Notes under the pieces: model-generated
Databases searched by the model: none
Told to the model about the DNA's origin: nothing
What the model saw: only the letters and a program-made list of their open reading frames with translations
NCBI RefSeq assembly: GCF_018417535.1
Contig: NZ_CP070979.1
Location: 1,255,568-1,319,567, forward strand
Length of the DNA: 64,000 bases
DNA from: Burkholderia pyrrocinia
Lineage (GTDB): Bacteria; Pseudomonadota; Gammaproteobacteria; Burkholderiales; Burkholderiaceae
Direction: 5' to 3'
Made by a program: the position numbers and the translations under genes
Shown here: in pieces, positions 1-64,000 of the stretch
How positions within the stretch are numbered: position 1 is the first letter of the stretch
Layout: every line of letters starts with the position of its first letter

Positions 1-34
1 CGATAAAGGCGCGTTCGATTTCATATAGGAATGC

Positions 35-52
35 GAATTTATAGATAAATTC
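35..52. promoter_or_regulatory. 18-bp perfect inverted repeat, possible operator
   Basis: The sequence GAATTTATAGATAAATTC has two perfectly complementary 8-base arms around a 2-base centre, in the only AT-rich patch upstream of the polysaccharide operon. A dimeric regulator could bind it. This is inferred from symmetry and position; I recognise no named consensus. Confidence 0.35.
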
Positions 53-234
53 ATCGATCGGTTAATGACGTCCGGGATGAATGTTTTCGATGCATCGGGA
101 TACCGAGGGCGGAGCATGTCCGCCGTCAGTCGGGAAATGTCCGTCGGCGCGGTGATCGGCGCGAAGCACGGACGGTCGGGTGGGGCCCGGGGGTGATCGC
201 GTGCGGGAAGATCGGATGTTGAGGAGTACATGAA

Positions 235-318
235 ATGAGCACACTCGAGTGCGTCGACAAGTTGCGCCGTGCCGGAGACGACATCGTGCGCTTCGATGAT
301 GCATACGGGCGCGTTTGA
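235..318 (+). CDS. Possible 27-residue leader peptide
   Basis: A short frame starts with ATG 8 bases after a clear GAGGAG (221-226) and ends in TGA at 316-318, 42 bases before the first operon gene. It would encode a 27-residue peptide starting MSTLECVDKL, with no obvious regulatory codon run. The strong ribosome-binding site is the only support. It could be a leader peptide or chance. Confidence 0.25.
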   Translation: MSTLECVDKLRRAGDDIVRFDDAYGRV

Positions 319-360
319 CGGCAAATACGGGCGCCATCGTGCGCCGCCTGGAGAAGAATC

Positions 361-1731
361 ATGTTCGGATTTCAGTCGATCATTGCGCGCCTGCTCGATG
401 CACTCGTTGTGGTTCTGGGGGCGGCTGCCGCGTCGCATGTGCGGTTCGATGACGATTCGCTCGGCCGACCGGATGCGATGGTCGTCCCGTTTGTCGCGAT
501 GCTGACGCTCGCCGTCTTTCCGGCATTTCAGGTGTATCAGTCATGGCGCGGGCGCTCGTGGATCGCAATGATCAGCCGCATCTGTGCTGCATGGGTCGCC
601 GTGCAGGCATGCAACCTCGTGCTGCTGTTCGCGATGCATCGCGTCGATCAGGTGTCGCGGCTGTGGTTCGTCTACTGGACGGCAATCGCGGGATGCGGAT
701 TCGTCGTCGTCCGCCTGGCTGCCTATACGATGCTCGCGCGCGTCAGGCATGCGGGCCTGAATCTCCGCAAGGTGGCGATCGTCGGACACGGCGCGCATGC
801 CGTGCGTGTGATCGAAACGCTTGCGTTGTCCCCGGCAAGCGGGTTTCGCCCCGTCTTGTTCCACGATCCCGCGGGATCGTCCAACGGCATCATCCCGGCA
901 ATCGCGGATTTCACCAGGTTCGCCGCGGCGGTGCGTGCCGAAGCCGCGACGGAAATCTGGCTCGCGTTGCCGATCTCCGAGGAACGGACGATCCGGCGCG
1001 TGCTGAAGACGTTCGGCGACGATCTGATCAATATCCGCTTCATGCCGGACATGTGCAGCATCGCGTTGCTCGGCGGAACGATGATGGATCTCGTCGGCAT
1101 GCCGGCGATCAACCTTGTTGCATCGCCGATGTCGCATCGCGCATTGATGCAGAAAGCGCTGTTCGACCGGGTATTCGCGGCAGCGGCGCTCGTCGCGTTG
1201 ACGCCGCTGCTCGCCATGATCGCGCTGGCGGTCAAGCTGTCGTCCCCGGGCCCGGTGCTGTTTACGCAGTACCGGAAAGGTGCCGATGGCCGGGTGTTCA
1301 GGATCTACAAGTTCCGCACGATGCGCGTGCACGCCGAACAGGCCGGCATCGTGCGCCAGGCAACCCGCGGCGACGCGCGCATCACGCGCATCGGCGCGTT
1401 CCTGCGTCGCACCAGCCTCGACGAGTTGCCGCAGTTCTTCAACGTGCTGCGCGGCGACATGTCGGTCGTCGGGCCGCGACCGCACGCCATCGAGCACGAC
1501 GATCTGTACCGGCCGCTCGTCGAGGGATACATCCATCGTTACCGGATCAAGCCGGGCATCACCGGATGGGCGCAGGTCAACGGCTATCGCGGCGAGACGG
1601 ATCACCTCGACAAGATGGTCGGCCGTGTCCAGCACGATCTCTATTACCTGCGCAACTGGTCCTTCGGGCTCGACATGAAGATTGTCGCCGCCACGGTGCT
1701 GAAGGGCTTCGTCCATCCGAACGCGTACTGA
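361..1731 (+). CDS. Undecaprenyl-phosphate sugar-1-phosphate transferase (exopolysaccharide initiation)
   Basis: This membrane enzyme should transfer a sugar-1-phosphate (usually glucose or galactose) onto undecaprenyl phosphate, the first step of repeat-unit assembly. The 456 residues match the WcaJ/BceB-type layout: hydrophobic segments in the first ~130 residues, a nucleotide-binding-like CoA_binding_3 region at about 135-250, and a C-terminal bacterial sugar transferase domain from about 260. That domain has one more membrane segment, the KFRTM motif near 317, DELPQFFNVL near 354 and VGPRPH near 370. The start follows GAGAAGA with good spacing. It opens the operon, and the phosphatase gene follows after 8 bases. 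The sugar specificity cannot be read from sequence. Confidence 0.93.
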   Translation: MFGFQSIIARLLDALVVVLGAAAASHVRFDDDSLGRPDAMVVPFVAMLTLAVFPAFQVYQSWRGRSWIAMISRICAAWVAVQACNLVLLFAMHRVDQVSRLWFVYWTAIAGCGFVVVRLAAYTMLARVRHAGLNLRKVAIVGHGAHAVRVIETLALSPASGFRPVLFHDPAGSSNGIIPAIADFTRFAAAVRAEAATEIWLALPISEERTIRRVLKTFGDDLINIRFMPDMCSIALLGGTMMDLVGMPAINLVASPMSHRALMQKALFDRVFAAAALVALTPLLAMIALAVKLSSPGPVLFTQYRKGADGRVFRIYKFRTMRVHAEQAGIVRQATRGDARITRIGAFLRRTSLDELPQFFNVLRGDMSVVGPRPHAIEHDDLYRPLVEGYIHRYRIKPGITGWAQVNGYRGETDHLDKMVGRVQHDLYYLRNWSFGLDMKIVAATVLKGFVHPNAY

Positions 1732-1739
1732 GCCCGGCC

Positions 1740-2192
1740 ATGATCGAACGCATTCTGGTCGTCTGCGACGGCAATGCATGCCGCAGCCCGATGGCGAGCG
1801 CCATGCTGGCCCGCGCGCTGCCGTCCGTGCAGGTGCGGTGCGCGGGGCTGATCGCGCTGGCCGGCCGGCCGGCCGCGCAGGCCGCGATCGACGTGATGCG
1901 CGAACGCGGCTTCGACCTCACGTCGCATATCGCGCAACCGGTGCATCTCGGCCACGTGCGCACATCGCAACTGATCCTCGCGATGACGCTCGTGCAATGT
2001 CGCGAGATCGAGCGCCGTTATCCGTTCGCGCGCGGTCGCGTCTTCCAGCTCGACCATGCCGCGAAACGCGATATCGCCGATCCGGTCGGCCAGTCGGCGG
2101 AAGTGTTCGATGCCGTGGCGCGCCACATCGAGCGCGCGGTGGCGCACTGGATCGCGCGGATTCCCGCGGCGACCGCATGGGGGCACTGCTGA
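1740..2192 (+). CDS. Low-molecular-weight protein-tyrosine phosphatase (Wzb/BceD type)
   Basis: This 150-residue protein has the cysteine phosphatase loop CDGNACRS (CX5RS) near its start and a later Asp-Pro near residue 112 as candidate general acid. In Wzy-dependent capsule and exopolysaccharide systems this family dephosphorylates the tyrosine tail of the Wzc kinase, cycling chain export. The substrate is likely the Wzc product encoded at 3862-6129. The usual family DPY/DPF is DPV here, a small departure. The start lies 8 bases after the previous stop, and the stop overlaps the next start by one base (TGATG), suggesting translational coupling. Confidence 0.92.
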   Translation: MIERILVVCDGNACRSPMASAMLARALPSVQVRCAGLIALAGRPAAQAAIDVMRERGFDLTSHIAQPVHLGHVRTSQLILAMTLVQCREIERRYPFARGRVFQLDHAAKRDIADPVGQSAEVFDAVARHIERAVAHWIARIPAATAWGHC

Positions 2193-2584
2193 TGCGACAC
2201 CCTATCGGTCAACTCGCGATGCTCGTCGGCCTGTCGTGTGCATCGGCCGCACACGGCAGTGCCCCGCCGGCGCGCCCTTCGACGAACGTACCGCGGTGGA
2301 TCGCGGGTCTCGCGGATACCGCGTCCCAAACCTCGAATCCCTGGCGCGGATCGATCGCAAAGCCGGCGGTCGCGTCGGGCGTCGCAGCGCCGGCGGTCGA
2401 CAACTATGCGCCGCTGCCGATCGAGCGGCAGATGCGAGCGTTGTCGATCGACGCGCCGGGCATGCCGACGGTGCGTCGCACGCGCGGCGCGGCACGCGTC
2501 CCGATTCGGCCACGCGGCGGGAACGACAACGCGACAGACGACTGGCCAGGCATGGAGCCGCCCTGGGTCCGTTCGTCATGGTGA
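2192..2584 (+). CDS. Small secreted protein of unknown function in the polysaccharide operon
   Basis: I do not recognise a family. The 130-residue product starts with a plausible signal peptide (hydrophobic LAMLVGLSCASAA, cleavage after AHG). The rest is Pro/Arg-rich, low in hydrophobic residues and probably disordered. The start overlaps the phosphatase stop by one base; an in-frame ATG at 2177 would add five residues. Its place between phosphatase and exporter suggests a periplasmic accessory role in the export machine, by position only. Confidence 0.6.
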   Translation: MRHPIGQLAMLVGLSCASAAHGSAPPARPSTNVPRWIAGLADTASQTSNPWRGSIAKPAVASGVAAPAVDNYAPLPIERQMRALSIDAPGMPTVRRTRGAARVPIRPRGGNDNATDDWPGMEPPWVRSSW

Positions 2585-2704
2585 TCGACCGGGCGGCGCG
2601 GGATTGCGGGCGAAACAAGCCGAACCATCACGCGACGAAACGAACACAACCGTGAGCACGATGCCACGGACGAAATTGACGATAGCGCGACACACGAGGC
2701 AGCA

Positions 2705-3865
2705 ATGGGCAAATCATTCGACGGTATATCGACAGGAAGCAGACGGGGCCGCGCGCTGGTTCCGCTCGTGCTGTCCGTGTTCCTGACGGCATGCGCCGTC
2801 GCGCCCGGCATGCGGATGACCGGCTCGCAGGAGTTGCCGGTGGCCAGTGCGCGCAACGGCGAACCGGCACAGTCGCTCGATGTGCCGATCCGGGAAATCG
2901 ACGTCAACCTGCTGCAATCGATGCGCGACGATAGCGAAGCGACCGGGCACGTCGACGCGCTGTTGCGTGAGCGCGCGAAGGGCGGTTATCGGATCGGCGC
3001 CGGCGACGTGTTGCAGATCACGGTGTGGGATCACCCCGAACTGTCCGCGGCGGCGCCGACGAATCAGTCGTCGTCGGCACAACGGCAGAGCGACCCCGTC
3101 AGCGGCTTTGTCGTCGACGAAACCGGCAGCGTGCAGTTTCCTTATGTCGGCACGCTCGCGGTCTCGGGCAGGACGACAACCGAGGTTCGCGATGCGTTCC
3201 GCGTCGCGTTGACGCAAACCTTCCGCGACCCGCAGGTCACCGTGCGCGTCACGTCGTACCGCAGCCAGCAGGTCTATGTCGAAGGCGAGGTGCGCAATCC
3301 GGGCGTCCAGCCGATCAACGACGTGCCGATGACGCTGATCGAGGCGATCGATCGCGCGGGCGGGCTTCAGCCCACGGCCGATCGAAGCCGCATCGAGCTG
3401 ATGCGCGGCGACGAGCATTACGTGCTGAACCTGTCTCAGCTCGTCGCACGACGTATCGACCCGGCCCGCATCCTGTTGCGCAACCGGGACGTGCTGCGGG
3501 TGCAGTCGCGCGAGGACAACGGCGCGTTCGTCATGGGCGAGGTCGCGAAGCCGACGCTCGCGCTACCGCTTCGCGACGGCTCGTTGACGCTCGGCGATGC
3601 GTTGCAGCAAGCCGGCAGCTTCAACAGCGGCACCGCCGACACGGCGCAGGTCTACGTGATTCGCGGGCGCGGCTCGAGTACCCCCGACGTGTTTCATCTC
3701 GACGCGAAGTCGCCGGTTGCGATGGTGCTCGCGAACGACTTCAGGCTGGCGCCGAAGGATGTCGTCTATGTCGACGGCAACGGCCTCGTCCGACTCAGCC
3801 GCGTGCTGTCGCTGCTGTTGCCCGCGATCAATGCCGGCATGACCGGCGCGCTGGTCGCGAAATGA
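2705..3865 (+). CDS. Outer-membrane polysaccharide export lipoprotein (Wza/BceE type)
   Basis: Wza-family proteins form the outer-membrane channel through which finished polysaccharide leaves the cell. The 386-residue protein has a lipoprotein signal with lipobox LTAC (Cys30). A polysaccharide export (Poly_export) domain starts around residues 95-185 with [19 protein letters not shown], and SLBB-type beta-grasp repeats follow (near [11 protein letters not shown] and [10 protein letters not shown]). The C-terminus is hydrophobic, consistent with the membrane-spanning helix of this family. GAGG just upstream supports the start. The gene ends in an ATGA overlap with the Wzc gene, the expected partner for a continuous export conduit. 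Confidence 0.94.
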
Positions 3866-6129
3866 ACCGCCGGAATCCGATCGACACTGGATTTGCCATG
3901 ACAGACCTTTCCGAAGCACGGCTGTACGACGCGGCGTTGTACGACGATGCACCCCTTTCGTCCTACGTCGACATCGTGCTGGCCCGGTGGCGCCTGGTGC
4001 TGGGCATCGCGGCCGGCGTGTTCCTGCTGGGGCTGCTGTATGTGGTATTCGCGACTCCGGTCTATCGGGTCGACGCGACGATCCAGGTCAACGAGTCGAC
4101 CGCGGCAGGCAATTCGCCGTTGCACGACATCGCGGCGTTGCTCGACAACGGGAGCACGACCGCTGCCGAACTCGAACTCGTGCGCGCGCGCATGGTGATC
4201 GACTCGGTCGTCACGAAGCAGCATCTCAACATCATCGCCGAACCGCGCTATTTCCCGTTGATCGGCCGCTGGGTCGCCCGTCGCTATCGGGACGACGGCG
4301 TGGCGCAGCCGCTTTGGGGATTGTCCCGGTTTGCATGGGGCGGCGAGCGATTCGATGTCGTCGCGTTCGAGACGGCCGGCAAGAAAAGCCACGACGGCAT
4401 CGACGTGCTGGACGGGCTCTGGTTCGACGTGACCGCCGAAGGCGGCGGGCGCTACGTGGTCAGGGACGAGGACGATGACGTCGTGCTGAAAGGCGAGGTC
4501 GGCGTGCCGGCGCACGGGCAGTACAAGGCGCAGCCGCTGACGCTGCTGGTCGCCGCCCTCGACGCCCGGCCGGGCACGGCGTTTCGGCTCAAGCGCATCC
4601 CGCAGCTCGAAGCGGTCTCCCAGCTTCAGGACGATCTGACCGTCGAGGAAAAGGCCAAGCAATCCGGCATCCTGACCGTCACGCTCGAGGGCGACGACCG
4701 GTCGCGCATCCGGAACATCCTGCGGGCCGTGGTCGACGGCTACGTCCAGCAAAACAAGGAGTACCGGAGCGAAGAGGCCGCCGCGACGCTGGAATCGCTG
4801 AAGAGCAGCATGCCGACGGTCATGAAGGCGCTGAAGGACGCCGAGGACCGGTACGCGGCGTTTCGCGCGCGCACGGGAACGGTCGATCTCGACGAACAGG
4901 GCAAGCTGCTGCTCGGTCAGGAAGTGGACATCGAGACGCGCACGCTCGAACTCAAGCAAAAGCGCGTCGACCTGATCGCGCGGTTCGCCGACGGCCATCC
5001 GGCCGTACAGGCGCTCGACGCCAACCTGGCGGAGCTGGCGGGCAAGGCGAAGGAACTGAAGGCGCTCGAAGCAAGGTTGCCCGATACGGAGCGGGAGGGT
5101 CTTGGCGTGTTGCGTGACGTGCGCGTCAACACCGAGCTGTATACGAACCTGCTGAACACCGGACAACAGCTCGAGATCGCCAGGCGAAGCGAGATCGGCA
5201 ATGTCCGCGCCGTCGACTTGCCGGTCCTGCCGGTGAAACCCGTCAAGCCCAAGCGCCTGCTGCTGGTTGCGCTGTCGTTGTGTCTCGGGATTGCCCTTGG
5301 CGTCGCCGCCCCGTTCGCACAACGGGCGGTATGGGGCCGCGTCGAACATTCCGAGCACCTCGAGCAGGTGCTGGGCGTGCCGGTTTATGCGGTGGTGCCG
5401 CACAGTCGGGAGCAGCGACGTCTGGTGCGAGACCAGCAGCGTGCGGGACAGGGCGCGCATGTTCTCGCATCGGAAATTCCGGAGGATGTGACCGTCGACG
5501 CGATCCGCAGCCTGCGCACGACGCTGCAGTTCACGATGTCCGAGTCGGGGCACCGCGTGATCATGGTCACGAGCCCGCAGCCCAGTGCGGGTAAATCGTT
5601 CCTCTGCGCGAATCTGGCTTCGCTGTTCGCGTCGGGCGGCAAGCGCGTGCTGCTGATCGATGCCGATATTCGCCGCGGTCAGTCGCATCGTCACTTCGGG
5701 CTGCCGGCGGCGCCCGGCCTGCCCGACGCGATCGCGAGCGGCGCGCTCGAGCGCGGCGTCCAGAAATCGGCGATCGCCGGCGTCGACGTGCTGGCGCGCG
5801 GTGCCGTCGCCCGCACGTCGGAGCTGTTCAACGACGGCCGCTTCAAGTCGCTGCTCGACACGGCATCGCGTCTCTACGACATCGTCATCGTCGATACGGC
5901 GCCGATTCTCGCGCTGCACGATGCGGCGACCATCGGCCGCCACGGCGCGACGACGCTGCTGTGCGTCCGGCATGGCCGCAGTTCGATGCCGGAGATCCGC
6001 GAGGCAGAGCGTCGCCTGCGCAATGCCGGCATCGCGATCAGCGGCGTCGTGCTGAACGACGTGCCGCGGCGTCAGGCCGTCTACGGCGCGTATGGCGAAG
6101 GGAAATACGCGTATGAAACCGAGCACTGA
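3862..6129 (+). CDS. Polysaccharide co-polymerase and tyrosine autokinase (Wzc/BceF type)
   Basis: This inner-membrane protein controls chain length and export and phosphorylates its own tyrosine tail. The product (755 residues from the ATGA-overlapping start, 743 from an ATG at 3898) has a Wzz domain between two membrane segments (about 45-65 and 465-485). A bacterial tyrosine kinase domain follows, with Walker A SAGKS near 575, Walker A' LLIDAD near 597 and Walker B VIVDTAP near 675. The last 20 residues carry clustered tyrosines ([11 protein letters not shown]), the autophosphorylation tail. The phosphatase at 1740 should reverse this. Both starts lack a strong ribosome-binding site; I took the coupled one. 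Confidence 0.93.
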
Positions 6130-7642
6130 GCCCGCGATTCGCGACATCGCGCCGCTTGCCGCGAGCGACCGTGCGTCGCCCGGCGGCGAGCGGCTCGGTG
6201 CGCGCACGGTGCGAAGCCTCGCGTGGGCCCTGGTGCAGGCATGGGGCGGCAAGCTCGTCACGCTCGTCACGTATCTGCTGGTCGCGCGGTGGCTCGGCCC
6301 GGCGGACGTCGGGCTTGCGGCCGCGGTCACGCTGTCGCTGTCGCTGGTCCTGATGATCGCCGAGGGTGGCCTGGGCGACGCGCTGGTGCAGCGCGCGTCG
6401 CTCGACGACGACGATCTCGAATGGCCGTTCGCGTGCTCGATCGGCATGGCGGTCGTGCTCGCGGCCGCGCTGTTCGTCCTCGCCGGGCGCGTCGAAACGT
6501 GGCTGGGCGTACCTGGCCTGGCGCCGTATCTGCGGGTGGCGTGCGCGTTCGTGCCGATCGGCTCGGCGAGCGCGTTCCAGGAGGGGCTGTACAAGCGGCG
6601 GCTGGATTTCCGTACGCTGGCGATGCGTCAACTCGTCTCGGTGAGCGTCGCGGGCGCCGTTGCGGTCGCGCTGGCGATTGCGGGCGCCGGTGCGTGGAGC
6701 CTGATTGCGCAGGCGGCGACCTTCATGACGATGTCCGCGCTCTGGCTCTGGCGCAGACCGGTCTGGCGTCCGCGCGGCCGCCGGAATGCGACCACGTTCT
6801 GGCCCATTGCGCGCTTCGGCGGTCACGTCGTCGCGTCGAGACTGATCGACTGGTGCGCGACGCGAGCGGTGGACCTGATCGTCGTCGCGCTGTACGGCGC
6901 GGCCGGGCTGGGCATCTACGCGATCGGCGCGAGGCTGTACCAGACGGCGCTGGAGCTGCTGTGCCGCGCCGCGACCGACGTCGCGCTCGCGGTGCTGTCG
7001 CGGGTCGCGCACGACGCCGGGAAAATGGCGGCCACCTACCTCGATGTCACGGGGCTTGCCGCCATGGCCGCGGCGCCGCTGTTCGTCCTGATGGCCGTGT
7101 TGAGCCACGACGTCACGATCGTGCTGTTCGGCGCCCGCTGGGCGGATAGCGCCGCGATCATGACGCCGCTGATGGGGCTCGGCGCGATTCAGACGGTCCA
7201 GTTCGTCAACGGTGCATTCCTGTCGGCACGCGGCCGGCCGAACGTCACGATGTGGCTGACGGTCGTCAAGCTCGTCCTGGTGCTGGGCGCGATGGCCTGC
7301 CTGCCGTCGCACGACGTCGCCGGGCTGGCGTGGCTGTATGTCGGCGCCGTGCTGTTCATCACGCCGCTCAGCTTCGGTGCCGTCGTCGTCGAGCTGTCGG
7401 TCGATCCCGGCCGCTTGCTGGGTCGACTGGTGCCGCCGTATCTGATCGCGCTCGGCTGCGCGCTGATCGTATCGCGGCTTGGCGCGCACCTCGGCGGCGT
7501 GTCGGTCCTGGTCAGGTTGCCGCTGCTGATCGTCTGCTTCGGCGCCGCTTATGTCGGCGCAACCTGGATGTTGCGCCGTCAGGCCGCCCGGCAAACCGTG
7601 TCGATGCTGATCGCATTGCGTGATGCGAGGAAAGGGACATGA
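6113..7642 (+). CDS. Lipid-linked oligosaccharide flippase (Wzx family)
   Basis: A very hydrophobic 509-residue protein of the polysaccharide biosynthesis/MATE-like superfamily, with about 12 predicted membrane segments. It opens like Wzx proteins (RTVRSLAWALVQAWGGK, then LLVARWLGPADVG). Its role is to move the undecaprenyl-linked repeat unit across the inner membrane. The start at 6113 follows GAAGGGA at 6098-6104 and overlaps the end of the kinase gene; a start at 6092 is possible but less well placed. The stop overlaps the next start (ATGA). Confidence 0.88.
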   Translation: MKPSTEPAIRDIAPLAASDRASPGGERLGARTVRSLAWALVQAWGGKLVTLVTYLLVARWLGPADVGLAAAVTLSLSLVLMIAEGGLGDALVQRASLDDDDLEWPFACSIGMAVVLAAALFVLAGRVETWLGVPGLAPYLRVACAFVPIGSASAFQEGLYKRRLDFRTLAMRQLVSVSVAGAVAVALAIAGAGAWSLIAQAATFMTMSALWLWRRPVWRPRGRRNATTFWPIARFGGHVVASRLIDWCATRAVDLIVVALYGAAGLGIYAIGARLYQTALELLCRAATDVALAVLSRVAHDAGKMAATYLDVTGLAAMAAAPLFVLMAVLSHDVTIVLFGARWADSAAIMTPLMGLGAIQTVQFVNGAFLSARGRPNVTMWLTVVKLVLVLGAMACLPSHDVAGLAWLYVGAVLFITPLSFGAVVVELSVDPGRLLGRLVPPYLIALGCALIVSRLGAHLGGVSVLVRLPLLIVCFGAAYVGATWMLRRQAARQTVSMLIALRDARKGT

Positions 7643-8865
7643 GCCGCCTCGCGCTGCAGGTGCCGCGGCCACGCGCGTCGTCGTCCGGTGCGTCGACGAT
7701 CGGGCCGCAGGTGCGCTTCGACCTCGCGGACGCAGTCTTGCTCGTGCTGCTGCTGCTGAACTCGATCCAGTTCCTGAAGATCGGCGGCGCGCAACTCGGT
7801 CAGTTGTTCGCGGTGCTCGTGCTGCCGGTGCTGCTGGTGCGGCGCCGGATCCCCGTCGGCGCGTGGGAAATCTGGGCCTTTGCGTTGTTTGTCGGCGTCG
7901 CGTTGTCGACGACCTTCCTGTCCGGCTATCCGCGCTTCAAGGCGATCGAGCAGATCGTGAAATTCATGTTCGTGATGCCGGCGTTCTATTTGATCGGCCG
8001 CTATTACGGCGCGCGGGCATGCGTGCGGCCGTTGCCGTTCGGTTATGCCGCGATCGCGGGGTTCCTGGCGTTTCAGTACGCGCTGCAGTATTTCGACGTC
8101 TCGGTGCTGTACGAAAAAGTCGACTTCATGCAGAACGCGATTCACGGTTCGTTCAAGGAGCGCAACTGGTTCGCGGCGTTTTTCTTCCTGACCGCCTACG
8201 CCTGTTTCCTGCAGTCGCCGCGTCGCATTCCCGACGTCGTGAAGTTCGTTGTGCTCGCCCTCGTCGTGACGCTGCTGAGCGAATCGAAGACGGTGTTGAT
8301 CGCATGCGCGATCGTGATCCTGCTGCAGGTGCGCGGCCGTTTTTTTGCGAAATTGCTGACGATGGCCGCCGGGGCGGGATTCTACCTGTACATGTTCACA
8401 CGCGAACTGACCGGCGACCAGCTTCAGGTCCGGCTGCAGCAGGAGCGCGGGCTTGCGTTCACGGAATCGATCAAGCTGGTCGGCCGCGACTGGATCGGTC
8501 ACGGCTTCGGCTTCGTCGAGCATTACTTCTCGCACTCGGCCGTCGCCGTCCGCGGGCTCGGCGAGGGCACGAGCGCGGTCTTTTGCGCGCCGCTGGATCT
8601 GATGCTGGTCGCCGGCCCGATCGGGCTGCTCGCGTGGGCGGTGTTCTTCGCCGGTCTCGGCCAGGGCCGGCGCGCGATGGTCTTGCTCGCGCCGCTCGCG
8701 GCATGGTCGCTGATCAACCCGATGCACCAGAGCGAAACCTCATACCTGTTCGTCGGCTATCTCGCGTCGTACGCCTTCGCTCCCCGGGCGGCACGCCGGA
8801 AAGCCCGCACTGCGCAGCCCGTCTTGCGGCCCCGATCCATTTCCTCGTCCGGACATACTCGATGA
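7639..8865 (+). CDS. O-antigen ligase/polymerase-like membrane protein (Wzy candidate)
   Basis: A 408-residue integral membrane protein with about ten hydrophobic segments and a larger hydrophilic loop in its second half, the pattern of Wzy polymerases and O-antigen ligases. Such proteins have little sequence identity, so the call rests on topology and place in the operon directly after the flippase. It should join repeat units on the periplasmic face. The start has AAGGGA upstream and overlaps the flippase stop by ATGA; its own stop overlaps the next gene in the same way. Confidence 0.72.
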   Translation: MSRLALQVPRPRASSSGASTIGPQVRFDLADAVLLVLLLLNSIQFLKIGGAQLGQLFAVLVLPVLLVRRRIPVGAWEIWAFALFVGVALSTTFLSGYPRFKAIEQIVKFMFVMPAFYLIGRYYGARACVRPLPFGYAAIAGFLAFQYALQYFDVSVLYEKVDFMQNAIHGSFKERNWFAAFFFLTAYACFLQSPRRIPDVVKFVVLALVVTLLSESKTVLIACAIVILLQVRGRFFAKLLTMAAGAGFYLYMFTRELTGDQLQVRLQQERGLAFTESIKLVGRDWIGHGFGFVEHYFSHSAVAVRGLGEGTSAVFCAPLDLMLVAGPIGLLAWAVFFAGLGQGRRAMVLLAPLAAWSLINPMHQSETSYLFVGYLASYAFAPRAARRKARTAQPVLRPRSISSSGHTR

Positions 8866-9698
8866 AATTCTCTCTCATCATGGCGACGCTCGGCCGCAGC
8901 GACGAGATCGAGCGCATGTTCGATTCGCTGCTGCGGCAGGCCTACGCCGACCTCGAGGTCATCGTCGTCGACCAGAACCCTGACGACCGGGTAGAGCGGA
9001 TCGTCGACCGGTATCGCGACCGGCTGACGATCGTCCATCTGCGATCCGACAAGGGCAAGTCGCGGGCGACGAACGTCGGCCTGAAGGCCGTGACGGGCGA
9101 CGTGGTCGGGTTCCCCGACGACGATTGCTGGTATCGGCCCGGGATGCTCCATGCAGTCGCGGCGCGGTTGTCCGCCGACCGGATGCTCGACGGCGTGACG
9201 GGCATGAGCATCGACGCCGCGGGCCGGCCGTCGCAGGGGCGGTGGGCGGCCTCGGCGCAGATCGTGAACCGCTTCAACGTGTGGGTGTGCGCGACGTCGT
9301 ACACGATCTTCCTGCGCCGGTCCGCCGTGCATGCGGCGGGGCAGTTCGACGTGGACCTCGGCGTGGGCGCGACCACGCGCTGGGGAGCGGGGGAAGAAGT
9401 CGACTTTCTCGTGCGCGCGTTGCAAGCGGGGTGCCGGATCGACTACGACCCGCATCTGCGCGTCCATCATCCCGAACCGCTCGCCGTGCTCGACGAGCAT
9501 GCGTATGCGCGCGGAAGGCGCTACAACCGCGGGTTCGGGCATGTGCTGCGCATCAATCGTTATCCGCTCGCCTACGTTCTTTACATGATCGCGCGGCCGG
9601 TCGCCGGCTGCCTGCTGTCATGTGTGCGCCGCAATCCCCGGCGTGCGAAGTACTACTGGATCGCCGCGTCGCATCGGCTGCTTGGCTGGATGGATTGA
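8862..9698 (+). CDS. Family 2 glycosyltransferase
   Basis: A 278-residue GT-A fold enzyme that probably adds one sugar to the lipid-linked repeat unit on the cytoplasmic face. It opens with the family 2 start FSLIMATLGR, has the nucleotide-sugar segment VIVVDQNPDD near 32-41 and the metal-binding GFPDDDCW near 83-90. A GEEVDFLVRAL segment near 180 supplies the acidic residues typical of the catalytic base region. The C-terminal hydrophobic stretch may bind the membrane. Donor and acceptor are not predictable. The start overlaps the polymerase stop by ATGA. Confidence 0.9.
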   Translation: MKFSLIMATLGRSDEIERMFDSLLRQAYADLEVIVVDQNPDDRVERIVDRYRDRLTIVHLRSDKGKSRATNVGLKAVTGDVVGFPDDDCWYRPGMLHAVAARLSADRMLDGVTGMSIDAAGRPSQGRWAASAQIVNRFNVWVCATSYTIFLRRSAVHAAGQFDVDLGVGATTRWGAGEEVDFLVRALQAGCRIDYDPHLRVHHPEPLAVLDEHAYARGRRYNRGFGHVLRINRYPLAYVLYMIARPVAGCLLSCVRRNPRRAKYYWIAASHRLLGWMD

Positions 9699-9701
9699 AC
9701 G

Positions 9702-10781
9702 ATGAGCACGATCTTCTCCGCTTCGACCGAATGCGCCGAGCGCGCCGACCGTGCCGACCGTGCCGATCGCGCGCACCTCACGGTTTATGCCGACACGCGC
9801 TGGCCGGTCGGAACCGGCATCCACAACGTGATGGTGGCCTATGCCGAGCGCGCGCCGTCGACCGTCCGCATCGCCCCGCTGCCGGTAGTCGGCGGTGTCG
9901 CGCACCCGCTGTCGCCGCTCGCGTTGAGCCGGGCGCTGAGGCGGCTGCCGGCCCGCAACGCCGTGTTCTGGAATCCCGGGTTCGTCCCGGCCGCGTTGCC
10001 CGATTTCCCGTCGGTCGTCGTGGTGCACGACCTCACCCATCGCCACTTCTACACGCGCGCGCACCGCTTCTACTACGACACGGTGCTCCGGCCGCTGTAC
10101 CGGCGTTGCACCGCGATCGTCTGCGTTTCCGAGTTCACGCGCGACGAATTCCTCCGCTGGTCGGGCATGCCGCCGGAGCGCGTTCACGTGATCCACAACG
10201 GGACCGACGCTGCGTACCAGCGCAACCGCGACACGCTCGGCTATCCGTTTCCGTACGTGCTCTATCCGGGCAACCGGCGCAACTACAAGAACCTGCATCG
10301 CTTGATCGAGGCATTCGGCGCGAGCGGGCTGTTGCCGCTCGGCGTGCGTCTGATGCTGACCGGTGACCCCGACCCGTCGCTGCTTGCGCACGCCGCACTG
10401 CACCGATGCGCGGACGGCCTCGTATTCGCGGGGGTATTGCCGAACGATGCGATGCCGAAACTGTACCGGGGTGCACTGTTCGTCGCGTTCGTGTCGCAGT
10501 ACGAAGGTTTTGGCCTGCCGATCCTCGAAGCGATGGCATCCGACGTACCCGTGCTGACCTCGAGGGTGTCGGCCATGCCGGAAGTGGCGGGTGCCGCCGC
10601 GATGCTCGTCGACCCGTTGTCGGTCGTCGACATCGCGGTCGCCATGCGCCGACTCGGCACGGAGGCCGTGTGGCGAGACGCGCTCGTCGCGCGAGGCCGG
10701 GAGCAGATCCGCCGGTTCGACTGGGACACATCGGCACGCAAGTTCTGGCGACTCGTCGAGCAGGTCGGCGCGTCGGCATGA
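9702..10781 (+). CDS. Family 4 glycosyltransferase
   Basis: A 359-residue GT-B fold retaining glycosyltransferase. The C-terminal half carries the family 4 donor-site pattern YEGFGLPILEAMASDVPVL (E-x7-E type) near 270-288, followed by the usual PEVAG and LVDP segments. FPYVLYPGNRRNYKNL near 185 begins the second Rossmann domain. The first 25 residues hold a small triple repeat of Arg-Ala-Asp (RADRADRADRAH), unusual for this family and probably disordered. The start is 3 bases after the previous stop. It acts in repeat-unit assembly; the sugar is unknown. Confidence 0.9.
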   Translation: MSTIFSASTECAERADRADRADRAHLTVYADTRWPVGTGIHNVMVAYAERAPSTVRIAPLPVVGGVAHPLSPLALSRALRRLPARNAVFWNPGFVPAALPDFPSVVVVHDLTHRHFYTRAHRFYYDTVLRPLYRRCTAIVCVSEFTRDEFLRWSGMPPERVHVIHNGTDAAYQRNRDTLGYPFPYVLYPGNRRNYKNLHRLIEAFGASGLLPLGVRLMLTGDPDPSLLAHAALHRCADGLVFAGVLPNDAMPKLYRGALFVAFVSQYEGFGLPILEAMASDVPVLTSRVSAMPEVAGAAAMLVDPLSVVDIAVAMRRLGTEAVWRDALVARGREQIRRFDWDTSARKFWRLVEQVGASA

Positions 10782-10848
10782 CGCGCACGTCAACGCACAG
10801 AGCCGGGCAAACCGGCCGACACAATCCACCACGGCGCGGGGTATCACG

Positions 10849-11679
10849 ATGGAAACCGAAGGAAGCATCAGCGTCATCGTCGTCAATTACGGCACGCCCG
10901 ACCTGACGATACGATGTGTGGCGTCATTGACGTCGTTACGCGTCGCACTCGCCGACGACATCGTCGTCGTCGAGAATGCGTCGCCGGACGATTCGTACAC
11001 GCGATTGCGACACGCATTGCCGCGCGGCGTCAGGCTGCTGCGCGCCGCCTGCAATCGCGGTTTCGGCTCCGGCGTGAACTTCGGCATGGCCGCCTGTCGA
11101 CGCGACTACGTGCTGGTGGTCAATCCCGATACGCATTTCAGCGAGAACGGGCTGGCGAAAGTGCTGGAGCTGTTCGAGACACGACCGGAGGCCGGGCTCG
11201 TCGGGCTCGATCTGCAGTATCCCGACGGCCGGCGCCAGTACTCGGCGCGACGGTTCTACAGCTGGCTCGACATCGTCGCGCGACGCACCGCGCTCGGCCG
11301 CTCGGGCCGCTTTCGTGCGCGGATGAACCAGCACCTGATGATCGATGCATGGTCGTGCGGCAACCCGTTCGATGCCGAATGGGTGATGGGAACGGGATTC
11401 GTGGTGCGACGCGACATGTTCGAGTCGCTCGGCGGTATGGACGAATCGTATTTCCTGTACATGGAGGATGTCGATCTGTGCGCGCGGACCTGGCTGGCCG
11501 GCTATCGGGTGCTCGGCATGCCGGGCGTCACGCTCGTGCACGATCATCAACGACAGTCGGCGGCAAGCCCCGTGTCGCGAGCGGGACGGCATCATCTGCG
11601 CAGCCTGTGGCGGTTCTACCGCAAGTTCCACGTGCCGTTGTCGTTGCCGCCCGGCGTCTCGCGGATCGCACGGCAATGA
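10849..11679 (+). CDS. Family 2 glycosyltransferase (rhamnosyltransferase-like)
   Basis: A 276-residue GT-A enzyme similar in layout to WbbL/RfbN-type rhamnosyltransferases. It starts with ISVIVVNYGTPDLT, has CNRGFGSGVNFGM near 66-78, the metal-binding NPDTHF near 93 and the acidic YMEDVDLCAR motif near 204-213. Rhamnosyltransferase is the commonest function of this subgroup, but specificity is a guess. The 67-base gap before it is the widest break between the genes from the kinase to the pyruvyl transferase. The stop overlaps the next start by ATGA. Confidence 0.88.
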   Translation: METEGSISVIVVNYGTPDLTIRCVASLTSLRVALADDIVVVENASPDDSYTRLRHALPRGVRLLRAACNRGFGSGVNFGMAACRRDYVLVVNPDTHFSENGLAKVLELFETRPEAGLVGLDLQYPDGRRQYSARRFYSWLDIVARRTALGRSGRFRARMNQHLMIDAWSCGNPFDAEWVMGTGFVVRRDMFESLGGMDESYFLYMEDVDLCARTWLAGYRVLGMPGVTLVHDHQRQSAASPVSRAGRHHLRSLWRFYRKFHVPLSLPPGVSRIARQ

Positions 11680-14048
11680 GGCCAGCGTCGCCGGTTCGTG
11701 TCGTCGTGCGTGCCGCGGCTGTCGCGTTGTGCGCGATGATCGCGCGCGGCGGCGCTTGCGCGCAGCCGGTGCGGCTGCCGCACGACGCGAAGGTCGTCGC
11801 CGGCAACCCGTCGGGGTCGGCACCGCGCGTGCTGCTCGCGCAGGATCGCGTCGCGCGCTACATCGTTCGCGCCGGTGCGACGGATGCCGTGACGCGCCAT
11901 GCGGCGGACGAGATTGCCGACTACCTGTCGCGGATCAGCGGCGCGTCGTTCGCCGTGTCGGACGACGGGCAAGACCGGACGCCGGCCATTGTCGTCGGCG
12001 GCGCGCATGCGGCGGAACAATGCCGGTCGGCAAGCGCGGCGCCGCTCGGTGGCGACGGCTTCGTCATCTGCCGCAGCGGCGACGACCTCGTCGTGGCCGG
12101 CGACACCCCGCGCGGCACGCTGTTCGGCGCGTACTGGTGGCTCGACCGCAAGCTCGGCGTGAAGTGGCTCGCGCCCGATGCGACCGAGGTGCCGCAACAG
12201 GCCGAGCTGCGTGTCGACACGGCACCCGTCCGGCAGGTTCCGCGCTTCGCGTATCGGGAGGTGTTGAGCGCGGAAGGGGAGGACAAGCCGTTCCGCGCGC
12301 ATAACCTGCTGAACGGCGAGTCGCACGGCACGTCGTATCGCGCTTCCCCGCCCGGTATCGACATGTGGGATCGCAGCTGGCTCGCGCGGGACGGCGATGC
12401 CGATTTCTGGACGCTCGTGCCGCACGACCGGTATGCGACCGCACATCCCGCCTGGTATGCCGGCGGGCAACTCGCGATGATGTCGGCCGACGTCCGCGCC
12501 ACCATGGCGGCCGAGATCGTGAGGCGCCTGAAGCGGCAACCCGACCCGGCCCGCATCTGGTTCGGCATCCGCGACATGGACTGGGGCTGGGACCTGGACA
12601 CGGCCAGCCGCGCGTTTGCCGACGCGCATGGCGGTGCGCCGTCGGCGGCTTTTCTCGATATGGTGCGGGACGTGTCGGCGCGGGTCCGGGAGGCGGTTCC
12701 CGGCGCGCGTGTCGCGATGCCGGCCTATCACTGGGGCTTCACGCCGCCGGACGGCATGCAGGTACCGGATCACGTTCGCGTGTATCCGATGACGATCCAG
12801 GTCGACTACAGCGTCGCGCTGAACGAGGACCGCAACGCGCCGCTGCGCGACGGTCTGCGCAAATGGAACGACATCGCGCGGCACGTCACCGTGTGGGATC
12901 ACGTCGTGAACTTCGGCGGCTACCTCCAGCCGACGCCGAATCTCTATCCGATCGGCCGCAGCATCGCGTGGCTGGCCACGTTGCCGAACGTCGACGGCTA
13001 CTTCGCGGAAGGCGACTGGCAGTCGCGCGGCGGCGAATTTGCGAGCCTGCGCGTGTGGTTGATCGCACGACTGCTCTGGACGCCGACCGCGGACCCGCGC
13101 ACGCTCGTCCGCGAATATTGCGACGCCTATTACGGCGCGGCTGCGCCGGCCGTCGTGCGCTACATCGATCGCATGCATGCCGCGCTGCGCGCGAGCGGCG
13201 ACGTGCTGGCCGAACAGACGCCGGTCGGCATGGCGATGTACACGTACGACTTCGTTCGCCAGTCGGAACGGGATTTCGATGCGGCCGCCCGTGCGGTCGA
13301 CGGGGATACCGTGCGTAGCGCGCGTGTCCGCCAGGCACGCATGCCGCTCGATTTCGTGATCCTGGCACTGCGCGACCGCTACGCGGCGCGCGCCGCGCAG
13401 GAGGGCTGGGACCTCGATATTCGCGGGCGGCGCGCGCGCTTCGACGCGGCGATCTCGGCCGCGGGTGTTCGTCAGTACCGGCAAAGCGGCAATCTCGCGG
13501 CACTCGGCGCATTGCTCGATATCGACCGGCATCCCGTCGTTCCGCCGTCGCTCGTGGCGGGTCTTGCCGACAGCGACTGGCGCGCGATCGATGTTTCGCG
13601 CGTGAATCTCTACGACAGCGCGCGCGTGGTGGCCGACCCCGGCGCGCTGGACGGCGCCGCGATCGCGATACGCGGCGATTCGGGCGTCTGGGCAGTCCAG
13701 TTCAAGCTCGACAAGCTGCCGCGCGACGGGCGCTGGGATCTCTATGCATCGGTGCGTGTGCCGGAAGGCGGCGGTGCGGGCGCTGCGGCCGTGCGGGTGG
13801 GGGCCTACCCGCCGATGACGCTGCGCACCGACACGCCGGCGCGCACACTCGACGACGCGCGATTCGAGTGGCTGCCCGTCCCGGGCGGCCCGTTTGCGTA
13901 TGACGCCGATCACGAGAAGGGCATTTATGTCCACGGAGTCGGATTCGCGCGGGGTCAGTCCGTGCGCGTCGGCCCCTTCGTCGCCATTCGTCACCGTGCG
14001 CCGGGCGGCACGCTGCCGTCGATTCCGCTCAAAGGAAACGCCTCATGA
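11676..14048 (+). CDS. Secreted DUF4838 carbohydrate-active protein
   Basis: A 790-residue protein with an apparent signal peptide (hydrophobic AAAVALCAMIARGGACA, cleavage near residue 30). The N-terminal ~90-150 segment, with HAADEIADYLSRISGA, resembles the small domain in front of family 20/67 glycoside hydrolases. The centre (about 230-520) resembles DUF4838, a TIM-barrel-like domain of uncharacterised proteins. The C-terminal ~200 residues look like a beta-sandwich carbohydrate-binding region. It probably cuts, trims or binds the polymer in the periplasm or outside. Such a protein inside a Wzx/Wzy operon is uncommon. It overlaps both neighbours by ATGA. Confidence 0.75.
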   Translation: MRPASPVRVVVRAAAVALCAMIARGGACAQPVRLPHDAKVVAGNPSGSAPRVLLAQDRVARYIVRAGATDAVTRHAADEIADYLSRISGASFAVSDDGQDRTPAIVVGGAHAAEQCRSASAAPLGGDGFVICRSGDDLVVAGDTPRGTLFGAYWWLDRKLGVKWLAPDATEVPQQAELRVDTAPVRQVPRFAYREVLSAEGEDKPFRAHNLLNGESHGTSYRASPPGIDMWDRSWLARDGDADFWTLVPHDRYATAHPAWYAGGQLAMMSADVRATMAAEIVRRLKRQPDPARIWFGIRDMDWGWDLDTASRAFADAHGGAPSAAFLDMVRDVSARVREAVPGARVAMPAYHWGFTPPDGMQVPDHVRVYPMTIQVDYSVALNEDRNAPLRDGLRKWNDIARHVTVWDHVVNFGGYLQPTPNLYPIGRSIAWLATLPNVDGYFAEGDWQSRGGEFASLRVWLIARLLWTPTADPRTLVREYCDAYYGAAAPAVVRYIDRMHAALRASGDVLAEQTPVGMAMYTYDFVRQSERDFDAAARAVDGDTVRSARVRQARMPLDFVILALRDRYAARAAQEGWDLDIRGRRARFDAAISAAGVRQYRQSGNLAALGALLDIDRHPVVPPSLVAGLADSDWRAIDVSRVNLYDSARVVADPGALDGAAIAIRGDSGVWAVQFKLDKLPRDGRWDLYASVRVPEGGGAGAAAVRVGAYPPMTLRTDTPARTLDDARFEWLPVPGGPFAYDADHEKGIYVHGVGFARGQSVRVGPFVAIRHRAPGGTLPSIPLKGNAS

Positions 14049-15265
14049 AAGTTGCCATCGTTTCGCCCATTCCGTTGTTTCCCGTCAATGCCGGCAACCG
14101 CAGTCGCGTCCTGAATCTCGCGCGGGCGGTCAAATCGCTCGGCTGCGACGTGCATTTCGTCTATCTGGAATCGCGCCAGACGGGAGGCATGGACCTTGAC
14201 GCGCATCGCCGGGAGTTCGGTGCCGAGCGCGTGTCGATATTGCGCCGCGCGGGCCTGGCGCTGGCGCTGTATCGCGCCAAGCGGGTGGCCTGGCTGGTGC
14301 GTCGTCTCGCCGCGAAAGCGGCCGGCAGTCGACATGCGTACTACACGGGGCTCGACGAATTGTTCAGCGAGCGCTTTACCGCACAATTGCGCGCGCTGCA
14401 GCACTACCACGCATTCGATGCCGTGTTCGTCGAATACGTGTTCTATTCGCGCGCGCTCGATGCGTTTCCGGATACGGTCGTCAAGGTCATCGATACGCAC
14501 GACATCTTTGCGGACCGACATGTTCCGTTCATCGGCCGCCCCGGTGCGAAGCGCTACATGTTTTCGATTCCGCCGCAACGGGAGTGCGACGGATTGCGCC
14601 GCGCGCATGTCGCGCTGGCCATCCAGGCCGACGAGGGCGACCTGCTGGCGGCGCGCCTCGGCAGCGGCGACGCCCCGGAGGTCGCGGTGCTGAGTCACCT
14701 GCTGGCGTTTCCGCCGCAGGTGGACTGTGCCGGGCATGCCGACGCGACCTTCCTCGGCAGCGACAACCAGCCGAATCGCGACGCCGTCAAATACTTCGTC
14801 GACGAGATCCTGCCGCGTATCGTGGCGCGGCTGCCGGCGTTTCGCGTGCATCTCGCCGGCACGATCGCGTCGGCCGTCCCTGACGGGCCGCACATCGTCA
14901 AGCACGGCCCCGTCGCCGAGCTGGGCGACGCATTCGCGATCGCACCGATCTCGATCAATCCGATGCTGCTCGGCACGGGCATCAACATCAAGCTGCTCGA
15001 AAGCATGGCGCTCGGCGTGCCGATCGTCAGCACCCGGACGGGCGCGCGCGGCCTCGGCGAGCATGACCTGCGCGGGGTGACCGTCGTGCGGGACGGCGAT
15101 TCGCAGGGCTTTTCGGATGCGGTCGTCCAGCTCGCGACGGATCGCGCGCATCGTATCGCCCAGGGTGCGGCGGCGCGCGATGCCGCGCGAGCCTGGCACG
15201 AAACGCAGCTTCGCGTGCTTCGCGACACGCTCCGGCGGCGGCGGCCGGCCGCCGCACCGGCCTGA
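14045..15265 (+). CDS. Family 4 glycosyltransferase
   Basis: A 406-residue GT-B enzyme. It starts KVAIVSPIPLFPVNAGNRSR, a common acceptor-domain start, and its C-terminal half has LLGTGINIKLLESMALGVPI near 310-329, the donor-binding E-x7-E region of the Glyco_trans_1_4 group. Residues around 235-250 (DATFLGSDNQPNRDA) match the domain junction. It probably adds a sugar of the repeat unit. It is translationally coupled to the DUF4838 gene through an ATGA overlap. Specificity is unknown. Confidence 0.88.
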   Translation: MKVAIVSPIPLFPVNAGNRSRVLNLARAVKSLGCDVHFVYLESRQTGGMDLDAHRREFGAERVSILRRAGLALALYRAKRVAWLVRRLAAKAAGSRHAYYTGLDELFSERFTAQLRALQHYHAFDAVFVEYVFYSRALDAFPDTVVKVIDTHDIFADRHVPFIGRPGAKRYMFSIPPQRECDGLRRAHVALAIQADEGDLLAARLGSGDAPEVAVLSHLLAFPPQVDCAGHADATFLGSDNQPNRDAVKYFVDEILPRIVARLPAFRVHLAGTIASAVPDGPHIVKHGPVAELGDAFAIAPISINPMLLGTGINIKLLESMALGVPIVSTRTGARGLGEHDLRGVTVVRDGDSQGFSDAVVQLATDRAHRIAQGAAARDAARAWHETQLRVLRDTLRRRRPAAAPA

Positions 15266-15310
15266 CGGATGCATCCGTCGAAACCATCGAATCACCCAGG
15301 GGAATCGAAC

Positions 15311-16606
15311 ATGTCGAAACTGGCCGGTCTGAAACAACGGCTTCGCGTGTGGTTGTATGTGAAGCGATTGACCATGCAGTGGCGTCGCGAGGCTGCACGA
15401 GGCGCTGCAGACAACGACGGCGCATCCGGCGCCCATCTGCTGATCTTGCCGTGCGATCCGTGGACGCTGGTCGGCTCGAAAGGCGATGAAGCGATGCTGC
15501 GCGCGGTCGTCGAGCGGTTGCGACAGGCGAACAGCGCGTTGAAGGTGTCGGTCGTCACGGCCACGCCGGGGGCGGCAGATGCCGCGGCACAGCTTGGCTT
15601 GCGTGCGGTCGACGCGTGGAACGAGCCATGGCGCCTGATGGACACGGTCGAACGGCTTGCCGCGTTGCGACCCAGTGCGGTGGTCGTCATCGGCGCCGAC
15701 GTGATGGACGGCTACTATTCGCCCATGACGTCGCTGCGGTTGCTGGCAACGGCGGATCTGCTGGTCAGGCGCGGCGTGCACGGCACGATTCTCGGCTTCA
15801 GCTTCAACCGCTTGCCGTACAGGCAGTTGAGGCATGCATTCAATCGAATCGACGCGCGGCTGCTGGTCAACGTCCGCGACGGCGTTTCGCTCGATCGATT
15901 CAGGCGATTCAGTTCGGCGAGCGCGGAGCTCGTGGCGGATTCCGCCTTCATGCTTCAGCCGGACGACTCGTCCGATTGCGTCAGGGGCACGGCGGCGTGG
16001 GTCGAATCGCGCCGCGCGGCCGGCGACATCGTGATCGCATTCAACCTTCACCCGATGCTGATCCGCCGGGCCAGCGACGACGATATCGCCGCGCTGGTCG
16101 CGTCGGCGCAGGCAGCCATTCGCGAACTCGCGGAGCATCGTCGGGTCAGCATCGTCCTGCTGTCCCACGACTATCGCGGTCGGGACGGCGACGATACCTG
16201 TCTCGAGCCGCTGCATCACGCATTGGCCGCGGCGATGGGCGAGCGGCTTTGCTACCCGCGCGCCAGGATGTCGGCGGCGGAACTGAAGGCCATTTCAGGG
16301 CAGGTGGACGGCGTGGTAACCGGGCGCATGCATCTGGCGATCGCCAGTCTTGGCATGGGTGTGCCTGTCGCGGCGCTGACCTATCAGGACAAGTTCCAGG
16401 GGCTCTTCAGTCATTTCGGGCTGTCGGACGCCTTCTTGCTGAAGCCCGAGGAAGCGATGCGCTCCGCTCATCTGGCGGCGGTACTGGACCGGTTCGTGTC
16501 GGAGCTTCCGCAACTGCGCAACCAGGTGCATGCCGCGCTGCCGCGCGTAAAGGAAGCGTCATGCAGGAACCTGCGCGGAGTGATCCATGCGATCCGGCCT
16601 TCGTGA
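15311..16606 (+). CDS. Polysaccharide pyruvyl transferase family protein
   Basis: A 431-residue protein of the family that transfers pyruvate from phosphoenolpyruvate onto a sugar as a ketal. It has GSKGDEAMLRAVVERL near 57-72 and the C-terminal VTGRMHLAIASLGMGVPVAAL near 337-357, both typical of this fold. I chose the ATG at 15311 because AGGGGA lies 7 bases upstream; the frame is also open from an ATG at 15269. It closes the operon and suggests that the exopolysaccharide carries acidic pyruvate groups. Confidence 0.85.
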   Translation: MSKLAGLKQRLRVWLYVKRLTMQWRREAARGAADNDGASGAHLLILPCDPWTLVGSKGDEAMLRAVVERLRQANSALKVSVVTATPGAADAAAQLGLRAVDAWNEPWRLMDTVERLAALRPSAVVVIGADVMDGYYSPMTSLRLLATADLLVRRGVHGTILGFSFNRLPYRQLRHAFNRIDARLLVNVRDGVSLDRFRRFSSASAELVADSAFMLQPDDSSDCVRGTAAWVESRRAAGDIVIAFNLHPMLIRRASDDDIAALVASAQAAIRELAEHRRVSIVLLSHDYRGRDGDDTCLEPLHHALAAAMGERLCYPRARMSAAELKAISGQVDGVVTGRMHLAIASLGMGVPVAALTYQDKFQGLFSHFGLSDAFLLKPEEAMRSAHLAAVLDRFVSELPQLRNQVHAALPRVKEASCRNLRGVIHAIRPS

Positions 16607-16672
16607 GCGGTGTCCACGATATTTTTCCTGCATTCGCAGCTGCGCCGCATTCTTCCAGAGGCATCGTTTCAC

Positions 16673-17545
16673 ATGCGGAATCCAAACGAAGACCCGGCTG
16701 ATCCCGACCGTTCGGGTCTCAAGAAAAAAGCGAATTATCGTGCGCCGGCGCTCGAGAAGGGTCTCGATATTCTCGAGTTGCTCGTCGATCGCCAGTTCGG
16801 GATGGCGCAGGCGGACATTTGTCGCGCGTTGAAGCGCAGCCGGAGCGAACTGTATCGCATGATCCAGGTGCTCGAGGATCGCGGTTACATCTACAGGGTG
16901 GATCGTTACGACCGTTACGCGCTGACCATGAAGCTTTACTTTCTCGGACAGCATCACGCGCCGACACGATCGATCGGCGCGCTTGTCACGCCGCTCCTGC
17001 AGCAGTTCGCATTGCAGACTGTCCAGTCGTGTTACCTGACGGTATTCGATGGCGACACGATGGTTGTTATCGCAACGGTTGGCGCTGAAACGGAATGGAA
17101 CATCGCGGTCCGGGTCGGCACGCGCGTTCCGCTGCACGGCAGTGCCGCGGGAGAGATGTACCTGGCGTTTCAGAACGAAGACGTACGAACGCGATTGCTC
17201 CGGAACATCGGGCCCGATGTCGAGTCGTGGAACCAGCCGCGCAGCGATGAAGCATTGCTGACCCATCGGGGCGACGGCTATATCTGCCGCCCGAACGAAC
17301 GCATTCCCGGCATCACGGATATCGCAACGCCGATCGTCGACAAGTCGGGCTCGGCAATCGCGATCCTCACGTGCCCATACCTGGCGCTATCGGGAGAAGC
17401 CGGGGGGATGTCGATCAAGCAGATCGGCGTCGCGCTGTGCGAAACGGCTCAACGCATCTCCGCGACGGTCGATCAGCGGTTCATGCAATCCGCCGTCGAG
17501 ATGCCGTCGCGTGAGCCGGCGCGGAGTGTGCGTCGGGCGGGGTGA
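16673..17545 (+). CDS. IclR-family transcriptional regulator
   Basis: A DNA-binding regulator of about 290 residues with an N-terminal winged helix-turn-helix (ALEKGLDILELL, then AQADICRALKRSRSELYRM) and a C-terminal IclR effector-binding domain (VPLHGSAAGEMYLAF, GYICRPNERIPGITDIATPI). IclR proteins respond to small metabolites and often control neighbouring catabolic genes. It follows the polysaccharide operon by 66 bases on the same strand, so it may regulate that operon or be unrelated. The start at 16673 gives the usual IclR length; an upstream ATG at 16610 would add 21 residues. Confidence 0.9.
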   Translation: MRNPNEDPADPDRSGLKKKANYRAPALEKGLDILELLVDRQFGMAQADICRALKRSRSELYRMIQVLEDRGYIYRVDRYDRYALTMKLYFLGQHHAPTRSIGALVTPLLQQFALQTVQSCYLTVFDGDTMVVIATVGAETEWNIAVRVGTRVPLHGSAAGEMYLAFQNEDVRTRLLRNIGPDVESWNQPRSDEALLTHRGDGYICRPNERIPGITDIATPIVDKSGSAIAILTCPYLALSGEAGGMSIKQIGVALCETAQRISATVDQRFMQSAVEMPSREPARSVRRAG

Positions 17546-18086
17546 AGGAATCGCGGGGAGTTGTACGACATGGCACCCGTGCGTGCGATAACGCGTGACG
17601 TGGGGTGGGGCGATTCAGGTTTCCGCGCCCGGACGATGGAAATGGAATCTCAAGGGCCGGAACGAAAAGCCTCGCCGGTATTGGCTCCCGGCACCCGCAC
17701 CGTCACCATCGCAGCTCCTTGCGGCATGCCGGGCAGCGGCGGTGCGCCACCGCAATGCCGATGCGCGCGCGATCGACGATGCGCCGCCCGTTCCTCCGTA
17801 GCGAAAAAACTTCGATTGCTTATGGAAATGGACAGTCGCATGTGCTATGCACGGATTCAAGAATGAAACGTGTCGAAGGATGCAAACCCGTATCGCGCAA
17901 ACCGGAAAGTATTCATAGGATAGGTAAACCGCGCGCGCATGCCGCGGCGATCGACATCGATACGGGGTGTCGATGGCGCCTGGAACCTGGATGGTGACGT
18001 TTGGTGGCGGCCGCGATGCATCGAGACAGGCGCGCGGCCGATCGCGATTGCCCGATCCAGGTCGGTTTGTTTTTACGGGGGGCAGC
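17546..18086. other. Gene-poor gap with a dispersed 34-bp repeat
   Basis: About 540 bases without a convincing gene. Several open frames exist but have no ribosome-binding site or recognisable product. At 17654-17687 lies one copy of a 34-base sequence found again in the same orientation at 31218-31251. A run ending in GGGGGG just before 18087 serves as leader of the next small gene. Confidence 0.5.
17654..17687 (+). repeat. 34-bp dispersed direct repeat, copy 1
   Basis: This copy matches 31218-31251 at 29 of 34 positions without gaps, in the same orientation. Both copies begin GGGCCGGA and end ATTGGCTC, sharing CGAAAAGCCT in the middle. They bracket about 13.5 kb of accessory-type genes. 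Whether they are attachment-site remnants, mobile-element ends or fragments of a shared gene is not clear from sequence. Confidence 0.45.
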
Positions 18087-18365
18087 ATGGTGAACTGGAT
18101 CAGCCGTTGGGCGATGCGTCACGCCCCGACGCCGGAAAAAGCCGCCGCGTCGATGCTGGTGACTGCACGCATGGAATTGTTCGCTGCCGAGCAGCGTGTC
18201 ATCGATGCGAAATTGCGAGCAAGCTACTGGAGCACGCGCGTTGCGTTTCTCGAAGAAGTGCAGCAGCAGGGCATCGATCCTTGGGTACACGCGCTGCCGT
18301 CGCCACAACCTGAACCCGAGTTCACTCCGCTTGGCGCGGGCCCGCGTCTCGCCGCCGGCACCTGA
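18087..18365 (+). CDS. Small protein of unknown function
   Basis: A 92-residue soluble protein with an N-terminal WISRW segment and a predicted helical middle (KAAASMLVTARMELFAAEQRV), then a Pro-rich tail. I know no family. A purine-rich GGGGGG run ends 4 bases before the ATG. The helical, charged central part and the Trp residues look like a real protein rather than a chance frame. Confidence 0.5.
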   Translation: MVNWISRWAMRHAPTPEKAAASMLVTARMELFAAEQRVIDAKLRASYWSTRVAFLEEVQQQGIDPWVHALPSPQPEPEFTPLGAGPRLAAGT

Positions 18366-18801
18366 CGGCCATACGCTGCGTGATCGCTCGCGTTTTCTCG
18401 TAAAGTCGATCCGGTAAATCCGGATCGATCAGTCTGGACGCTGGTGGCGGACGTCGCGAAAAATGCGCCCGCCGGCTCCGAGGCCGCCAGCGTGCCGCTG
18501 GATTCGGCGATTGCCGCCAAACGCGCTTTGCGAAATACTGCAACGAACTGGCCAACAGGCGGTCCAGGTCGCCCAAAGCAACCTCGACTCGCCGCGATAG
18601 CAACCTCGACGTCCACCCGGCGCGCTGTCGAGCCGGCGGCGCAGGCCACCAAGCGGTGATGACTGACGGTCGTTGGAGAGGTGGTCAGGCGTGAACGCTC
18701 GCGGCTAGCGCAATGAGGCGCCAGGGGTGCCGGCGCCTGCAGATCGCGACGCGGTTCGATCCTCTGGTCTGTTGCCATTGTTATTGCTGGAGCGTGCCGG
18801 A
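18366..18801. other. Gene-poor gap
   Basis: About 435 bases between a small unknown gene and an outer-membrane protein gene. An Ala/Thr-rich frame at 18444-18659 would start with GTG but lacks a ribosome-binding site, so I do not call it. The promoter of the following gene is probably in the last 100 bases. Confidence 0.4.
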
Positions 18802-19803
18802 ATGGGAAAACACTCTGATGTTCGCTTCCGTTTTGCTTTCGTCGCCGCCGTTGGCCTGGCTGCTGCGGGCTTTGCGAATGCCGACGAAGGCGCGCCGAGC
18901 CCGTCGAGTGGGCTCGGCCCGGGGCAACGCACACTCGACGCATATGCCGTTTATGGCAATGGCCGTGCGAGCGAGGGCGGCAACATGCACTGGCGCGCTT
19001 ACGAAATCGGCTTTGGCCAGGCACTGAACGATTACGCGTCGGTTTTCGTCGCCTACCTGAACGAAGGCCATCCGACGGACAACCATCGCGACGGTTTCGC
19101 GCTGCTCGGCGCGGCGCGCTTGCCGCTTGGCGGGAGAACGGCGCTCGAGTTTGCGGCGGGCCCGTATTTCAGCATGAACACGACACACGTCGGTGATGGG
19201 GCGCGCAACGAAAAGCGTCTCGGGATCCGCGCGTCGGCTGCGTTGCGTTACGAGCTCACGCCCAATGGCATCTACCTCAAGGCGCAGTACAACCGTGTTC
19301 AGATGGCGGGCGGCCACTCATCCGATGCGGTGCTGTTCGGCATCGGCTCGGGATTCGGCGGCGACCCTCATCCGTCGCTTTCCGACGGCAGGACTCAGCT
19401 GAGCGTCTGGGCCGGAACGTCGCAAACGAACCGGCCGAGGGTTCCAATCCAGAAGGGTTACCTGGTCGAGCTCAAACGGCCGATCGGCAATGCCTGGGCA
19501 TATTCGGCAAGCTTCGTGTACGAGGGCGTCAACGACGTCGCTGCCAGAAGGGGCGTCGCAGCCCAATTCTGGTACGTTGCGCCGATCTTGAGCAGATGGA
19601 GTCTCAGTGCCGGAATCGGCCCCTATGTTGCATACGACAAGAGTGCGCCGTCTAACCGGATGAAGCTTGCTGCGCTTTTCAGCGCACAGGTCGGCTATGA
19701 ATTTACCAAGGACTGGACTGCGAATCTTCGCTTCAACCGTGTCGCGACCGGCAACAACACGGACCAGGACATGTTCATGGTCGGATTGGCCCACAATTTC
19801 TGA
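18802..19803 (+). CDS. Putative outer-membrane beta-barrel protein
   Basis: A 333-residue protein with a signal peptide (hydrophobic FAFVAAVGLAAAGFANA, cleavage before DEG). The mature part alternates polar and hydrophobic residues with many Tyr, Gly and Asn, typical of beta strands, and it ends in Phe (VGLAHNF), the usual C-terminal signature of outer-membrane barrels. I cannot name a family. The start follows GGAG at 18789-18792. It stands alone, convergent with the His-rich gene at 20017. Confidence 0.7.
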   Translation: MGKHSDVRFRFAFVAAVGLAAAGFANADEGAPSPSSGLGPGQRTLDAYAVYGNGRASEGGNMHWRAYEIGFGQALNDYASVFVAYLNEGHPTDNHRDGFALLGAARLPLGGRTALEFAAGPYFSMNTTHVGDGARNEKRLGIRASAALRYELTPNGIYLKAQYNRVQMAGGHSSDAVLFGIGSGFGGDPHPSLSDGRTQLSVWAGTSQTNRPRVPIQKGYLVELKRPIGNAWAYSASFVYEGVNDVAARRGVAAQFWYVAPILSRWSLSAGIGPYVAYDKSAPSNRMKLAALFSAQVGYEFTKDWTANLRFNRVATGNNTDQDMFMVGLAHNF

Positions 19804-20016
19804 GGCAGGGTTGCCGTGCAGGAATCCTGATGATTCTGCTGACTTCGCGTCAGCGAGGGGCCGACCGCCGGCACCGGGCAACCGACGAGTGACCGGGCGT
19901 TCGCGAGGATCGTTGCTTCCGAAACGGACGCATCGGAGTATTTGCGGCGTTCAACGAAAGCGGTGCGAAAGTACTACAAGGGCGTCCCCGGTCTTTGCTC
20001 GAGCGGCGGGTCGTTA

Positions 20017-20310
20017 CTATTCGCGATGCTCGTGCTCGTGCATGTGTTCGTGCTCGCGCCACGGATCACGTTCACGCGGATGACGATGCCTCCATTCGTC
20101 GTGCTCCCAGTAGCGTTGGCCGTCCCAGTAGCGGTCGCCGTGCATGCCGAGCGTGATCGACACGCCGGGCGCCGGGGCGGTAGATGGCTCTTCGTACCTC
20201 GGTTGCGGTGCAACGTAGCCTTGTGCAAAGGTCGGGCCGGCCACGAGGAGTGTGCCGCCTGCCACGAGTGTCGCCAGAATCCGGCGTATTGCAATTTCCA
20301 TGGGCTTCAT
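20017..20310 (-). CDS. Small secreted protein with a His/Glu-rich tail
   Basis: A 97-residue protein with an N-terminal signal peptide (ILATLVAGGTLLVAGPTFA, cleavage before QGY). The mature part includes GDRYWDGQRYWEHDEW and ends in a run of His, Glu and Arg (HEHMHEHEHRE). A strong GGAGG lies just before the ATG. Small periplasmic proteins of this kind with YW...W repeats are frequent in Burkholderia and have no fixed function. The His-rich end might bind metal, which is inference. Confidence 0.75.
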   Translation of the reverse strand: MKPMEIAIRRILATLVAGGTLLVAGPTFAQGYVAPQPRYEEPSTAPAPGVSITLGMHGDRYWDGQRYWEHDEWRHRHPRERDPWREHEHMHEHEHRE

Positions 20311-20773
20311 CGGGTTGTCCTCCGTCGAATACCGGGGAACGAGCACGGTTCGTTCCCATGGAGAGCGCACGACGAAGCCGCCGTCGCGGGCTGGACACGC
20401 GGCGCTTGCACGGCACCGCGTGACGCAGAATGGGACGAGGAGGTGGAGCATGCCGACGCGAAGCGAAAGCGCACGCGCACGCGGGCAAGGTGCACGACGC
20501 AGTGGTCATTTCCGTTCCGATCCGACAAAGCAACATTGACATCGAATGGAATCGGGATAAACGGAGAGCGGCCGATTTCACTGGCGATTGTTTTGGGGCT
20601 GACCTCCGGCCCCTGTCGTGGAGGCGTTTGCCGATCGATTGCGATGTGCTTGCGCTCGGCGCCGGAAGCCGATCTGAGCGACACGTTCGAGCGCGGCCGG
20701 GCCTTACGCTCCCATGCCGCCATCGCTCGACGCAGCAGGCCGACGTCTCCGTCCGATCTCGAATACTGCTGCC
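20311..20773. other. Gap between the His-rich gene and the AsmA gene
   Basis: About 460 bases between the end of the minus-strand AsmA gene and the start of the His-rich gene. It must contain the promoter of the latter. A GGGGC...GCCCC inverted repeat lies near 20595-20612 but has no T-run on either side, so I do not call it a terminator. I see no gene. Confidence 0.4.
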
Positions 20774-23242
20774 TTACCGGCCAGGAGAGGCGGTACGGCC
20801 CGCCCGCGCCGCTGGCTCGGGTTCGACATCCGCCGGCACGTGTGCCGGTGAAGCAGGCGGCGCCGCACTCATATACGCCGGTGCAGCCTTTTTCTCCTTT
20901 CGTACTCCCGGTGGCGGCGCGGTCGGGCGCTGCTCCATGTCGGTCAGCATCTGCTTGCACGGCAGCGGCTGATCGCGGCCCGGCTGGAGCAACGCGAGCA
21001 AACTCGCGAGCGGATTCAGCACGCCCAGCGCCACCGCCGCCCCGCCGCGCGCGATGAGCGCCCCCGGCTTCACGCCCACGTGAGGCTGCTTGAAGGTGCC
21101 GGTGACGTACAGCGGCGAGCGCAGCGATATCACCCGGAACCCCTTGGTATGCGGACGAATCGTCAGGTTCATGGTCTCGTCCCGCAAGTTCACGTAACCG
21201 TTCATGCCGATCACCGCATCTTCGGTGTCGAGCGCGAATACGCGCGAGTCGAGCACGCCATTGGTGGCCACGAAATCGGCCACCGCACAGTTGATCTTCA
21301 CGTCGCGATCGCCGAACAGCTTCTCGTACACCACGTTCGCCACGTTCAACCCGGCCGCTTCCATCAGCACCAGGCTCACGGTGCCGTCCGTGACCAGCGT
21401 CTTCACTTCTCCGTTGGACGTTGAGGCGAGCGCCGCCGGCGAGTTGCCGATGGCCGACAATGCGGCATCGCCGTTGACTTCGCCGAGCGCCGTCTGCATG
21501 ACCGTGAACGTCGGGAACAGCTGCTTCAGCTTCAGGTGCCGAGCCTGCAGCGTGAACCGCGCCTTGAGCGGCGTGCCATTGCCGTCCAGGTGGATGTTCG
21601 ACGCCAGCGTGCCGCCCGCGACGCCGAAGTTCAGCGGGTTGAGCGTCAGCACGCCGTCCTGCATGACGACGTGGGTCGTCAGATCGGTGATCGGCAAGCT
21701 CGGGGACTTGATGATGCGCTGCCCGGTGAACCGGACGTCGGCGTCGATCTTCTTCCAGCGCTCCGTGCGGAACGCCTCGACCGGCAGCGCCTTGTTCGCG
21801 GGCTGCGCGACCGCCGCGCCGCGGCGTGCCTTGCTGGCATTCGTATCGGCGCCGATGATCGGCGCCAGGTCGGCGAACCGCAGCACCTTCGACACCAGCG
21901 TGCCCGACAGGAGCGGCCTCGGTTCGCGCGAAACGTACACCAGCGTGCCGGTGAGATCGCTGCCGCCGACACGCCCCGTGAAGTCCTCGTACGTGAAGAC
22001 ATTTCCGGACGCGCGGAATTGCCCGATCAGCCGTCCGTCGGTCGCATAGGGCGGGGTCTCGGGCAGCGTGATGCCGGTGACGTCGTACAGGTGCGCCATG
22101 CTGGTGCCCGCGAGCCACAGTCGCAGGTCGACCGCCGCCAGGTGCGCCGGATCGGTCAGCGTGCCGACGAGCGCCAGCTTCGTATCGCCGAAGCGCAAAT
22201 TGGCCTGGACCGGAAACGGGCGCTGAACGCCTTGCAGCCCGAGCACGTTTCCGATCTTGCCATTGCCGGAGACGCGCCCTTTCTTGTAGGTTCCGTCGAC
22301 CGTCCACCCGATCGTGTAGCTGACCGCGTTTACGGACGCCGCGGGCGCGGCGCCTGCCGACGCGCCGGACGCAGCCGAGGTCGTCGCGCCCGACGCCGCT
22401 GTCGCGGACGCGCTCGACGCAGCCGATGCCGCCGGGGCGATCGCGGTAGTGGATATCGCGGCCGACGCTTGCGACGCCGCGGCCAACGCCTGCGACGCCG
22501 CTGCCGATGCGCGGGATGCCGCTTCGATACCCGACACGGGCGCCGGGGATCGTGCCGAACCGCGGTGTACCTGTGCCGCGAGTTTCTTTTGGCCCGCCTG
22601 GCCGACGGCCTGCGCCGATTCGCTGCGCGCCAGCGCCGCTTGCTGCTTCATCGCATCGCCGAACGCAATTGGCTTGTCGAGCGTGTCGATCACACCGCTC
22701 AGGTCGAACTGCTTCTGTTGGTCGTAGTAGCGGAGCTTGCCGGTGGCGAACGCGATATCGTGCAGGTCGAGCGTCCACTTGCGCGGATGATCGGCATTCG
22801 TGAACTGGAACGTCCAGTTGACGCGCCCGTCCGCGAGGCGTTCGAGGTCGACGGACGGATTGGCGAGGTCGATGGCCGGAATCACGATGCGGCGCGCGAT
22901 CAGCGGCAGCGCCTCGACTTCGAAGCTGATCGCGTCGAGCGTGGCGAAATGCTTCGTGCGCGCCCAGTCCGGGTTGGCGATCGTGACATTGCGGGCGCTG
23001 AATCGCGGCCATGGCACCCAGGCGCGCCAGCCATGCTCGCTCACGGGCCGGTGCCACCCGACACGCAGGTCGCCGTTGATGGCGAACTGCCGTCCGATCG
23101 CGTCCGATACCTTGTCATCGACCCAAGGGCGCGCGCGGTTCCAGTCGAACGTCGCGACGAAGACGAACAACGCGGCAATCGTCAGGGCAACGACAACGCC
23201 GAACCACGCGGCCACCTTGCCGACGATATGGCCGTTGCGCAT
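20774..23242 (-). CDS. AsmA family protein
   Basis: An 822-residue protein with one N-terminal membrane segment (about 8-31) and a long periplasmic part of the AsmA type: the N-terminal domain covers about 1-230 and the AsmA C-terminal region about 480-780. AsmA-like proteins are linked to outer-membrane assembly and, in the larger relatives, to lipid transport between membranes. Between about residues 235 and 305 there is an Ala/Ser-rich low-complexity stretch, an insertion relative to the usual family layout. The C-terminus is Pro/Ala-rich. It is divergent from the gene at 23650 and appears monocistronic. Confidence 0.88.
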   Translation of the reverse strand: MRNGHIVGKVAAWFGVVVALTIAALFVFVATFDWNRARPWVDDKVSDAIGRQFAINGDLRVGWHRPVSEHGWRAWVPWPRFSARNVTIANPDWARTKHFATLDAISFEVEALPLIARRIVIPAIDLANPSVDLERLADGRVNWTFQFTNADHPRKWTLDLHDIAFATGKLRYYDQQKQFDLSGVIDTLDKPIAFGDAMKQQAALARSESAQAVGQAGQKKLAAQVHRGSARSPAPVSGIEAASRASAAASQALAAASQASAAISTTAIAPAASAASSASATAASGATTSAASGASAGAAPAASVNAVSYTIGWTVDGTYKKGRVSGNGKIGNVLGLQGVQRPFPVQANLRFGDTKLALVGTLTDPAHLAAVDLRLWLAGTSMAHLYDVTGITLPETPPYATDGRLIGQFRASGNVFTYEDFTGRVGGSDLTGTLVYVSREPRPLLSGTLVSKVLRFADLAPIIGADTNASKARRGAAVAQPANKALPVEAFRTERWKKIDADVRFTGQRIIKSPSLPITDLTTHVVMQDGVLTLNPLNFGVAGGTLASNIHLDGNGTPLKARFTLQARHLKLKQLFPTFTVMQTALGEVNGDAALSAIGNSPAALASTSNGEVKTLVTDGTVSLVLMEAAGLNVANVVYEKLFGDRDVKINCAVADFVATNGVLDSRVFALDTEDAVIGMNGYVNLRDETMNLTIRPHTKGFRVISLRSPLYVTGTFKQPHVGVKPGALIARGGAAVALGVLNPLASLLALLQPGRDQPLPCKQMLTDMEQRPTAPPPGVRKEKKAAPAYMSAAPPASPAHVPADVEPEPAARAGRTASPGR

Positions 23243-23649
23243 CTTTCACTCCCGGGTTGGGCTTCACCGAAACGATGGCGCAATTCGTGTTCCCGAATGC
23301 GCTTCGACTGGCCAACCGATCTGTTTCAGCGTTGTAACCAGGCAGGCGAGTCGGAAAGTGGCGTGCCCAACGGGATCGGGAAGGTGAACCGTCCGTGTCG
23401 ACACGAAAGGTTCAGACAAGGGGCGCGCGACGTGCGCAGGCGCTTGTGCCGTGCGAAACGTATCAGCGCTGAAACATTTTCATTCGCTCACGACGACTTT
23501 CCGTGTATTCCGGCGGTTCATATCGCCATGCGAATCGAATGCATCGCGATGGCATATCGCTTGCAACAGAGATTGCGCCCGCAGACGAGTGATCCGGGAA
23601 ATGGCGTCCAGGTGCCGGTCGTCTTCATGAGGATCAAGAGGAAATCGTA
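23243..23649. other. Divergent intergenic region
   Basis: About 400 bases between the AsmA gene (leftward) and the unknown gene at 23650 (rightward). It should hold both promoters. AAGAGGAAA ends a few bases before the rightward ATG and is its ribosome-binding site. I see no further gene. Confidence 0.4.
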
Positions 23650-24216
23650 ATGACCATACTCGCGACTTACACGTTCGCATTGCAGCACGGCAGCCATGCA
23701 ACGTTCTTTACCCCTCATAACGGCTGCCCGTCCGGCGCGGCCCAGTTTTTCCTTGCCGCGCATCTGTTCGAAGGTGCCGGATCGCTCGCCGACCGATTTC
23801 ATCGGGCGAACAGGTCTGCCGAGCTGACCTGTTCGCCCGACGCGCATGGGAATGTGTCCTATTGCTACATGGTCGATCTCGACGGGCATATCCTCGCGTT
23901 TCGGCACGACTCGGAGGGGAACGAGTGGGAGCGGTTTTTCTCCGGACACTACGCAGAATTCATCAATGGGCACGCGTCGCTCAAGGTGCTCGGCGACGGC
24001 GTGCTGAAGCACGTCAAGGCGTCCTGCACCGGCGGAAATGACGAATGGATGACGCGCGGGCAGCTTGTCAGGCGTCATGCCGCAGCCGTGGAGACACTGT
24101 CGTTGCAACGCGAACGATTTCCGGAGCGGGCGGATGTCATTTCAGGCTATCAAAGCGATGTCGATGCACTGGCCGTTTCTCTCCGGCGATACAGCGAAGG
24201 TGAGGATTTTGAATGA
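23650..24216 (+). CDS. Protein of unknown function
   Basis: A 188-residue protein with no signal peptide or membrane segment. It has two Cys in the middle (SCSPDAHGN-like context) and aromatic-rich segments such as GNEWERFFSGHYAEFINGHA. I do not recognise a family. The AAGAGGAAA site upstream, normal codon use and full length suggest a real gene. Downstream sequence turns AT-rich at once. Confidence 0.65.
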   Translation: MTILATYTFALQHGSHATFFTPHNGCPSGAAQFFLAAHLFEGAGSLADRFHRANRSAELTCSPDAHGNVSYCYMVDLDGHILAFRHDSEGNEWERFFSGHYAEFINGHASLKVLGDGVLKHVKASCTGGNDEWMTRGQLVRRHAAAVETLSLQRERFPERADVISGYQSDVDALAVSLRRYSEGEDFE

Positions 24217-24568
24217 ATGCGGCAGAATGTTTATTAAAAAATATCGACCTGCATTATTTGACAGCTTCAAGAAATGACAAATTCAGGTGATTATATGTAA
24301 TATATGTTGTGATTTATATACTCATACCATTTAACGCGCTTGCTTGATTTTGATCAATGATAACGTTTCCGAATCAGGGCATCCACCTACGAGGTGGCGG
24401 ACCGGAAATGGATGCAGGCGCGTTAGAATGTGCCCACTAAATCGCGCATTGAATCGTCGCAGGAAATGGTGGGGTCGTTACAAACTCTCGCGCACCTTGT
24501 TACGTTGAAAGCGGGAGGCATGCGTTCGCGCATGTATACACAATCCAATTGTCCGATACGAATATTCC
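24217..24568. other. AT-rich regulatory region with an ANR/FNR-type box
   Basis: The first 150 bases are clearly AT-rich compared with the rest of the window. They contain a perfect FNR/ANR box and, 25 bases beyond it, a 6-bp hairpin with a 3-base loop (CCACCT-ACG-AGGTGG, 24383-24397). A frame from 24430 is open but has no ribosome-binding site. Confidence 0.5.
24344..24357. promoter_or_regulatory. ANR/FNR-type oxygen-responsive binding site
   Basis: TTGATTTTGATCAA matches the FNR/ANR consensus TTGAT-N4-ATCAA at all ten fixed positions and lies in an AT-rich stretch. Such sites recruit the oxygen-sensing activator Anr/FNR. The nearest rightward gene starts 212 bases downstream (24569), longer than usual, so an unannotated transcript or small RNA may start closer. 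Confidence 0.5.
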
Positions 24569-24775
24569 ATGCAGACCATGCTAAGTCCGCACGAAATTAC
24601 TACTTTAATGATCGTTTGGGATGCTCCAGATCAGATCGAACCGGATCGCGACGAACTCGTCACGCTCATCGAGCATCGTCTGATCGCCGTTGATCAGCCG
24701 GCATCGGGTTGTCGGCGTGTCCAGGTTACCGCAGAGGGCCGCGCCGTCCTGAAAGCGGTTTCACGAATTCGTTGA
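24569..24775 (+). CDS. Small protein of unknown function, winged-helix-like
   Basis: A 68-residue protein. The segment SPHEITTLMIVWDAPDQI followed by ELVTLIEHRLI and VQVTAEGRAVLKAV has the order and spacing of a small winged helix-turn-helix (the end resembles the wing of MarR-like proteins). This likeness is by eye only. The downstream gene at 24812 could be co-transcribed. Confidence 0.55.
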   Translation: MQTMLSPHEITTLMIVWDAPDQIEPDRDELVTLIEHRLIAVDQPASGCRRVQVTAEGRAVLKAVSRIR

Positions 24776-24811
24776 GTGATCCGGAGTTGGCCGAAAATGA
24801 CGGAGGCTGCG

Positions 24812-24994
24812 ATGAGCGGAGCATGGGTCGGGTTCGTGGTCGGCGCGTTCGTGCTGGCGTTTGCGGCAATTGCCGCAATGAACCGCTATCGCCGCGAGCA
24901 TCGTCGCGCGGAACTGCTTAGAAATCTGGACCACCATGAATGGTGGCACTGGACTCATACCTCCACTGCGGGTTCGCGAACCGCGAAAAGATGA
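24812..24994 (+). CDS. Small single-span membrane protein
   Basis: A 60-residue protein with one hydrophobic segment near the N-terminus (WVGFVVGAFVLAFAAIAAM) and a basic, His/Trp-containing cytoplasmic tail. I chose the ATG at 24812 because GGAGG lies 6 bases upstream; in-frame ATG codons at 24797 and 24776 are weaker. It starts 36 bases after the gene at 24569. Function unknown. Confidence 0.55.
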   Translation: MSGAWVGFVVGAFVLAFAAIAAMNRYRREHRRAELLRNLDHHEWWHWTHTSTAGSRTAKR

Positions 24995-25639
24995 ACCAGG
25001 CATCCGGCAGCAGGTCGCGCGCGACACGTTGAAATAACGCGTCGCGCGTGGCCGTCTCTACCGGCTTGACGAGGTGATCGTCGAATCCGGCGCGCGGCGT
25101 GCGCAGGCGGTCGGACGGCGAATCGGCCGACATTCAGCAAGGCCGCCAGTCCGTCGGGGCGGTCTATTCCAACAATTCGTGAGAGGTTGGTTTGAGCGGG
25201 CCTCGAACAGCCTGTTTGCTTCCGTGGCGTTACATGGCCTTATCAACGCGAACCACACGCGCTTGCGTCGCCGTTGCCATAAAGTGCGTCTGTCCACTTG
25301 ACGCCATCGCAGGCGCCGACGAGGTCATCGAGAGTCGGCAACGGGCTTCCCGAGATTCCATTCCGAAAGCGACGTTCCACCAGACGGTCGACCTCTTCGC
25401 GGCCGCAACGTCAGGGCATGCGAGCCCACCGTGTTCCATATTTTCCCGAGCGTTCCGATCTCGTCGTACGAAGCGGCATGGAAGTGCGTTTCGTTGGCAT
25501 GGAGGTGGGCGGCAGGAGTCTGGATTGACCGGCGCTCTAGAATTGATTCCTGTGCCGACTAGCCTTTTCCCGGACAACTGTTCGATGTTCATGTCGACGC
25601 TGGCCAGCCGGAAAGTAGACCTCCTCAACGGATTCCAAC
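24995..25639. other. Degraded region before the LysR gene
   Basis: About 645 bases without an intact gene. On the minus strand, about 25055-25133, a frame carries a fragment of a receiver domain. The rest has chance frames on both strands without ribosome-binding sites. The promoter of the LysR gene should lie in the last 150 bases. Confidence 0.45.
25055..25133 (-). pseudogene. Relic of a response-regulator receiver domain
   Basis: The minus-strand translation includes AGFDDHLVKPVETATRDAL, which matches the end of a CheY-like receiver domain around the conserved Lys-Pro (typical form AAGFDDHLVKPV). The phosphorylated Asp region and the rest of the domain are absent and the fragment runs into unrelated sequence. 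This suggests a decayed hybrid sensor kinase or regulator gene. Confidence 0.4.
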
Positions 25640-26539
25640 ATGCGTATCCCACCACTCAAGGCAATCATCGCGTTCGAAAGCGTGGCCCGGACCAAGAGCG
25701 TGAATCGCGCAGCGGACGAGCTCGGCCTGACCGCGTCCGCCGTGAGCCACCAGCTCAGCAACCTCGAATCGCTGATCGGTCAGCCGTTGTTCCAGCGATC
25801 GGGGCGCGGACTCGTCCTCACACCGACCGGCGAGCGCTACCTGGCGGACGTCACCGGCTCGCTGGCCGACCTGAGCCGCGCAACCGAGCGCGCGTCGAGC
25901 CGCACCGAAGTCGATATCCTGCGCGTGCATTCGAGCCCGAGCTTCGGGTTGATGTGGCTGCTGCCGCGGCTGTCGTCGTTTCAGGAGGCGAACGGCGATA
26001 TCCAGCTGAACCTGGCGTGCTCTTACGAAAACGTGTCGTTCTCGAACGGCTTCTACGATATCGATGTCCGGCACGGCTACGGCAACTGGGACAACCTCGA
26101 GGTCAGGACGGTGCGCGGCGAGTTCATTGCGCCGCTCGCTTCGCCGCAATATCTCGAACGGCATCCGGTGAAGGCGCCGGAAGAACTGCTCGCGCATCGG
26201 CTGATCTATTCCGAAACGCCGTTGGTCCAGTGGAAGCAGTGGTTCGGTCGGGCCGGCGTATCGCTCGCGGCCCGGAAGACCTTCGATTTTTCATTCGACC
26301 GGTCATACATGTCGCTCGAAACCGCTGCGCTGGGCCTTGGCATCGCGCTCGAAAGCCTGATGCTTGCGTCGGTGAAGATCCGCGAAGGGCTGCTGGTTCC
26401 GGTGTTCGACGAGACTCATGCGGTCGAAGTCGGCGCGCATCACCTCGTTTACCCGCGGCAGAACGCGGAGCTGCCTCGCGTGAAGCGCTTTCTTGCGTGG
26501 ATCGAGCGGGAGGTCGCGGCTTTCGGGCGGCCGGGCTGA
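25640..26539 (+). CDS. LysR-family transcriptional regulator (GcvA-like)
   Basis: A 299-residue regulator with the N-terminal LysR winged helix (PPLKAIIAFESVARTKSVNRAADELGL, written here in pieces: AADELGLTASAVSHQL near 27-42) and a C-terminal substrate-binding domain from about 90. The PPL...AF start and the aromatic-rich effector domain are those of the GcvA/AmpR group. It precedes the dehydrogenase, MFS and transketolase genes on the same strand by 163 bases and is the obvious candidate regulator of them; the inducer may be the compound they degrade. Confidence 0.92.
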   Translation: MRIPPLKAIIAFESVARTKSVNRAADELGLTASAVSHQLSNLESLIGQPLFQRSGRGLVLTPTGERYLADVTGSLADLSRATERASSRTEVDILRVHSSPSFGLMWLLPRLSSFQEANGDIQLNLACSYENVSFSNGFYDIDVRHGYGNWDNLEVRTVRGEFIAPLASPQYLERHPVKAPEELLAHRLIYSETPLVQWKQWFGRAGVSLAARKTFDFSFDRSYMSLETAALGLGIALESLMLASVKIREGLLVPVFDETHAVEVGAHHLVYPRQNAELPRVKRFLAWIEREVAAFGRPG

Positions 26540-26702
26540 GCGCCACGTCCTCCGGCCTGCACGCGATATTGCGCTGCAGCACCCGCGGCGCGCCGTGCGG
26601 TGTCATCTGAAATTTTCTCAACTATGGCTGAGCGTTTCCGCATTGATGCGGGTGTCCGGTGAGCCGACACTCTGGACACACATCAACGACAGGAGACGAC
26701 CG

Positions 26703-27452
26703 ATGTTGCTCGACAACAAGACCATCATCGTGACAGGCGCTGCATCGCCGCGCGGTATCGGCAAGGCCACGGCACGCACACTGGCTGCACATGGCGCACG
26801 TGTTGTGATTCTCGATCTGCGCCGCGAAGACGCCGAGGCGGCAGCCGCCGAACTCGGGCCGGAGCATCTCGGCCTGGCATGCGACGTGACCGACCGCGAC
26901 GCGTGCGTGGCCGCGGCCCGCGAGACCCTGGACCGCCATGGTCGCATCGACGGCCTCGTGAACAACGCCGGCGTCACGCAGCCCGTGCGCACGATGGATA
27001 TTTCCGGCCGGGACTTCGATGCGATCGTCGGCGTGAACCTGCGCGGCACGCTGTACATGTCGCAAGCGGTGCTGCCGGCGATGAAGGAGCAGCGCGGCGG
27101 CAGCATCGTGTGCATGTCGTCGGTGTCCGCGCAACGCGGCGGCGGTATCTTCGGCGGCCCGCACTACAGCGCCGCGAAGGCCGGCGTGCTCGGCCTCGCG
27201 AAGGCGATGGCGCGCGAATTCGGCGCCGACCATATTCGTATCAATTCGATCACGCCGGGCCTGATCCAGACCGACATCACCGGCGACAAGCTGACGCCGG
27301 ACATGCGCGAGGAGATCATCAAGGGCATTCCGCTCGGCCGCCTCGGCGATGCCGCCGATGTCGCCAATGCGTGCCTGTTCCTGCTGAGCGACCTGTCGAG
27401 CTACTTGACGGGTATCACGCTCGACGTCAATGGCGGGATGCTGATCCACTGA
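26703..27452 (+). CDS. Short-chain dehydrogenase/reductase
   Basis: A 249-residue SDR of the classical FabG-like group. It has a glycine-rich cofactor loop variant (TGAASPRGIGKA near 10-21), the NNAG motif near 87-90 and the catalytic Ser (MSSVSA, near 140) with Tyr-x3-Lys in HYSAAKAG. The end TGITLDVNGGMLIH is typical. CAGGAGA supports the start. With the MFS gene and split transketolase it probably oxidises a sugar or sugar-like polyol, an inference from context. Confidence 0.92.
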   Translation: MLLDNKTIIVTGAASPRGIGKATARTLAAHGARVVILDLRREDAEAAAAELGPEHLGLACDVTDRDACVAAARETLDRHGRIDGLVNNAGVTQPVRTMDISGRDFDAIVGVNLRGTLYMSQAVLPAMKEQRGGSIVCMSSVSAQRGGGIFGGPHYSAAKAGVLGLAKAMAREFGADHIRINSITPGLIQTDITGDKLTPDMREEIIKGIPLGRLGDAADVANACLFLLSDLSSYLTGITLDVNGGMLIH

Positions 27453-27525
27453 AACGGTGCCGCGAAAATCGCGGCGCCGCCCATCACGCACCCGGGACAA
27501 CCCGGGGCCATGGCAGGAGACAAAG

Positions 27526-28851
27526 ATGAGAGCAAAGTACCCCGCACCGCCGGTTCCGGGCGAGATGCTGCAACGGGACGATGCGCAGACGTTCGAAGCG
27601 GCCACCTACGCGAAGGTGGCGCGACGGCTGATTCCGTTCCTGATGTTGTGCTACCTGGGCGCCTATCTCGACCGCGTCAACGTCGGATTCGCGAAACTGC
27701 AGATGCTCAACGACCTGCGTTTCAGCGAGACGGTGTACGGCATGGGTGCAGGCATTTTCTTTCTCGGCTACTTTCTGTTCGAAGTGCCGAGCAACCTGAT
27801 CCTGCATCGCGTCGGCGCACGCCGCTGGCTCGCCCGCATCATGCTGACGTGGGCAGTCATTTCGGCGAGCTTCGTGTTCGTCAAGTCGCCCACCGCGTTC
27901 TATGTGCTGCGGTTTCTGCTCGGCGTCGCCGAAGCGGGCTTTGCACCGGGCGTGATCCTGTATCTCACGTACTGGTTCCCGTCGGCACGCCGCGCGAAGG
28001 CGCTGTCGCTGTTCTTCATGGCGATTCCGCTGGCGGGGATCATCGGCGGGCCGCTGTCGGGCGCGATCATGCATTCGCTGCACGGCGCGATGTCGATGGC
28101 GGGCTGGAAGTGGTTGTTCCTGCTCGAGGCGCTGCCTTCGTTCGTGCTGGGTTTTGCGATCCTGCTGTATCTCGATGACGGCATTGCCGGCGCGAAATGG
28201 CTGACCGATGCCGAAAAGGCCTTGCTGGCGCGCAACGTGTCGGCCGACGCCGAGCACACTACCGCCCACCTGTCGATTCGTGCGTTCGTCGCCGACCGCC
28301 GCCTGTGGCTGATGGCCGCGATCTACTTCTGTGTCGTGCTGGGGCAGTACGGCCTCACGTTCTGGCTGCCCACGATCATTCGCAAGGCCGGTGTCGCCGA
28401 TCCGCTGTGGGTGGGCCTGTTCACCGCGATCCCGTATGCGTGCGCAATCATCGCGCTGCCGCTGATCGGCATAAGCGCGGATCGCCGCCGCGAGCGCCGC
28501 TTCCATCTCGCGGTGCCGATGCTGATCGCGGCGGCGGCCTTCGCGACTTTGCCGATGCTCGGCAGCGTCAGCGCGTCGATCGTGTGCCTGAGCATTGCGT
28601 CCGCCGGCATCCTCGCGTCGTCGTCGCAGTTCTGGTCGCTGCCGACGGCCCTGCTGGGCGGGATGTCGGCGGCGGCGGGCATCGCTGCCGTCAACTGCTT
28701 CGCCAATCTCGCGGGCTTCTTCTCGCCGGCGATCGTCGGCTGGCTGAACGACCTGACCGGCAAGTCCACCGCGGGACTGCTCTTCATCTCCGTCGCGATC
28801 GCGGTCGGCGCTCTGCTGGTGTTCCTGGTGCCCCGATCCGTCAACCGCTGA
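27526..28851 (+). CDS. MFS transporter of the anion:cation symporter family
   Basis: A 441-residue transporter with 12 predicted membrane segments. The start of the first segments, CYLGAYLDRVNVGFAKLQM near 40-58, is the signature of the ACS family (tartrate, galactonate, 4-hydroxyphenylacetate and phthalate type carriers). It probably imports the acid or sugar acid that the neighbouring enzymes use. The ATG at 27526 follows CAGGAGACAAAG. It starts 73 bases after the dehydrogenase stop. Confidence 0.9.
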   Translation: MRAKYPAPPVPGEMLQRDDAQTFEAATYAKVARRLIPFLMLCYLGAYLDRVNVGFAKLQMLNDLRFSETVYGMGAGIFFLGYFLFEVPSNLILHRVGARRWLARIMLTWAVISASFVFVKSPTAFYVLRFLLGVAEAGFAPGVILYLTYWFPSARRAKALSLFFMAIPLAGIIGGPLSGAIMHSLHGAMSMAGWKWLFLLEALPSFVLGFAILLYLDDGIAGAKWLTDAEKALLARNVSADAEHTTAHLSIRAFVADRRLWLMAAIYFCVVLGQYGLTFWLPTIIRKAGVADPLWVGLFTAIPYACAIIALPLIGISADRRRERRFHLAVPMLIAAAAFATLPMLGSVSASIVCLSIASAGILASSSQFWSLPTALLGGMSAAAGIAAVNCFANLAGFFSPAIVGWLNDLTGKSTAGLLFISVAIAVGALLVFLVPRSVNR

Positions 28852-28891
28852 TTCGATTTGCATTCCTTCCGACTCAATACTGGAGCTATCG

Positions 28892-29737
28892 ATGGATACC
28901 GAAACCATCCATGAAGCGATCACGCTCGCCGAGCGCGCGTACCGCATCCGAAGAAACGCCGTGCTGATGGGCGAAGTCCAGGGGCAGGGCTATGTCGGCC
29001 AGGCGCTCGACATTGCCGATGTGCTGGCCGTCGCGTATTTCGGCGCGATGCGCTATCGCCCCGACGATCCCGAGTGGGAAGGGCGTGACCGCTTCCTGCT
29101 GTCGAACGGCCACTACGCGATCGCGCTGTACGCGGCGCTGTTCGAAGCCGGCATCCTGCCGGCCGAGGAACTCGAAACCTACGGCAGCGACGACAGTCGT
29201 CTGCCGATGTCGGGGATGGCGAGCTACACGCCCGGGATGGAGATGTCCGGCGGTTCGCTCGGGCAAGGCCTGACGATCGCGGTCGGTCGTTGCCTCGGCC
29301 TCAAGCGCAAGGGCTCGGATGCCTTCGTCTGTACGCTCTTTTCGGATGGCGAGCTCGACGAAGGTGCGATATGGGAAGGGCTCATGTCGGCCGCGCACTG
29401 GAAGCTCGACAACCTGATCGCGATCGTCGACGTGAACAACCAGCAGGCCGATGGCCCGTCGACGCAAGTCATGGCGTTCGAGCCGCTGGTCGACAAGCTC
29501 GAAGCGTTCGGCTGGTACACGCAACGCGTGGACGGCAACGATATCGACGCGGTAAAGCGCGCGTTCGACAACGCGCGCCGACATGACGAGCCGCAGCCGC
29601 GGATCATCGTTTGCGACACGAAGATGGGGTGCGGCGTGCCATTCCTCGAAGCACGCGAGAAGAGCCATTTCATCCGCGTCGATGCGCACGAGTGGAAGCT
29701 CGCGCTCGACGCACTCGAAGCAGGGAGACACGCATGA
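28892..29737 (+). CDS. Transketolase, N-terminal (thiamine-diphosphate binding) subunit
   Basis: A 281-residue half transketolase. It has the thiamine-diphosphate pattern SDGELDEGAIWEG near 151-163 followed by VDVNN near 179 in place of the common GDGE...NN, and HYAIALYAALFEAG near 74-87. Together with the next gene it forms a split transketolase, which moves two-carbon ketol units between sugar phosphates. Dedicated split enzymes of this type occur in sugar-catabolic operons, for example apulose-4-phosphate transketolase. The substrate here is not known. Confidence 0.9.
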   Translation: MDTETIHEAITLAERAYRIRRNAVLMGEVQGQGYVGQALDIADVLAVAYFGAMRYRPDDPEWEGRDRFLLSNGHYAIALYAALFEAGILPAEELETYGSDDSRLPMSGMASYTPGMEMSGGSLGQGLTIAVGRCLGLKRKGSDAFVCTLFSDGELDEGAIWEGLMSAAHWKLDNLIAIVDVNNQQADGPSTQVMAFEPLVDKLEAFGWYTQRVDGNDIDAVKRAFDNARRHDEPQPRIIVCDTKMGCGVPFLEAREKSHFIRVDAHEWKLALDALEAGRHA

Positions 29738-30732
29738 GCACCGTCGACAACAAGCCGCGCCTGAAGACTTCCGCGATGATCGCGTCCATCGCGGCAGAAG
29801 GGCAGGCCACGCGTCCCGCGCCGTTCGGCCATGCGCTCGCGAAGCTCGCGCGGACGAGCAGCAATGTGATCGGAATGACCGCCGATCTCGGGAAGTACAC
29901 CGACCTGCACATCTTCGCGAAGGAATTTCCGGAGCGTTACTACCAGATGGGCATGGCCGAGCAGTTGCTGATGGGCGCGGCCGCCGGGTTCGCGCACGAA
30001 GGCGCGCAGCCGTTCGTCACGACCTATGCGGTATTCGCCACGCGCCGTGCATACGACTTCATTCATCAGGCGATTGCCGAGGACAATCTCGATGTGAAGC
30101 TGGTGTGCGCGCTGCCGGGACTGACCACCGGCTACGGGCCGAGCCACCAGGCCGCCGAAGATCTGGCGCTGATGCGCGCGATGCCGAACATGACGGTGAT
30201 CGACCCGTGCGACGCGCTGGATATCGAGCAGATGGTGCCGGCCATTGCTGCGCACAAGGGGCCGGTATACGCACGCCTGCTGCGTGGAAACGTGCCGGCC
30301 GTGCTCGATGAATACGATTACCGTTTCGAACTCGGCAAGGCCAAGCTGCTGCGCGACGGTAACGACGTGCTGTTGATCTCGTCCGGGATCATGACGATGC
30401 GCGCGCTCGAGGTTGCGAAGGCACTTGAAGCCGATCGCGTCGATGTGGCCGTGCTGCACGTGCCGACGATCAAGCCGCTCGATACGGCGACCATCGTTCG
30501 CGAGGCGGCGCGCATGGGACGCATGGTGATCGTCGCCGAGAACCATACGGTGATCGGCGGACTCGGCGAAGCGGTGGCGACTGCGTTGATCGGGGCCGGT
30601 GTTGCCGTGCCGTTCCGCCAGATCGCCCTGCCGGATGCATACCTCGCCGCGGGCGCGTTGCCGACGTTGCACAAGCGCTACGGGATCTCGGCCGGCGCGA
30701 TGCAGGCGAACATCAAGTCGTGGCTCGCGTAG
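29734..30732 (+). CDS. Transketolase, C-terminal (pyrimidine-binding) subunit
   Basis: The 332-residue partner of the previous gene, with the transketolase pyrimidine-binding domain (MGMAEQLLMGAAAGFAHEG near 72-90, the conserved Glu of the active site) and the C-terminal transketolase domain (VLLISSGIMTMRALEVAKAL near 211-230). ATGA overlap with the N-terminal subunit gene supports stoichiometric production. Directly after its stop codon lies a transposase remnant, so the original downstream end of this operon may be lost. Confidence 0.9.
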   Translation: MSTVDNKPRLKTSAMIASIAAEGQATRPAPFGHALAKLARTSSNVIGMTADLGKYTDLHIFAKEFPERYYQMGMAEQLLMGAAAGFAHEGAQPFVTTYAVFATRRAYDFIHQAIAEDNLDVKLVCALPGLTTGYGPSHQAAEDLALMRAMPNMTVIDPCDALDIEQMVPAIAAHKGPVYARLLRGNVPAVLDEYDYRFELGKAKLLRDGNDVLLISSGIMTMRALEVAKALEADRVDVAVLHVPTIKPLDTATIVREAARMGRMVIVAENHTVIGGLGEAVATALIGAGVAVPFRQIALPDAYLAAGALPTLHKRYGISAGAMQANIKSWLA

Positions 30733-31001
30733 CAGCTGAAGCCGCTGACGCCGCCGGTGTGCAGCCCGCAACGGCATGGCCGAGAGCTTCGTGAAGACGA
30801 CGAAGCGCGACTACGTGGCCTTCATGCCGAAACCGGAAGCAGCGACGGCCGTGCAGAACCTCGCCAATGCGTTCGCGCATTACAACGAGAAGCATCCGCG
30901 GAGCGCACTGAAATATCGCTCACCACGCGAGTTTCGACGCGCCGTGGATTCATCAACCGTAGAGTGAGGCCGTGTCCGGGACTACGGAGGGCAATTCCGG
31001 A
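30733..31001 (+). mobile_element. IS3-family transposase remnant with probable right end
   Basis: From 30776 the frame encodes [20 protein letters not shown] and further to [17 protein letters not shown], the C-terminal part of an IS3-family OrfB (DDE) transposase. Upstream the matching reading [11 protein letters not shown] lies in another frame, so the gene has a frameshift near 30768. The first half of the transposase is missing and the remnant starts just after the transketolase stop. GTGTCCGG...GGCAATTCCGG at about 30972-31001 looks like an IS3-type terminal repeat. The element cannot transpose. Confidence 0.75.
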
Positions 31002-31217
31002 TAGGTAACGATATGTCAGAGTCATTGTGTCGCGGACGCGGTCGCCATCGGCTCCGCGGCACGTGACGGGCGCTGTTGCGCCGAGGGGGGCTGAGGCGGC
31101 AGGCAGTGCGGATTCTGGTCGGAAATGTGCGGACTTGTGCCATCGCTCGGAACGTCTCGCGTCCGCTTTTTGGTGTCCATTTGGTGTATGGGCGGGATGA
31201 TACAAATTTTGTTTTAG

Positions 31218-31251
31218 GGGCCGGAGCGAAAAGCCTTACGGGCATTGGCTC
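31218..31251 (+). repeat. 34-bp dispersed direct repeat, copy 2
   Basis: This copy is the partner of 17654-17687, with 29 of 34 identical bases. It lies about 215 bases after the IS3-type end and just downstream of an AT-rich stretch (ACAAATTTTGTTTTA). Confidence 0.45.
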
Positions 31252-31293
31252 ACAGAGCAGGCGCGATTCAAAGTTAAATGAATTGTGATCACT

Positions 31294-31324
31294 TGCCGCC
31301 GCAAAATTTTGCACAATGGCGGCA
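31294..31324. promoter_or_regulatory. Compound palindrome, possible operator
   Basis: A perfect 12-base palindrome GCAAAATTTTGC (31301-31312) is flanked by complementary arms TGCCGCC (31294-31300) and GGCGGCA (31318-31324). It lies about 145 bases upstream of the response-regulator start. Symmetry and position suggest an operator, perhaps for self-regulation; no named consensus is known to me. Confidence 0.4.
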
Positions 31325-31466
31325 GCGCGGCTTTCTGCCGCGATTCGCCCCCGGCCACCGGCTGTCCGGACCGGGGCCGGCGCGAGCCGGCCACCGATCG
31401 CCTGCCGACTACCGACCATCGACCACCGACATCACTACCGAGCCCAATGTGCCGCCGCCCACCGCC

Positions 31467-32186
31467 ATGGACCATCCGAAACGCATCCTGATCGTCGAGG
31501 ACGACGCCGACATCGCCGACGTGCTGAGCCTGCACCTGCGCGACGAGCGCTACGAAGTCGTGCACAGCGCGGACGGCGCGGAAGGGCTGCGCCTGCTCGA
31601 ACAGGGCAACTGGGACGCGCTGATCCTCGACCTGATGCTGCCGGGCGTCGACGGCCTCGAAATCTGCCGGCGCGCACGCGCGATGACGCGCTACACGCCG
31701 ATCATCATCACGAGTGCGCGCTCGAGCGAGGTGCACCGGATCCTCGGCCTCGAACTCGGCGCCGACGACTATCTGGCGAAGCCGTTCTCGGTGCTCGAAC
31801 TCGTCGCGCGCGTGAAGGCGCTGCTGCGGCGCGTCGACGCGCTCGCGCGCGATTCGCGGATCGACGCGGGCACGCTCGACATCGCCGGGCTGTCGATCGA
31901 CCCGATCGCGCGCGAGGCGAGCGTCGACGGCGCGCGCATCGACCTCACGCCGCGCGAATTCGACCTGCTGTATTTCTTCGCGCGGCATCCGGGCAAGGTG
32001 TTCTCGCGGATGGACCTGCTCAATGCCGTGTGGGGCTACCAGCACGAAGGCTACGAACACACGGTCAACACCCACATCAACCGGCTGCGCGCGAAGATCG
32101 AGGCCGATCCGGCCGAGCCCGTGCGGATCCTCACCGTGTGGGGACGCGGCTACAAGCTCGCCGCGCCGGGCCAGCGAGACGCATGA
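31467..32186 (+). CDS. OmpR-family response regulator
   Basis: A 239-residue regulator. The receiver domain has the acidic pair DDAD near 12, the phosphorylated Asp in LILDLMLPGVDG near 53-55 and Lys in KPFSVLELVARV near 104. The C-terminal winged-helix domain includes TPREFDLLYFFARHPGKVFS, and ends RILTVWGRGYKL. The start at 31467 (MDHPKRILIVEDD) gives the usual length; the frame is open much further upstream. It overlaps the kinase start by ATGA. Target genes are unknown; the neighbouring lipid or transketolase genes are possible. Confidence 0.93.
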   Translation: MDHPKRILIVEDDADIADVLSLHLRDERYEVVHSADGAEGLRLLEQGNWDALILDLMLPGVDGLEICRRARAMTRYTPIIITSARSSEVHRILGLELGADDYLAKPFSVLELVARVKALLRRVDALARDSRIDAGTLDIAGLSIDPIAREASVDGARIDLTPREFDLLYFFARHPGKVFSRMDLLNAVWGYQHEGYEHTVNTHINRLRAKIEADPAEPVRILTVWGRGYKLAAPGQRDA

Positions 32187-33679
32187 TGAAACTCACGCTC
32201 ACCCAGCGGCTGTCGCTCGTGTTCTCGATCCTGCTGCTCGCGTGCTCGGGCGCGTCGGCGTGGCTGCAGATCCGCGCGAACGACATGCGCGAGAAGGAAG
32301 TCGTGCAGGGGCTGTCGCGCGACCTGGCCGCGAACATCGCCAACAGCGCGCCGCTGATGGACGCGAACGGGTTGCGCCCCGATGCCGTGCGCACGCTGTT
32401 CGGCCAGTTGATGGGCGTGAACCCGAGCGTCGAGGTGTACCTGCTCGACAACGCGGGGCGGATCAAGGGCGACGATGCGCCGCCCGGCCACGTGAAGCGC
32501 GACCGCGTCGACCTCGCGCCCGTGCAGCGCTTCATCGCGGGCCAGCCGCTGCCGATCCTCGGCGACGATCCGCGCAGCCCCGATGCGCGCAAGGTATTCA
32601 GCGCCGCGCCGCTGCAGCGCGCCGGGCAGCCGCCGTCGGGCTATATCTATGTGGTGCTGCTCGGCGAGGCGCACGACCGGCTGGCCGCGCGCGTCGACGC
32701 CGGCAACGTACTGCGCACGACGCTGTGGTCGATGGCGGTCGTCGCGCTGCTCGGCCTGCTCGCGGGCCTCACCGCGTTCAGTTTCATCACGCGCCCGCTG
32801 CGCCGGCTGACGGACGCGATGCGCCGTTTCGACGCGAACGGCGCGCCCGACACGCAGCCGCCGGTGCCGCGCTCGCCGCCGGGCCGGCGCGGCGACGACA
32901 TCGTCGTGCTCGAATCCGCGTTCGCGCAGATGGCCGACCGGATCGGCGACCAGTGGCGCGCGCTGACGCAGCAAGACCAGCAGCGGCGCGAACTGATCAC
33001 GAACATCTCGCACGACCTGCGCACGCCGCTCACGTCGTTGCACGGCTATCTGGAGACGCTGTCGCTGAAGTCCGACACGCTCGCCGAGCCCGAACGGCGG
33101 CGCTACCTGTCGATCGCGCTCGCGCAGAGCACGAAGGTCGGCCGGCTCGCGCAGGCGCTGTTCGAACTCGCGCGGCTCGAATCGGGCAGCGTGCAGGCCG
33201 AGCGCGAGCCGTTCTCGCTCGTCGATCTCGTGCAGGACGTGTTCCAGAAATTCGAGCTGACCGCGCAGGCGCGCGGCGTCGCGCTGCATGCGCGGATTCC
33301 GCCGCGCGTGCCGGTCGTGTCGGCCGATCTCGGGATGATCGAGCGCGTGCTGACCAACCTGCTCGACAACGCGCTGCGGCACACGCCTTCGCACGGCGAG
33401 GTCGAGGTCGCGCTGGAGCCGCAGGGCGACCGCGTGGTCGTGACCGTGTCGGATACCGGGGAAGGGATTCCGGCGGCGCGCCGCGAAGGGCTGTTCCGGC
33501 GGCCGCAGCGGCCGATGAGCGGCGCGGCGGTGACGAGCGGCGGGCTCGGCCTGCTGATCGTGCACCGGATGCTGGCGCTGAACGGCAGCAGCATCCGGCT
33601 CGTCGACCGGGCCGGGCGCGGCGCGGTGTTCGAGTTTGCGCTGGCGGTCGCGTCGCCGGCAGTGGGCGACGCGCGCTGA
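32183..33679 (+). CDS. Sensor histidine kinase
   Basis: A 498-residue inner-membrane kinase, partner of the preceding regulator. Two membrane segments (about 9-29 and 180-203) enclose a periplasmic sensor part; a HAMP linker follows. The HisKA motif NISHDLRTPLTSL near 273-285 holds the phosphorylated His, and the ATPase has the N box DNALRHTPSHG, G1 DTGEGIP and G2 GGLGLLIVHRML. The signal cannot be read from the sequence. The start overlaps the response-regulator stop (ATGA). Confidence 0.93.
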   Translation: MMKLTLTQRLSLVFSILLLACSGASAWLQIRANDMREKEVVQGLSRDLAANIANSAPLMDANGLRPDAVRTLFGQLMGVNPSVEVYLLDNAGRIKGDDAPPGHVKRDRVDLAPVQRFIAGQPLPILGDDPRSPDARKVFSAAPLQRAGQPPSGYIYVVLLGEAHDRLAARVDAGNVLRTTLWSMAVVALLGLLAGLTAFSFITRPLRRLTDAMRRFDANGAPDTQPPVPRSPPGRRGDDIVVLESAFAQMADRIGDQWRALTQQDQQRRELITNISHDLRTPLTSLHGYLETLSLKSDTLAEPERRRYLSIALAQSTKVGRLAQALFELARLESGSVQAEREPFSLVDLVQDVFQKFELTAQARGVALHARIPPRVPVVSADLGMIERVLTNLLDNALRHTPSHGEVEVALEPQGDRVVVTVSDTGEGIPAARREGLFRRPQRPMSGAAVTSGGLGLLIVHRMLALNGSSIRLVDRAGRGAVFEFALAVASPAVGDAR

Positions 33680-33707
33680 AGCCGGTCGGCCACGCGCCGG
33701 CCCGCGT

Positions 33708-34808
33708 TCAGCCGCCGCGCTTGCGCCGCACGTTGCTGGGTGTCGTGCCGGTCCAGCGCTTGAACGCGTGACGGAATCCGACCGCATCGCTGAAGCCGAG
33801 CGTCTGCGCGATGTCCTCGGTGCTGAGCGTGGTCGTGCTCAGGTAGTCGATCGCGAGCGCCTTGCGCACGCTCGTCAGCAGTTCGCTGTACGACGTGCCT
33901 TCCGCTTCGAGCTTGCGGCGCAGCGTGCGCGACGTGATGCAGAGGATGTCCGCGATCGCGTCGATGTCCGGGAATTGTCCCGGCGTGCGCGTGAGTTCCT
34001 GATAGACGCGGCGCGTGACGCCCGACTGGGTGCGAAGTTCGTCGAGCAGGCGCGCGCAATGCGACGACACCTGCGCGGCGGTGATCGGATTCGCGAGCTG
34101 CGGCGCGCGCGCGAGCCACGCGGCCGGGTAGTCGAGCACGTTGCGCGGCTGGCCGAACGCGAGCGGGCATTCGAGCGCGTCGGACAGCAATGCCACATGC
34201 GGCGGTTCCGGCTGCGTGAACTGCGCGCGCGCCGGCACGCACCATGCACCCATCACGTCCTTGATGATCGTCACGTGCAGCGCGAACTGCATGTCGATCA
34301 GGAAGCGGTACAGCGGCTGGTCGAGGCAGGGCCGCGGCACCTCGTCCTGGTTCGGAAACAGCCACGACGCCGTATCGCCCTGCGCGACCCAGCGGATCTC
34401 GAGCGCGGGGTTCGCGAGCTGGTGATATTTGACGGCCGAGTCGAACGCATGGGCCATCGACTCCGAGCACAGCATCGCGTAGCCGTACATCCCGTAGCTC
34501 GACGCATGCAGCAGGCGGCCGACGCGCACGCCGAGATCGGAACCGTCGTACCGGCCAATCGCATTGCGCGCGGCCGTCAGGAACTGCAGCGACGACGTGA
34601 GCGTGAACGGGTCCGCGACGGCGGCCGGCGTGAGGCCGGTGCCGTCGAGCACCGTGGCCGGGTCGAGGCCGGCCTGCGCTGCGACGTCGACCAGCACGGC
34701 CAGCTTGGCCGGCGAAAAGCGCTGCTCGCGCAACGCGTGGGTGGGCGTGGCGTCCGGCAGGCGGGCTGCGCGGGCGGCCGTCGGGGTCAAGAGCGCACTG
34801 CGCGGCAT
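33708..34808 (-). CDS. AraC-family regulator with arabinose-binding-like N-terminus (OruR-like)
   Basis: A 366-residue regulator with the N-terminal Arabinose_bd-type domain (about 30-220) and a C-terminal AraC helix-turn-helix region (IADILCITSRTLRRKLEAEG, then TEDIAQTLGFSDAVGFRHAF with RWTGTTPSNVRR at the end). It diverges from the acyl-CoA ligase gene at 35133 and probably controls it, a common arrangement. The ATG at 34808 follows CAGGATCC; an unrelated open frame extends further upstream. Confidence 0.9.
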   Translation of the reverse strand: MPRSALLTPTAARAARLPDATPTHALREQRFSPAKLAVLVDVAAQAGLDPATVLDGTGLTPAAVADPFTLTSSLQFLTAARNAIGRYDGSDLGVRVGRLLHASSYGMYGYAMLCSESMAHAFDSAVKYHQLANPALEIRWVAQGDTASWLFPNQDEVPRPCLDQPLYRFLIDMQFALHVTIIKDVMGAWCVPARAQFTQPEPPHVALLSDALECPLAFGQPRNVLDYPAAWLARAPQLANPITAAQVSSHCARLLDELRTQSGVTRRVYQELTRTPGQFPDIDAIADILCITSRTLRRKLEAEGTSYSELLTSVRKALAIDYLSTTTLSTEDIAQTLGFSDAVGFRHAFKRWTGTTPSNVRRKRGG

Positions 34809-35132
34809 GGCGGGATCCTGCGTCCGATTCGATATCGTTGACGGAACGCAATTCTGAGCGGGAACGGTTCCGGGCGCCACAGGGTTCACCCTGATGCTCG
34901 CTGGCGCACGCGGCCTGCCTGGGGCTAGCGACTGGCCGGCCACCGGGATCGTGTCCGTTTCGATCATCTTTTCGGCCTTCCGGATCATTTCCAAAGCGCG
35001 CCGCACGGGCGATAGTCGCCAATCAGGCGACGGCCCGCGCCACCGAGGCGTGCAGGCCGCCGTGCGAACGGCGCGAGGCCGGCCCGGGGCGGTTCCCGGC
35101 CGGTCTGCGCGCCGTCCCCCCAGGAGCGAGAC
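34809..35132. other. Divergent promoter region between AraC regulator and acyl-CoA ligase
   Basis: The 324 bases between the divergent genes should contain both promoters and the regulator's binding site. GGAACGGTTCC at 34861-34871 is a perfect odd-centred palindrome and a candidate site. AGGAG precedes the rightward ATG. Confidence 0.45.
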
Positions 35133-36767
35133 ATGACGAACAGACACTGGACCGGGTCGTATGGCTCGATTCCCGCCGAGATCGACGCCGATCGCCATCC
35201 TTCCGTCAGCGCGCTGCTGGACGACGCGATGCGCCGTTTCGCCGATCGTCCGGCGTTCCATTCGTTCGGTCGCACGCTGACCTATGCCGACGTCGAGCGC
35301 CTGTCGAGCGCGCTGGCCGCATATCTGCAGCAGGTCGTCGGCGTGCGCAAGGGCGATCGCGTGGCCGTGATGCTGCCCAACGTGCTCGCGTTTCCGGTCG
35401 TGTTCGTCGCCGTCGCGAAGATCGGCGCGATCCAGGTCAACGTGAACCCGCACTACACCGCACGCGAACTCGAGCATCAGCTCAACGACGCGGGCGTCGA
35501 GGTCGCCGTGGTGTGCGGCGGGTCGATGGGCACGTTTGCCGAGGTGGTCGGCGGCACGCGCGTGCGCACCGTGCTGAGCGTGGGGCGCGGCGATCTGGGC
35601 GTGGTCGATGCGCCGGCCGGCGTGTGCGACGCGCTGCCGCCCGGTTCGATCGCGCTCGCCGGCGCGATCGCCGCGGGCGAAACGCTCGCGGGCGAGCCGG
35701 TCGCGCTGGGCGGCGCGGACCTGCTGCTGCTGCAATACACGGGCGGCACGACCGGATTGTCGAAGGGCGCCGCGCTGTCGCACCGCAACCTCGTCGCGAA
35801 CATCCAGCAGTTCGCGGCGATCGTGCCGGCCGCGCGGCAGCCGGGCGAGGAGGTCGTCGTCACGGCGATCCCGCTGTACCACATCTTCGCGCTGACGGTG
35901 AACTTCCTGTCCTACTTCGCGATCGGCGCGGCCAACTGGCTCGTCGCGAACCCGCGCGACATGGACGCGTTCATCGACGTGCTGAAGGCCGCGCGGCCGA
36001 CGGTATTCGTCGGCGTGAACACGCTGTATGCGGGGCTGGCGGGCCATCCGCGCCTGAAGGAAGTCGACTGGTCGCGGCTGAAGCTGTCGGCGGGCGGCGG
36101 CGCGGCGGTGATCGACGTGATCTCGTCACGCTGGAAGGCCGTGACGGGCAATTTCATCCGCGAGGGCTACGGGCTGTCGGAAACGTCGCCGGTCGTATCG
36201 TTCAACCCGCAGTCGATCGACGCATTCACGGGCACCACGGGCCTGCCGCTGCCGTCGACCGACGTGAAGCTGCTCGACGATCAGGATCGCGAGGTCGCGA
36301 TCGGCGAAGCGGGCGAGATCTGCGTGAAGGGGCCGCAGGTGATGACCGGCTACTGGCAGAAGCCGGAAGCGAACGCGGCCGCGTTCACGGCGGACGGCTA
36401 TTTCCGCACCGGCGACGTCGGCGTGTTCGACGCAGCCGGCTTCCTGCGGATCGTCGACCGCAAGAAGGACATGATCATCGTGTCGGGCTTCAACGTGTAT
36501 CCGAACGAGGTGGAAGCCGTCGCGACCGCGCTGCCGGGTGTTGCCGAATGCGCGTGCATCGGCGTGCCGGACGCGCGCACGGGCGAGGCCGTCAAGCTGT
36601 TCGTGGTGCTGTCGCCGGATGCCGACGTGACCGAGGCGCAGCTCGTCGCGCATTGCCGCGCGAGCCTCGCGGCCTACAAGGTGCCGAAGCTCGTCCGCTT
36701 CGTCGACCGGCTGCCGAAGTCGACGGTCGGCAAGATCCTGCGCCGGGAACTCAGCCGCACCGACTGA
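35133..36767 (+). CDS. Acyl-CoA ligase (AMP-forming, long-chain fatty acid type)
   Basis: A 544-residue ANL-superfamily enzyme that activates a carboxylic acid, probably a fatty acid, to its CoA thioester through an acyl-adenylate. The phosphate-binding loop YTGGTTGLSKGA lies near 198-209, GYGLSETSPVV near 345-355 and the hinge and C-terminal motifs RTGDVGVFDAAGFL and RKKDMIIVSGFNVYPNEVE near 425-465, with the catalytic Lys in STVGKILRREL near the end. CCAGGAGCGAGAC precedes the ATG. With the beta-oxidation genes that follow, fatty-acid catabolism is most likely. Confidence 0.92.
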   Translation: MTNRHWTGSYGSIPAEIDADRHPSVSALLDDAMRRFADRPAFHSFGRTLTYADVERLSSALAAYLQQVVGVRKGDRVAVMLPNVLAFPVVFVAVAKIGAIQVNVNPHYTARELEHQLNDAGVEVAVVCGGSMGTFAEVVGGTRVRTVLSVGRGDLGVVDAPAGVCDALPPGSIALAGAIAAGETLAGEPVALGGADLLLLQYTGGTTGLSKGAALSHRNLVANIQQFAAIVPAARQPGEEVVVTAIPLYHIFALTVNFLSYFAIGAANWLVANPRDMDAFIDVLKAARPTVFVGVNTLYAGLAGHPRLKEVDWSRLKLSAGGGAAVIDVISSRWKAVTGNFIREGYGLSETSPVVSFNPQSIDAFTGTTGLPLPSTDVKLLDDQDREVAIGEAGEICVKGPQVMTGYWQKPEANAAAFTADGYFRTGDVGVFDAAGFLRIVDRKKDMIIVSGFNVYPNEVEAVATALPGVAECACIGVPDARTGEAVKLFVVLSPDADVTEAQLVAHCRASLAAYKVPKLVRFVDRLPKSTVGKILRRELSRTD

Positions 36768-36880
36768 TGGCGCCGGAGCGCCGCGCGGCCGCGGCTGCGC
36801 GGCCCGGCACGCCGAAGGCCCCGAAGCAGACGCGCGAGACGCTCAAGTACAATGCGAGCGGTTCGATCGACGGGGACGCG

Positions 36881-37927
36881 ATGACCGGCTCAGATTCACT
36901 TTCCGACCAGCCCGGGCGTGCGCTGCCGTCGCCGAGCGCGACGGTGCCGATCTCGCTCGTCAACGGCTTCCTCGCGAGCGCGGGGGCGCAGCGCGATGTG
37001 GTCGAACGCTATCTGCGCGGAGCCGGCATCCCGATCGAACTGCTCGGCGAACCGCATGCGCGCGTGACGGAGGAGCAGTTCTCGACGCTGTACCGCACGC
37101 TCGCGATCGACCTCGACGACGAGATGCCCGGCATCTTCTCGCGCCCGCTGCGCGGCGGCACGCTCAAGTATCTGTGCCTGAGCCTGCTCGATGCGCGCAA
37201 CCTCGAAACGACGCTGCATCGTTTCGGCCAGTTCTTCCATATCCTGCTCGACGATTTCTTCGTCGAATCGAGGCGCGACGGTCTCGTCGCGCAGGTGCTG
37301 CTGCGCCCGAACGAGGCCATCGGCCCGATCGGCGCGCTCGGCCAGGAACTGATGCTCAAGCTCGTGCACGGCGTGTGTTCCTGGCTGATCGGACAGAAGA
37401 TCCCGTTGCTGCAGATCGAGTTCGCGTGCCCGCGGCCGCGCCATGCGGTCGACCACCTGTACTTCTTCACCGGTTCCGTGCAGTTCGACTGCGAGCGCAC
37501 GCTGATGCGCTTCAGCGCGGACTACCTCGACGCGCCGATCCGGCAGAGCAAGCGCAACCTGCGCAAGTTTCTCGCGCGCGCGCCCGGCGACTGGATCTTC
37601 GAATCGTTCAGCGAACAGCTCGTGTGCCATCGCGTGCGGCAATACCTGTCGGCGGCGCTGCCCGACCTGCCCGCGATCGACCAGGCGGCCGAGCACCTGC
37701 ATTGCTCGGTGCGCACGCTGAGCCGCCACCTTGCCGCCGAAGGGACGACGTTCCAGGTGCTCAAGGACGAATTGCGGCGCGATATCGCGATCCAGCGGCT
37801 GACCGATACGCCCGATACGATCGCGGCGATCGGCGCCGATATCGGCTTCGACGATCCGAGCGCGTTTCATCGCGCGTTCCGGCACTGGACGGGGAGTACG
37901 CCGGGGACGTATCGGCGGCGCGCGTAG
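36881..37927 (+). CDS. AraC-family regulator with arabinose-binding-like N-terminus
   Basis: A 348-residue regulator of the same type as the one at 33708: an Arabinose_bd-like N-terminal domain (about 20-230) and a C-terminal AraC DNA-binding domain (IDQAAEHLHCSVRTLSRHLA, then IAAIGADIGFDDPSAFHRAF, ending GSTPGTYRRRA). The ATG at 36881 gives the normal family length; the frame is also open from an ATG overlapping the ligase stop (36767). It may sense a fatty acid or related ligand. Two such regulators flanking one ligase is notable. Confidence 0.88.
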   Translation: MTGSDSLSDQPGRALPSPSATVPISLVNGFLASAGAQRDVVERYLRGAGIPIELLGEPHARVTEEQFSTLYRTLAIDLDDEMPGIFSRPLRGGTLKYLCLSLLDARNLETTLHRFGQFFHILLDDFFVESRRDGLVAQVLLRPNEAIGPIGALGQELMLKLVHGVCSWLIGQKIPLLQIEFACPRPRHAVDHLYFFTGSVQFDCERTLMRFSADYLDAPIRQSKRNLRKFLARAPGDWIFESFSEQLVCHRVRQYLSAALPDLPAIDQAAEHLHCSVRTLSRHLAAEGTTFQVLKDELRRDIAIQRLTDTPDTIAAIGADIGFDDPSAFHRAFRHWTGSTPGTYRRRA

Positions 37928-38341
37928 TGCTCGGGGGAGCCGGTTTTCGAGGACGGCTCCCATAACCGGCTTCCATTGCTTGTTCCCATAACCGGCTTCC
38001 TTTGCTCGCTCCCATCGCCGGCTCCTATCGGCGATTCCCATAACCGGCTCCCGTTGTGGCCGTCGACCGCCCGCCGACGGCATGCTCCGCCGCCCCGGCC
38101 GGAACACCGATTGCTCGCCGTTTTCGTCGAACCCGGCTCCGGTCAAACCCTTATCCGGTCGGCCGTTTCCGTCGGCACCCACGCATCCCGTGGCCGATTT
38201 TGTCACCAGGTGGGCCGAATATGACAACGGGAATCGACCGTCGCGGCATTACGATGGGTCACGTCGTCGCCCGGGTCTGGCCGGTTTTGCCGTATCGACC
38301 CTGTAGCGCGCCTCATTTACCGCCTGATTGGAACATCGACC
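37928..38341. other. Gap with 26-bp tandem repeats before the acyl-CoA dehydrogenase
   Basis: About 410 bases. The first 135 hold a four-copy 26-bp tandem repeat. The rest, GC-rich, probably holds the promoter for the dehydrogenase operon. No gene seen. Confidence 0.5.
37958..38061. repeat. Four-copy 26-bp tandem repeat
   Basis: Copies start at 37958, 37984, 38010 and 38036, an exact 26-base period. Copies 1, 2 and 4 share TCCCATAACCGGCT; copy 3 has TCCCATCGCCGGCT. The 3' halves vary (for example TCCATTGCTTGT and TCCTTTGCTCGC). The repeats lie between the second AraC gene and the acyl-CoA dehydrogenase. They are too short, too few and unspaced for a CRISPR array. They could be a regulator-binding array or replication slippage. 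Confidence 0.75.
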
Positions 38342-40132
38342 ATGAGCTATAACGCCCCCGTCAAGGACATGCTGTTCGTGCTGAAGGAACTCGCGGGCAT
38401 CGACGCCGTTGCGCAGTTGCCGGGTTTCGAGGATGCCGGTTACGACACGGCGCAGGCCGTGCTCGACGAGTCCGCGAAATTCTGCGGCGAGGTGCTGGCG
38501 CCGCTGAACGTCGAAGGCGACCGCAACCCGAGCAGCTGGAAGGACGGTGTCGTGACCGCGACGCCGGGCTTCGCGCAAGCGTTCCGCCAGTTCGTCGAAG
38601 GCGGCTGGCAGGGGCTGCAGCATCCGGCCGAGTACGACGGCCAGGGGCTGCCGAAGCTGATCGCGACGCCGTGCATCGAGATGCTGAACGCGTCGAACCT
38701 GTCGTTCGCGCTGTGCCCGCTGCTGACCGACGGCGCGATCGAGGCGCTGCTGACGGCCGGCACCGACGCGCAGAAGCAGCGCTACGTGCCGAAGCTGATC
38801 TCGGGCGAATGGACCGGCACGATGAACCTGACCGAGCCGCAGGCGGGCTCCGATCTGGCGCTGGTGCGCTCGCGCGCCGAGCCGCAGGGCGACGGCACGT
38901 ACAAGGTGTTCGGCACGAAGATCTTCATCACGTGGGGCGAGCACGACATGGCGGACAACATCGTCCACCTGGTGCTGGCGCGCACGCCGAACGCGCCGGA
39001 AGGCGTGAAGGGCATCTCGCTGTTCATCGTGCCGAAGTTCATGGTCAACGAGGACGGCTCGCCGGGCGCGCGCAACGACGTGCACTGCGTGTCGATCGAG
39101 CACAAGCTCGGGATCAAGGCGAGCCCGACGGCGGCGCTGCAGTACGGCGACCACGGCGGCGCGATCGGCTACCTGATCGGCGAAGAGAACCGCGGCCTCG
39201 AATACATGTTCATCATGATGAACGCGGCGCGCTTCGGGGTCGGGATGCAGGGGATCGGCGTGGCCGACCGCGCGTACCAGAAGGCGGCGGAATTCGCGAA
39301 GGAACGCGTGCAGAGCCGCCCGGTGGACGGCTCGGCCAAGCAGTCGGTGACGATCATCCATCACCCGGACGTGCGCCGGATGCTCGGCACGATGCGAGCG
39401 CTGACCGAAGGCGCGCGGGCGCTGGCGTACGTGGCGGCCGCGCACAGCGACCTTGCCCACCGCCATCCGGACGAGGCGACGCGTGCGCGTCATCAGGCAA
39501 TCTACGAGTATCTGGTGCCGGTGGTGAAGGGCTGGAGCACGGAGATGGTGAACGACGTGGCGAGCCTGGGCGTGCAGGTGCACGGCGGGATGGGCTTCAT
39601 CGAGGAGACGGGCGCGGCGCAGTACTATCGCGATGCGCGGATCCTGGCGATCTACGAAGGGACGACGGCGATCCAGGCGAACGACCTGGTGGGTCGCAAG
39701 ACGATGCGCGACGGCGGCGCGGTGGCGCAGGCGCTGATCGCGGAGATCGGCGAGACGGTGGCGGCGCTGGGCAGGCTGGACGGTGCGGCGGCCGCGTCGA
39801 TGAAGGCGCAGCTGGAAAAGGGTGCGGGTGCGCTGTCGTCGGTGGTGGACTACGTGGTGGCGAACGTGAAGCGGGACCCGAACGCGGTGTTCGCGGGCAG
39901 CGTGCCGTACCTGAAGCTGGCGGGCGTGGTGCTGTGCGGGTGGCAGATGGCGCGCGCGCTGGTGGCGGCGCAGGCGAACCGCGCGAGCGACCCGGCGTTC
40001 TTCGACGCGAAGATCGCGATCGCGCAATGCTATGCGGAGCACGTTCTCGTGCAGGCCGGCGCGCTCGAAGCGTCGATCGTCGGCGCGAAGGGCAACGAGA
40101 GTGTGCTCGCGTTGACGGAAGACCAGTTCTGA
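38342..40132 (+). CDS. fadE: Acyl-CoA dehydrogenase (extended C-terminal domain type)
   Basis: A 596-residue flavoprotein that introduces the trans-2,3 double bond in acyl-CoA, the first step of beta-oxidation. It has the middle-domain signature GTMNLTEPQAGSDLALV near 160-176 and the catalytic-Glu region AIYEGTTAIQANDLVGRK near 435-452. The C-terminal ~140 residues form the extra domain found in the longer bacterial group. Electrons should pass through ETF to the ETF-quinone oxidoreductase encoded next, 36 bases downstream. Chain-length specificity is not predictable, so the symbol is used in a general sense. Confidence 0.9.
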   Translation: MSYNAPVKDMLFVLKELAGIDAVAQLPGFEDAGYDTAQAVLDESAKFCGEVLAPLNVEGDRNPSSWKDGVVTATPGFAQAFRQFVEGGWQGLQHPAEYDGQGLPKLIATPCIEMLNASNLSFALCPLLTDGAIEALLTAGTDAQKQRYVPKLISGEWTGTMNLTEPQAGSDLALVRSRAEPQGDGTYKVFGTKIFITWGEHDMADNIVHLVLARTPNAPEGVKGISLFIVPKFMVNEDGSPGARNDVHCVSIEHKLGIKASPTAALQYGDHGGAIGYLIGEENRGLEYMFIMMNAARFGVGMQGIGVADRAYQKAAEFAKERVQSRPVDGSAKQSVTIIHHPDVRRMLGTMRALTEGARALAYVAAAHSDLAHRHPDEATRARHQAIYEYLVPVVKGWSTEMVNDVASLGVQVHGGMGFIEETGAAQYYRDARILAIYEGTTAIQANDLVGRKTMRDGGAVAQALIAEIGETVAALGRLDGAAAASMKAQLEKGAGALSSVVDYVVANVKRDPNAVFAGSVPYLKLAGVVLCGWQMARALVAAQANRASDPAFFDAKIAIAQCYAEHVLVQAGALEASIVGAKGNESVLALTEDQF

Positions 40133-40168
40133 CCGGCTGACGGTCGGGACGCAGGAGGAGACAGGATT

Positions 40169-41842
40169 TTGACCACACAGGACTTGCTCGCGCAATACGG
40201 CCCGCGCGAATCGATGGAATACGACGTCGTGATCGTCGGCGGCGGCCCCGCCGGGCTGTCGGCGGCGATCCGGCTCAAGCAGCTGGCCGCCGAGAAAGGC
40301 ACCGAGATCGGCGTGTGCGTGCTCGAGAAGGGTTCCGAGATCGGCGCGCACATCCTGTCGGGCGCGGTGATGGACCCGCGCGCGATCACCGAACTGTTCC
40401 CCGACTGGAAGGAACAGGGCGCGCCGCTCACCGTCGAGGTGACGGAAGATCGCTTCCTGTTCCTGTCCGAGAAGAGCGCGGTGACCACGCCGAACTGGGC
40501 GCTGCCCGAGAACTTCAAGAACCACGGCAACTACGTGATCTCGCTGGGCAACGTCACGCGCTGGCTCGGCACCCAGGCCGAGGCGCTGGGCGTCGAGATC
40601 TTCCCGGGCTTCCCGGCCGCCGAGATTCTCTATAACGACGACGGCTCCGTGAAGGGTGTCGCGACCGGCAACATGGGCGTGGGCAAGGACGGCGAGCCGA
40701 CCGAGAACTTCCAGCTCGGCATGGAGCTGCACGCGAAGTACACGCTGTTCGCCGAAGGCTGCCGCGGCCATCTGGGCCGCCAGCTGATCTCGAAGTTCAA
40801 GCTCGACGCGAACGCCGAGCCGCAGGCGTACGGGATCGGCATCAAGGAACTGTGGGAAATCGATCCCGCGAAGCACAAGCCGGGCCTCGTGATCCACACG
40901 GCCGGCTGGCCGCTGAAGTCGGATACCTACGGCGGCTCGTTCCTGTATCACATGGACAACAACCAGGTCGTGGTCGGCTTCGTGGTGGGCCTCGGCTACA
41001 CGAACCCGTACCTGTCGCCGTTCGAGGAATTCCAGCGCTACAAGACGCACCCGTCGATCCGCGCGTTCCTGGAAGGCGGCAAGCGCGTGTCGTATGGCGC
41101 GCGCGCGATCACCGCGGGCGGGCTGCTGTCGCTGCCGAAGACGGTGTTCCCGGGCGGCGCGCTGATCGGCGACGACGCGGGTTTCCTGAACGCATCGCGG
41201 ATCAAGGGCAGCCACGCGGCGATCAAGACCGGCATGCTGGCGGCCGACGCCGCGTTCGACGCGGTGCAGGCCGGCCGCCAGAGCGACGAACTCAACGCCT
41301 ATCCGGACGCCTTCAAGCAGTCGTGGCTGTACGCGGAGCTGTACCGCGCGCGCAACTTCAAGCAGTGGATGGCCAAGGGGCTGTACCTCGGCACGCTGAT
41401 GGTCGGGCTCGAGCAGAAGGTGATGGGCGGCAACGTGCCGTGGACGCTGCATCACCAGCACGCGGACCACGAGATGCTGAAGCCGGCGTCGCAGTGCGAG
41501 CCGATCGAGTATCCGAAGCCGGACGGCAAGCTGACGTTCGACCGGCTGTCGTCGGTGTTCATCTCGAACACGAACCACGAGGAGAACCAGCCGGCGCACC
41601 TGACGCTGAAGGATGCGAGCGTGCCGGTGAACGTAAACCTGCGCACCTACGCGGGGCCGGAGGCACGCTTCTGCCCGGCGGCGGTGTACGAGTTCATGAA
41701 GAACGACGACGGCAGCGATCGGCTGGTGATCAACGCGCAGAACTGCGTGCACTGCAAGACCTGCGACATCAAGGACCCGACGCAGAACATCGTGTGGGTC
41801 ACGCCGGAAGGCGGCGGCGGGCCGAATTACCCGAACATGTAA
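40169..41842 (+). CDS. Electron-transfer flavoprotein-ubiquinone oxidoreductase
   Basis: A 557-residue membrane-associated flavo-iron-sulfur enzyme that passes electrons from ETF to ubiquinone. It has the FAD Rossmann motif VIVGGGPAGLSAA near 22-34 and a C-terminal 4Fe-4S domain (CPAAVYEF, then NCVHCKTCDIKDP near 526-538). The frame begins with TTG, preceded by CAGGAGGAGACAGG; an internal ATG at 40214 would cut the start of the FAD domain only slightly. The upstream dehydrogenase is a natural donor. Confidence 0.93.
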   Translation: MTTQDLLAQYGPRESMEYDVVIVGGGPAGLSAAIRLKQLAAEKGTEIGVCVLEKGSEIGAHILSGAVMDPRAITELFPDWKEQGAPLTVEVTEDRFLFLSEKSAVTTPNWALPENFKNHGNYVISLGNVTRWLGTQAEALGVEIFPGFPAAEILYNDDGSVKGVATGNMGVGKDGEPTENFQLGMELHAKYTLFAEGCRGHLGRQLISKFKLDANAEPQAYGIGIKELWEIDPAKHKPGLVIHTAGWPLKSDTYGGSFLYHMDNNQVVVGFVVGLGYTNPYLSPFEEFQRYKTHPSIRAFLEGGKRVSYGARAITAGGLLSLPKTVFPGGALIGDDAGFLNASRIKGSHAAIKTGMLAADAAFDAVQAGRQSDELNAYPDAFKQSWLYAELYRARNFKQWMAKGLYLGTLMVGLEQKVMGGNVPWTLHHQHADHEMLKPASQCEPIEYPKPDGKLTFDRLSSVFISNTNHEENQPAHLTLKDASVPVNVNLRTYAGPEARFCPAAVYEFMKNDDGSDRLVINAQNCVHCKTCDIKDPTQNIVWVTPEGGGGPNYPNM

Positions 41843-41884
41843 CGCATCAACGCGCCTGCGTGCGCGAACGAACCGGAGCAGACG

Positions 41885-43078
41885 ATGAGCAATGCAGCGA
41901 AAGAAGTCGTGGTGGTGAGCGGTGTCCGTACCGCGATCGGTGATTTCGGCGGCAGCCTGAAGGATTTCTCGCCGACCGACCTCGGTGCGAAGGTCGTGCG
42001 CGAAGTGCTGTCGCGTGCGAACGTGCCGGGCGACGCGGTCGGGCATGTCGTGTTCGGTCACGTCGTGAACACGGAACCGAAGGACATGTATCTCGCGCGC
42101 GTCGCGGCGATCGACGGCGGCGTTGCGCAGCACGCGCCGGCGCTGACCGTGAACCGCCTGTGCGGCTCGGGCCTGCAGGCGATCGTGTCGGCCGCGCAGA
42201 CGATCATGCTCGGCGATGCCGACGTCGCGATCGGCGGCGGTTCGGAGAACATGAGCCGCGCGCCGTACACCGTGCCGGCCGCGCGCTTCGGCCAGCGCAT
42301 GGGCGACGGCAAGCTCGTCGACATGATGCTCGGCGCGCTGCACGACCCGTTCCAGACGATCCACATGGGCGTGACGGCCGAGAACGTCGCACGCAAGTAC
42401 GGCATCTCGCGCGATGCGCAGGATGCGCTCGCGCTCGAATCGCATCGTCGCGCGGCGCGCGCGATCGCGGAAGGGCGCTTCAAGGATCAGATCCTGCCGA
42501 TCGCGATTCGCACGAAGAAGGGCGAGGTGGCGTTCGATTCCGACGAGCACGTGCGTCACGACGCGAGCGCGGACGATTTCACGAAGCTGCGCCCGGTGTT
42601 CGCGAAGGAGAACGGCACCGTGACGGCCGGCAATGCATCGGGCATCAACGATGCGGCCGCGGCCGTGCTGATGATGAGCGCGGATGCCGCGCGGGCGCAG
42701 GGCGTGAAGCCGCTCGCACGTCTCGTCGCGTATGCGCACGCGGGCGTCGATCCGGCGTACATGGGCATCGGCCCCGTGCCGGCCACGCAGAAGGCGCTCG
42801 AACGTGCGGGCCTGACGATCGCCGATCTCGACGTGATCGAGGCGAACGAGGCGTTCGCCGCGCAGGCCTGCGCGGTCACGCAGGAGCTTGGCCTCGATCC
42901 CGCGAAGGTCAACCCGAACGGGTCGGGCATCTCGCTCGGTCACCCGATCGGTGCGACCGGCGCGCTGATCACGGTCAAGGCGCTGTACGAGCTGAAGCGC
43001 ATCGGCGGGCGCTACGCGCTCGTGACGATGTGTATCGGCGGCGGCCAGGGGATTGCTGCGATCTTCGAGAACATCTGA
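41885..43078 (+). CDS. Acetyl-CoA acetyltransferase (thiolase)
   Basis: A 397-residue thiolase that cleaves 3-ketoacyl-CoA or joins two acetyl-CoA. The nucleophilic Cys lies in [11 protein letters not shown] near 90, the active-site His in GHPIGATGA near 354 and the second Cys in [10 protein letters not shown] near 384. Overall family length. In this operon it should perform the last beta-oxidation step, after the hydroxyacyl-CoA dehydrogenase encoded downstream; a role in acetoacetyl-CoA formation is also possible. Confidence 0.93.
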
Positions 43079-43116
43079 TAATCGAACGCTCAGCACCCGA
43101 ACACACAGGAAATTTC

Positions 43117-43971
43117 ATGGCCATCGAAATCGTCGGCGTCGTGGGCGCCGGAACCATGGGCAACGGCATTGCGCAGACCGCCGCCGTTGCGGGACTCAAC
43201 GTCGTGATGATCGACGTCAGCGATGCCGCGCTCGACAAGGGCATCGCGACGCTGAAGGGCAGCCTCGAGCGGCTCGTGTCGAAGGACAAGCTCGACGCAG
43301 CTACGCGCGACGCGGCGCTGGCGCGCATCACGACGTCGACCGACTATGCGAAGCTTGCGTCGGCCGACATCGTGATCGAAGCCGCGACCGAGAACGTCGA
43401 GCTGAAGGGCCGCATCCTGAAGCAGATCGAGGCCGTTGCGCGCCCCGACGCGATCATCGCGACCAACACGTCGTCGATCTCGATCACCGCGCTCGCAGCG
43501 CCGCTCGCCGATCCGGCGCGCTTCGTCGGCATGCACTTCTTCAACCCGGTGCCGCTGATGCCGCTCGTCGAGATCATCCGCGGGCTGCAGACGAGCGATG
43601 AGACCGCATCGGCCGTGCGCGCGCTCACCGAGCGTTTCGACAAGTCGCCGATCGGCGTGCGCAACTCGCCGGGCTTCGTCGTGAACCGGATTCTCGTGCC
43701 GATGATCAACGAGGCGTTCTTCGTGCTGGCCGAGGGCATCGCGTCGGCCGAGGAGATCGACGCGGGGATGAAGCTCGGCGCGAACCACCCGATCGGGCCG
43801 CTCGCGCTGGCCGACCTCGTGGGCCTCGACGTGTGCCTCGCGGTGATGGACGTGTTCGTGAAGGACTTCGGCGATCCGAAGTATCGGGCGTGCCCGCTGC
43901 TGCGCGAGATGGTGTCGGCAGGGCGGCTCGGGAGGAAGACGGGGCGCGGGGTGTACGACTACAGCAAGTAA
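43117..43971 (+). CDS. 3-hydroxyacyl-CoA (3-hydroxybutyryl-CoA) dehydrogenase
   Basis: A 284-residue NAD(P)-dependent dehydrogenase. The cofactor-binding [14 protein letters not shown] lies near 6-19, the family motif [15 protein letters not shown] near 140-154 and the C-terminal domain near [16 protein letters not shown] segment around 190. Single-domain proteins of this length are usually 3-hydroxybutyryl-CoA dehydrogenases. It starts 38 bases after the thiolase stop and completes the beta-oxidation set. The gene converges with tssA, which ends 65 bases away. Confidence 0.92.
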
Positions 43972-44036
43972 GCGGCACACCATGCCACTTCGCGCGGCCG
44001 CGTGCGTTGTGCGGTGCAATCTTGTTTTCTGGTCGG

Positions 44037-45140
44037 TCACGAACCGTCGTCGTCTTCCCATTGCGCCAGAAGCTCGGCCGGAATTGCCTTGACGACTTCG
44101 GCGTAGCGTTTGCCGACGAACTGTTCGGCGCGTTTGAGTAACACCGGAATCGGGCTGCTCGGTTCGTGATGTTCGAACCATGCCCGCGCGGCTCGAATCG
44201 TTGCAAGCGCCGAGTCCCGGTCGGACGGCATGGACTTATTTTGAGCCGGGGCACATTCAGGATCGCTCGCCGATACAGAATTCGCCGGCGCGGTCAGCGT
44301 TACCGCGTCGTCTTGCAAAGATGTGTCGGGCATCGCGGTCGGAGCGGGAATCGTATCGGGCGGTTCGGCCGATACGGCCTGCGTGGGCGTGCCTAATCTG
44401 TCGAGCAGTCGCGTCAGCATCGAAAGGTCTGGCTGGTGGAATTCGAGATGACTGTTGCACCACGCGTTGATCGTGGCGAGATGGGCGATCGTATCGTCGA
44501 TGCCTTCGATCGTTGCGGGGTGCTGCGTGTGCAGATCCTGCAACTGCTGGATGACGGATTCGGGCGCGAGCGCATCGGCCGGACGCGGATGCGCGAAGGC
44601 GCGTTCGACGTCGCGCACCTGCAGGCGGGTAACGGTCGACTTCACCAGTACGATTTCCCGGACATCGGCCAGCAACCCTTCGGGGTCGGATAGCGCTTGC
44701 AATGCGTTCATTCGCATTTCCAGCGCCGCGTCGCGATCGTTATCGGTGCTCGTCTGCGGATGGATATCGTCCGGAAAGGCTTGCACCCACGCAGCCAGCA
44801 CCGCGGTTCCCTCTGCCAGGCCCACGACACCACCGAGACGTACGCGGCAACGTGTATACAGCACGGCGACACGCAGGTCCTTCGTGCGCATCATGAGCCG
44901 CCGACAATCCCGTTCGATCTCGCTCCAGTTGAGCGGATCGGGCGCGCCCACGAACGCACCGTACTGTACGTCCTGTTTGGGGGCAACTCGGGAGAACAGC
45001 ACGACGAAATCGTGGTCGTATTCGAGGTCCGGGCCACAGAGCAAGTCATCGCTTACGGGCGTGAGCCAGTCGAAATGCGGCACATTCGCGGCGGATGTCC
45101 GGGCCGGTTTGCCGGGCGCGGCGGATTGCTTCTTGCTCAT
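44037..45140 (-). CDS. tssA: T6SS cap/baseplate protein TssA
   Basis: A 367-residue protein with the ImpA N-terminal domain (DWLTPVSDDLLCGPDLEYD near 25-43, CRVRLGGVVGLAEG near 98-111). The C-terminal ~60 residues (DRDSALATIRAARAWFEHHEPSSPIPVLLKRA, shown here in part: ARAWFEHHEPSSPIPVLL) form the region that binds sheath and baseplate. TssA primes sheath assembly. It is the last gene of the minus-strand operon, 2 bases after tssG. It is the short class without the extra C-terminal domain. Confidence 0.93.
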   Translation of the reverse strand: MSKKQSAAPGKPARTSAANVPHFDWLTPVSDDLLCGPDLEYDHDFVVLFSRVAPKQDVQYGAFVGAPDPLNWSEIERDCRRLMMRTKDLRVAVLYTRCRVRLGGVVGLAEGTAVLAAWVQAFPDDIHPQTSTDNDRDAALEMRMNALQALSDPEGLLADVREIVLVKSTVTRLQVRDVERAFAHPRPADALAPESVIQQLQDLHTQHPATIEGIDDTIAHLATINAWCNSHLEFHQPDLSMLTRLLDRLGTPTQAVSAEPPDTIPAPTAMPDTSLQDDAVTLTAPANSVSASDPECAPAQNKSMPSDRDSALATIRAARAWFEHHEPSSPIPVLLKRAEQFVGKRYAEVVKAIPAELLAQWEDDDGS

Positions 45141-45142
45141 GG

Positions 45143-46210
45143 TCAGTTCTTGAGATCAGTGGCACGGCGATCGAAATGCCGCACGTAACGTTCGGGCTCG
45201 AATCGCATGCCGGTAATGGGCTTATGCGGGGACGGGCGACCGAGCCACCCGGACCAGCCCATGCGCTGCCGGCCGCCCATAACCGCAGGCGGAGCACTCT
45301 CTGGCTTGATACGCAACTCAAGCTCCCATCCCAACTCGTAGCCGACGAACGCCCGTACCCACTCGACGAGCCGAGGCAGATCCTCGCCCTGCGGCGTGAA
45401 GCGTAGGTAGGCGTCGAGATCGACCGGACCGATCACAATGCGAAAGCGATGCTGTCGATCCGGGGCGACGCGGCCGAGCATTGCACCTTGTCCCATTGTC
45501 GCCGTCGCTCCAGGACGACCCATGCGGCCGAGATCGGCGGGATCGATCTCGATCCAGTGAAACACGTTCTCCTCGATCGCGACCGGCACGCCGAAGTAAC
45601 GTTCGAGCGTGGCGCGTAGTCCGTCCGGATTGCGGGCTTCGCGCACGAGGTGCGCGGTGGCGGCGAGACGCGCGTGCGAGGGCAGGGGGCGCCGACTGAT
45701 TTCGCCGACGTCTTGCCCGCCGAGGCTCGCGATGTAAAACGAAAACCGCTCGTTGTCCTTTCGGTCAAGTCCGGCTGTCGACTGGGACGAAGCCCACGCG
45801 CGATAGAGCAGCGTGAAGAAGCGGTGATGGAAGAGGTCAAGAAAATCAGCCGTTGTCGTATCTCGCCGGCTGTCCTCGCGATCCTTCGCGATCTCGGTCA
45901 CGTGGATCGGCAGCGGGCCGTTGGGGCCGAGCATCCCGAGGCCGAACAGTCGCACCTTCAATCGCCCATCGGCTTCCTGCGCGTTTGCAACTTCGCGCGG
46001 CGCAAACGCAAGGCTCGCTTGCTGGCCGAGCCGGAACGGCTCCGAGCGCGGCCGACGTGCGGTGCCGATCGGATCGATCGCCGCGTTCGCGCCGATACGT
46101 CGTAACAGCGACAGGAATCCGAAACGCCACGGCTCGGCCTGCAAGTGTTCGAGCAGCTCTGGCGACAGCGTGCTGTCGCGTAGCAGAACCGGCAGCGTCG
46201 CGCGCTTCAT
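45143..46210 (-). CDS. tssG: T6SS baseplate protein TssG
   Basis: A 355-residue protein of the ImpH/VasB family. It opens with the characteristic EPWRFGFLSLLRRIGANA and has the typical central HRFFTLLYRAWA and late ELRIKPESAPPAVMGG. TssG joins TssF, TssE and TssK in the baseplate wedge. I use the ATG at 46210, which overlaps the tssF stop by one base (TGATG). Confidence 0.93.
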   Translation of the reverse strand: MKRATLPVLLRDSTLSPELLEHLQAEPWRFGFLSLLRRIGANAAIDPIGTARRPRSEPFRLGQQASLAFAPREVANAQEADGRLKVRLFGLGMLGPNGPLPIHVTEIAKDREDSRRDTTTADFLDLFHHRFFTLLYRAWASSQSTAGLDRKDNERFSFYIASLGGQDVGEISRRPLPSHARLAATAHLVREARNPDGLRATLERYFGVPVAIEENVFHWIEIDPADLGRMGRPGATATMGQGAMLGRVAPDRQHRFRIVIGPVDLDAYLRFTPQGEDLPRLVEWVRAFVGYELGWELELRIKPESAPPAVMGGRQRMGWSGWLGRPSPHKPITGMRFEPERYVRHFDRRATDLKN

Positions 46211-48099
46211 CACAGTACTCCGCGCGTGCCGGTGCGCACGGGCCAGCGGGCAATGCGGCCACGCTGCATCGAATGCAGCTCGGTGTGCGTAAAGCTGTTG
46301 ATCGAGACGTGCCGTGCGAGCCAGTGCTCGAGGATCGTTCCGAAGAGATAGGGGCTCATGCCAGAGAAGCCGGTTTCATCCACCGTCAGCGCGCACTCGA
46401 TGCCGCGCCCGAACGTCATCGGGCCGGTCCCCGGCAGCTTGCGCGTCACCGGGCGTGTCTTGACGCCGACAAGGCTTTCGACTTGCCGGTTTTGCGCGGA
46501 GTCGCCTTCCGCGAGGTACAGACGCAGCAGATCGCGAAGCCCCTGACCGCCTTCGCGGTGATCGAGATCGTCTAGCGGCAGATAGTTGAAGTTGAGTTGG
46601 CGGATCAGGCGCCACGCCATTTCCCGCTCGGCATACGGCGGCAGCGGCGGACTCGGCGGCCGGATGAGGCCGATGCTTTCCACCGGCGCGGACTCCGCGG
46701 TCTCCAGATCGCGTACGCCGTTGCGCGGCACGAGCGTGGCCAGATCGCGGTTGGTCAGGAGCGCGTCGACTGACAGGAAGCGGAGGTTTTCGGCATAAGG
46801 TGCCTCGTTCTGGTCGACGAGCGAGAGAAACACTTCGGTGCCGACGTAGGGCGTACGCGTACCGTAACGACGCGCGGAATTGGACACGAGGCGCTGTTCA
46901 CGCCGAGTCGAGAAGTAACGTCCGTGATTACCCTCGTCGTTGTTCAGTGTCTGGTAGAGCGAACGGAATTCAAGCTCTTCGGATGTGAGGGCCACCTGAC
47001 CGTACACGGTCTCCACCGAAAACACCTCGTAGTCGAGCGGCGCCTGTCGCGCTGGCACGAGGTGAAACTCGGTCTCGCGCGGCGAGATTTCTATTCTGTC
47101 GGTGTGTTTGCTGAAGAGATTGATGACGGGCGTGCAGAAAAGCGCAAAGCGAGAAGCGTCAACGAGGTTTGCGAGCTGCCCTGGCACCCGGTCGAGCAGG
47201 ACGACGATTTCGGCTTCCCGGCCACGAATCCGCGAGAGCCCTTCGGCGAGGCCGTTCAACGCAAAGAACCAGAACCGTCCCGGGCATGCAAAGTACTCGT
47301 GCAGCAGGTTGTGGCCGTGAAATTTCGCCCAGCTGAGCGGAAGCAGATTTTGGTCGATGCGCAACCCCTCGTGCTCTACCGCGCTCTGAGTAACGGCGGC
47401 AAGCGGACGACCGGGTACGCCGAATTCACCGGGTACGCCAATCACGGACGCGATTCCGCCTGCGTGCAACAGTTCGAAGAGATGCGAGGCGACCTGCTCA
47501 TCACCTGCCAGGTGGACGGGAAGCCGATCGAGCCCCTTCAGATCGGCGATATGCACGTCGCCGGTCGTGGCGAGCTTGATCCGCAACGCGCCTCGTACTT
47601 GCGTATCCGGTGGCGTATAACGTTCGAGCGCAGGAATGTCGGGCGGAATACCGGTCAGGCGTGCGTCGGTGATCGTGAGCGGCCACAGCGTCACGTCCTG
47701 TCCACTCGTAAACTGGCACGCGGTTCTTTCTCCATCAGGAACCCGCGCAGTGAACGATGTGCCGCGCGCGATGCGATACCCTTCGGTGAGTTTGCCTTCA
47801 GTCCGGCCCGGATACAGGCGTGCGACGGCAATCGAGGGAGTGGGCGCGACATAGTTCGGGTAGATAACTTCGAGCAACCGCTGCGTGAAGCGCGGGAACT
47901 CGGCGTCAAGCTTGATCTGCATGCGTGCGGCCATGAAGCTGAACGACTCGATCAGGCGCTCGACGTAGGGGTCGGCCACTTCGCCTGCCTGCATCCCGAG
48001 TCGACGCGCGATCTTCGGGTGTGCATGCGCGAATTCAGCGGCCAGCTCGCGCATGTAGATGAGTTCCTGGTTGTAGTAGTCGAGCAGTCGCGGGTCCAT
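46210..48099 (-). CDS. tssF: T6SS baseplate protein TssF
   Basis: A 629-residue protein of the ImpG/VasA family. Its start MDPRLLDYYNQELIYMRELA and the following FAHAHPKIARRLGM are almost diagnostic; the YPNYVAPTPS and RGREAEIVVLL segments follow. With TssG it forms the baseplate core. The ATG at 48099 is the family start; upstream sequence in frame is unrelated. There are 38 bases between tssE and this gene. Confidence 0.94.
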   Translation of the reverse strand: MDPRLLDYYNQELIYMRELAAEFAHAHPKIARRLGMQAGEVADPYVERLIESFSFMAARMQIKLDAEFPRFTQRLLEVIYPNYVAPTPSIAVARLYPGRTEGKLTEGYRIARGTSFTARVPDGERTACQFTSGQDVTLWPLTITDARLTGIPPDIPALERYTPPDTQVRGALRIKLATTGDVHIADLKGLDRLPVHLAGDEQVASHLFELLHAGGIASVIGVPGEFGVPGRPLAAVTQSAVEHEGLRIDQNLLPLSWAKFHGHNLLHEYFACPGRFWFFALNGLAEGLSRIRGREAEIVVLLDRVPGQLANLVDASRFALFCTPVINLFSKHTDRIEISPRETEFHLVPARQAPLDYEVFSVETVYGQVALTSEELEFRSLYQTLNNDEGNHGRYFSTRREQRLVSNSARRYGTRTPYVGTEVFLSLVDQNEAPYAENLRFLSVDALLTNRDLATLVPRNGVRDLETAESAPVESIGLIRPPSPPLPPYAEREMAWRLIRQLNFNYLPLDDLDHREGGQGLRDLLRLYLAEGDSAQNRQVESLVGVKTRPVTRKLPGTGPMTFGRGIECALTVDETGFSGMSPYLFGTILEHWLARHVSINSFTHTELHSMQRGRIARWPVRTGTRGVL

Positions 48100-48137
48100 C
48101 GGAGTGGTCACTTTGTTGTCGTTGTGCTGCGCGGGGC

Positions 48138-48695
48138 TCAGCTGGTGCGCATGCCGGTGATGCGAATCTCGCTCGTTTCGAGATCCAGCGAGCTCTGCAC
48201 CATGAATTCGAGCGGGTACGGGTCCATGTGAATCAGTCCGCGGACTTCGAACGCGAGGACATTGTGATGCTCGCCGGCCTCGATGGCATGGCGAGGCGAT
48301 ACCACCAGCGAATCCGGAATCAAGCGCGGTTCGAAATCGGTAATGGCCTGCCGGATCATGCGTTCGACGTCGTTCCACTGACGTAACGCGATAAAGGCCC
48401 CCGCGAGCGGCGGCACGCCGAAGTTGACGGTCGAGGCGGCCGCATGCGGATGGCGCGCGCGATCGATCTGATCCTCGATGCTGGTTGTGTTCAGCAAATA
48501 GGCGAGGTCGCGCTGCACGATGTCACGCATCTGCTTGCGCGTGACCGTGTATTCCTCCGGGGCTTCGACGTGTCGATGCGGCGCGTCGTCGCGCAGCCGG
48601 TCGAGCAGGGTTGGCATCAGGTGCGCGTTGGCCCGGCGGGGTGTGCGGACAGCCAGCGTATCCGGGGCGGATGACGGTCTCTTGCGATCAGTCAT
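48138..48695 (-). CDS. tssE: T6SS baseplate protein TssE (gp25-like)
   Basis: A 185-residue lysozyme-related gp25 homologue. The HLMPTLLDRLRDD start near 28-40, DLAYLLNTTS near 76-85 and the late PLEFMVQSSLDLETSEIRI are typical. The first ~25 residues are a variable extension. TssE starts sheath polymerisation on the baseplate. Its start overlaps the end of tagJ by 8 bases. Confidence 0.9.
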   Translation of the reverse strand: MTDRKRPSSAPDTLAVRTPRRANAHLMPTLLDRLRDDAPHRHVEAPEEYTVTRKQMRDIVQRDLAYLLNTTSIEDQIDRARHPHAAASTVNFGVPPLAGAFIALRQWNDVERMIRQAITDFEPRLIPDSLVVSPRHAIEAGEHHNVLAFEVRGLIHMDPYPLEFMVQSSLDLETSEIRITGMRTS

Positions 48696-49539
48696 CGACT
48701 CGCTCCCCGGCGGCGGCGCCGTCAGTGACATGCGTGCCGAATTCCGCATTCGCCAATTCGAAGAGACTGAAGTCGCCTTGATCAGTGGTCCAGGTTTTCT
48801 GGCCGAGACCGATAACGCCGGTTCGTCCATGCTCGTGCCAAACGGTCGTGCGCCCGAGACGCACCGCGTCGTCGCCGCTCTCCGACCCCGGATATCGTGC
48901 AGGCATGAAGCCACGGACGATGCTTCCGTCGACGAGCGTGAGCGTACATGGCGCCCATACCAGATCGACCAGTTTTGTCGGCAGTGACACGCGCCATGCA
49001 GCCAGATCGGCGAACGGCACCCAGCAATAGTGCCCGGCCGTGATGACCTCGCAGAACGGGCCGAAACGGGAGTCGCTATCGACGATCCAGTTCGCAGTTC
49101 CTTGCGGGACGCGCACCGGAACGGTCGACGCGGCATCGAGTGAAGCCTCACGCGCGTCGTCGGCCTGCTCGTTCTGTTCTCCGGCAGCCAGGCGCAGCGC
49201 ATTCAGCAGACCCTCGACTCCCGCTGGCGGCTCGAGCACGAAGCCCGGGCGAGCGCGTCCCTCGACGACCTGCTTGCGCCAGCTTTCAGCCCGGATCAGG
49301 TCGCGATACACCTGTGCGGCTTGCGTCTGGCCGGGTTCGAGCTTTGCCCACATCTGCAATTGCTGGATCGCTCGCGGCCATTCGCCCGTTATGCACATCA
49401 ACTGGAACAGCGCCCACCGATGGGACGCATTGGCCGGCTGCGTGCGCAGACGCGTCGAGATGCACTCGATCCGTTCGCCGACGGGGGGCTCGCTCAAACG
49501 TTGGTTTTGGGGCGAGTCGGAGGCGGTGCGCCGGATCAT
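48688..49539 (-). CDS. tagJ: T6SS accessory protein TagJ (ImpE/SciE family)
   Basis: A 283-residue protein of the ImpE family with an N-terminal helical-repeat half (PANASHRWALFQLMCITGEW near 35-54, tetratricopeptide-like) and a C-terminal ImpE domain (CTLTLVDGSIVRGFMPARYP). In some T6SSs TagJ binds the TssB N-terminus and affects sheath recycling by ClpV. This is relevant because the local tssB is 3'-truncated. Its start overlaps the upstream tagK-like gene by ATGA. Confidence 0.88.
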   Translation of the reverse strand: MIRRTASDSPQNQRLSEPPVGERIECISTRLRTQPANASHRWALFQLMCITGEWPRAIQQLQMWAKLEPGQTQAAQVYRDLIRAESWRKQVVEGRARPGFVLEPPAGVEGLLNALRLAAGEQNEQADDAREASLDAASTVPVRVPQGTANWIVDSDSRFGPFCEVITAGHYCWVPFADLAAWRVSLPTKLVDLVWAPCTLTLVDGSIVRGFMPARYPGSESGDDAVRLGRTTVWHEHGRTGVIGLGQKTWTTDQGDFSLFELANAEFGTHVTDGAAAGERVDD

Positions 49540-50174
49540 CCTTCGTCCTTGCGTGTAGGGGCGGATAGCGGACTGTCTACCGACAGCGCATGGTGTTCGC
49601 GCCGAGTGAGCGGAGGCGGCAGGGCCGGCCCCCGCCGCGCGGCCGCTGCGTGAAATTCAGGAGGGGCAAACAGCCGCAAGATCTCCGGCACGGGTTCATC
49701 GTCCAGGATGTGCTCGGCGTGCCGATCGAGTTGCTCAAACATGTCTTCGAGCGTGTGATTGCCACACAGTAGCGCTTCGATCGAATCGCATTCGCCGCGT
49801 GCGCCCGGATCGACCTGCGAATCTGGCGCGAGCGCGTGCGGTGTCGGTTCAACGCCCGGTGGCATCAGTTCTGCGGCAACCGACGCATGGGGATCGGTCA
49901 GCGCGCGCCAGTACTGCGCGTGCAACGTCTCGACCAGCGAGTCGTCGCCGTCGGCGTTGGCGACGGTGCGCACCGGTGCATCGGCACCATCCATGCACCC
50001 GATACCGAGTTCGCGCAGCACACCATCGTTACTGTCTGGGTGGTCGATTACTTCGTAATCCGGAAGATCTGGACCTTCCGCGTCGGGCGTCTGCCGTTCT
50101 CGGTATCCGTCAGGCACGGGCTCGGTGTGCGAGATATTCGGTTGGCGACGCCACGGCTGACGAAAGGAACGCAT
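49536..50174 (-). CDS. T6SS accessory protein TagK-like, without FHA domain
   Basis: A 212-residue protein whose second half, with DSIEALLCGNHTLEDMF and VPEILRLFAPPEFHAAAA, matches the C-terminal domain of TagK proteins. The usual N-terminal FHA phosphopeptide-binding domain is absent; the first ~90 residues are acidic and probably disordered. It heads the minus-strand operon tagK-tagJ-tssE-tssF-tssG-tssA, opposite tssH. The ribosome-binding site is weak. The assignment rests on the C-terminal domain and its context. Confidence 0.7.
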   Translation of the reverse strand: MRSFRQPWRRQPNISHTEPVPDGYRERQTPDAEGPDLPDYEVIDHPDSNDGVLRELGIGCMDGADAPVRTVANADGDDSLVETLHAQYWRALTDPHASVAAELMPPGVEPTPHALAPDSQVDPGARGECDSIEALLCGNHTLEDMFEQLDRHAEHILDDEPVPEILRLFAPPEFHAAAARRGPALPPPLTRREHHALSVDSPLSAPTRKDEG

Positions 50175-50718
50175 CTGGGTGTCCGATGACAGGAATTTCG
50201 CATTTTAACCACGAGTCCGGGCGGTTCGTCTATCGTCACGGAGATAATCGACTTTTCGAGATTGGTTGTGAATATTTTTGAGATTGATCGTCAAATGTTA
50301 AATGCAGTAACAGTTGGCATGAAAATGATATCAAAATCAATTGGCTGCATATTTGTGAAAAATTGCAAATAAGTGGGATATCGAAAATATCTCAAAATAA
50401 CAATGACTTGGATTATCTTGATCTGAGTCTGTCGGCGTGGGGCCGCTCGCGGGAAAGTGCGTGATTTGGGGACGGGGCGATGCGATGGATTCCGGGTTGG
50501 GCAGCTTGATTTCGGTAATTGTGGTCAATGGAATGGATTGACGGAAATTGAATTTCGTGTCGATAATGCCGCTCCGATTCGAATTGGCCGATTGAATCGG
50601 ATCCAAGAGAGAGCGATGGATCGAGTATTTCCAGCGATATCAGTCGAAGCATCTACGTAGCAGTCCTGATATCAAGGGAATGATGCTCGGGGCATCGCGG
50701 CCACCAACTAAGAACATC
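50175..50718. promoter_or_regulatory. AT-rich divergent promoter region of the T6SS operons
   Basis: About 540 bases, strikingly AT-rich at 50250-50420, between the leftward and rightward T6SS operons. It should hold both promoters. TTGGCATG at 50314-50321 and TTGGCTGCATATTTGTG at 50341-50357 partly resemble the -24/-12 elements of sigma-54 promoters, but neither has a good -12 GC. A GATAT-CGAAA-ATATC hairpin lies at 50377-50391. AT-rich DNA here would suit H-NS/MvaT-type silencing. Confidence 0.5.
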
Positions 50719-53400
50719 ATGACCATTTCGCGCCAAGCACTGTTCGGCAAGCTCGGGGTCCAGCTTTACCGGAGCATCGAGTCGGCGACGAATTTCTGCA
50801 AGTTGCGCGGGAATCCGTTCGTCGAGCTCATCCACTGGCTGCATCAAATGCAGCAGCAGCCGGACGGCGACCTTCAGCGGATCGTTCGTCACGCCGGCAT
50901 TGATCGCGACACGCTCGAGCGTGACTTCGCGCGGGCGCTGGCTGCGTTGCCGGCGGGCGCAAGTTCGATCAGCGATTTTTCATGGCACATCGAATCGGCA
51001 ATCGAGCGCGCGTGGGTGCTTGCGACGCTCGAACACGGTGACCGCCGCGTGCGCGGTGCGTGGTTGATCGCAGCACTCGTGTCCACGCCTGACTTGCGGC
51101 GTGTGCTGCTTGGCATCTCCCCCGCGTTCGGCAAAATCCCGGTCGACGGCCTCGCCGATGGGCTTCCGGCCTGGATCGGCGGTTCGCCGGAAGCGGCCGA
51201 TGATCCGTACGACCGCAGCGAATTGTTGCCTGCCACGCCGGGCGAGGCGTCCAGCGCGATGCCGGGCGCGCCGAAGAGCGGCTCGCTTGAGCAGTACTGC
51301 ACGGATCTGACGGCACTCGCCCGCGCGGGCGAAATCGATCCGGTCATCGGCCGCGAGCTCGAGATCCGCACGATGATCGACGTGTTGCTGCGCCGGCGGC
51401 AGAACAACCCGCTGGTGACCGGCGAAGCCGGCGTCGGCAAGACGGCCGTGGTCGAAGGTCTCGCCCGCGCGATCGCGTCGGGCAACGTGCCGCCGAAGCT
51501 GGCCGACGTGCGGTTGCTTAGCCTCGATGTCGGAGCGCTGCTAGCCGGTGCCAGCATGAAGGGTGAGTTCGAGGCCCGCTTGAAGGGTCTACTCGAAGCG
51601 GCCGCGAAGTCGCCTGCCCCCGTGATCCTGTTCATCGACGAGATCCATACGCTGATCGGCGCGGGCGGCCAAGCGGGCACGGGCGACGCCGCCAACCTCC
51701 TGAAGCCGGCCCTCGCGCGCGGCACGATCCGGACGATCGGCGCGACGACCTGGGCCGAGTACAAGCGGCATATCGAAAAGGATCCCGCATTGACCCGGCG
51801 TTTTCAGGTGCTGCAGGTCGCGGAGCCGTCCGAGGTCGCTGCCATCGATATGGTGCGGGGGCTCGCGCAAACGTTTTCGGCGCATCACGGTGTGGTGGTG
51901 CGTGACGATGCGATCCGGGGTGCGGTGACGTTGTCGCACCGCTACATTCCGGCACGCCAGTTGCCGGACAAGGCGATCAGCCTGCTCGATACCGCCTGTG
52001 CGCGGGTCGCGCTGTCGCAACATGCAACGCCGCGCGAGCTAGACGACGTACGCCAGCGCCTCGCGGCCGCGCGCACGGAAGAAGCGCTGCTCGTGCAGGA
52101 GGCCCGCGTCGGTCTGGACGCGGACAAGGCACTAGCCAATGTGCGCGTGCGCATCGACACGCTGGCAACGGAGGAGGCCGCGGTCGACACGCGTTGGCGC
52201 GAACAGGCCGCCGCCGCGCAGGCGCTGCTCGCCGCACGCGGGGGCGCGGCAGGATCACCCGATGATTCGCCGATGCCCGTTGAACGGCTGCGCGAGCTCG
52301 AGCGCGCGCTGGCTGACCTTCAGGGCGAGGCACCGCTCGTGTTTCCGGAAGTCGACGAGGCGATCGTCGCGGAGATCGTTTCGGACTGGACCGGTATCCC
52401 GGTAGGTCGCATGGTCACGGACGAGGTGGCCGCCGTGCGCCGACTACACGAAACGCTGGACGCGCGCGTGATCGGCCAGGCGGATGCGCTGCGCCTGATC
52501 GGCGAGCGCGTGCAGACCGCGCGGGCCGGCCTGACCGACCCGAAGAAGCCGCTCGGCGTGTTCCTGCTCGCGGGGCCGTCGGGTGTGGGCAAGACAGAAA
52601 CAGCACTGGCACTGGCCGAGGCGCTGTACGGCGGCGAACAAAACCTGATCACGATCAACATGAGCGAGTATCAGGAAGCCCACACCGTGTCGGGCCTGAA
52701 AGGGGCGCCGCCCGGGTATGTCGGTTATGGCGAGGGCGGGGTGCTGACCGAAGCGGTACGCCGCCGTCCGTACGCGGTCGTGCTGCTCGACGAGATCGAA
52801 AAGGCCCATCGCGACGTGCATGAAATGTTCTTCCAGGTGTTCGACAAGGGCTACATGGAGGACGGCGACGGTCGCCACATCGATTTCCGCAACACCACCA
52901 TCCTGCTGACCAGCAATGTCGGCTCCGATCTGACCGCGGGCCTGTGCGCCGATCCAATGTTGTCGCCCGATATGGACGGGTTGCGGGATGCGCTCACCCC
53001 CGAATTGCTGAAAGCCTTTCCGGCTGCCTTTCTCGGACGAGTGACGGTCGTGCCGTACCGGCCGCTGGCCGACGCCGTGCTTGCTCGCATCGTCCGTCTG
53101 CATCTGGGGCGCGTGGCGAAGCGCATGGCCGACAGTCATGAAATCGCGCTTACCTATGACGAGGCGTTGGTCGACTACATCGTCGGCCGTTGCCTCGTAC
53201 AGGAGACCGGCGCGCGAGTCCTCATCGGTTTTATCGAACAACACGTGCTGCCTCGCCTGTCGGCCCTTTGGCTCGACGCGTTCACGTCGAACGCCGCGCT
53301 TGCACGTATTGGAATCGGTGTCGCCGATCCAGCCGCAGCGCCTGTGCAGGCGTTGACGTTCGATGCATTGCCATCCCGTTTGGACGAAGCGCTTTGCTGA
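50719..53400 (+). CDS. tssH: T6SS sheath-disassembly ATPase TssH (ClpV)
   Basis: An 893-residue AAA+ unfoldase that takes apart contracted sheaths for reuse. It has the ClpV-specific N-terminal domain (about 1-150, FGKLGVQLYRSIESATNFCK), ATPase domain 1 with Walker A GEAGVGKT near 235 and Walker B VILFIDEIHTL, and ATPase domain 2 with GPSGVGKTET near 618 and VVLLDEIEKAHRDV. The ATG at 50719 (MTISRQALFGKL) matches the family start; two in-frame upstream ATG codons at 50680 are less likely. It appears intact. Confidence 0.94.
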   Translation: MTISRQALFGKLGVQLYRSIESATNFCKLRGNPFVELIHWLHQMQQQPDGDLQRIVRHAGIDRDTLERDFARALAALPAGASSISDFSWHIESAIERAWVLATLEHGDRRVRGAWLIAALVSTPDLRRVLLGISPAFGKIPVDGLADGLPAWIGGSPEAADDPYDRSELLPATPGEASSAMPGAPKSGSLEQYCTDLTALARAGEIDPVIGRELEIRTMIDVLLRRRQNNPLVTGEAGVGKTAVVEGLARAIASGNVPPKLADVRLLSLDVGALLAGASMKGEFEARLKGLLEAAAKSPAPVILFIDEIHTLIGAGGQAGTGDAANLLKPALARGTIRTIGATTWAEYKRHIEKDPALTRRFQVLQVAEPSEVAAIDMVRGLAQTFSAHHGVVVRDDAIRGAVTLSHRYIPARQLPDKAISLLDTACARVALSQHATPRELDDVRQRLAAARTEEALLVQEARVGLDADKALANVRVRIDTLATEEAAVDTRWREQAAAAQALLAARGGAAGSPDDSPMPVERLRELERALADLQGEAPLVFPEVDEAIVAEIVSDWTGIPVGRMVTDEVAAVRRLHETLDARVIGQADALRLIGERVQTARAGLTDPKKPLGVFLLAGPSGVGKTETALALAEALYGGEQNLITINMSEYQEAHTVSGLKGAPPGYVGYGEGGVLTEAVRRRPYAVVLLDEIEKAHRDVHEMFFQVFDKGYMEDGDGRHIDFRNTTILLTSNVGSDLTAGLCADPMLSPDMDGLRDALTPELLKAFPAAFLGRVTVVPYRPLADAVLARIVRLHLGRVAKRMADSHEIALTYDEALVDYIVGRCLVQETGARVLIGFIEQHVLPRLSALWLDAFTSNAALARIGIGVADPAAAPVQALTFDALPSRLDEALC

Positions 53401-53437
53401 GCACAGTCCACTTACCACCGTCCAGGAGAACCTGTTC

Positions 53438-53944
53438 ATGTCCGCTTCCAGCAGTTCGCAGAAATTCATCGCGCGCAATCGTGCGCCGCGCGTGCAAATC
53501 GAGTACGACGTCGAGGTCTACGGCTCGGAGAAAAAGGTCGAGCTGCCGTTCGTGATGGGCGTGCTGGCCGACCTGTCCGGCAAGCATCCGGTCGAGCCGC
53601 TGCCGGCTGTATCGGATCGGCGGTTCCTCGACATCGATATCGACAATTTCGACGAACGCATGAAGGCGATCCGTCCTCGCGTCGCGTTTGCCGTGCCGAA
53701 CACGCTGACGGGTGAAGGTCAGATGATGGTCGACATGACCTTCGAGAGCATCGAGGACTTCTCGCCGGCCGCCATCGCTCGGGAAGTCGAGCCGCTGCGC
53801 CGGCTGCTCGAAGCGCGTACGCAGCTTGCGAACCTGCAGACCTACATGGATGGCAAGTCGGGTGCCGAAGCGCTCGTTAGGTGCCGTTGGATTGAAGGGT
53901 ATTTACCCGACGCGCGACTATGTGCGGCAGATGTGGGAATCTGA
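53438..53944 (+). pseudogene. tssB: T6SS sheath protein TssB, 3' end lost by fusion to vgrG
   Basis: The first ~147 residues are a normal TssB/VipA small sheath subunit: RVQIEYDVEVYGSEKKVELP, LADLSGKHPVEPLP, FDERMKAIRPRVAFAVP and QLANLQTYMDGKSGAEAL are typical. From about 53875 the reading frame runs out of frame into vgrG sequence, giving an unrelated tail of about 20 residues. The normal C-terminal helix, which contacts TssC and ClpV, is missing. CAGGAGAA precedes the ATG. tssC, which normally follows, is not present. Confidence 0.85.
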
Positions 53945-56015
53945 TTTTGAATTCCTGAGCCGGTTATGGTGCGAGTGGGGCATCTACTACTTCATGGATG
54001 GCTCGACGTTGTTGCTGTGCGACTCGCCTGGGTCACACAAGCCGCACGGAAACATGTATGACACGATTTCTTATCACGCCCCCGCGGGGAAGCGAGTCGA
54101 CGAAGAGCATATCCATCGCCTGACGGTGTCGCGCCGGCTTACCGCGGGAGCGGTGAGTTTGATCGATTACGATTCGACCCAATCTCGTGCAAATCTGTCG
54201 ACGGTAGTCGATCGCCCGAGTGATATTCAATTTAGCAATGCAGAGCACTATGCATGGGGCGATTACTCGCAGCCGTTGGCAGGGACGATGGGGCTGTCGG
54301 GAATGCCGAACAGTTGTGTTCAGGAGGCGCGGTATTTGGCAGGTGTGCGTGTCGACGCAGAGCGTTGCAGGAGCTTGCGTGCGAAGGGGCGCGGCAACCT
54401 GTGCGGAATAGCGACGGGCCACACTTTTCACCTCGAAGGGTATCCGAAGACGCGCACCAATGCGGAATATCTGGTGGTCGCCGCGACGATCGACATTCGT
54501 AACAACGATGAAGCCACGGGCGGCGAACCGTACCACTGCGTAACGGATTTTGTGCTGCAGCCCGCTACGACGTTTTTTCGTAGCCGCCCGAAGCGCAAGC
54601 CGCCATGCGGATCGGAAACGGCCGTCGTGGTGGGGCCTGCTGACCAGCCGATATGGGTCGATGGCTATGCGCGCGTGAAAGTCCAGTTCGTGTGGGACCG
54701 GCTCGGTTCGCGTGACGAGAATTCGAGCTGCTGGATGCGAGTGTCATCGCCGTGGCAGGGGAGCGGCTTCGGGTTCGTGGCGTTGCCGCGCATCGGCCAG
54801 GAGGTGACGGTGAGCTATCACGAAGGGGATCCGGACAAGCCGTATGTGTCGGATCGTCAGGTGAACCAGTTCAACCAGCCACCGTGGGTATTGCCGAAGA
54901 ATCAGGCGTTGATGGGCTGGTGCAGCATGAGCCTGACTGGCAGTCAGGCCAACCAGGTGGTGGTTGACGACACGCCTGGAAAACTTCAGGTCCAGATTTC
55001 GAGCGATTACGCGCAGTCGAGGCTGGTGCTTGGGTACAACACCCGCATCGAAGGGGGCGCGGGACGACAGCAGGAGCGTGGCGTCGGGTTCGAGATGGCG
55101 ACGGAAGCGCACGGGGTGATGCGGGCAAACCGGGGGATGCTGGTGACGGCCGAGGCGCGGGAAGGGGCAAGCGCACCGGCGAAGGACATGGCAGAGACCG
55201 TGGCTCGCTTGACCCAGGCGAGGGAACTGCATGAGGAGATGGCGCATCTGGCGCAGCGGCACAACGCGCAGGAAGCAGGGGTGAGCCAGCATGATGCGAC
55301 GCAGGCGATCAAGACGCAGAACGACGCGATAAAAGGCGGTGTCGCCGATCCGAGCGAGAACCTGTTTCCGGAAATGAGTCGCCCTGACATCGTGTTGGCG
55401 AGCGCGTCGGGTATCGGCATGAGCGCGGCGCAAGGCGTGCATATTGCAAGCCAGGGGGACCACGCGGTGACGGCGGCACGAGATGTGAGCGTGTCGTCCG
55501 GCAGATCCTTGATCGGCTCGATCAAGGGAGCGATTTCGTTGTTTGCCGCGAAGCTGGGTATCCGGCTGGTCGCGGCGCAGGGCAAGGTCGAGATTCAGGC
55601 GCAAGACGATGCGATGGCGCTCGCGGCGTTGAAGGATCTGACGGTTACCAGCCTGGGCGGAAAAATCGTGCTGAACGCGTCGAAGGAGATCTGGATCGGC
55701 GTAGGCGGCTCGTTCATTCGCATTACCGCCGACGGCATCGTAAACGGGACCACCGGGCAGATCCAGGAGAAGTGCGCGAAGTGGAGCAAGGCGGGAGCGG
55801 AATCGATGCGAATCCCGTTTTCCGACAGCTTCGGCAAGATCTACGAAGGATTCTTCAAGCTGCATTGGGAAGGTACCAATCAGATTGCGCCGTATCACCC
55901 GTACCGCATCACGCGTGCCGATGGCAGTCGGATCGAGGGCATGACCAATGCCGAGGGGGAAACCACACTGCATCTGGCCGAATACAGCGAATCCTTGAAA
56001 ATCGAACTTCTGTGA
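53893..56015 (+). pseudogene. vgrG: T6SS spike protein VgrG, 5' end lost
   Basis: The frame carries VgrG sequence from GIYPTRDYVRQMWESDF onward: the end of the gp27-like domain, the gp5 OB-fold region (WVDGYARVKVQFVWDRLG), GSGFGFVALPRIGQEV and a DUF2345 region ending near HLVSIKGKVEIQ-like QGKVEIQAQDDAM. The first ~170 residues of a normal VgrG are missing; the frame is open upstream only inside tssB (to 53826). The C-terminus carries an extra transthyretin-like extension (about 55836-56015) that often recruits effectors. It may be expressed as a fragment. The next gene starts 7 bases after its stop. Confidence 0.85.
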
Positions 56016-56022
56016 CTCACCG

Positions 56023-57969
56023 ATGACGAGCCAACGACCCACCAAGAAAACGTCCGCACCACCACCTGAACTGAAGCTGAAGTCAGGCGGCTCAGTGTGC
56101 AAGGTCGAACTGCCGCAGCGCCCCCTGCGCATTTACTTCCAGACCTATCCCGGCGTGAGCGGTAGCGAGGCAGACCGTGCGTTATCGGGTATCCCGTACA
56201 AACTGCGTATTCCCGGTCAGCCCGAAATCGAGGGCAAGACGGAGTCGAACGGGCAGATTCTGCTGCCGGGCCTGCAGCCCGATATGACGGGGGAGCTCCA
56301 GATCCTGGGAACCATGATCCACCTGCGCCCGCGAGACTACAGCGCCGACGAAACCACCGACGGCAGAACCACCATGGGCATCCAAGGCGCCAAGCGTCGC
56401 CTGATGATCATGGGTTACTACGACAAGCCGTATCGTTTCAACGGTTTGAGTCAAACACCCGACGACAAACTGGATCATGTCGAAATCGAGGAGGCGATTC
56501 TGCAATTCCAGGTGGACAACGGGATGGTGCCAAACGGGGAGATCGAACGCCATGAGATCGTCGGCGGCAGGATCGATACCAGCCGGCAATATGGTTTCCA
56601 CCTTGATCTGTCCAGTTCGACGATCAAGCAGTTCCATCCCGACTTCGTCGCGAAGCTGGCGGCGGGTGGTGGCAGCGCCCCGCCGGACACGATGGTGCCA
56701 TGCGCCGTGCCGCCATCAACGCCAGCCAAGGGAAAATCGCCGGCCAAGGCGAGTTCGGCCGCGGCGCCTCAACCGCTCGTTCGCGAGATCTACGAGGGGC
56801 ATCGATTCGTTCCCGTTCGCTTTGTTCGCCAGAATCCGGGGCGTTTCAATCCACGGCAACCGGAACTGGACGAGCGTGGTTTTGTGGATGGCCGTGCCGG
56901 CCCTGTTGTGAGCCTAGTGGCGGGGGAAACCATTCAGGTGCGGATGGTGCGCGTGCATGTGGCGAGTGGTGTGCCGCTGTTTCTCAAGAGCAGCGATGAA
57001 ACCGTGGTGAAGGTTCGGCTCCTTGCTGATGATGTTGTTGAGCTCACGGGTGTTGCAAGGACAGGGCGGTCCATCGCAGTTGTCGATCCGCGAAACTCGA
57101 CGGTTGAGGTGCGCTATGGAAGTTCTGATGGCCCGCTACTGCACCGGTTGTTTGTGGAGCACTACGATCCAATTACAGTTGCGGTGGCAGTTCATCTGGT
57201 ATCCATCGGGCAGAAAGGACATCCTGAAATTCCACGCGTTCCCCCTTCGTTGCAGCGTTCGACTATTGAGCCGATCTTCGACAGCATCAACGACATCTGG
57301 CGTACAGCCGGTATTCGCTTTCAAGTCACACAATGGCTGGACGACACCATTGATTTGAATCAGGCGGGGGTGATGACCGTCCAAGGCGCTATCAATGAGT
57401 TTAACGACGTGACCGGTTTGAACCGCATAGCCGCACATCTGAATATGTATGTCGTGGACTCGATGATTGGAGGCGGTATTGGTTGGGGAGCGAGGAATAC
57501 GGCATTGGTGGCTGCTGAGCAAATGCATGGTGCCAGGCCTTCTAGGCCAGACCAATTGGTGCAGACGTTTGCTCACGAGATCGGTCATTTTCTTGGTCTG
57601 TGGCACCCGGGCACGGCGAATTCGGAAGGCGATAACCTGCCATTTCCACCTCAGCATCCAGAAGACCATGCCATGCAGGACTACTGGTCTCGTCGAAGCT
57701 TGATGTATGTCTATACCAGTCTAGGGTTGGTTAACCCTCTGGCGCCTGATGTCAGGCAGCGCGGTCGTCAGTTGGATGTTGGAAATGGATGGTTCGTAGG
57801 CGGAAAAATGCTCTGCTGCAAGGTGGTTCCAAAAATTGTATCAAGTGTCAGGAAGTCAGAGATTGCTACCGCGCGCGGTATTGCGATGCTCAATCAGCTC
57901 ATTGAAACAAGGACGACAGCATGGAAATCACGAATCGACGGCGAAACCGGAAATGGCCTGTTTGCTTGA
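56023..57969 (+). CDS. Candidate T6SS metzincin-type metallopeptidase effector
   Basis: A 648-residue protein directly downstream of vgrG. Residues about 33-105 resemble a small transthyretin/Ig-like beta domain, about 125-185 a peptidoglycan-binding domain (IEEAILQFQVDNGMVPNGEI), and about 415-600 a zinc peptidase: HEIGHFLGLWH at 518-528 is the full HExxHxxGxxH zinc signature, and SLMYVYT at 559-565 is a candidate Met-turn. I infer a T6SS-delivered toxin acting in the periplasm, either on the cell wall or on a peptide or protein. No signal peptide. Codon use and GC are lower than in the rest of the operon toward the end. The immunity-like gene overlaps its 3' end by 49 bases. Confidence 0.72.
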   Translation: MTSQRPTKKTSAPPPELKLKSGGSVCKVELPQRPLRIYFQTYPGVSGSEADRALSGIPYKLRIPGQPEIEGKTESNGQILLPGLQPDMTGELQILGTMIHLRPRDYSADETTDGRTTMGIQGAKRRLMIMGYYDKPYRFNGLSQTPDDKLDHVEIEEAILQFQVDNGMVPNGEIERHEIVGGRIDTSRQYGFHLDLSSSTIKQFHPDFVAKLAAGGGSAPPDTMVPCAVPPSTPAKGKSPAKASSAAAPQPLVREIYEGHRFVPVRFVRQNPGRFNPRQPELDERGFVDGRAGPVVSLVAGETIQVRMVRVHVASGVPLFLKSSDETVVKVRLLADDVVELTGVARTGRSIAVVDPRNSTVEVRYGSSDGPLLHRLFVEHYDPITVAVAVHLVSIGQKGHPEIPRVPPSLQRSTIEPIFDSINDIWRTAGIRFQVTQWLDDTIDLNQAGVMTVQGAINEFNDVTGLNRIAAHLNMYVVDSMIGGGIGWGARNTALVAAEQMHGARPSRPDQLVQTFAHEIGHFLGLWHPGTANSEGDNLPFPPQHPEDHAMQDYWSRRSLMYVYTSLGLVNPLAPDVRQRGRQLDVGNGWFVGGKMLCCKVVPKIVSSVRKSEIATARGIAMLNQLIETRTTAWKSRIDGETGNGLFA

Positions 57970-58895
57970 TTTTTTTGTTGGGAGCGACGGGTGCCGCATT
58001 GGCTCAAGGTGTTCCAGCGTCGACCACATCTGTCTCGGAGAGTAAGACCATGCCAACACTGACAAACCTGATCAGGCAAGAGAAATGGAATGAAGCGATT
58101 CAGTACTGCCGAAAATATAAGGACGCAGCCATTCCGGAAATCAATTTAGTTCTTGATACGCCAAAGCTAGATTCTGCAACGGCAAATTTCGTGTATCACT
58201 GCTTGCGTCAGATTCGCACGTCTGCGTCCGCGATACTGATGGCAAAGGATTTTCACGGGGGGTGGCGGGAAACCGTGTATGGCCTGATCGAGAACCCGCG
58301 CCCGGAGGCCTACCCCATTCTCAAAGAAAGGTTGAAGTCACCGCAGGACGAGAGGGATAAGGATCTTTTGCTGACTATGGCGCAAATGAATGTGCCTATT
58401 GAGCAGCGAGTTGCAGACATCAAACCATATCTTGAAGCCAAATACTATGAAACTCGTCAGGCGGCCTCTCTTAGTCTTGCGCTGTTGGATGATCCAGGTG
58501 GCATGGAGCTAGTGGTATATGAGCTTGGCACGGAATTTCGGCAGTCTAAACAGGACTTTCTACGCGTCTTCTATGACTTTCAAGCCTGGCGCATCCCGAA
58601 GTTCGTACCGATACTGATCCCGGTGCTCAATGATCCGATGCCGCTCGATGACATCGGCATTCGCATGTACCTGCCGGGTGGTGGCGAGCAATCGATGACT
58701 CCAGAGGAAGAGCGCTATAGCCGTGCTCGCGACTACGCGCTGAACATCATCGCGAAAACGCTCAATCTCGACTTGCCATTCAAGATCGAGGATCAGACCA
58801 CGTACACGAAGGAGCAACGTGACCTGGTCAAGCAGAAGTTGCGGGATCTCGGCTACACCGTGACGGACGAGCCGTATCCGGTCACGCCTGCCTGA
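57921..58895 (+). CDS. Candidate periplasmic immunity protein, copy 1
   Basis: A 324-residue protein with an N-terminal signal peptide (VCLIFLLGATGAALA, cleavage before QGV) and a mostly helical mature part with HEAT-like repeats (IKPYLEAKYYETRQAASLSL, ending SLALLDDPGG). It starts inside the end of the effector gene, 49 bases before its stop, and is followed 39 bases later by a near copy. A secreted protein directly downstream of a periplasm-acting toxin suggests a cognate immunity protein. The last 111 residues differ from copy 2 at only three positions. Confidence 0.6.
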   Translation: MEITNRRRNRKWPVCLIFLLGATGAALAQGVPASTTSVSESKTMPTLTNLIRQEKWNEAIQYCRKYKDAAIPEINLVLDTPKLDSATANFVYHCLRQIRTSASAILMAKDFHGGWRETVYGLIENPRPEAYPILKERLKSPQDERDKDLLLTMAQMNVPIEQRVADIKPYLEAKYYETRQAASLSLALLDDPGGMELVVYELGTEFRQSKQDFLRVFYDFQAWRIPKFVPILIPVLNDPMPLDDIGIRMYLPGGGEQSMTPEEERYSRARDYALNIIAKTLNLDLPFKIEDQTTYTKEQRDLVKQKLRDLGYTVTDEPYPVTPA

Positions 58896-58934
58896 GCGCA
58901 TTTTCAATCAGATCATTCCAATAACGTCAACGGC

Positions 58935-59909
58935 ATGGAACTCACGCATCGACACCGAAGTTTACGATGGCTTGTTTGCTTGATTTTGTCGCTGGGAGCG
59001 ACGGGTGCCGCATTGGCTCAAGGTGTTCCAGCGTCAACCACATCTGTCTCGGAAAGCAAGGCCATGCCGACACTGGCGAACCTGATCAAGCAAGAGAAAT
59101 GGGATGATGCGCTCCAGTATTGCCGCGACAAAAAGGATGCAGCTATTCCAGAAATCAATAGCTTGCTTGCCACGAAAAAATTGGATGACGCGACGCAAGA
59201 CTTCATGTTTCACTGCTTACGTCAGATTCGCACGACGGCATCTGCAATACGAATGGCAAAAAGTTTTCATGGCGGATGGCGGGAGTCAGTATACGGCCTG
59301 ATTGAGAACCCGCGTCCGGAGGCTTATCCTATTCTCAAAGCGCGATTGAAGTCACCGCAAGAAGAAGAAGACAAAGATCTTCTGCTGACTATGGCGCAGA
59401 TGGATGTGCCGGTTGAGCAACGCGTTGTCGACATCAAACCATACCTCGAGGCCAAATACTACGGAACACGTCAGGGGGCTGTTCTTAGTCTGGCTCTGCT
59501 GGACGATCCGGACAGCACGGAGCGCATGGTCTATGAACTCGGCACGAAATACCGGCAATCCAAGTCGAATTTCTTGCGTGTCTTCTACGACTTCCGAGCC
59601 TGGCGCATCCCGAAGTTCGTACCGGTACTGATCCCGGTGCTCAATGATCCGATGCCGCTCGATGACATCGGTATTCGCATGTACCTGCCGGGAGGCGGTG
59701 AGCAGTCCATGACTTCAGAGGAAGAGCGCTATAGCCGTGCCCGCGACTACGCGCTGAACATCATTGCGAAAACGCTCAATCTCGACTTGCCATTCAAGAT
59801 CGAGGATCAGACCACGTATACGAAGGAGCAACGTGACCTGGTCAAGCAGAAGCTGCGGGACCTCGGCTACACGGTGACGGACGAGCCGTATCCGGTTACG
59901 CCTGCTTGA
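58935..59909 (+). CDS. Candidate periplasmic immunity protein, copy 2
   Basis: The 324-residue tandem copy of the preceding gene, starting exactly 1014 bases after it, with the same signal peptide type (LILSLGATGAALA) and HEAT-like body. The upstream leader, gene and downstream flank are all repeated, so the whole unit was duplicated. The N-terminal two-thirds has diverged more than the C-terminal third, which may reflect selection or gene conversion. Confidence 0.6.
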   Translation: MELTHRHRSLRWLVCLILSLGATGAALAQGVPASTTSVSESKAMPTLANLIKQEKWDDALQYCRDKKDAAIPEINSLLATKKLDDATQDFMFHCLRQIRTTASAIRMAKSFHGGWRESVYGLIENPRPEAYPILKARLKSPQEEEDKDLLLTMAQMDVPVEQRVVDIKPYLEAKYYGTRQGAVLSLALLDDPDSTERMVYELGTKYRQSKSNFLRVFYDFRAWRIPKFVPVLIPVLNDPMPLDDIGIRMYLPGGGEQSMTSEEERYSRARDYALNIIAKTLNLDLPFKIEDQTTYTKEQRDLVKQKLRDLGYTVTDEPYPVTPA

Positions 59910-59948
59910 ACGCATTTTCCAATCAAATTATTCCAGCAAGACAACAGC

Positions 59949-60010
59949 ATGGAATTCAAGAATCGCCACTGAAACTGGCGATGGCTTGTTCGCCTGATCC
60001 TGTTGCTTTG
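59949..60010 (+). pseudogene. Decayed third copy of the immunity-like gene
   Basis: The ATG lies exactly 1014 bases after that of copy 2, and the following bases match the copy-2 signal-peptide region (GGCGATGGCTTGTTCGCCTG against the same place). The frame has a stop after seven codons (TGA at 59970-59972) and the match fades out by about 60010, just before the PAAR gene. Confidence 0.7.
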
Positions 60011-60048
60011 CGCAAGCCGAAGTTGTTTAAAAAACGAGGGAACATTTC

Positions 60049-60301
60049 ATGATCAATTTCATCCGCCTCGGCGACACGACTGACCATGGGGGCATGGGTA
60101 ACAACCGCGTCCGAAACGGTTGACTACGACGGCATCCCGCTTGCCCGAAAGGGGGATTTGATCGAATGCCCTCGTCATCCTGACGTGCAGCCGAACGTGA
60201 TCGAGGAGGGCGACGAGGACATGCTCGACGAGGGCCGTCCCGTTGCCCGTGCGGGGCATCGTGGCACCTGCGGTTGTCACCTCGTTTCGAGCTTGCAGTG
60301 A
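60049..60301 (+). pseudogene. PAAR-domain spike-tip protein with a frameshift
   Basis: The start ATG gives MINFIRLGDTTDHGG, a typical PAAR opening, but this frame stops at 60121-60123. The rest of the PAAR domain (VTTASETVDYDGIPLARKGD, ECPRHPDVQ and a Cys-rich end GTCGCHLVSSLQ) lies in the next frame, open from 60086. One extra base near the GGGGGCATGGG run (about 60083-60092) would explain this. PAAR proteins cap VgrG and sharpen the spike. A sequencing error in the G run is possible. Confidence 0.75.
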
Positions 60302-60313
60302 GGCCACGCGACC

Positions 60314-60487
60314 GTGCTGGATTTGACTCGTCTGCCGGGACTGACCGTTCTCAGCATGCTGGATACGGTAGCGCCCGCACATATCGACGCAATTTGCGAG
60401 CGCGCGGGCCCATCAGGTCGTGCCGAGCATATCGACGCACTGTACGACACCGAAACCGGACAGTGGCATTTCGTAAGAAAGACATGA
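60314..60487 (+). CDS. Small protein of unknown function before tssL
   Basis: A 57-residue frame starting with GTG 12 bases after the PAAR stop and ending 13 bases before the tssL start. It lacks a strong ribosome-binding site, but it fills the space between two co-oriented genes and its codon use is normal. I do not recognise it. It could be the C-terminal remnant of a larger gene lost in the rearrangement. Confidence 0.35.
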   Translation: MLDLTRLPGLTVLSMLDTVAPAHIDAICERAGPSGRAEHIDALYDTETGQWHFVRKT

Positions 60488-60500
60488 AGGAACAGGCATC

Positions 60501-61733
60501 GTGACGAACGAAACGGACGGACTGGAAAATCCGGACACGCTGGATGGATCGATCCCGTCCGGAGAAATGCCGGAGGACCGGCTGCGCCGCATCCTTGCGG
60601 CGACGAATCCGCTGCTCGAGGCCTCGCGCGTGCTGCTGAGGGCACTGGCCGACATGCCATATTCGCTGCCTTCCAGTGCGGTCGAGCAATTGCGGGAATT
60701 GCTGGGGCAGGAAGTCGATGAGTTTAAAAAGCTGTGCACACAGGCCAATATCCGACGCGACCATATGGTCGGAGCCAGCTATTGCCTGTGTACGGCGCTC
60801 GACGAGGTGGCGATGCGGACCGCCTGTGCACATGATCGAGCGCTGGCGGCGGCATGGGTCCACACGAGCCTGGCAGCGACGTTTCATCGAGATGTCGACG
60901 GCGGTGAAAAGATATACATGCTGATTGGAAGACTCATGTCGGAACCCCGGGAGCACCACGATCTACTGCAAGTCATCTACCGTGTTCTGAGTCTTGGTTT
61001 CGAAGGCCGGTACCGGTTTGAGGCAGGGGGTGCACGCCGTCATGGCGAGATTCGCCGGCACATCTATACCGAGATCATGTCGAGGCGCGAGCCGGTGCCC
61101 CAGGCACTGTCGCCGCACTGGAAGAGCGATGCGCGCAAGCCGCATATGTCGTTCTGGGAGTTTCCCGTATGGATCACGGCCACGGTGCTGTCGGTGGCGC
61201 TGCTTGGCCTGTTCGGCTACTTCAAGTATGAACTGGCGACACGCGGTGTCGGTATCCAGAAACAGATCGCGGACGTCGGCCGCATGACACCGCCACCCGT
61301 GCCGCAGCAACTGCATTTGAAGCAACTGCTCAAAGACGAGATTGCGGCAGGCACGGTCAGCGTGGACGAAGATGCGCGCCACAGCGCGGTGACGTTTCGG
61401 GGCGATGCGATGTTCCAGCCCGGCGGCGTCGCAGTCAAGCCTGCAATGGCGCCGCTCGTCGCGAAGATTGCGGGCGAGATCGTGAAAGTACCAGGCAAAG
61501 TTACTGTCCTGGGTTATACGGACAATCTGCCGATCCGCAGTCGCCAGTTCCCGTCGAACGGCGCACTGTCGGAGGAGCGGGCGACGCAAGTGATGCAGAT
61601 GCTGCAAGCCGCCGGTGTGCCGGCCAACCGTCTTGAAGCGGTTGGCAAGGGCGATGCCGAGCCGATCGGTGACAACCGTACTTCCCAGGGGCGCGCGCAG
61701 AACCGACGTGTCGAAATCGTCGTCGCGCAATAG
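60501..61733 (+). CDS. tssL: T6SS membrane-complex protein TssL with OmpA-like domain
   Basis: A 410-residue inner-membrane protein. The DotU/ImpK cytoplasmic domain covers about 30-220 (LRRILAATNPLLEASRVLL, YCLCTALDEVAM), a membrane segment lies near 220-243, and the C-terminal part is an OmpA/MotB peptidoglycan-binding domain (VLGYTDNLPIRS, LSEERATQVMQML, NRRVEIVVAQ). With TssM and TssJ it forms the envelope-spanning complex. The start is GTG with AAGGA at 60487-60491. tssK, normally just upstream in many clusters, is absent in the window. Confidence 0.93.
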   Translation: MTNETDGLENPDTLDGSIPSGEMPEDRLRRILAATNPLLEASRVLLRALADMPYSLPSSAVEQLRELLGQEVDEFKKLCTQANIRRDHMVGASYCLCTALDEVAMRTACAHDRALAAAWVHTSLAATFHRDVDGGEKIYMLIGRLMSEPREHHDLLQVIYRVLSLGFEGRYRFEAGGARRHGEIRRHIYTEIMSRREPVPQALSPHWKSDARKPHMSFWEFPVWITATVLSVALLGLFGYFKYELATRGVGIQKQIADVGRMTPPPVPQQLHLKQLLKDEIAAGTVSVDEDARHSAVTFRGDAMFQPGGVAVKPAMAPLVAKIAGEIVKVPGKVTVLGYTDNLPIRSRQFPSNGALSEERATQVMQMLQAAGVPANRLEAVGKGDAEPIGDNRTSQGRAQNRRVEIVVAQ

Positions 61734-61759
61734 CCCCCGATCTGCATCCGGAATTGAAC

Positions 61760-64000
61760 ATGAAGAAGTTCCTGTCGTTTCTCGCATCGCGCCAATTCCT
61801 GGCGTTCCTCGCGCTCATCATCGTTGCGTTGATGATCTGGTTTCTCGGGCCATTCGTCGCGTTTGGCGGTCTCAAGCCCCTGGCCGGGGCCGGTATGCGC
61901 GTACTCCTGATCGCGCTGCTGCTGGCCGGCGTGCTGCTTTGCCTTGCGGGATTGCCGACGAGCGTCGTGTCTGTGGCGTTGCTGTGTCTGTTGATCTGGT
62001 ATGTGTCGCCACTGCTGTCGTTCGGACGCAGCGCACCGTTTGAGCCGGTTTCAGCTCGCCTGATCGCGATCGCTCTTGTGCTCGTGGTGTACCTCGTCTA
62101 CGGGATATTCAGTCTCTGGAAGAAGATGCGCGACGACGCGCGGTTCCTGGAGAAAGTGCTGCGAGCCGGCGGCAAGAAGGAGTCGTCACCTGCGGCGCCA
62201 CGATTGCAAAAGATTGAAGCAATCGTCGCGAGTGCGTTGTCGCGACTGAAGTCGATGCGCACCGGCGCTCGGGGGCCACGCAAGCTGCTCCAGGGCAAGC
62301 GCTACCTGTATGAACTGCCCTGGTACATCACACTTGGCTCGAACGGCTCGGGAAAAACGAGCGCATTGCTCAATGGCGGTCTCGCATTTCCGGTGGCGGA
62401 GCAGATGCTACGCGCAGCCGGGGAACGCTCGGATCGTGCTGCCTCGATGGACTGGTGGCTGACCAACGACGCGGTGTTGATTGACACGGCAGGGTATTAC
62501 ACGCGCCATGGCACCTCGATAATCGAAGACGTTGACGCCTCGGGTGTGAAATCGGACAAGCCGGCACCTGGTGTGCCTGGTGAGGATGGGTCTGGACAAC
62601 CGAAGCCGGAAGCAGGTGGTGACGTTGCGAATGGCGGTGTCTTGACCGAATCGCGGGCCGCGACGGCGCCGAAATCAAGCGCGAATGTCGTTGCGATTCG
62701 TGCCGACGCGGGCGACCCGAGGCAGGCTCTGGACCGCGCCGAATGGCTGGGCTTTCTCGGTATGCTGCGCCGGCATCGGCCTCGCGCGCCCATTAATGGC
62801 GCGCTGCTCACCGTCGATCTTGCGACGCTGGCGAGTGCGGACGAGCAGGCACGTATTGCCGAAGCGGTTGCATTGCGCGCGCGACTGACCGAGCTGCGCG
62901 ATGAACTGGGTATTCGGTTCCCGGTCTACCTCCTCGTGACGAAGATGGATCGCCTGACCGGGTTCACCGACTATTTCGGCACACTGACCTCGGAAGGTCG
63001 CGCGCAGACCTGGGGTTTTACGCTTCCGTACGGCGAGGAGACGGTTGTGAAGGAGGGGCTGCGTGCACGCTGCAACGATGAGCTTGCCCTGCTCGCGGAT
63101 CGGCTTGCCGGCTCGGTCGATATGCGCTTGCAGGACGAATACGATCCCGTAAAGCGTCGACGGCTCGTCGCGTTACCGGAAGAGTTTTCGGCGTTGGTCG
63201 GGCCGATGGTCGACCTGATTGACCGTGTGTTTCTCGACTCGCGTTATGACGACACCCAGTTGCATTCAACGCTGAGGGGCGTGTATTTCACGAGCTCGCA
63301 ACAACGCGGCGGCGAGTTCGTCGCCGAGCACCGTACGGTCGTACAACGTCTTGCGTCGAACCAGAAGCTGGCGTCCGTCGCACCGGCACGCCCGGAGGGC
63401 AGCCAGAGCTTTTTCTTGCACGATTTGCTGACTCGGGTGATCTTCCCGGAGGCCCATCTCGTTGTCCCCAACTTGCGTTGGGAATACCGCTTTCGGCTAC
63501 TGCGCCTGATCGGTCATGCACTTGCGTTGCTGCTGTTCGTCTGGCTCGCGCTGGGTTTGCGCGTGAGCTTCGGCAACAACAGCGACTATCTCGATGTGAT
63601 CGGCCGAAAGGTTCAGGCATTGGCGAGCCGGGTAACACAGCTCTACAAGGAGCCGAAACCTGAAGCGGTGCCCGATACGCTGACGGAAGCACGCTACCTG
63701 TCGGCTTTCCCGAACCTGGACCTGTCTGGTCCCGCCAGTACATGGCGCTATGGTCTTTACACTCCACCCGACATCGTGGCGGAAAGTCATCGCATCTACG
63801 ACGCGCTGGAGGACAATCTGCTGTTGCCGCAGATTGTGCGCCGGATGGAGGAGGTGATGTCGGGCGCTATTGCGGCCAAGGATGCAAAGACAGCCTACGA
63901 TGCGCTGCGCGCGTACCTGATGCTGTACGACACCGCGAAATTCAATGCTGCCGACGTCAAGGCGTGGGTGCTCGACGACTGGGCGAAAAACGACAGCGCA
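61760..64000 (+). CDS. tssM: T6SS membrane-complex protein TssM (IcmF), partial
   Basis: The first 747 residues of TssM; the gene continues past the window. Two or three N-terminal membrane segments (about 12-110) precede a cytoplasmic nucleotide-binding region with Walker A GSNGSGKT near 193-200 and WWLTNDAVLIDTAGYY near 233-248, as in IcmF family proteins. A further membrane segment follows near 585-605 and the periplasmic part begins. The ~30 residues near 255-310 are Gly/Pro-rich and probably a flexible linker. It starts 26 bases after tssL. Confidence 0.92.
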   Translation, partial: MKKFLSFLASRQFLAFLALIIVALMIWFLGPFVAFGGLKPLAGAGMRVLLIALLLAGVLLCLAGLPTSVVSVALLCLLIWYVSPLLSFGRSAPFEPVSARLIAIALVLVVYLVYGIFSLWKKMRDDARFLEKVLRAGGKKESSPAAPRLQKIEAIVASALSRLKSMRTGARGPRKLLQGKRYLYELPWYITLGSNGSGKTSALLNGGLAFPVAEQMLRAAGERSDRAASMDWWLTNDAVLIDTAGYYTRHGTSIIEDVDASGVKSDKPAPGVPGEDGSGQPKPEAGGDVANGGVLTESRAATAPKSSANVVAIRADAGDPRQALDRAEWLGFLGMLRRHRPRAPINGALLTVDLATLASADEQARIAEAVALRARLTELRDELGIRFPVYLLVTKMDRLTGFTDYFGTLTSEGRAQTWGFTLPYGEETVVKEGLRARCNDELALLADRLAGSVDMRLQDEYDPVKRRRLVALPEEFSALVGPMVDLIDRVFLDSRYDDTQLHSTLRGVYFTSSQQRGGEFVAEHRTVVQRLASNQKLASVAPARPEGSQSFFLHDLLTRVIFPEAHLVVPNLRWEYRFRLLRLIGHALALLLFVWLALGLRVSFGNNSDYLDVIGRKVQALASRVTQLYKEPKPEAVPDTLTEARYLSAFPNLDLSGPASTWRYGLYTPPDIVAESHRIYDALEDNLLLPQIVRRMEEVMSGAIAAKDAKTAYDALRAYLMLYDTAKFNAADVKAWVLDDWAKNDSA

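What the first reader, a model, noticed from the sequence alone, without database searches (positions are those of the whole stretch)
53438..56015. tssB fused out of frame to a 5'-truncated vgrG: T6SS core genes missing
Seen: a normal TssB sequence ends abruptly near 53875 and VgrG sequence, missing its first ~170 residues, begins within about 20 bases in another frame. Known: TssB needs its C-terminus and TssC to form the sheath, and Hcp forms the tube. tssC and hcp, which commonly follow tssB, are not in the window. Inference: a deletion between tssB and a vgrG removed the genes between, which should inactivate this T6SS unless another T6SS in the same genome supplies the sheath and tube. 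The intact neighbours suggest the event is recent.
Basis: partly seen in the sequence, partly recalled or inferred. Interest (0 to 1): 0.8.

Follow-up and report, generated by a model that had tools for sequence, protein, structure and literature searches.

The report
Deletion-broken type VI secretion cluster
In this Burkholderia genome a 4.8-kilobase deletion has cut out several essential parts of one of five protein-injection machines, so that machine is almost certainly dead; this is an ordinary kind of gene loss, seen here at base-pair resolution.

Summary
tssB runs into a 5'-truncated, out-of-frame vgrG at window 53876-53879. The closest held relative (G023) carries both sides 4,834 bp apart on one contig, collinear on both flanks. 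The breakpoints share 4 bp, as in a simple microhomology deletion (2.2% by chance). The piece is not elsewhere in the genome: best match 80%. Four other clusters keep tssB, tssC, hcp and tssK. Of 65 genus genomes, 25 have tssB-tssK uninterrupted and 4 in pieces; only the own genome shows this junction. Surviving genes are open, without excess protein change, so the loss looks recent. Best reading: recent inactivation of one of five T6SSs, an ordinary event. A hybrid with the sister cluster on the same replicon is not excluded, but unlikely.

The parts
43090..44181 (-). ORF next to tssA, no Pfam or NCBIfam match
44037..45140 (-). tssA-like (ImpA_N)
   Evidence: Pfam PF06812, 4.1e-28
45143..46213 (-). 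tssG, open
   Evidence: Pfam PF06996; dN/dS 0.135 vs G023
46210..48378 (-). tssF, open; this is the longest ORF, the true start is probably further in
   Evidence: Pfam PF05947 from residue 94
48138..48650 (-). tssE (gp25-like); boundaries chosen by me inside the 48138-49202 ORF
   Evidence: Pfam PF04965
48688..49539 (-). tagJ (ImpE)
   Evidence: Pfam PF07024
49536..50174 (-). TagK-domain protein
   Evidence: NCBIfam NF033419, 3.9e-39
50680..53400 (+). tssH (ClpV ATPase), open
   Evidence: ORF, AAA and ClpB domains; collinear with G023
53438..53944 (+). tssB truncated: native codons 1-147, 21 out-of-frame codons, stop at 53942
   Evidence: Pfam T6SS_VipA positions 2-134 of 155
53876..53879 (.). 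deletion junction with 4-bp microhomology; 4,834 bp absent relative to G023
53877..56015 (+). vgrG lacking its first 170 codons
   Evidence: Pfam GPD from position 109, DUF2345, T6SS_Vgr
56023..57969 (+). putative effector next to vgrG, weak metzincin-type metallopeptidase match, open
   Evidence: Pfam Reprolysin_5 2.9e-05, below its cut-off
57921..58895 (+). first of a tandem pair, putative immunity protein (inferred from position only)
   Evidence: no family match
58935..59909 (+). second of the tandem pair
   Evidence: 83% identical to the first
60501..61733 (+). tssL (DotU plus OmpA)
   Evidence: Pfam PF09850, PF00691
61754..64000 (+). tssM, 5' part; the frame continues at base 1 of the same contig (circular replicon)
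   Evidence: NCBIfam TIGR03348

Best explanation
One of five T6SS clusters in a Burkholderia genome was inactivated by a single 4,834-bp deletion between tssB and vgrG, sealed at a 4-bp shared sequence (shown by comparison with G023). It removed the TssB C-terminus, TssC (sheath), Hcp (tube), TssJ (outer-membrane lipoprotein), TssK (baseplate adaptor) and the VgrG N-terminus (shown). Without these the machine cannot assemble (inferred from established T6SS biology). The remaining genes, including the putative effector and putative immunity pair, are still open because the event is recent (inferred). The cell keeps four other clusters that hold tssB, tssC, hcp and tssK.
For: Split match in G023 with a 4-bp overlap; collinearity on both sides, 96.6% and 94.2% identity; gene content of the missing piece; this junction only in the own genome among 65 genus genomes, with tssB-tssK uninterrupted in 25 and in pieces in 4; missing DNA not elsewhere in the genome, best match 80%; 4 TssC, 4 Hcp, 4 TssK and 5 TssB, the fifth being the truncated one; 4 bp or more of shared sequence expected at 2.2% of random breakpoint pairs. 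[quoted passage not shown]
Against: No reads were available, so an assembly or culture artefact cannot be fully excluded. No second strain of the same species was examined. The surviving genes show no decay (own N:S 16:49, G023 27:73, p=0.86), which also fits a retained use. The reference is another species-level genome, so the exact deleted sequence is inferred from it. Some of the 25 uninterrupted relatives, those at 79-81% identity, may be paralogous clusters rather than true counterparts (no tree was made).
Confidence: 0.92

Rival explanations
1. The deletion exists only in the sequenced culture or is an assembly misjoin.
For: No reads are held; only one genome carries the junction.
Against: The assembly has three large contigs and is rated 100% complete; the junction shares only 4 bp, too little for a repeat-driven misjoin; the deleted DNA is nowhere else in the assembly.
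Confidence: 0.06
2. The remnant cluster still works as a hybrid, borrowing sheath, tube, baseplate adaptor and lipoprotein from the sister T6SS at about 133-145 kb of the same replicon.
For: The sister cluster's TssB and TssC are 84% and 82% identical to G023's, Hcp 77%; the surviving genes that could be compared are open with dN/dS 0-0.52.
Against: TssK and TssJ are only 65% and 57% identical; the truncated VgrG lacks its N-terminal hub region; a recent loss explains the open frames equally well.
Confidence: 0.04
3. The tssB-vgrG junction is the normal arrangement of a reduced T6SS type.
For: None found.
Against: 25 of 65 genus genomes have tssB-tssK uninterrupted and the closest relative has the full order; the two gene frames do not agree across the junction.
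Confidence: 0.01

Closest known systems
Loss of T6SS apparatus clusters in Pseudomonas aeruginosa (PMC11751169, passages seen)
   Same: One of several T6SSs lost by deletion while others are kept; there one of the H1-H3 clusters is lacking in 48 of 1960 genomes.
   Different: There whole apparatus clusters are missing, H1 and H3 within deletions over 100 kb; here a 4.8-kb internal deletion leaves most of the cluster behind.
T6SS loss in bee gut symbionts (PMC8125069, passages seen)
   Same: [quoted passage not shown] this looks like its first step.
   Different: Here no later decay is visible yet.
Intact T6SS cluster of the relative G023, with the same gene order
   Same: Collinear, 94-97% identical on both sides.
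   Different: G023 retains the tssB-tssC-hcp-tssJ-tssK-vgrG stretch.

Membership tests
Functional type VI secretion system | complete sheath pair TssB and TssC | tested here: not met
   TssB lacks 33 of 180 residues; tssC absent from the cluster
Functional type VI secretion system | tube protein Hcp in the cluster | tested here: not met
   4 Hcp hits in the genome, none in the window
Functional type VI secretion system | baseplate adaptor TssK and lipoprotein TssJ in the cluster | tested here: not met
   4 TssK and 5 TssJ hits in the genome, none in the window
Functional type VI secretion system | full-length VgrG spike | tested here: not met
   first 170 of 882 codons missing
Functional type VI secretion system | TssA, E, F, G, H, L, M | tested here: met
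   TssM seen as two pieces across the contig ends, only the 5' piece scanned
Functional type VI secretion system | secretion activity | not testable with these tools
   no experiment possible
Microhomology-type deletion | short identical sequence at both ancestral breakpoints, retained once | tested here: met
   the same 4 bp at L017 14164-14167 and 18998-19001, once in the window

The most novel reading that the evidence does not exclude
The remnant is kept as a parts donor: its TssA, E, F, G, H, L and M plus effector and immunity genes serve a hybrid machine with the sister T6SS on the same replicon, so the deletion joined two systems functionally rather than killing one.
Probability: 0.04. 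Interest if true: 0.55.

Novelty: new member of a known kind. Interest (0 to 1): 0.2.

Why it matters
It is a clean, base-resolved example of how a bacterium with several T6SSs loses one: a single small deletion removes sheath, tube, baseplate adaptor and lipoprotein at once while the putative effector and immunity genes stay. It also warns that counting T6SSs by tssF or tssH overstates the number of working systems (8 TssF against 4 TssC in this genome).

Tried and rejected
Rejected: translocation of the missing piece (best own match 80% identical, in the sister cluster). Rejected: normal arrangement in relatives. Rejected: a longer repeat at the breakpoints; no shared word of 8 bp or more within 100 bp on either side in G023. 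Of little use: the plasmid collection ('near' mode) gave 5 records, none covering more than 26% of the query and none crossing the junction. The search for other copies of the vgrG-effector stretch found, besides the window itself, 8 short matches of 649 bases or fewer, the two longest at 65-70% identity. Four paper searches of one open-access library gave precedents for T6SS loss and, in the listings I saw, no report of this deletion; that is no proof of absence.

Rows left out of counts: 4 of 14 genes or pieces gave no dN/dS (tssF, the ORFs at 43090, 44037 and 57921: gaps or incomplete alignment). In one search, tssM had no outgroup and was dropped; vgrG and tssL used outgroup L022 instead of L019, with 403 tssL positions missing; codons where neither genome agreed with the outgroup were not counted; the TagK-domain gene, the effector and the tandem pair were not in that test. 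Of the 80 named loci (L025-L033) were examined, all 9 with tssB followed by tssC.

Full report
Observation. The window is the end of contig C3 of an 8.54-Mb, three-contig genome (G000:C3:1255568-1319567). Its genus is Burkholderia by inference: the same-genus relative G031 has a contig of the same length (982,812) as the Burkholderia puraquae record behind L029. Reading the tssB frame from ATG 53438 gives 168 residues, of which 147 match the relative's TssB and the last 21 are out of frame, with a stop at 53942. VgrG sequence resumes at 53877 in another frame, at the equivalent of residue 171. Pfam agrees: T6SS_VipA to model position 134 of 155, and Phage_GPD from position 109 of 305.

What was lost. 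A search of 65 genus genomes (own included; all that were held) with window 53300-54300 gave one contiguous match, in the own genome. In the closest relative, G023, query bases 1-580 lie at C18:13588-14167 and bases 577-999 at C18:18998-19420. blastn of window 36001-64000 against G023 C18:1-40000 is collinear on both sides, 96.6% over 14.2 kb to the left and 94.2% over 10.1 kb to the right. The shared 4 bp lie at L017 14164-14167 and 18998-19001, so 4,834 bp are absent. Between the breakpoints G023 has the tssB 3' end, tssC (500 aa), hcp (161 aa), tssJ (191 aa), tssK (448 aa) and the vgrG 5' end. TssC, TssJ and TssK were confirmed by Pfam. Hcp was not scanned itself; its best counterpart in the own genome (L020:10838-11320) is the place of a Pfam T6SS_HCP hit (C3:142852-143244).

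Not elsewhere, not normal. The missing piece matches the own genome at no more than 80% identity, best in the sister cluster on the same replicon. The own genome holds 5 TssB (one the truncated one), 4 TssC, 4 Hcp, 4 TssK and 5 TssJ, none of the last four families in the window. With G023 tssB-tssK as query, 25 of 65 genus genomes have at least 99% of the query as one match at 79% identity or more (26 loci; G048 has two, and G023 itself is counted). Four more (G019, G027, G035, G040) have it in pieces or cut by a contig end. The own genome has, at this place, only query bases 1-442 at 99%. The other 35 genomes have some match by the tally, but none near full length in the printed list, which was cut at the weak end. 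Loci at 79-81% may be paralogous clusters; no tree was made. All 11 short loci L006-L016 from relatives, and all 9 named loci examined (L025-L033, of 80), show tssB followed by tssC.

Mechanism. Four or more shared bases occur at 2.2% of 200,000 simulated random breakpoint pairs in this region. No shared word of 8 bp or more was found within 100 bp of the breakpoints. This fits a microhomology-mediated or slippage deletion; the process itself is inferred.

Age. Ten of the 14 surviving genes or pieces compared aligned without gaps over their full length to G023; all ten are open in both genomes, with dN/dS 0-0.52. Polarised against outgroups L019 or L022, the own branch has 16 nonsynonymous and 49 synonymous codon changes and the G023 branch 27 and 73 (p=0.86; 8 of 9 genes or pieces counted). 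There is no sign of relaxed selection, so the loss is recent on this scale, or the remnant is still used; the test is weak.

Consequence. [quoted passage not shown] cenocepacia (PMC6612558, passages). The need for TssB, TssC, Hcp and TssJ is established knowledge. The window cluster is therefore very probably dead. Cross-supply is most conceivable from the sister cluster at C3:133-145 kb (TssB 84%, TssC 82%, Hcp 77%, TssK 65%, TssJ 57% identical to the G023 proteins), and VgrG would still lack its N-terminal region.

Precedent. T6SS loss by deletion is documented: 48 of 1960 P. aeruginosa genomes lack one of H1-H3 (PMC11751169, passages), and partial loss followed by pseudogenization is described in bee gut bacteria (PMC8125069, passages). 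The case is a well-resolved new instance of a known kind.

Contig end. The window stops inside tssM because contig C3 stops there. C3 base 1 opens in a frame of 615 codons, the window's tssM frame ends exactly on its last base, and C3 base 1 aligns to G023 immediately after the window end. So the replicon is circular and tssM is not broken.

Noticed in passing
own genome C2:1692236-1694113 (L134:9237-11114) and C2:2912397-2914264 (L135:9368-11269): Two lone tssF genes sit directly beside vgrG, with an Rhs-PAAR toxin gene 0.5-2 kb beyond it, and far from any tssB, tssC, hcp or tssK hit. Nearly full-length relatives (at least 1,830 of 1,878 bases, 67% identity or more) occur in 13 of 65 genus genomes, own included. 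They may be cargo islands that bring their own baseplate part; whether the relatives' copies also sit beside vgrG, and whether a tssG goes with them, was not checked.
   Followed up: partly
own genome C2:2656749-2664336 (L133:4250 onward): A partial T6SS-like group of PAAR, TssM (IcmF), TssF and TssJ without a TssB, TssC, Hcp or TssK hit nearby.
   Followed up: partly
window 60501-61733 and L105:1868-3088: Two DotU/OmpA (TssL-type) genes flank tssM in this cluster.
   Followed up: no
window 57921-59909: A tandem gene pair next to the putative effector, 83% identical to each other and 82-87% to the G023 pair, with a more conserved 3' third in all four copies and patchy similarity before it: a mosaic pattern that suggests gene conversion or selection for diversity.
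   Followed up: partly
window 36896-43096, minus strand: Two ORFs of 443 and 1,615 aa beside the T6SS cluster without Pfam or NCBIfam match.
   Followed up: no
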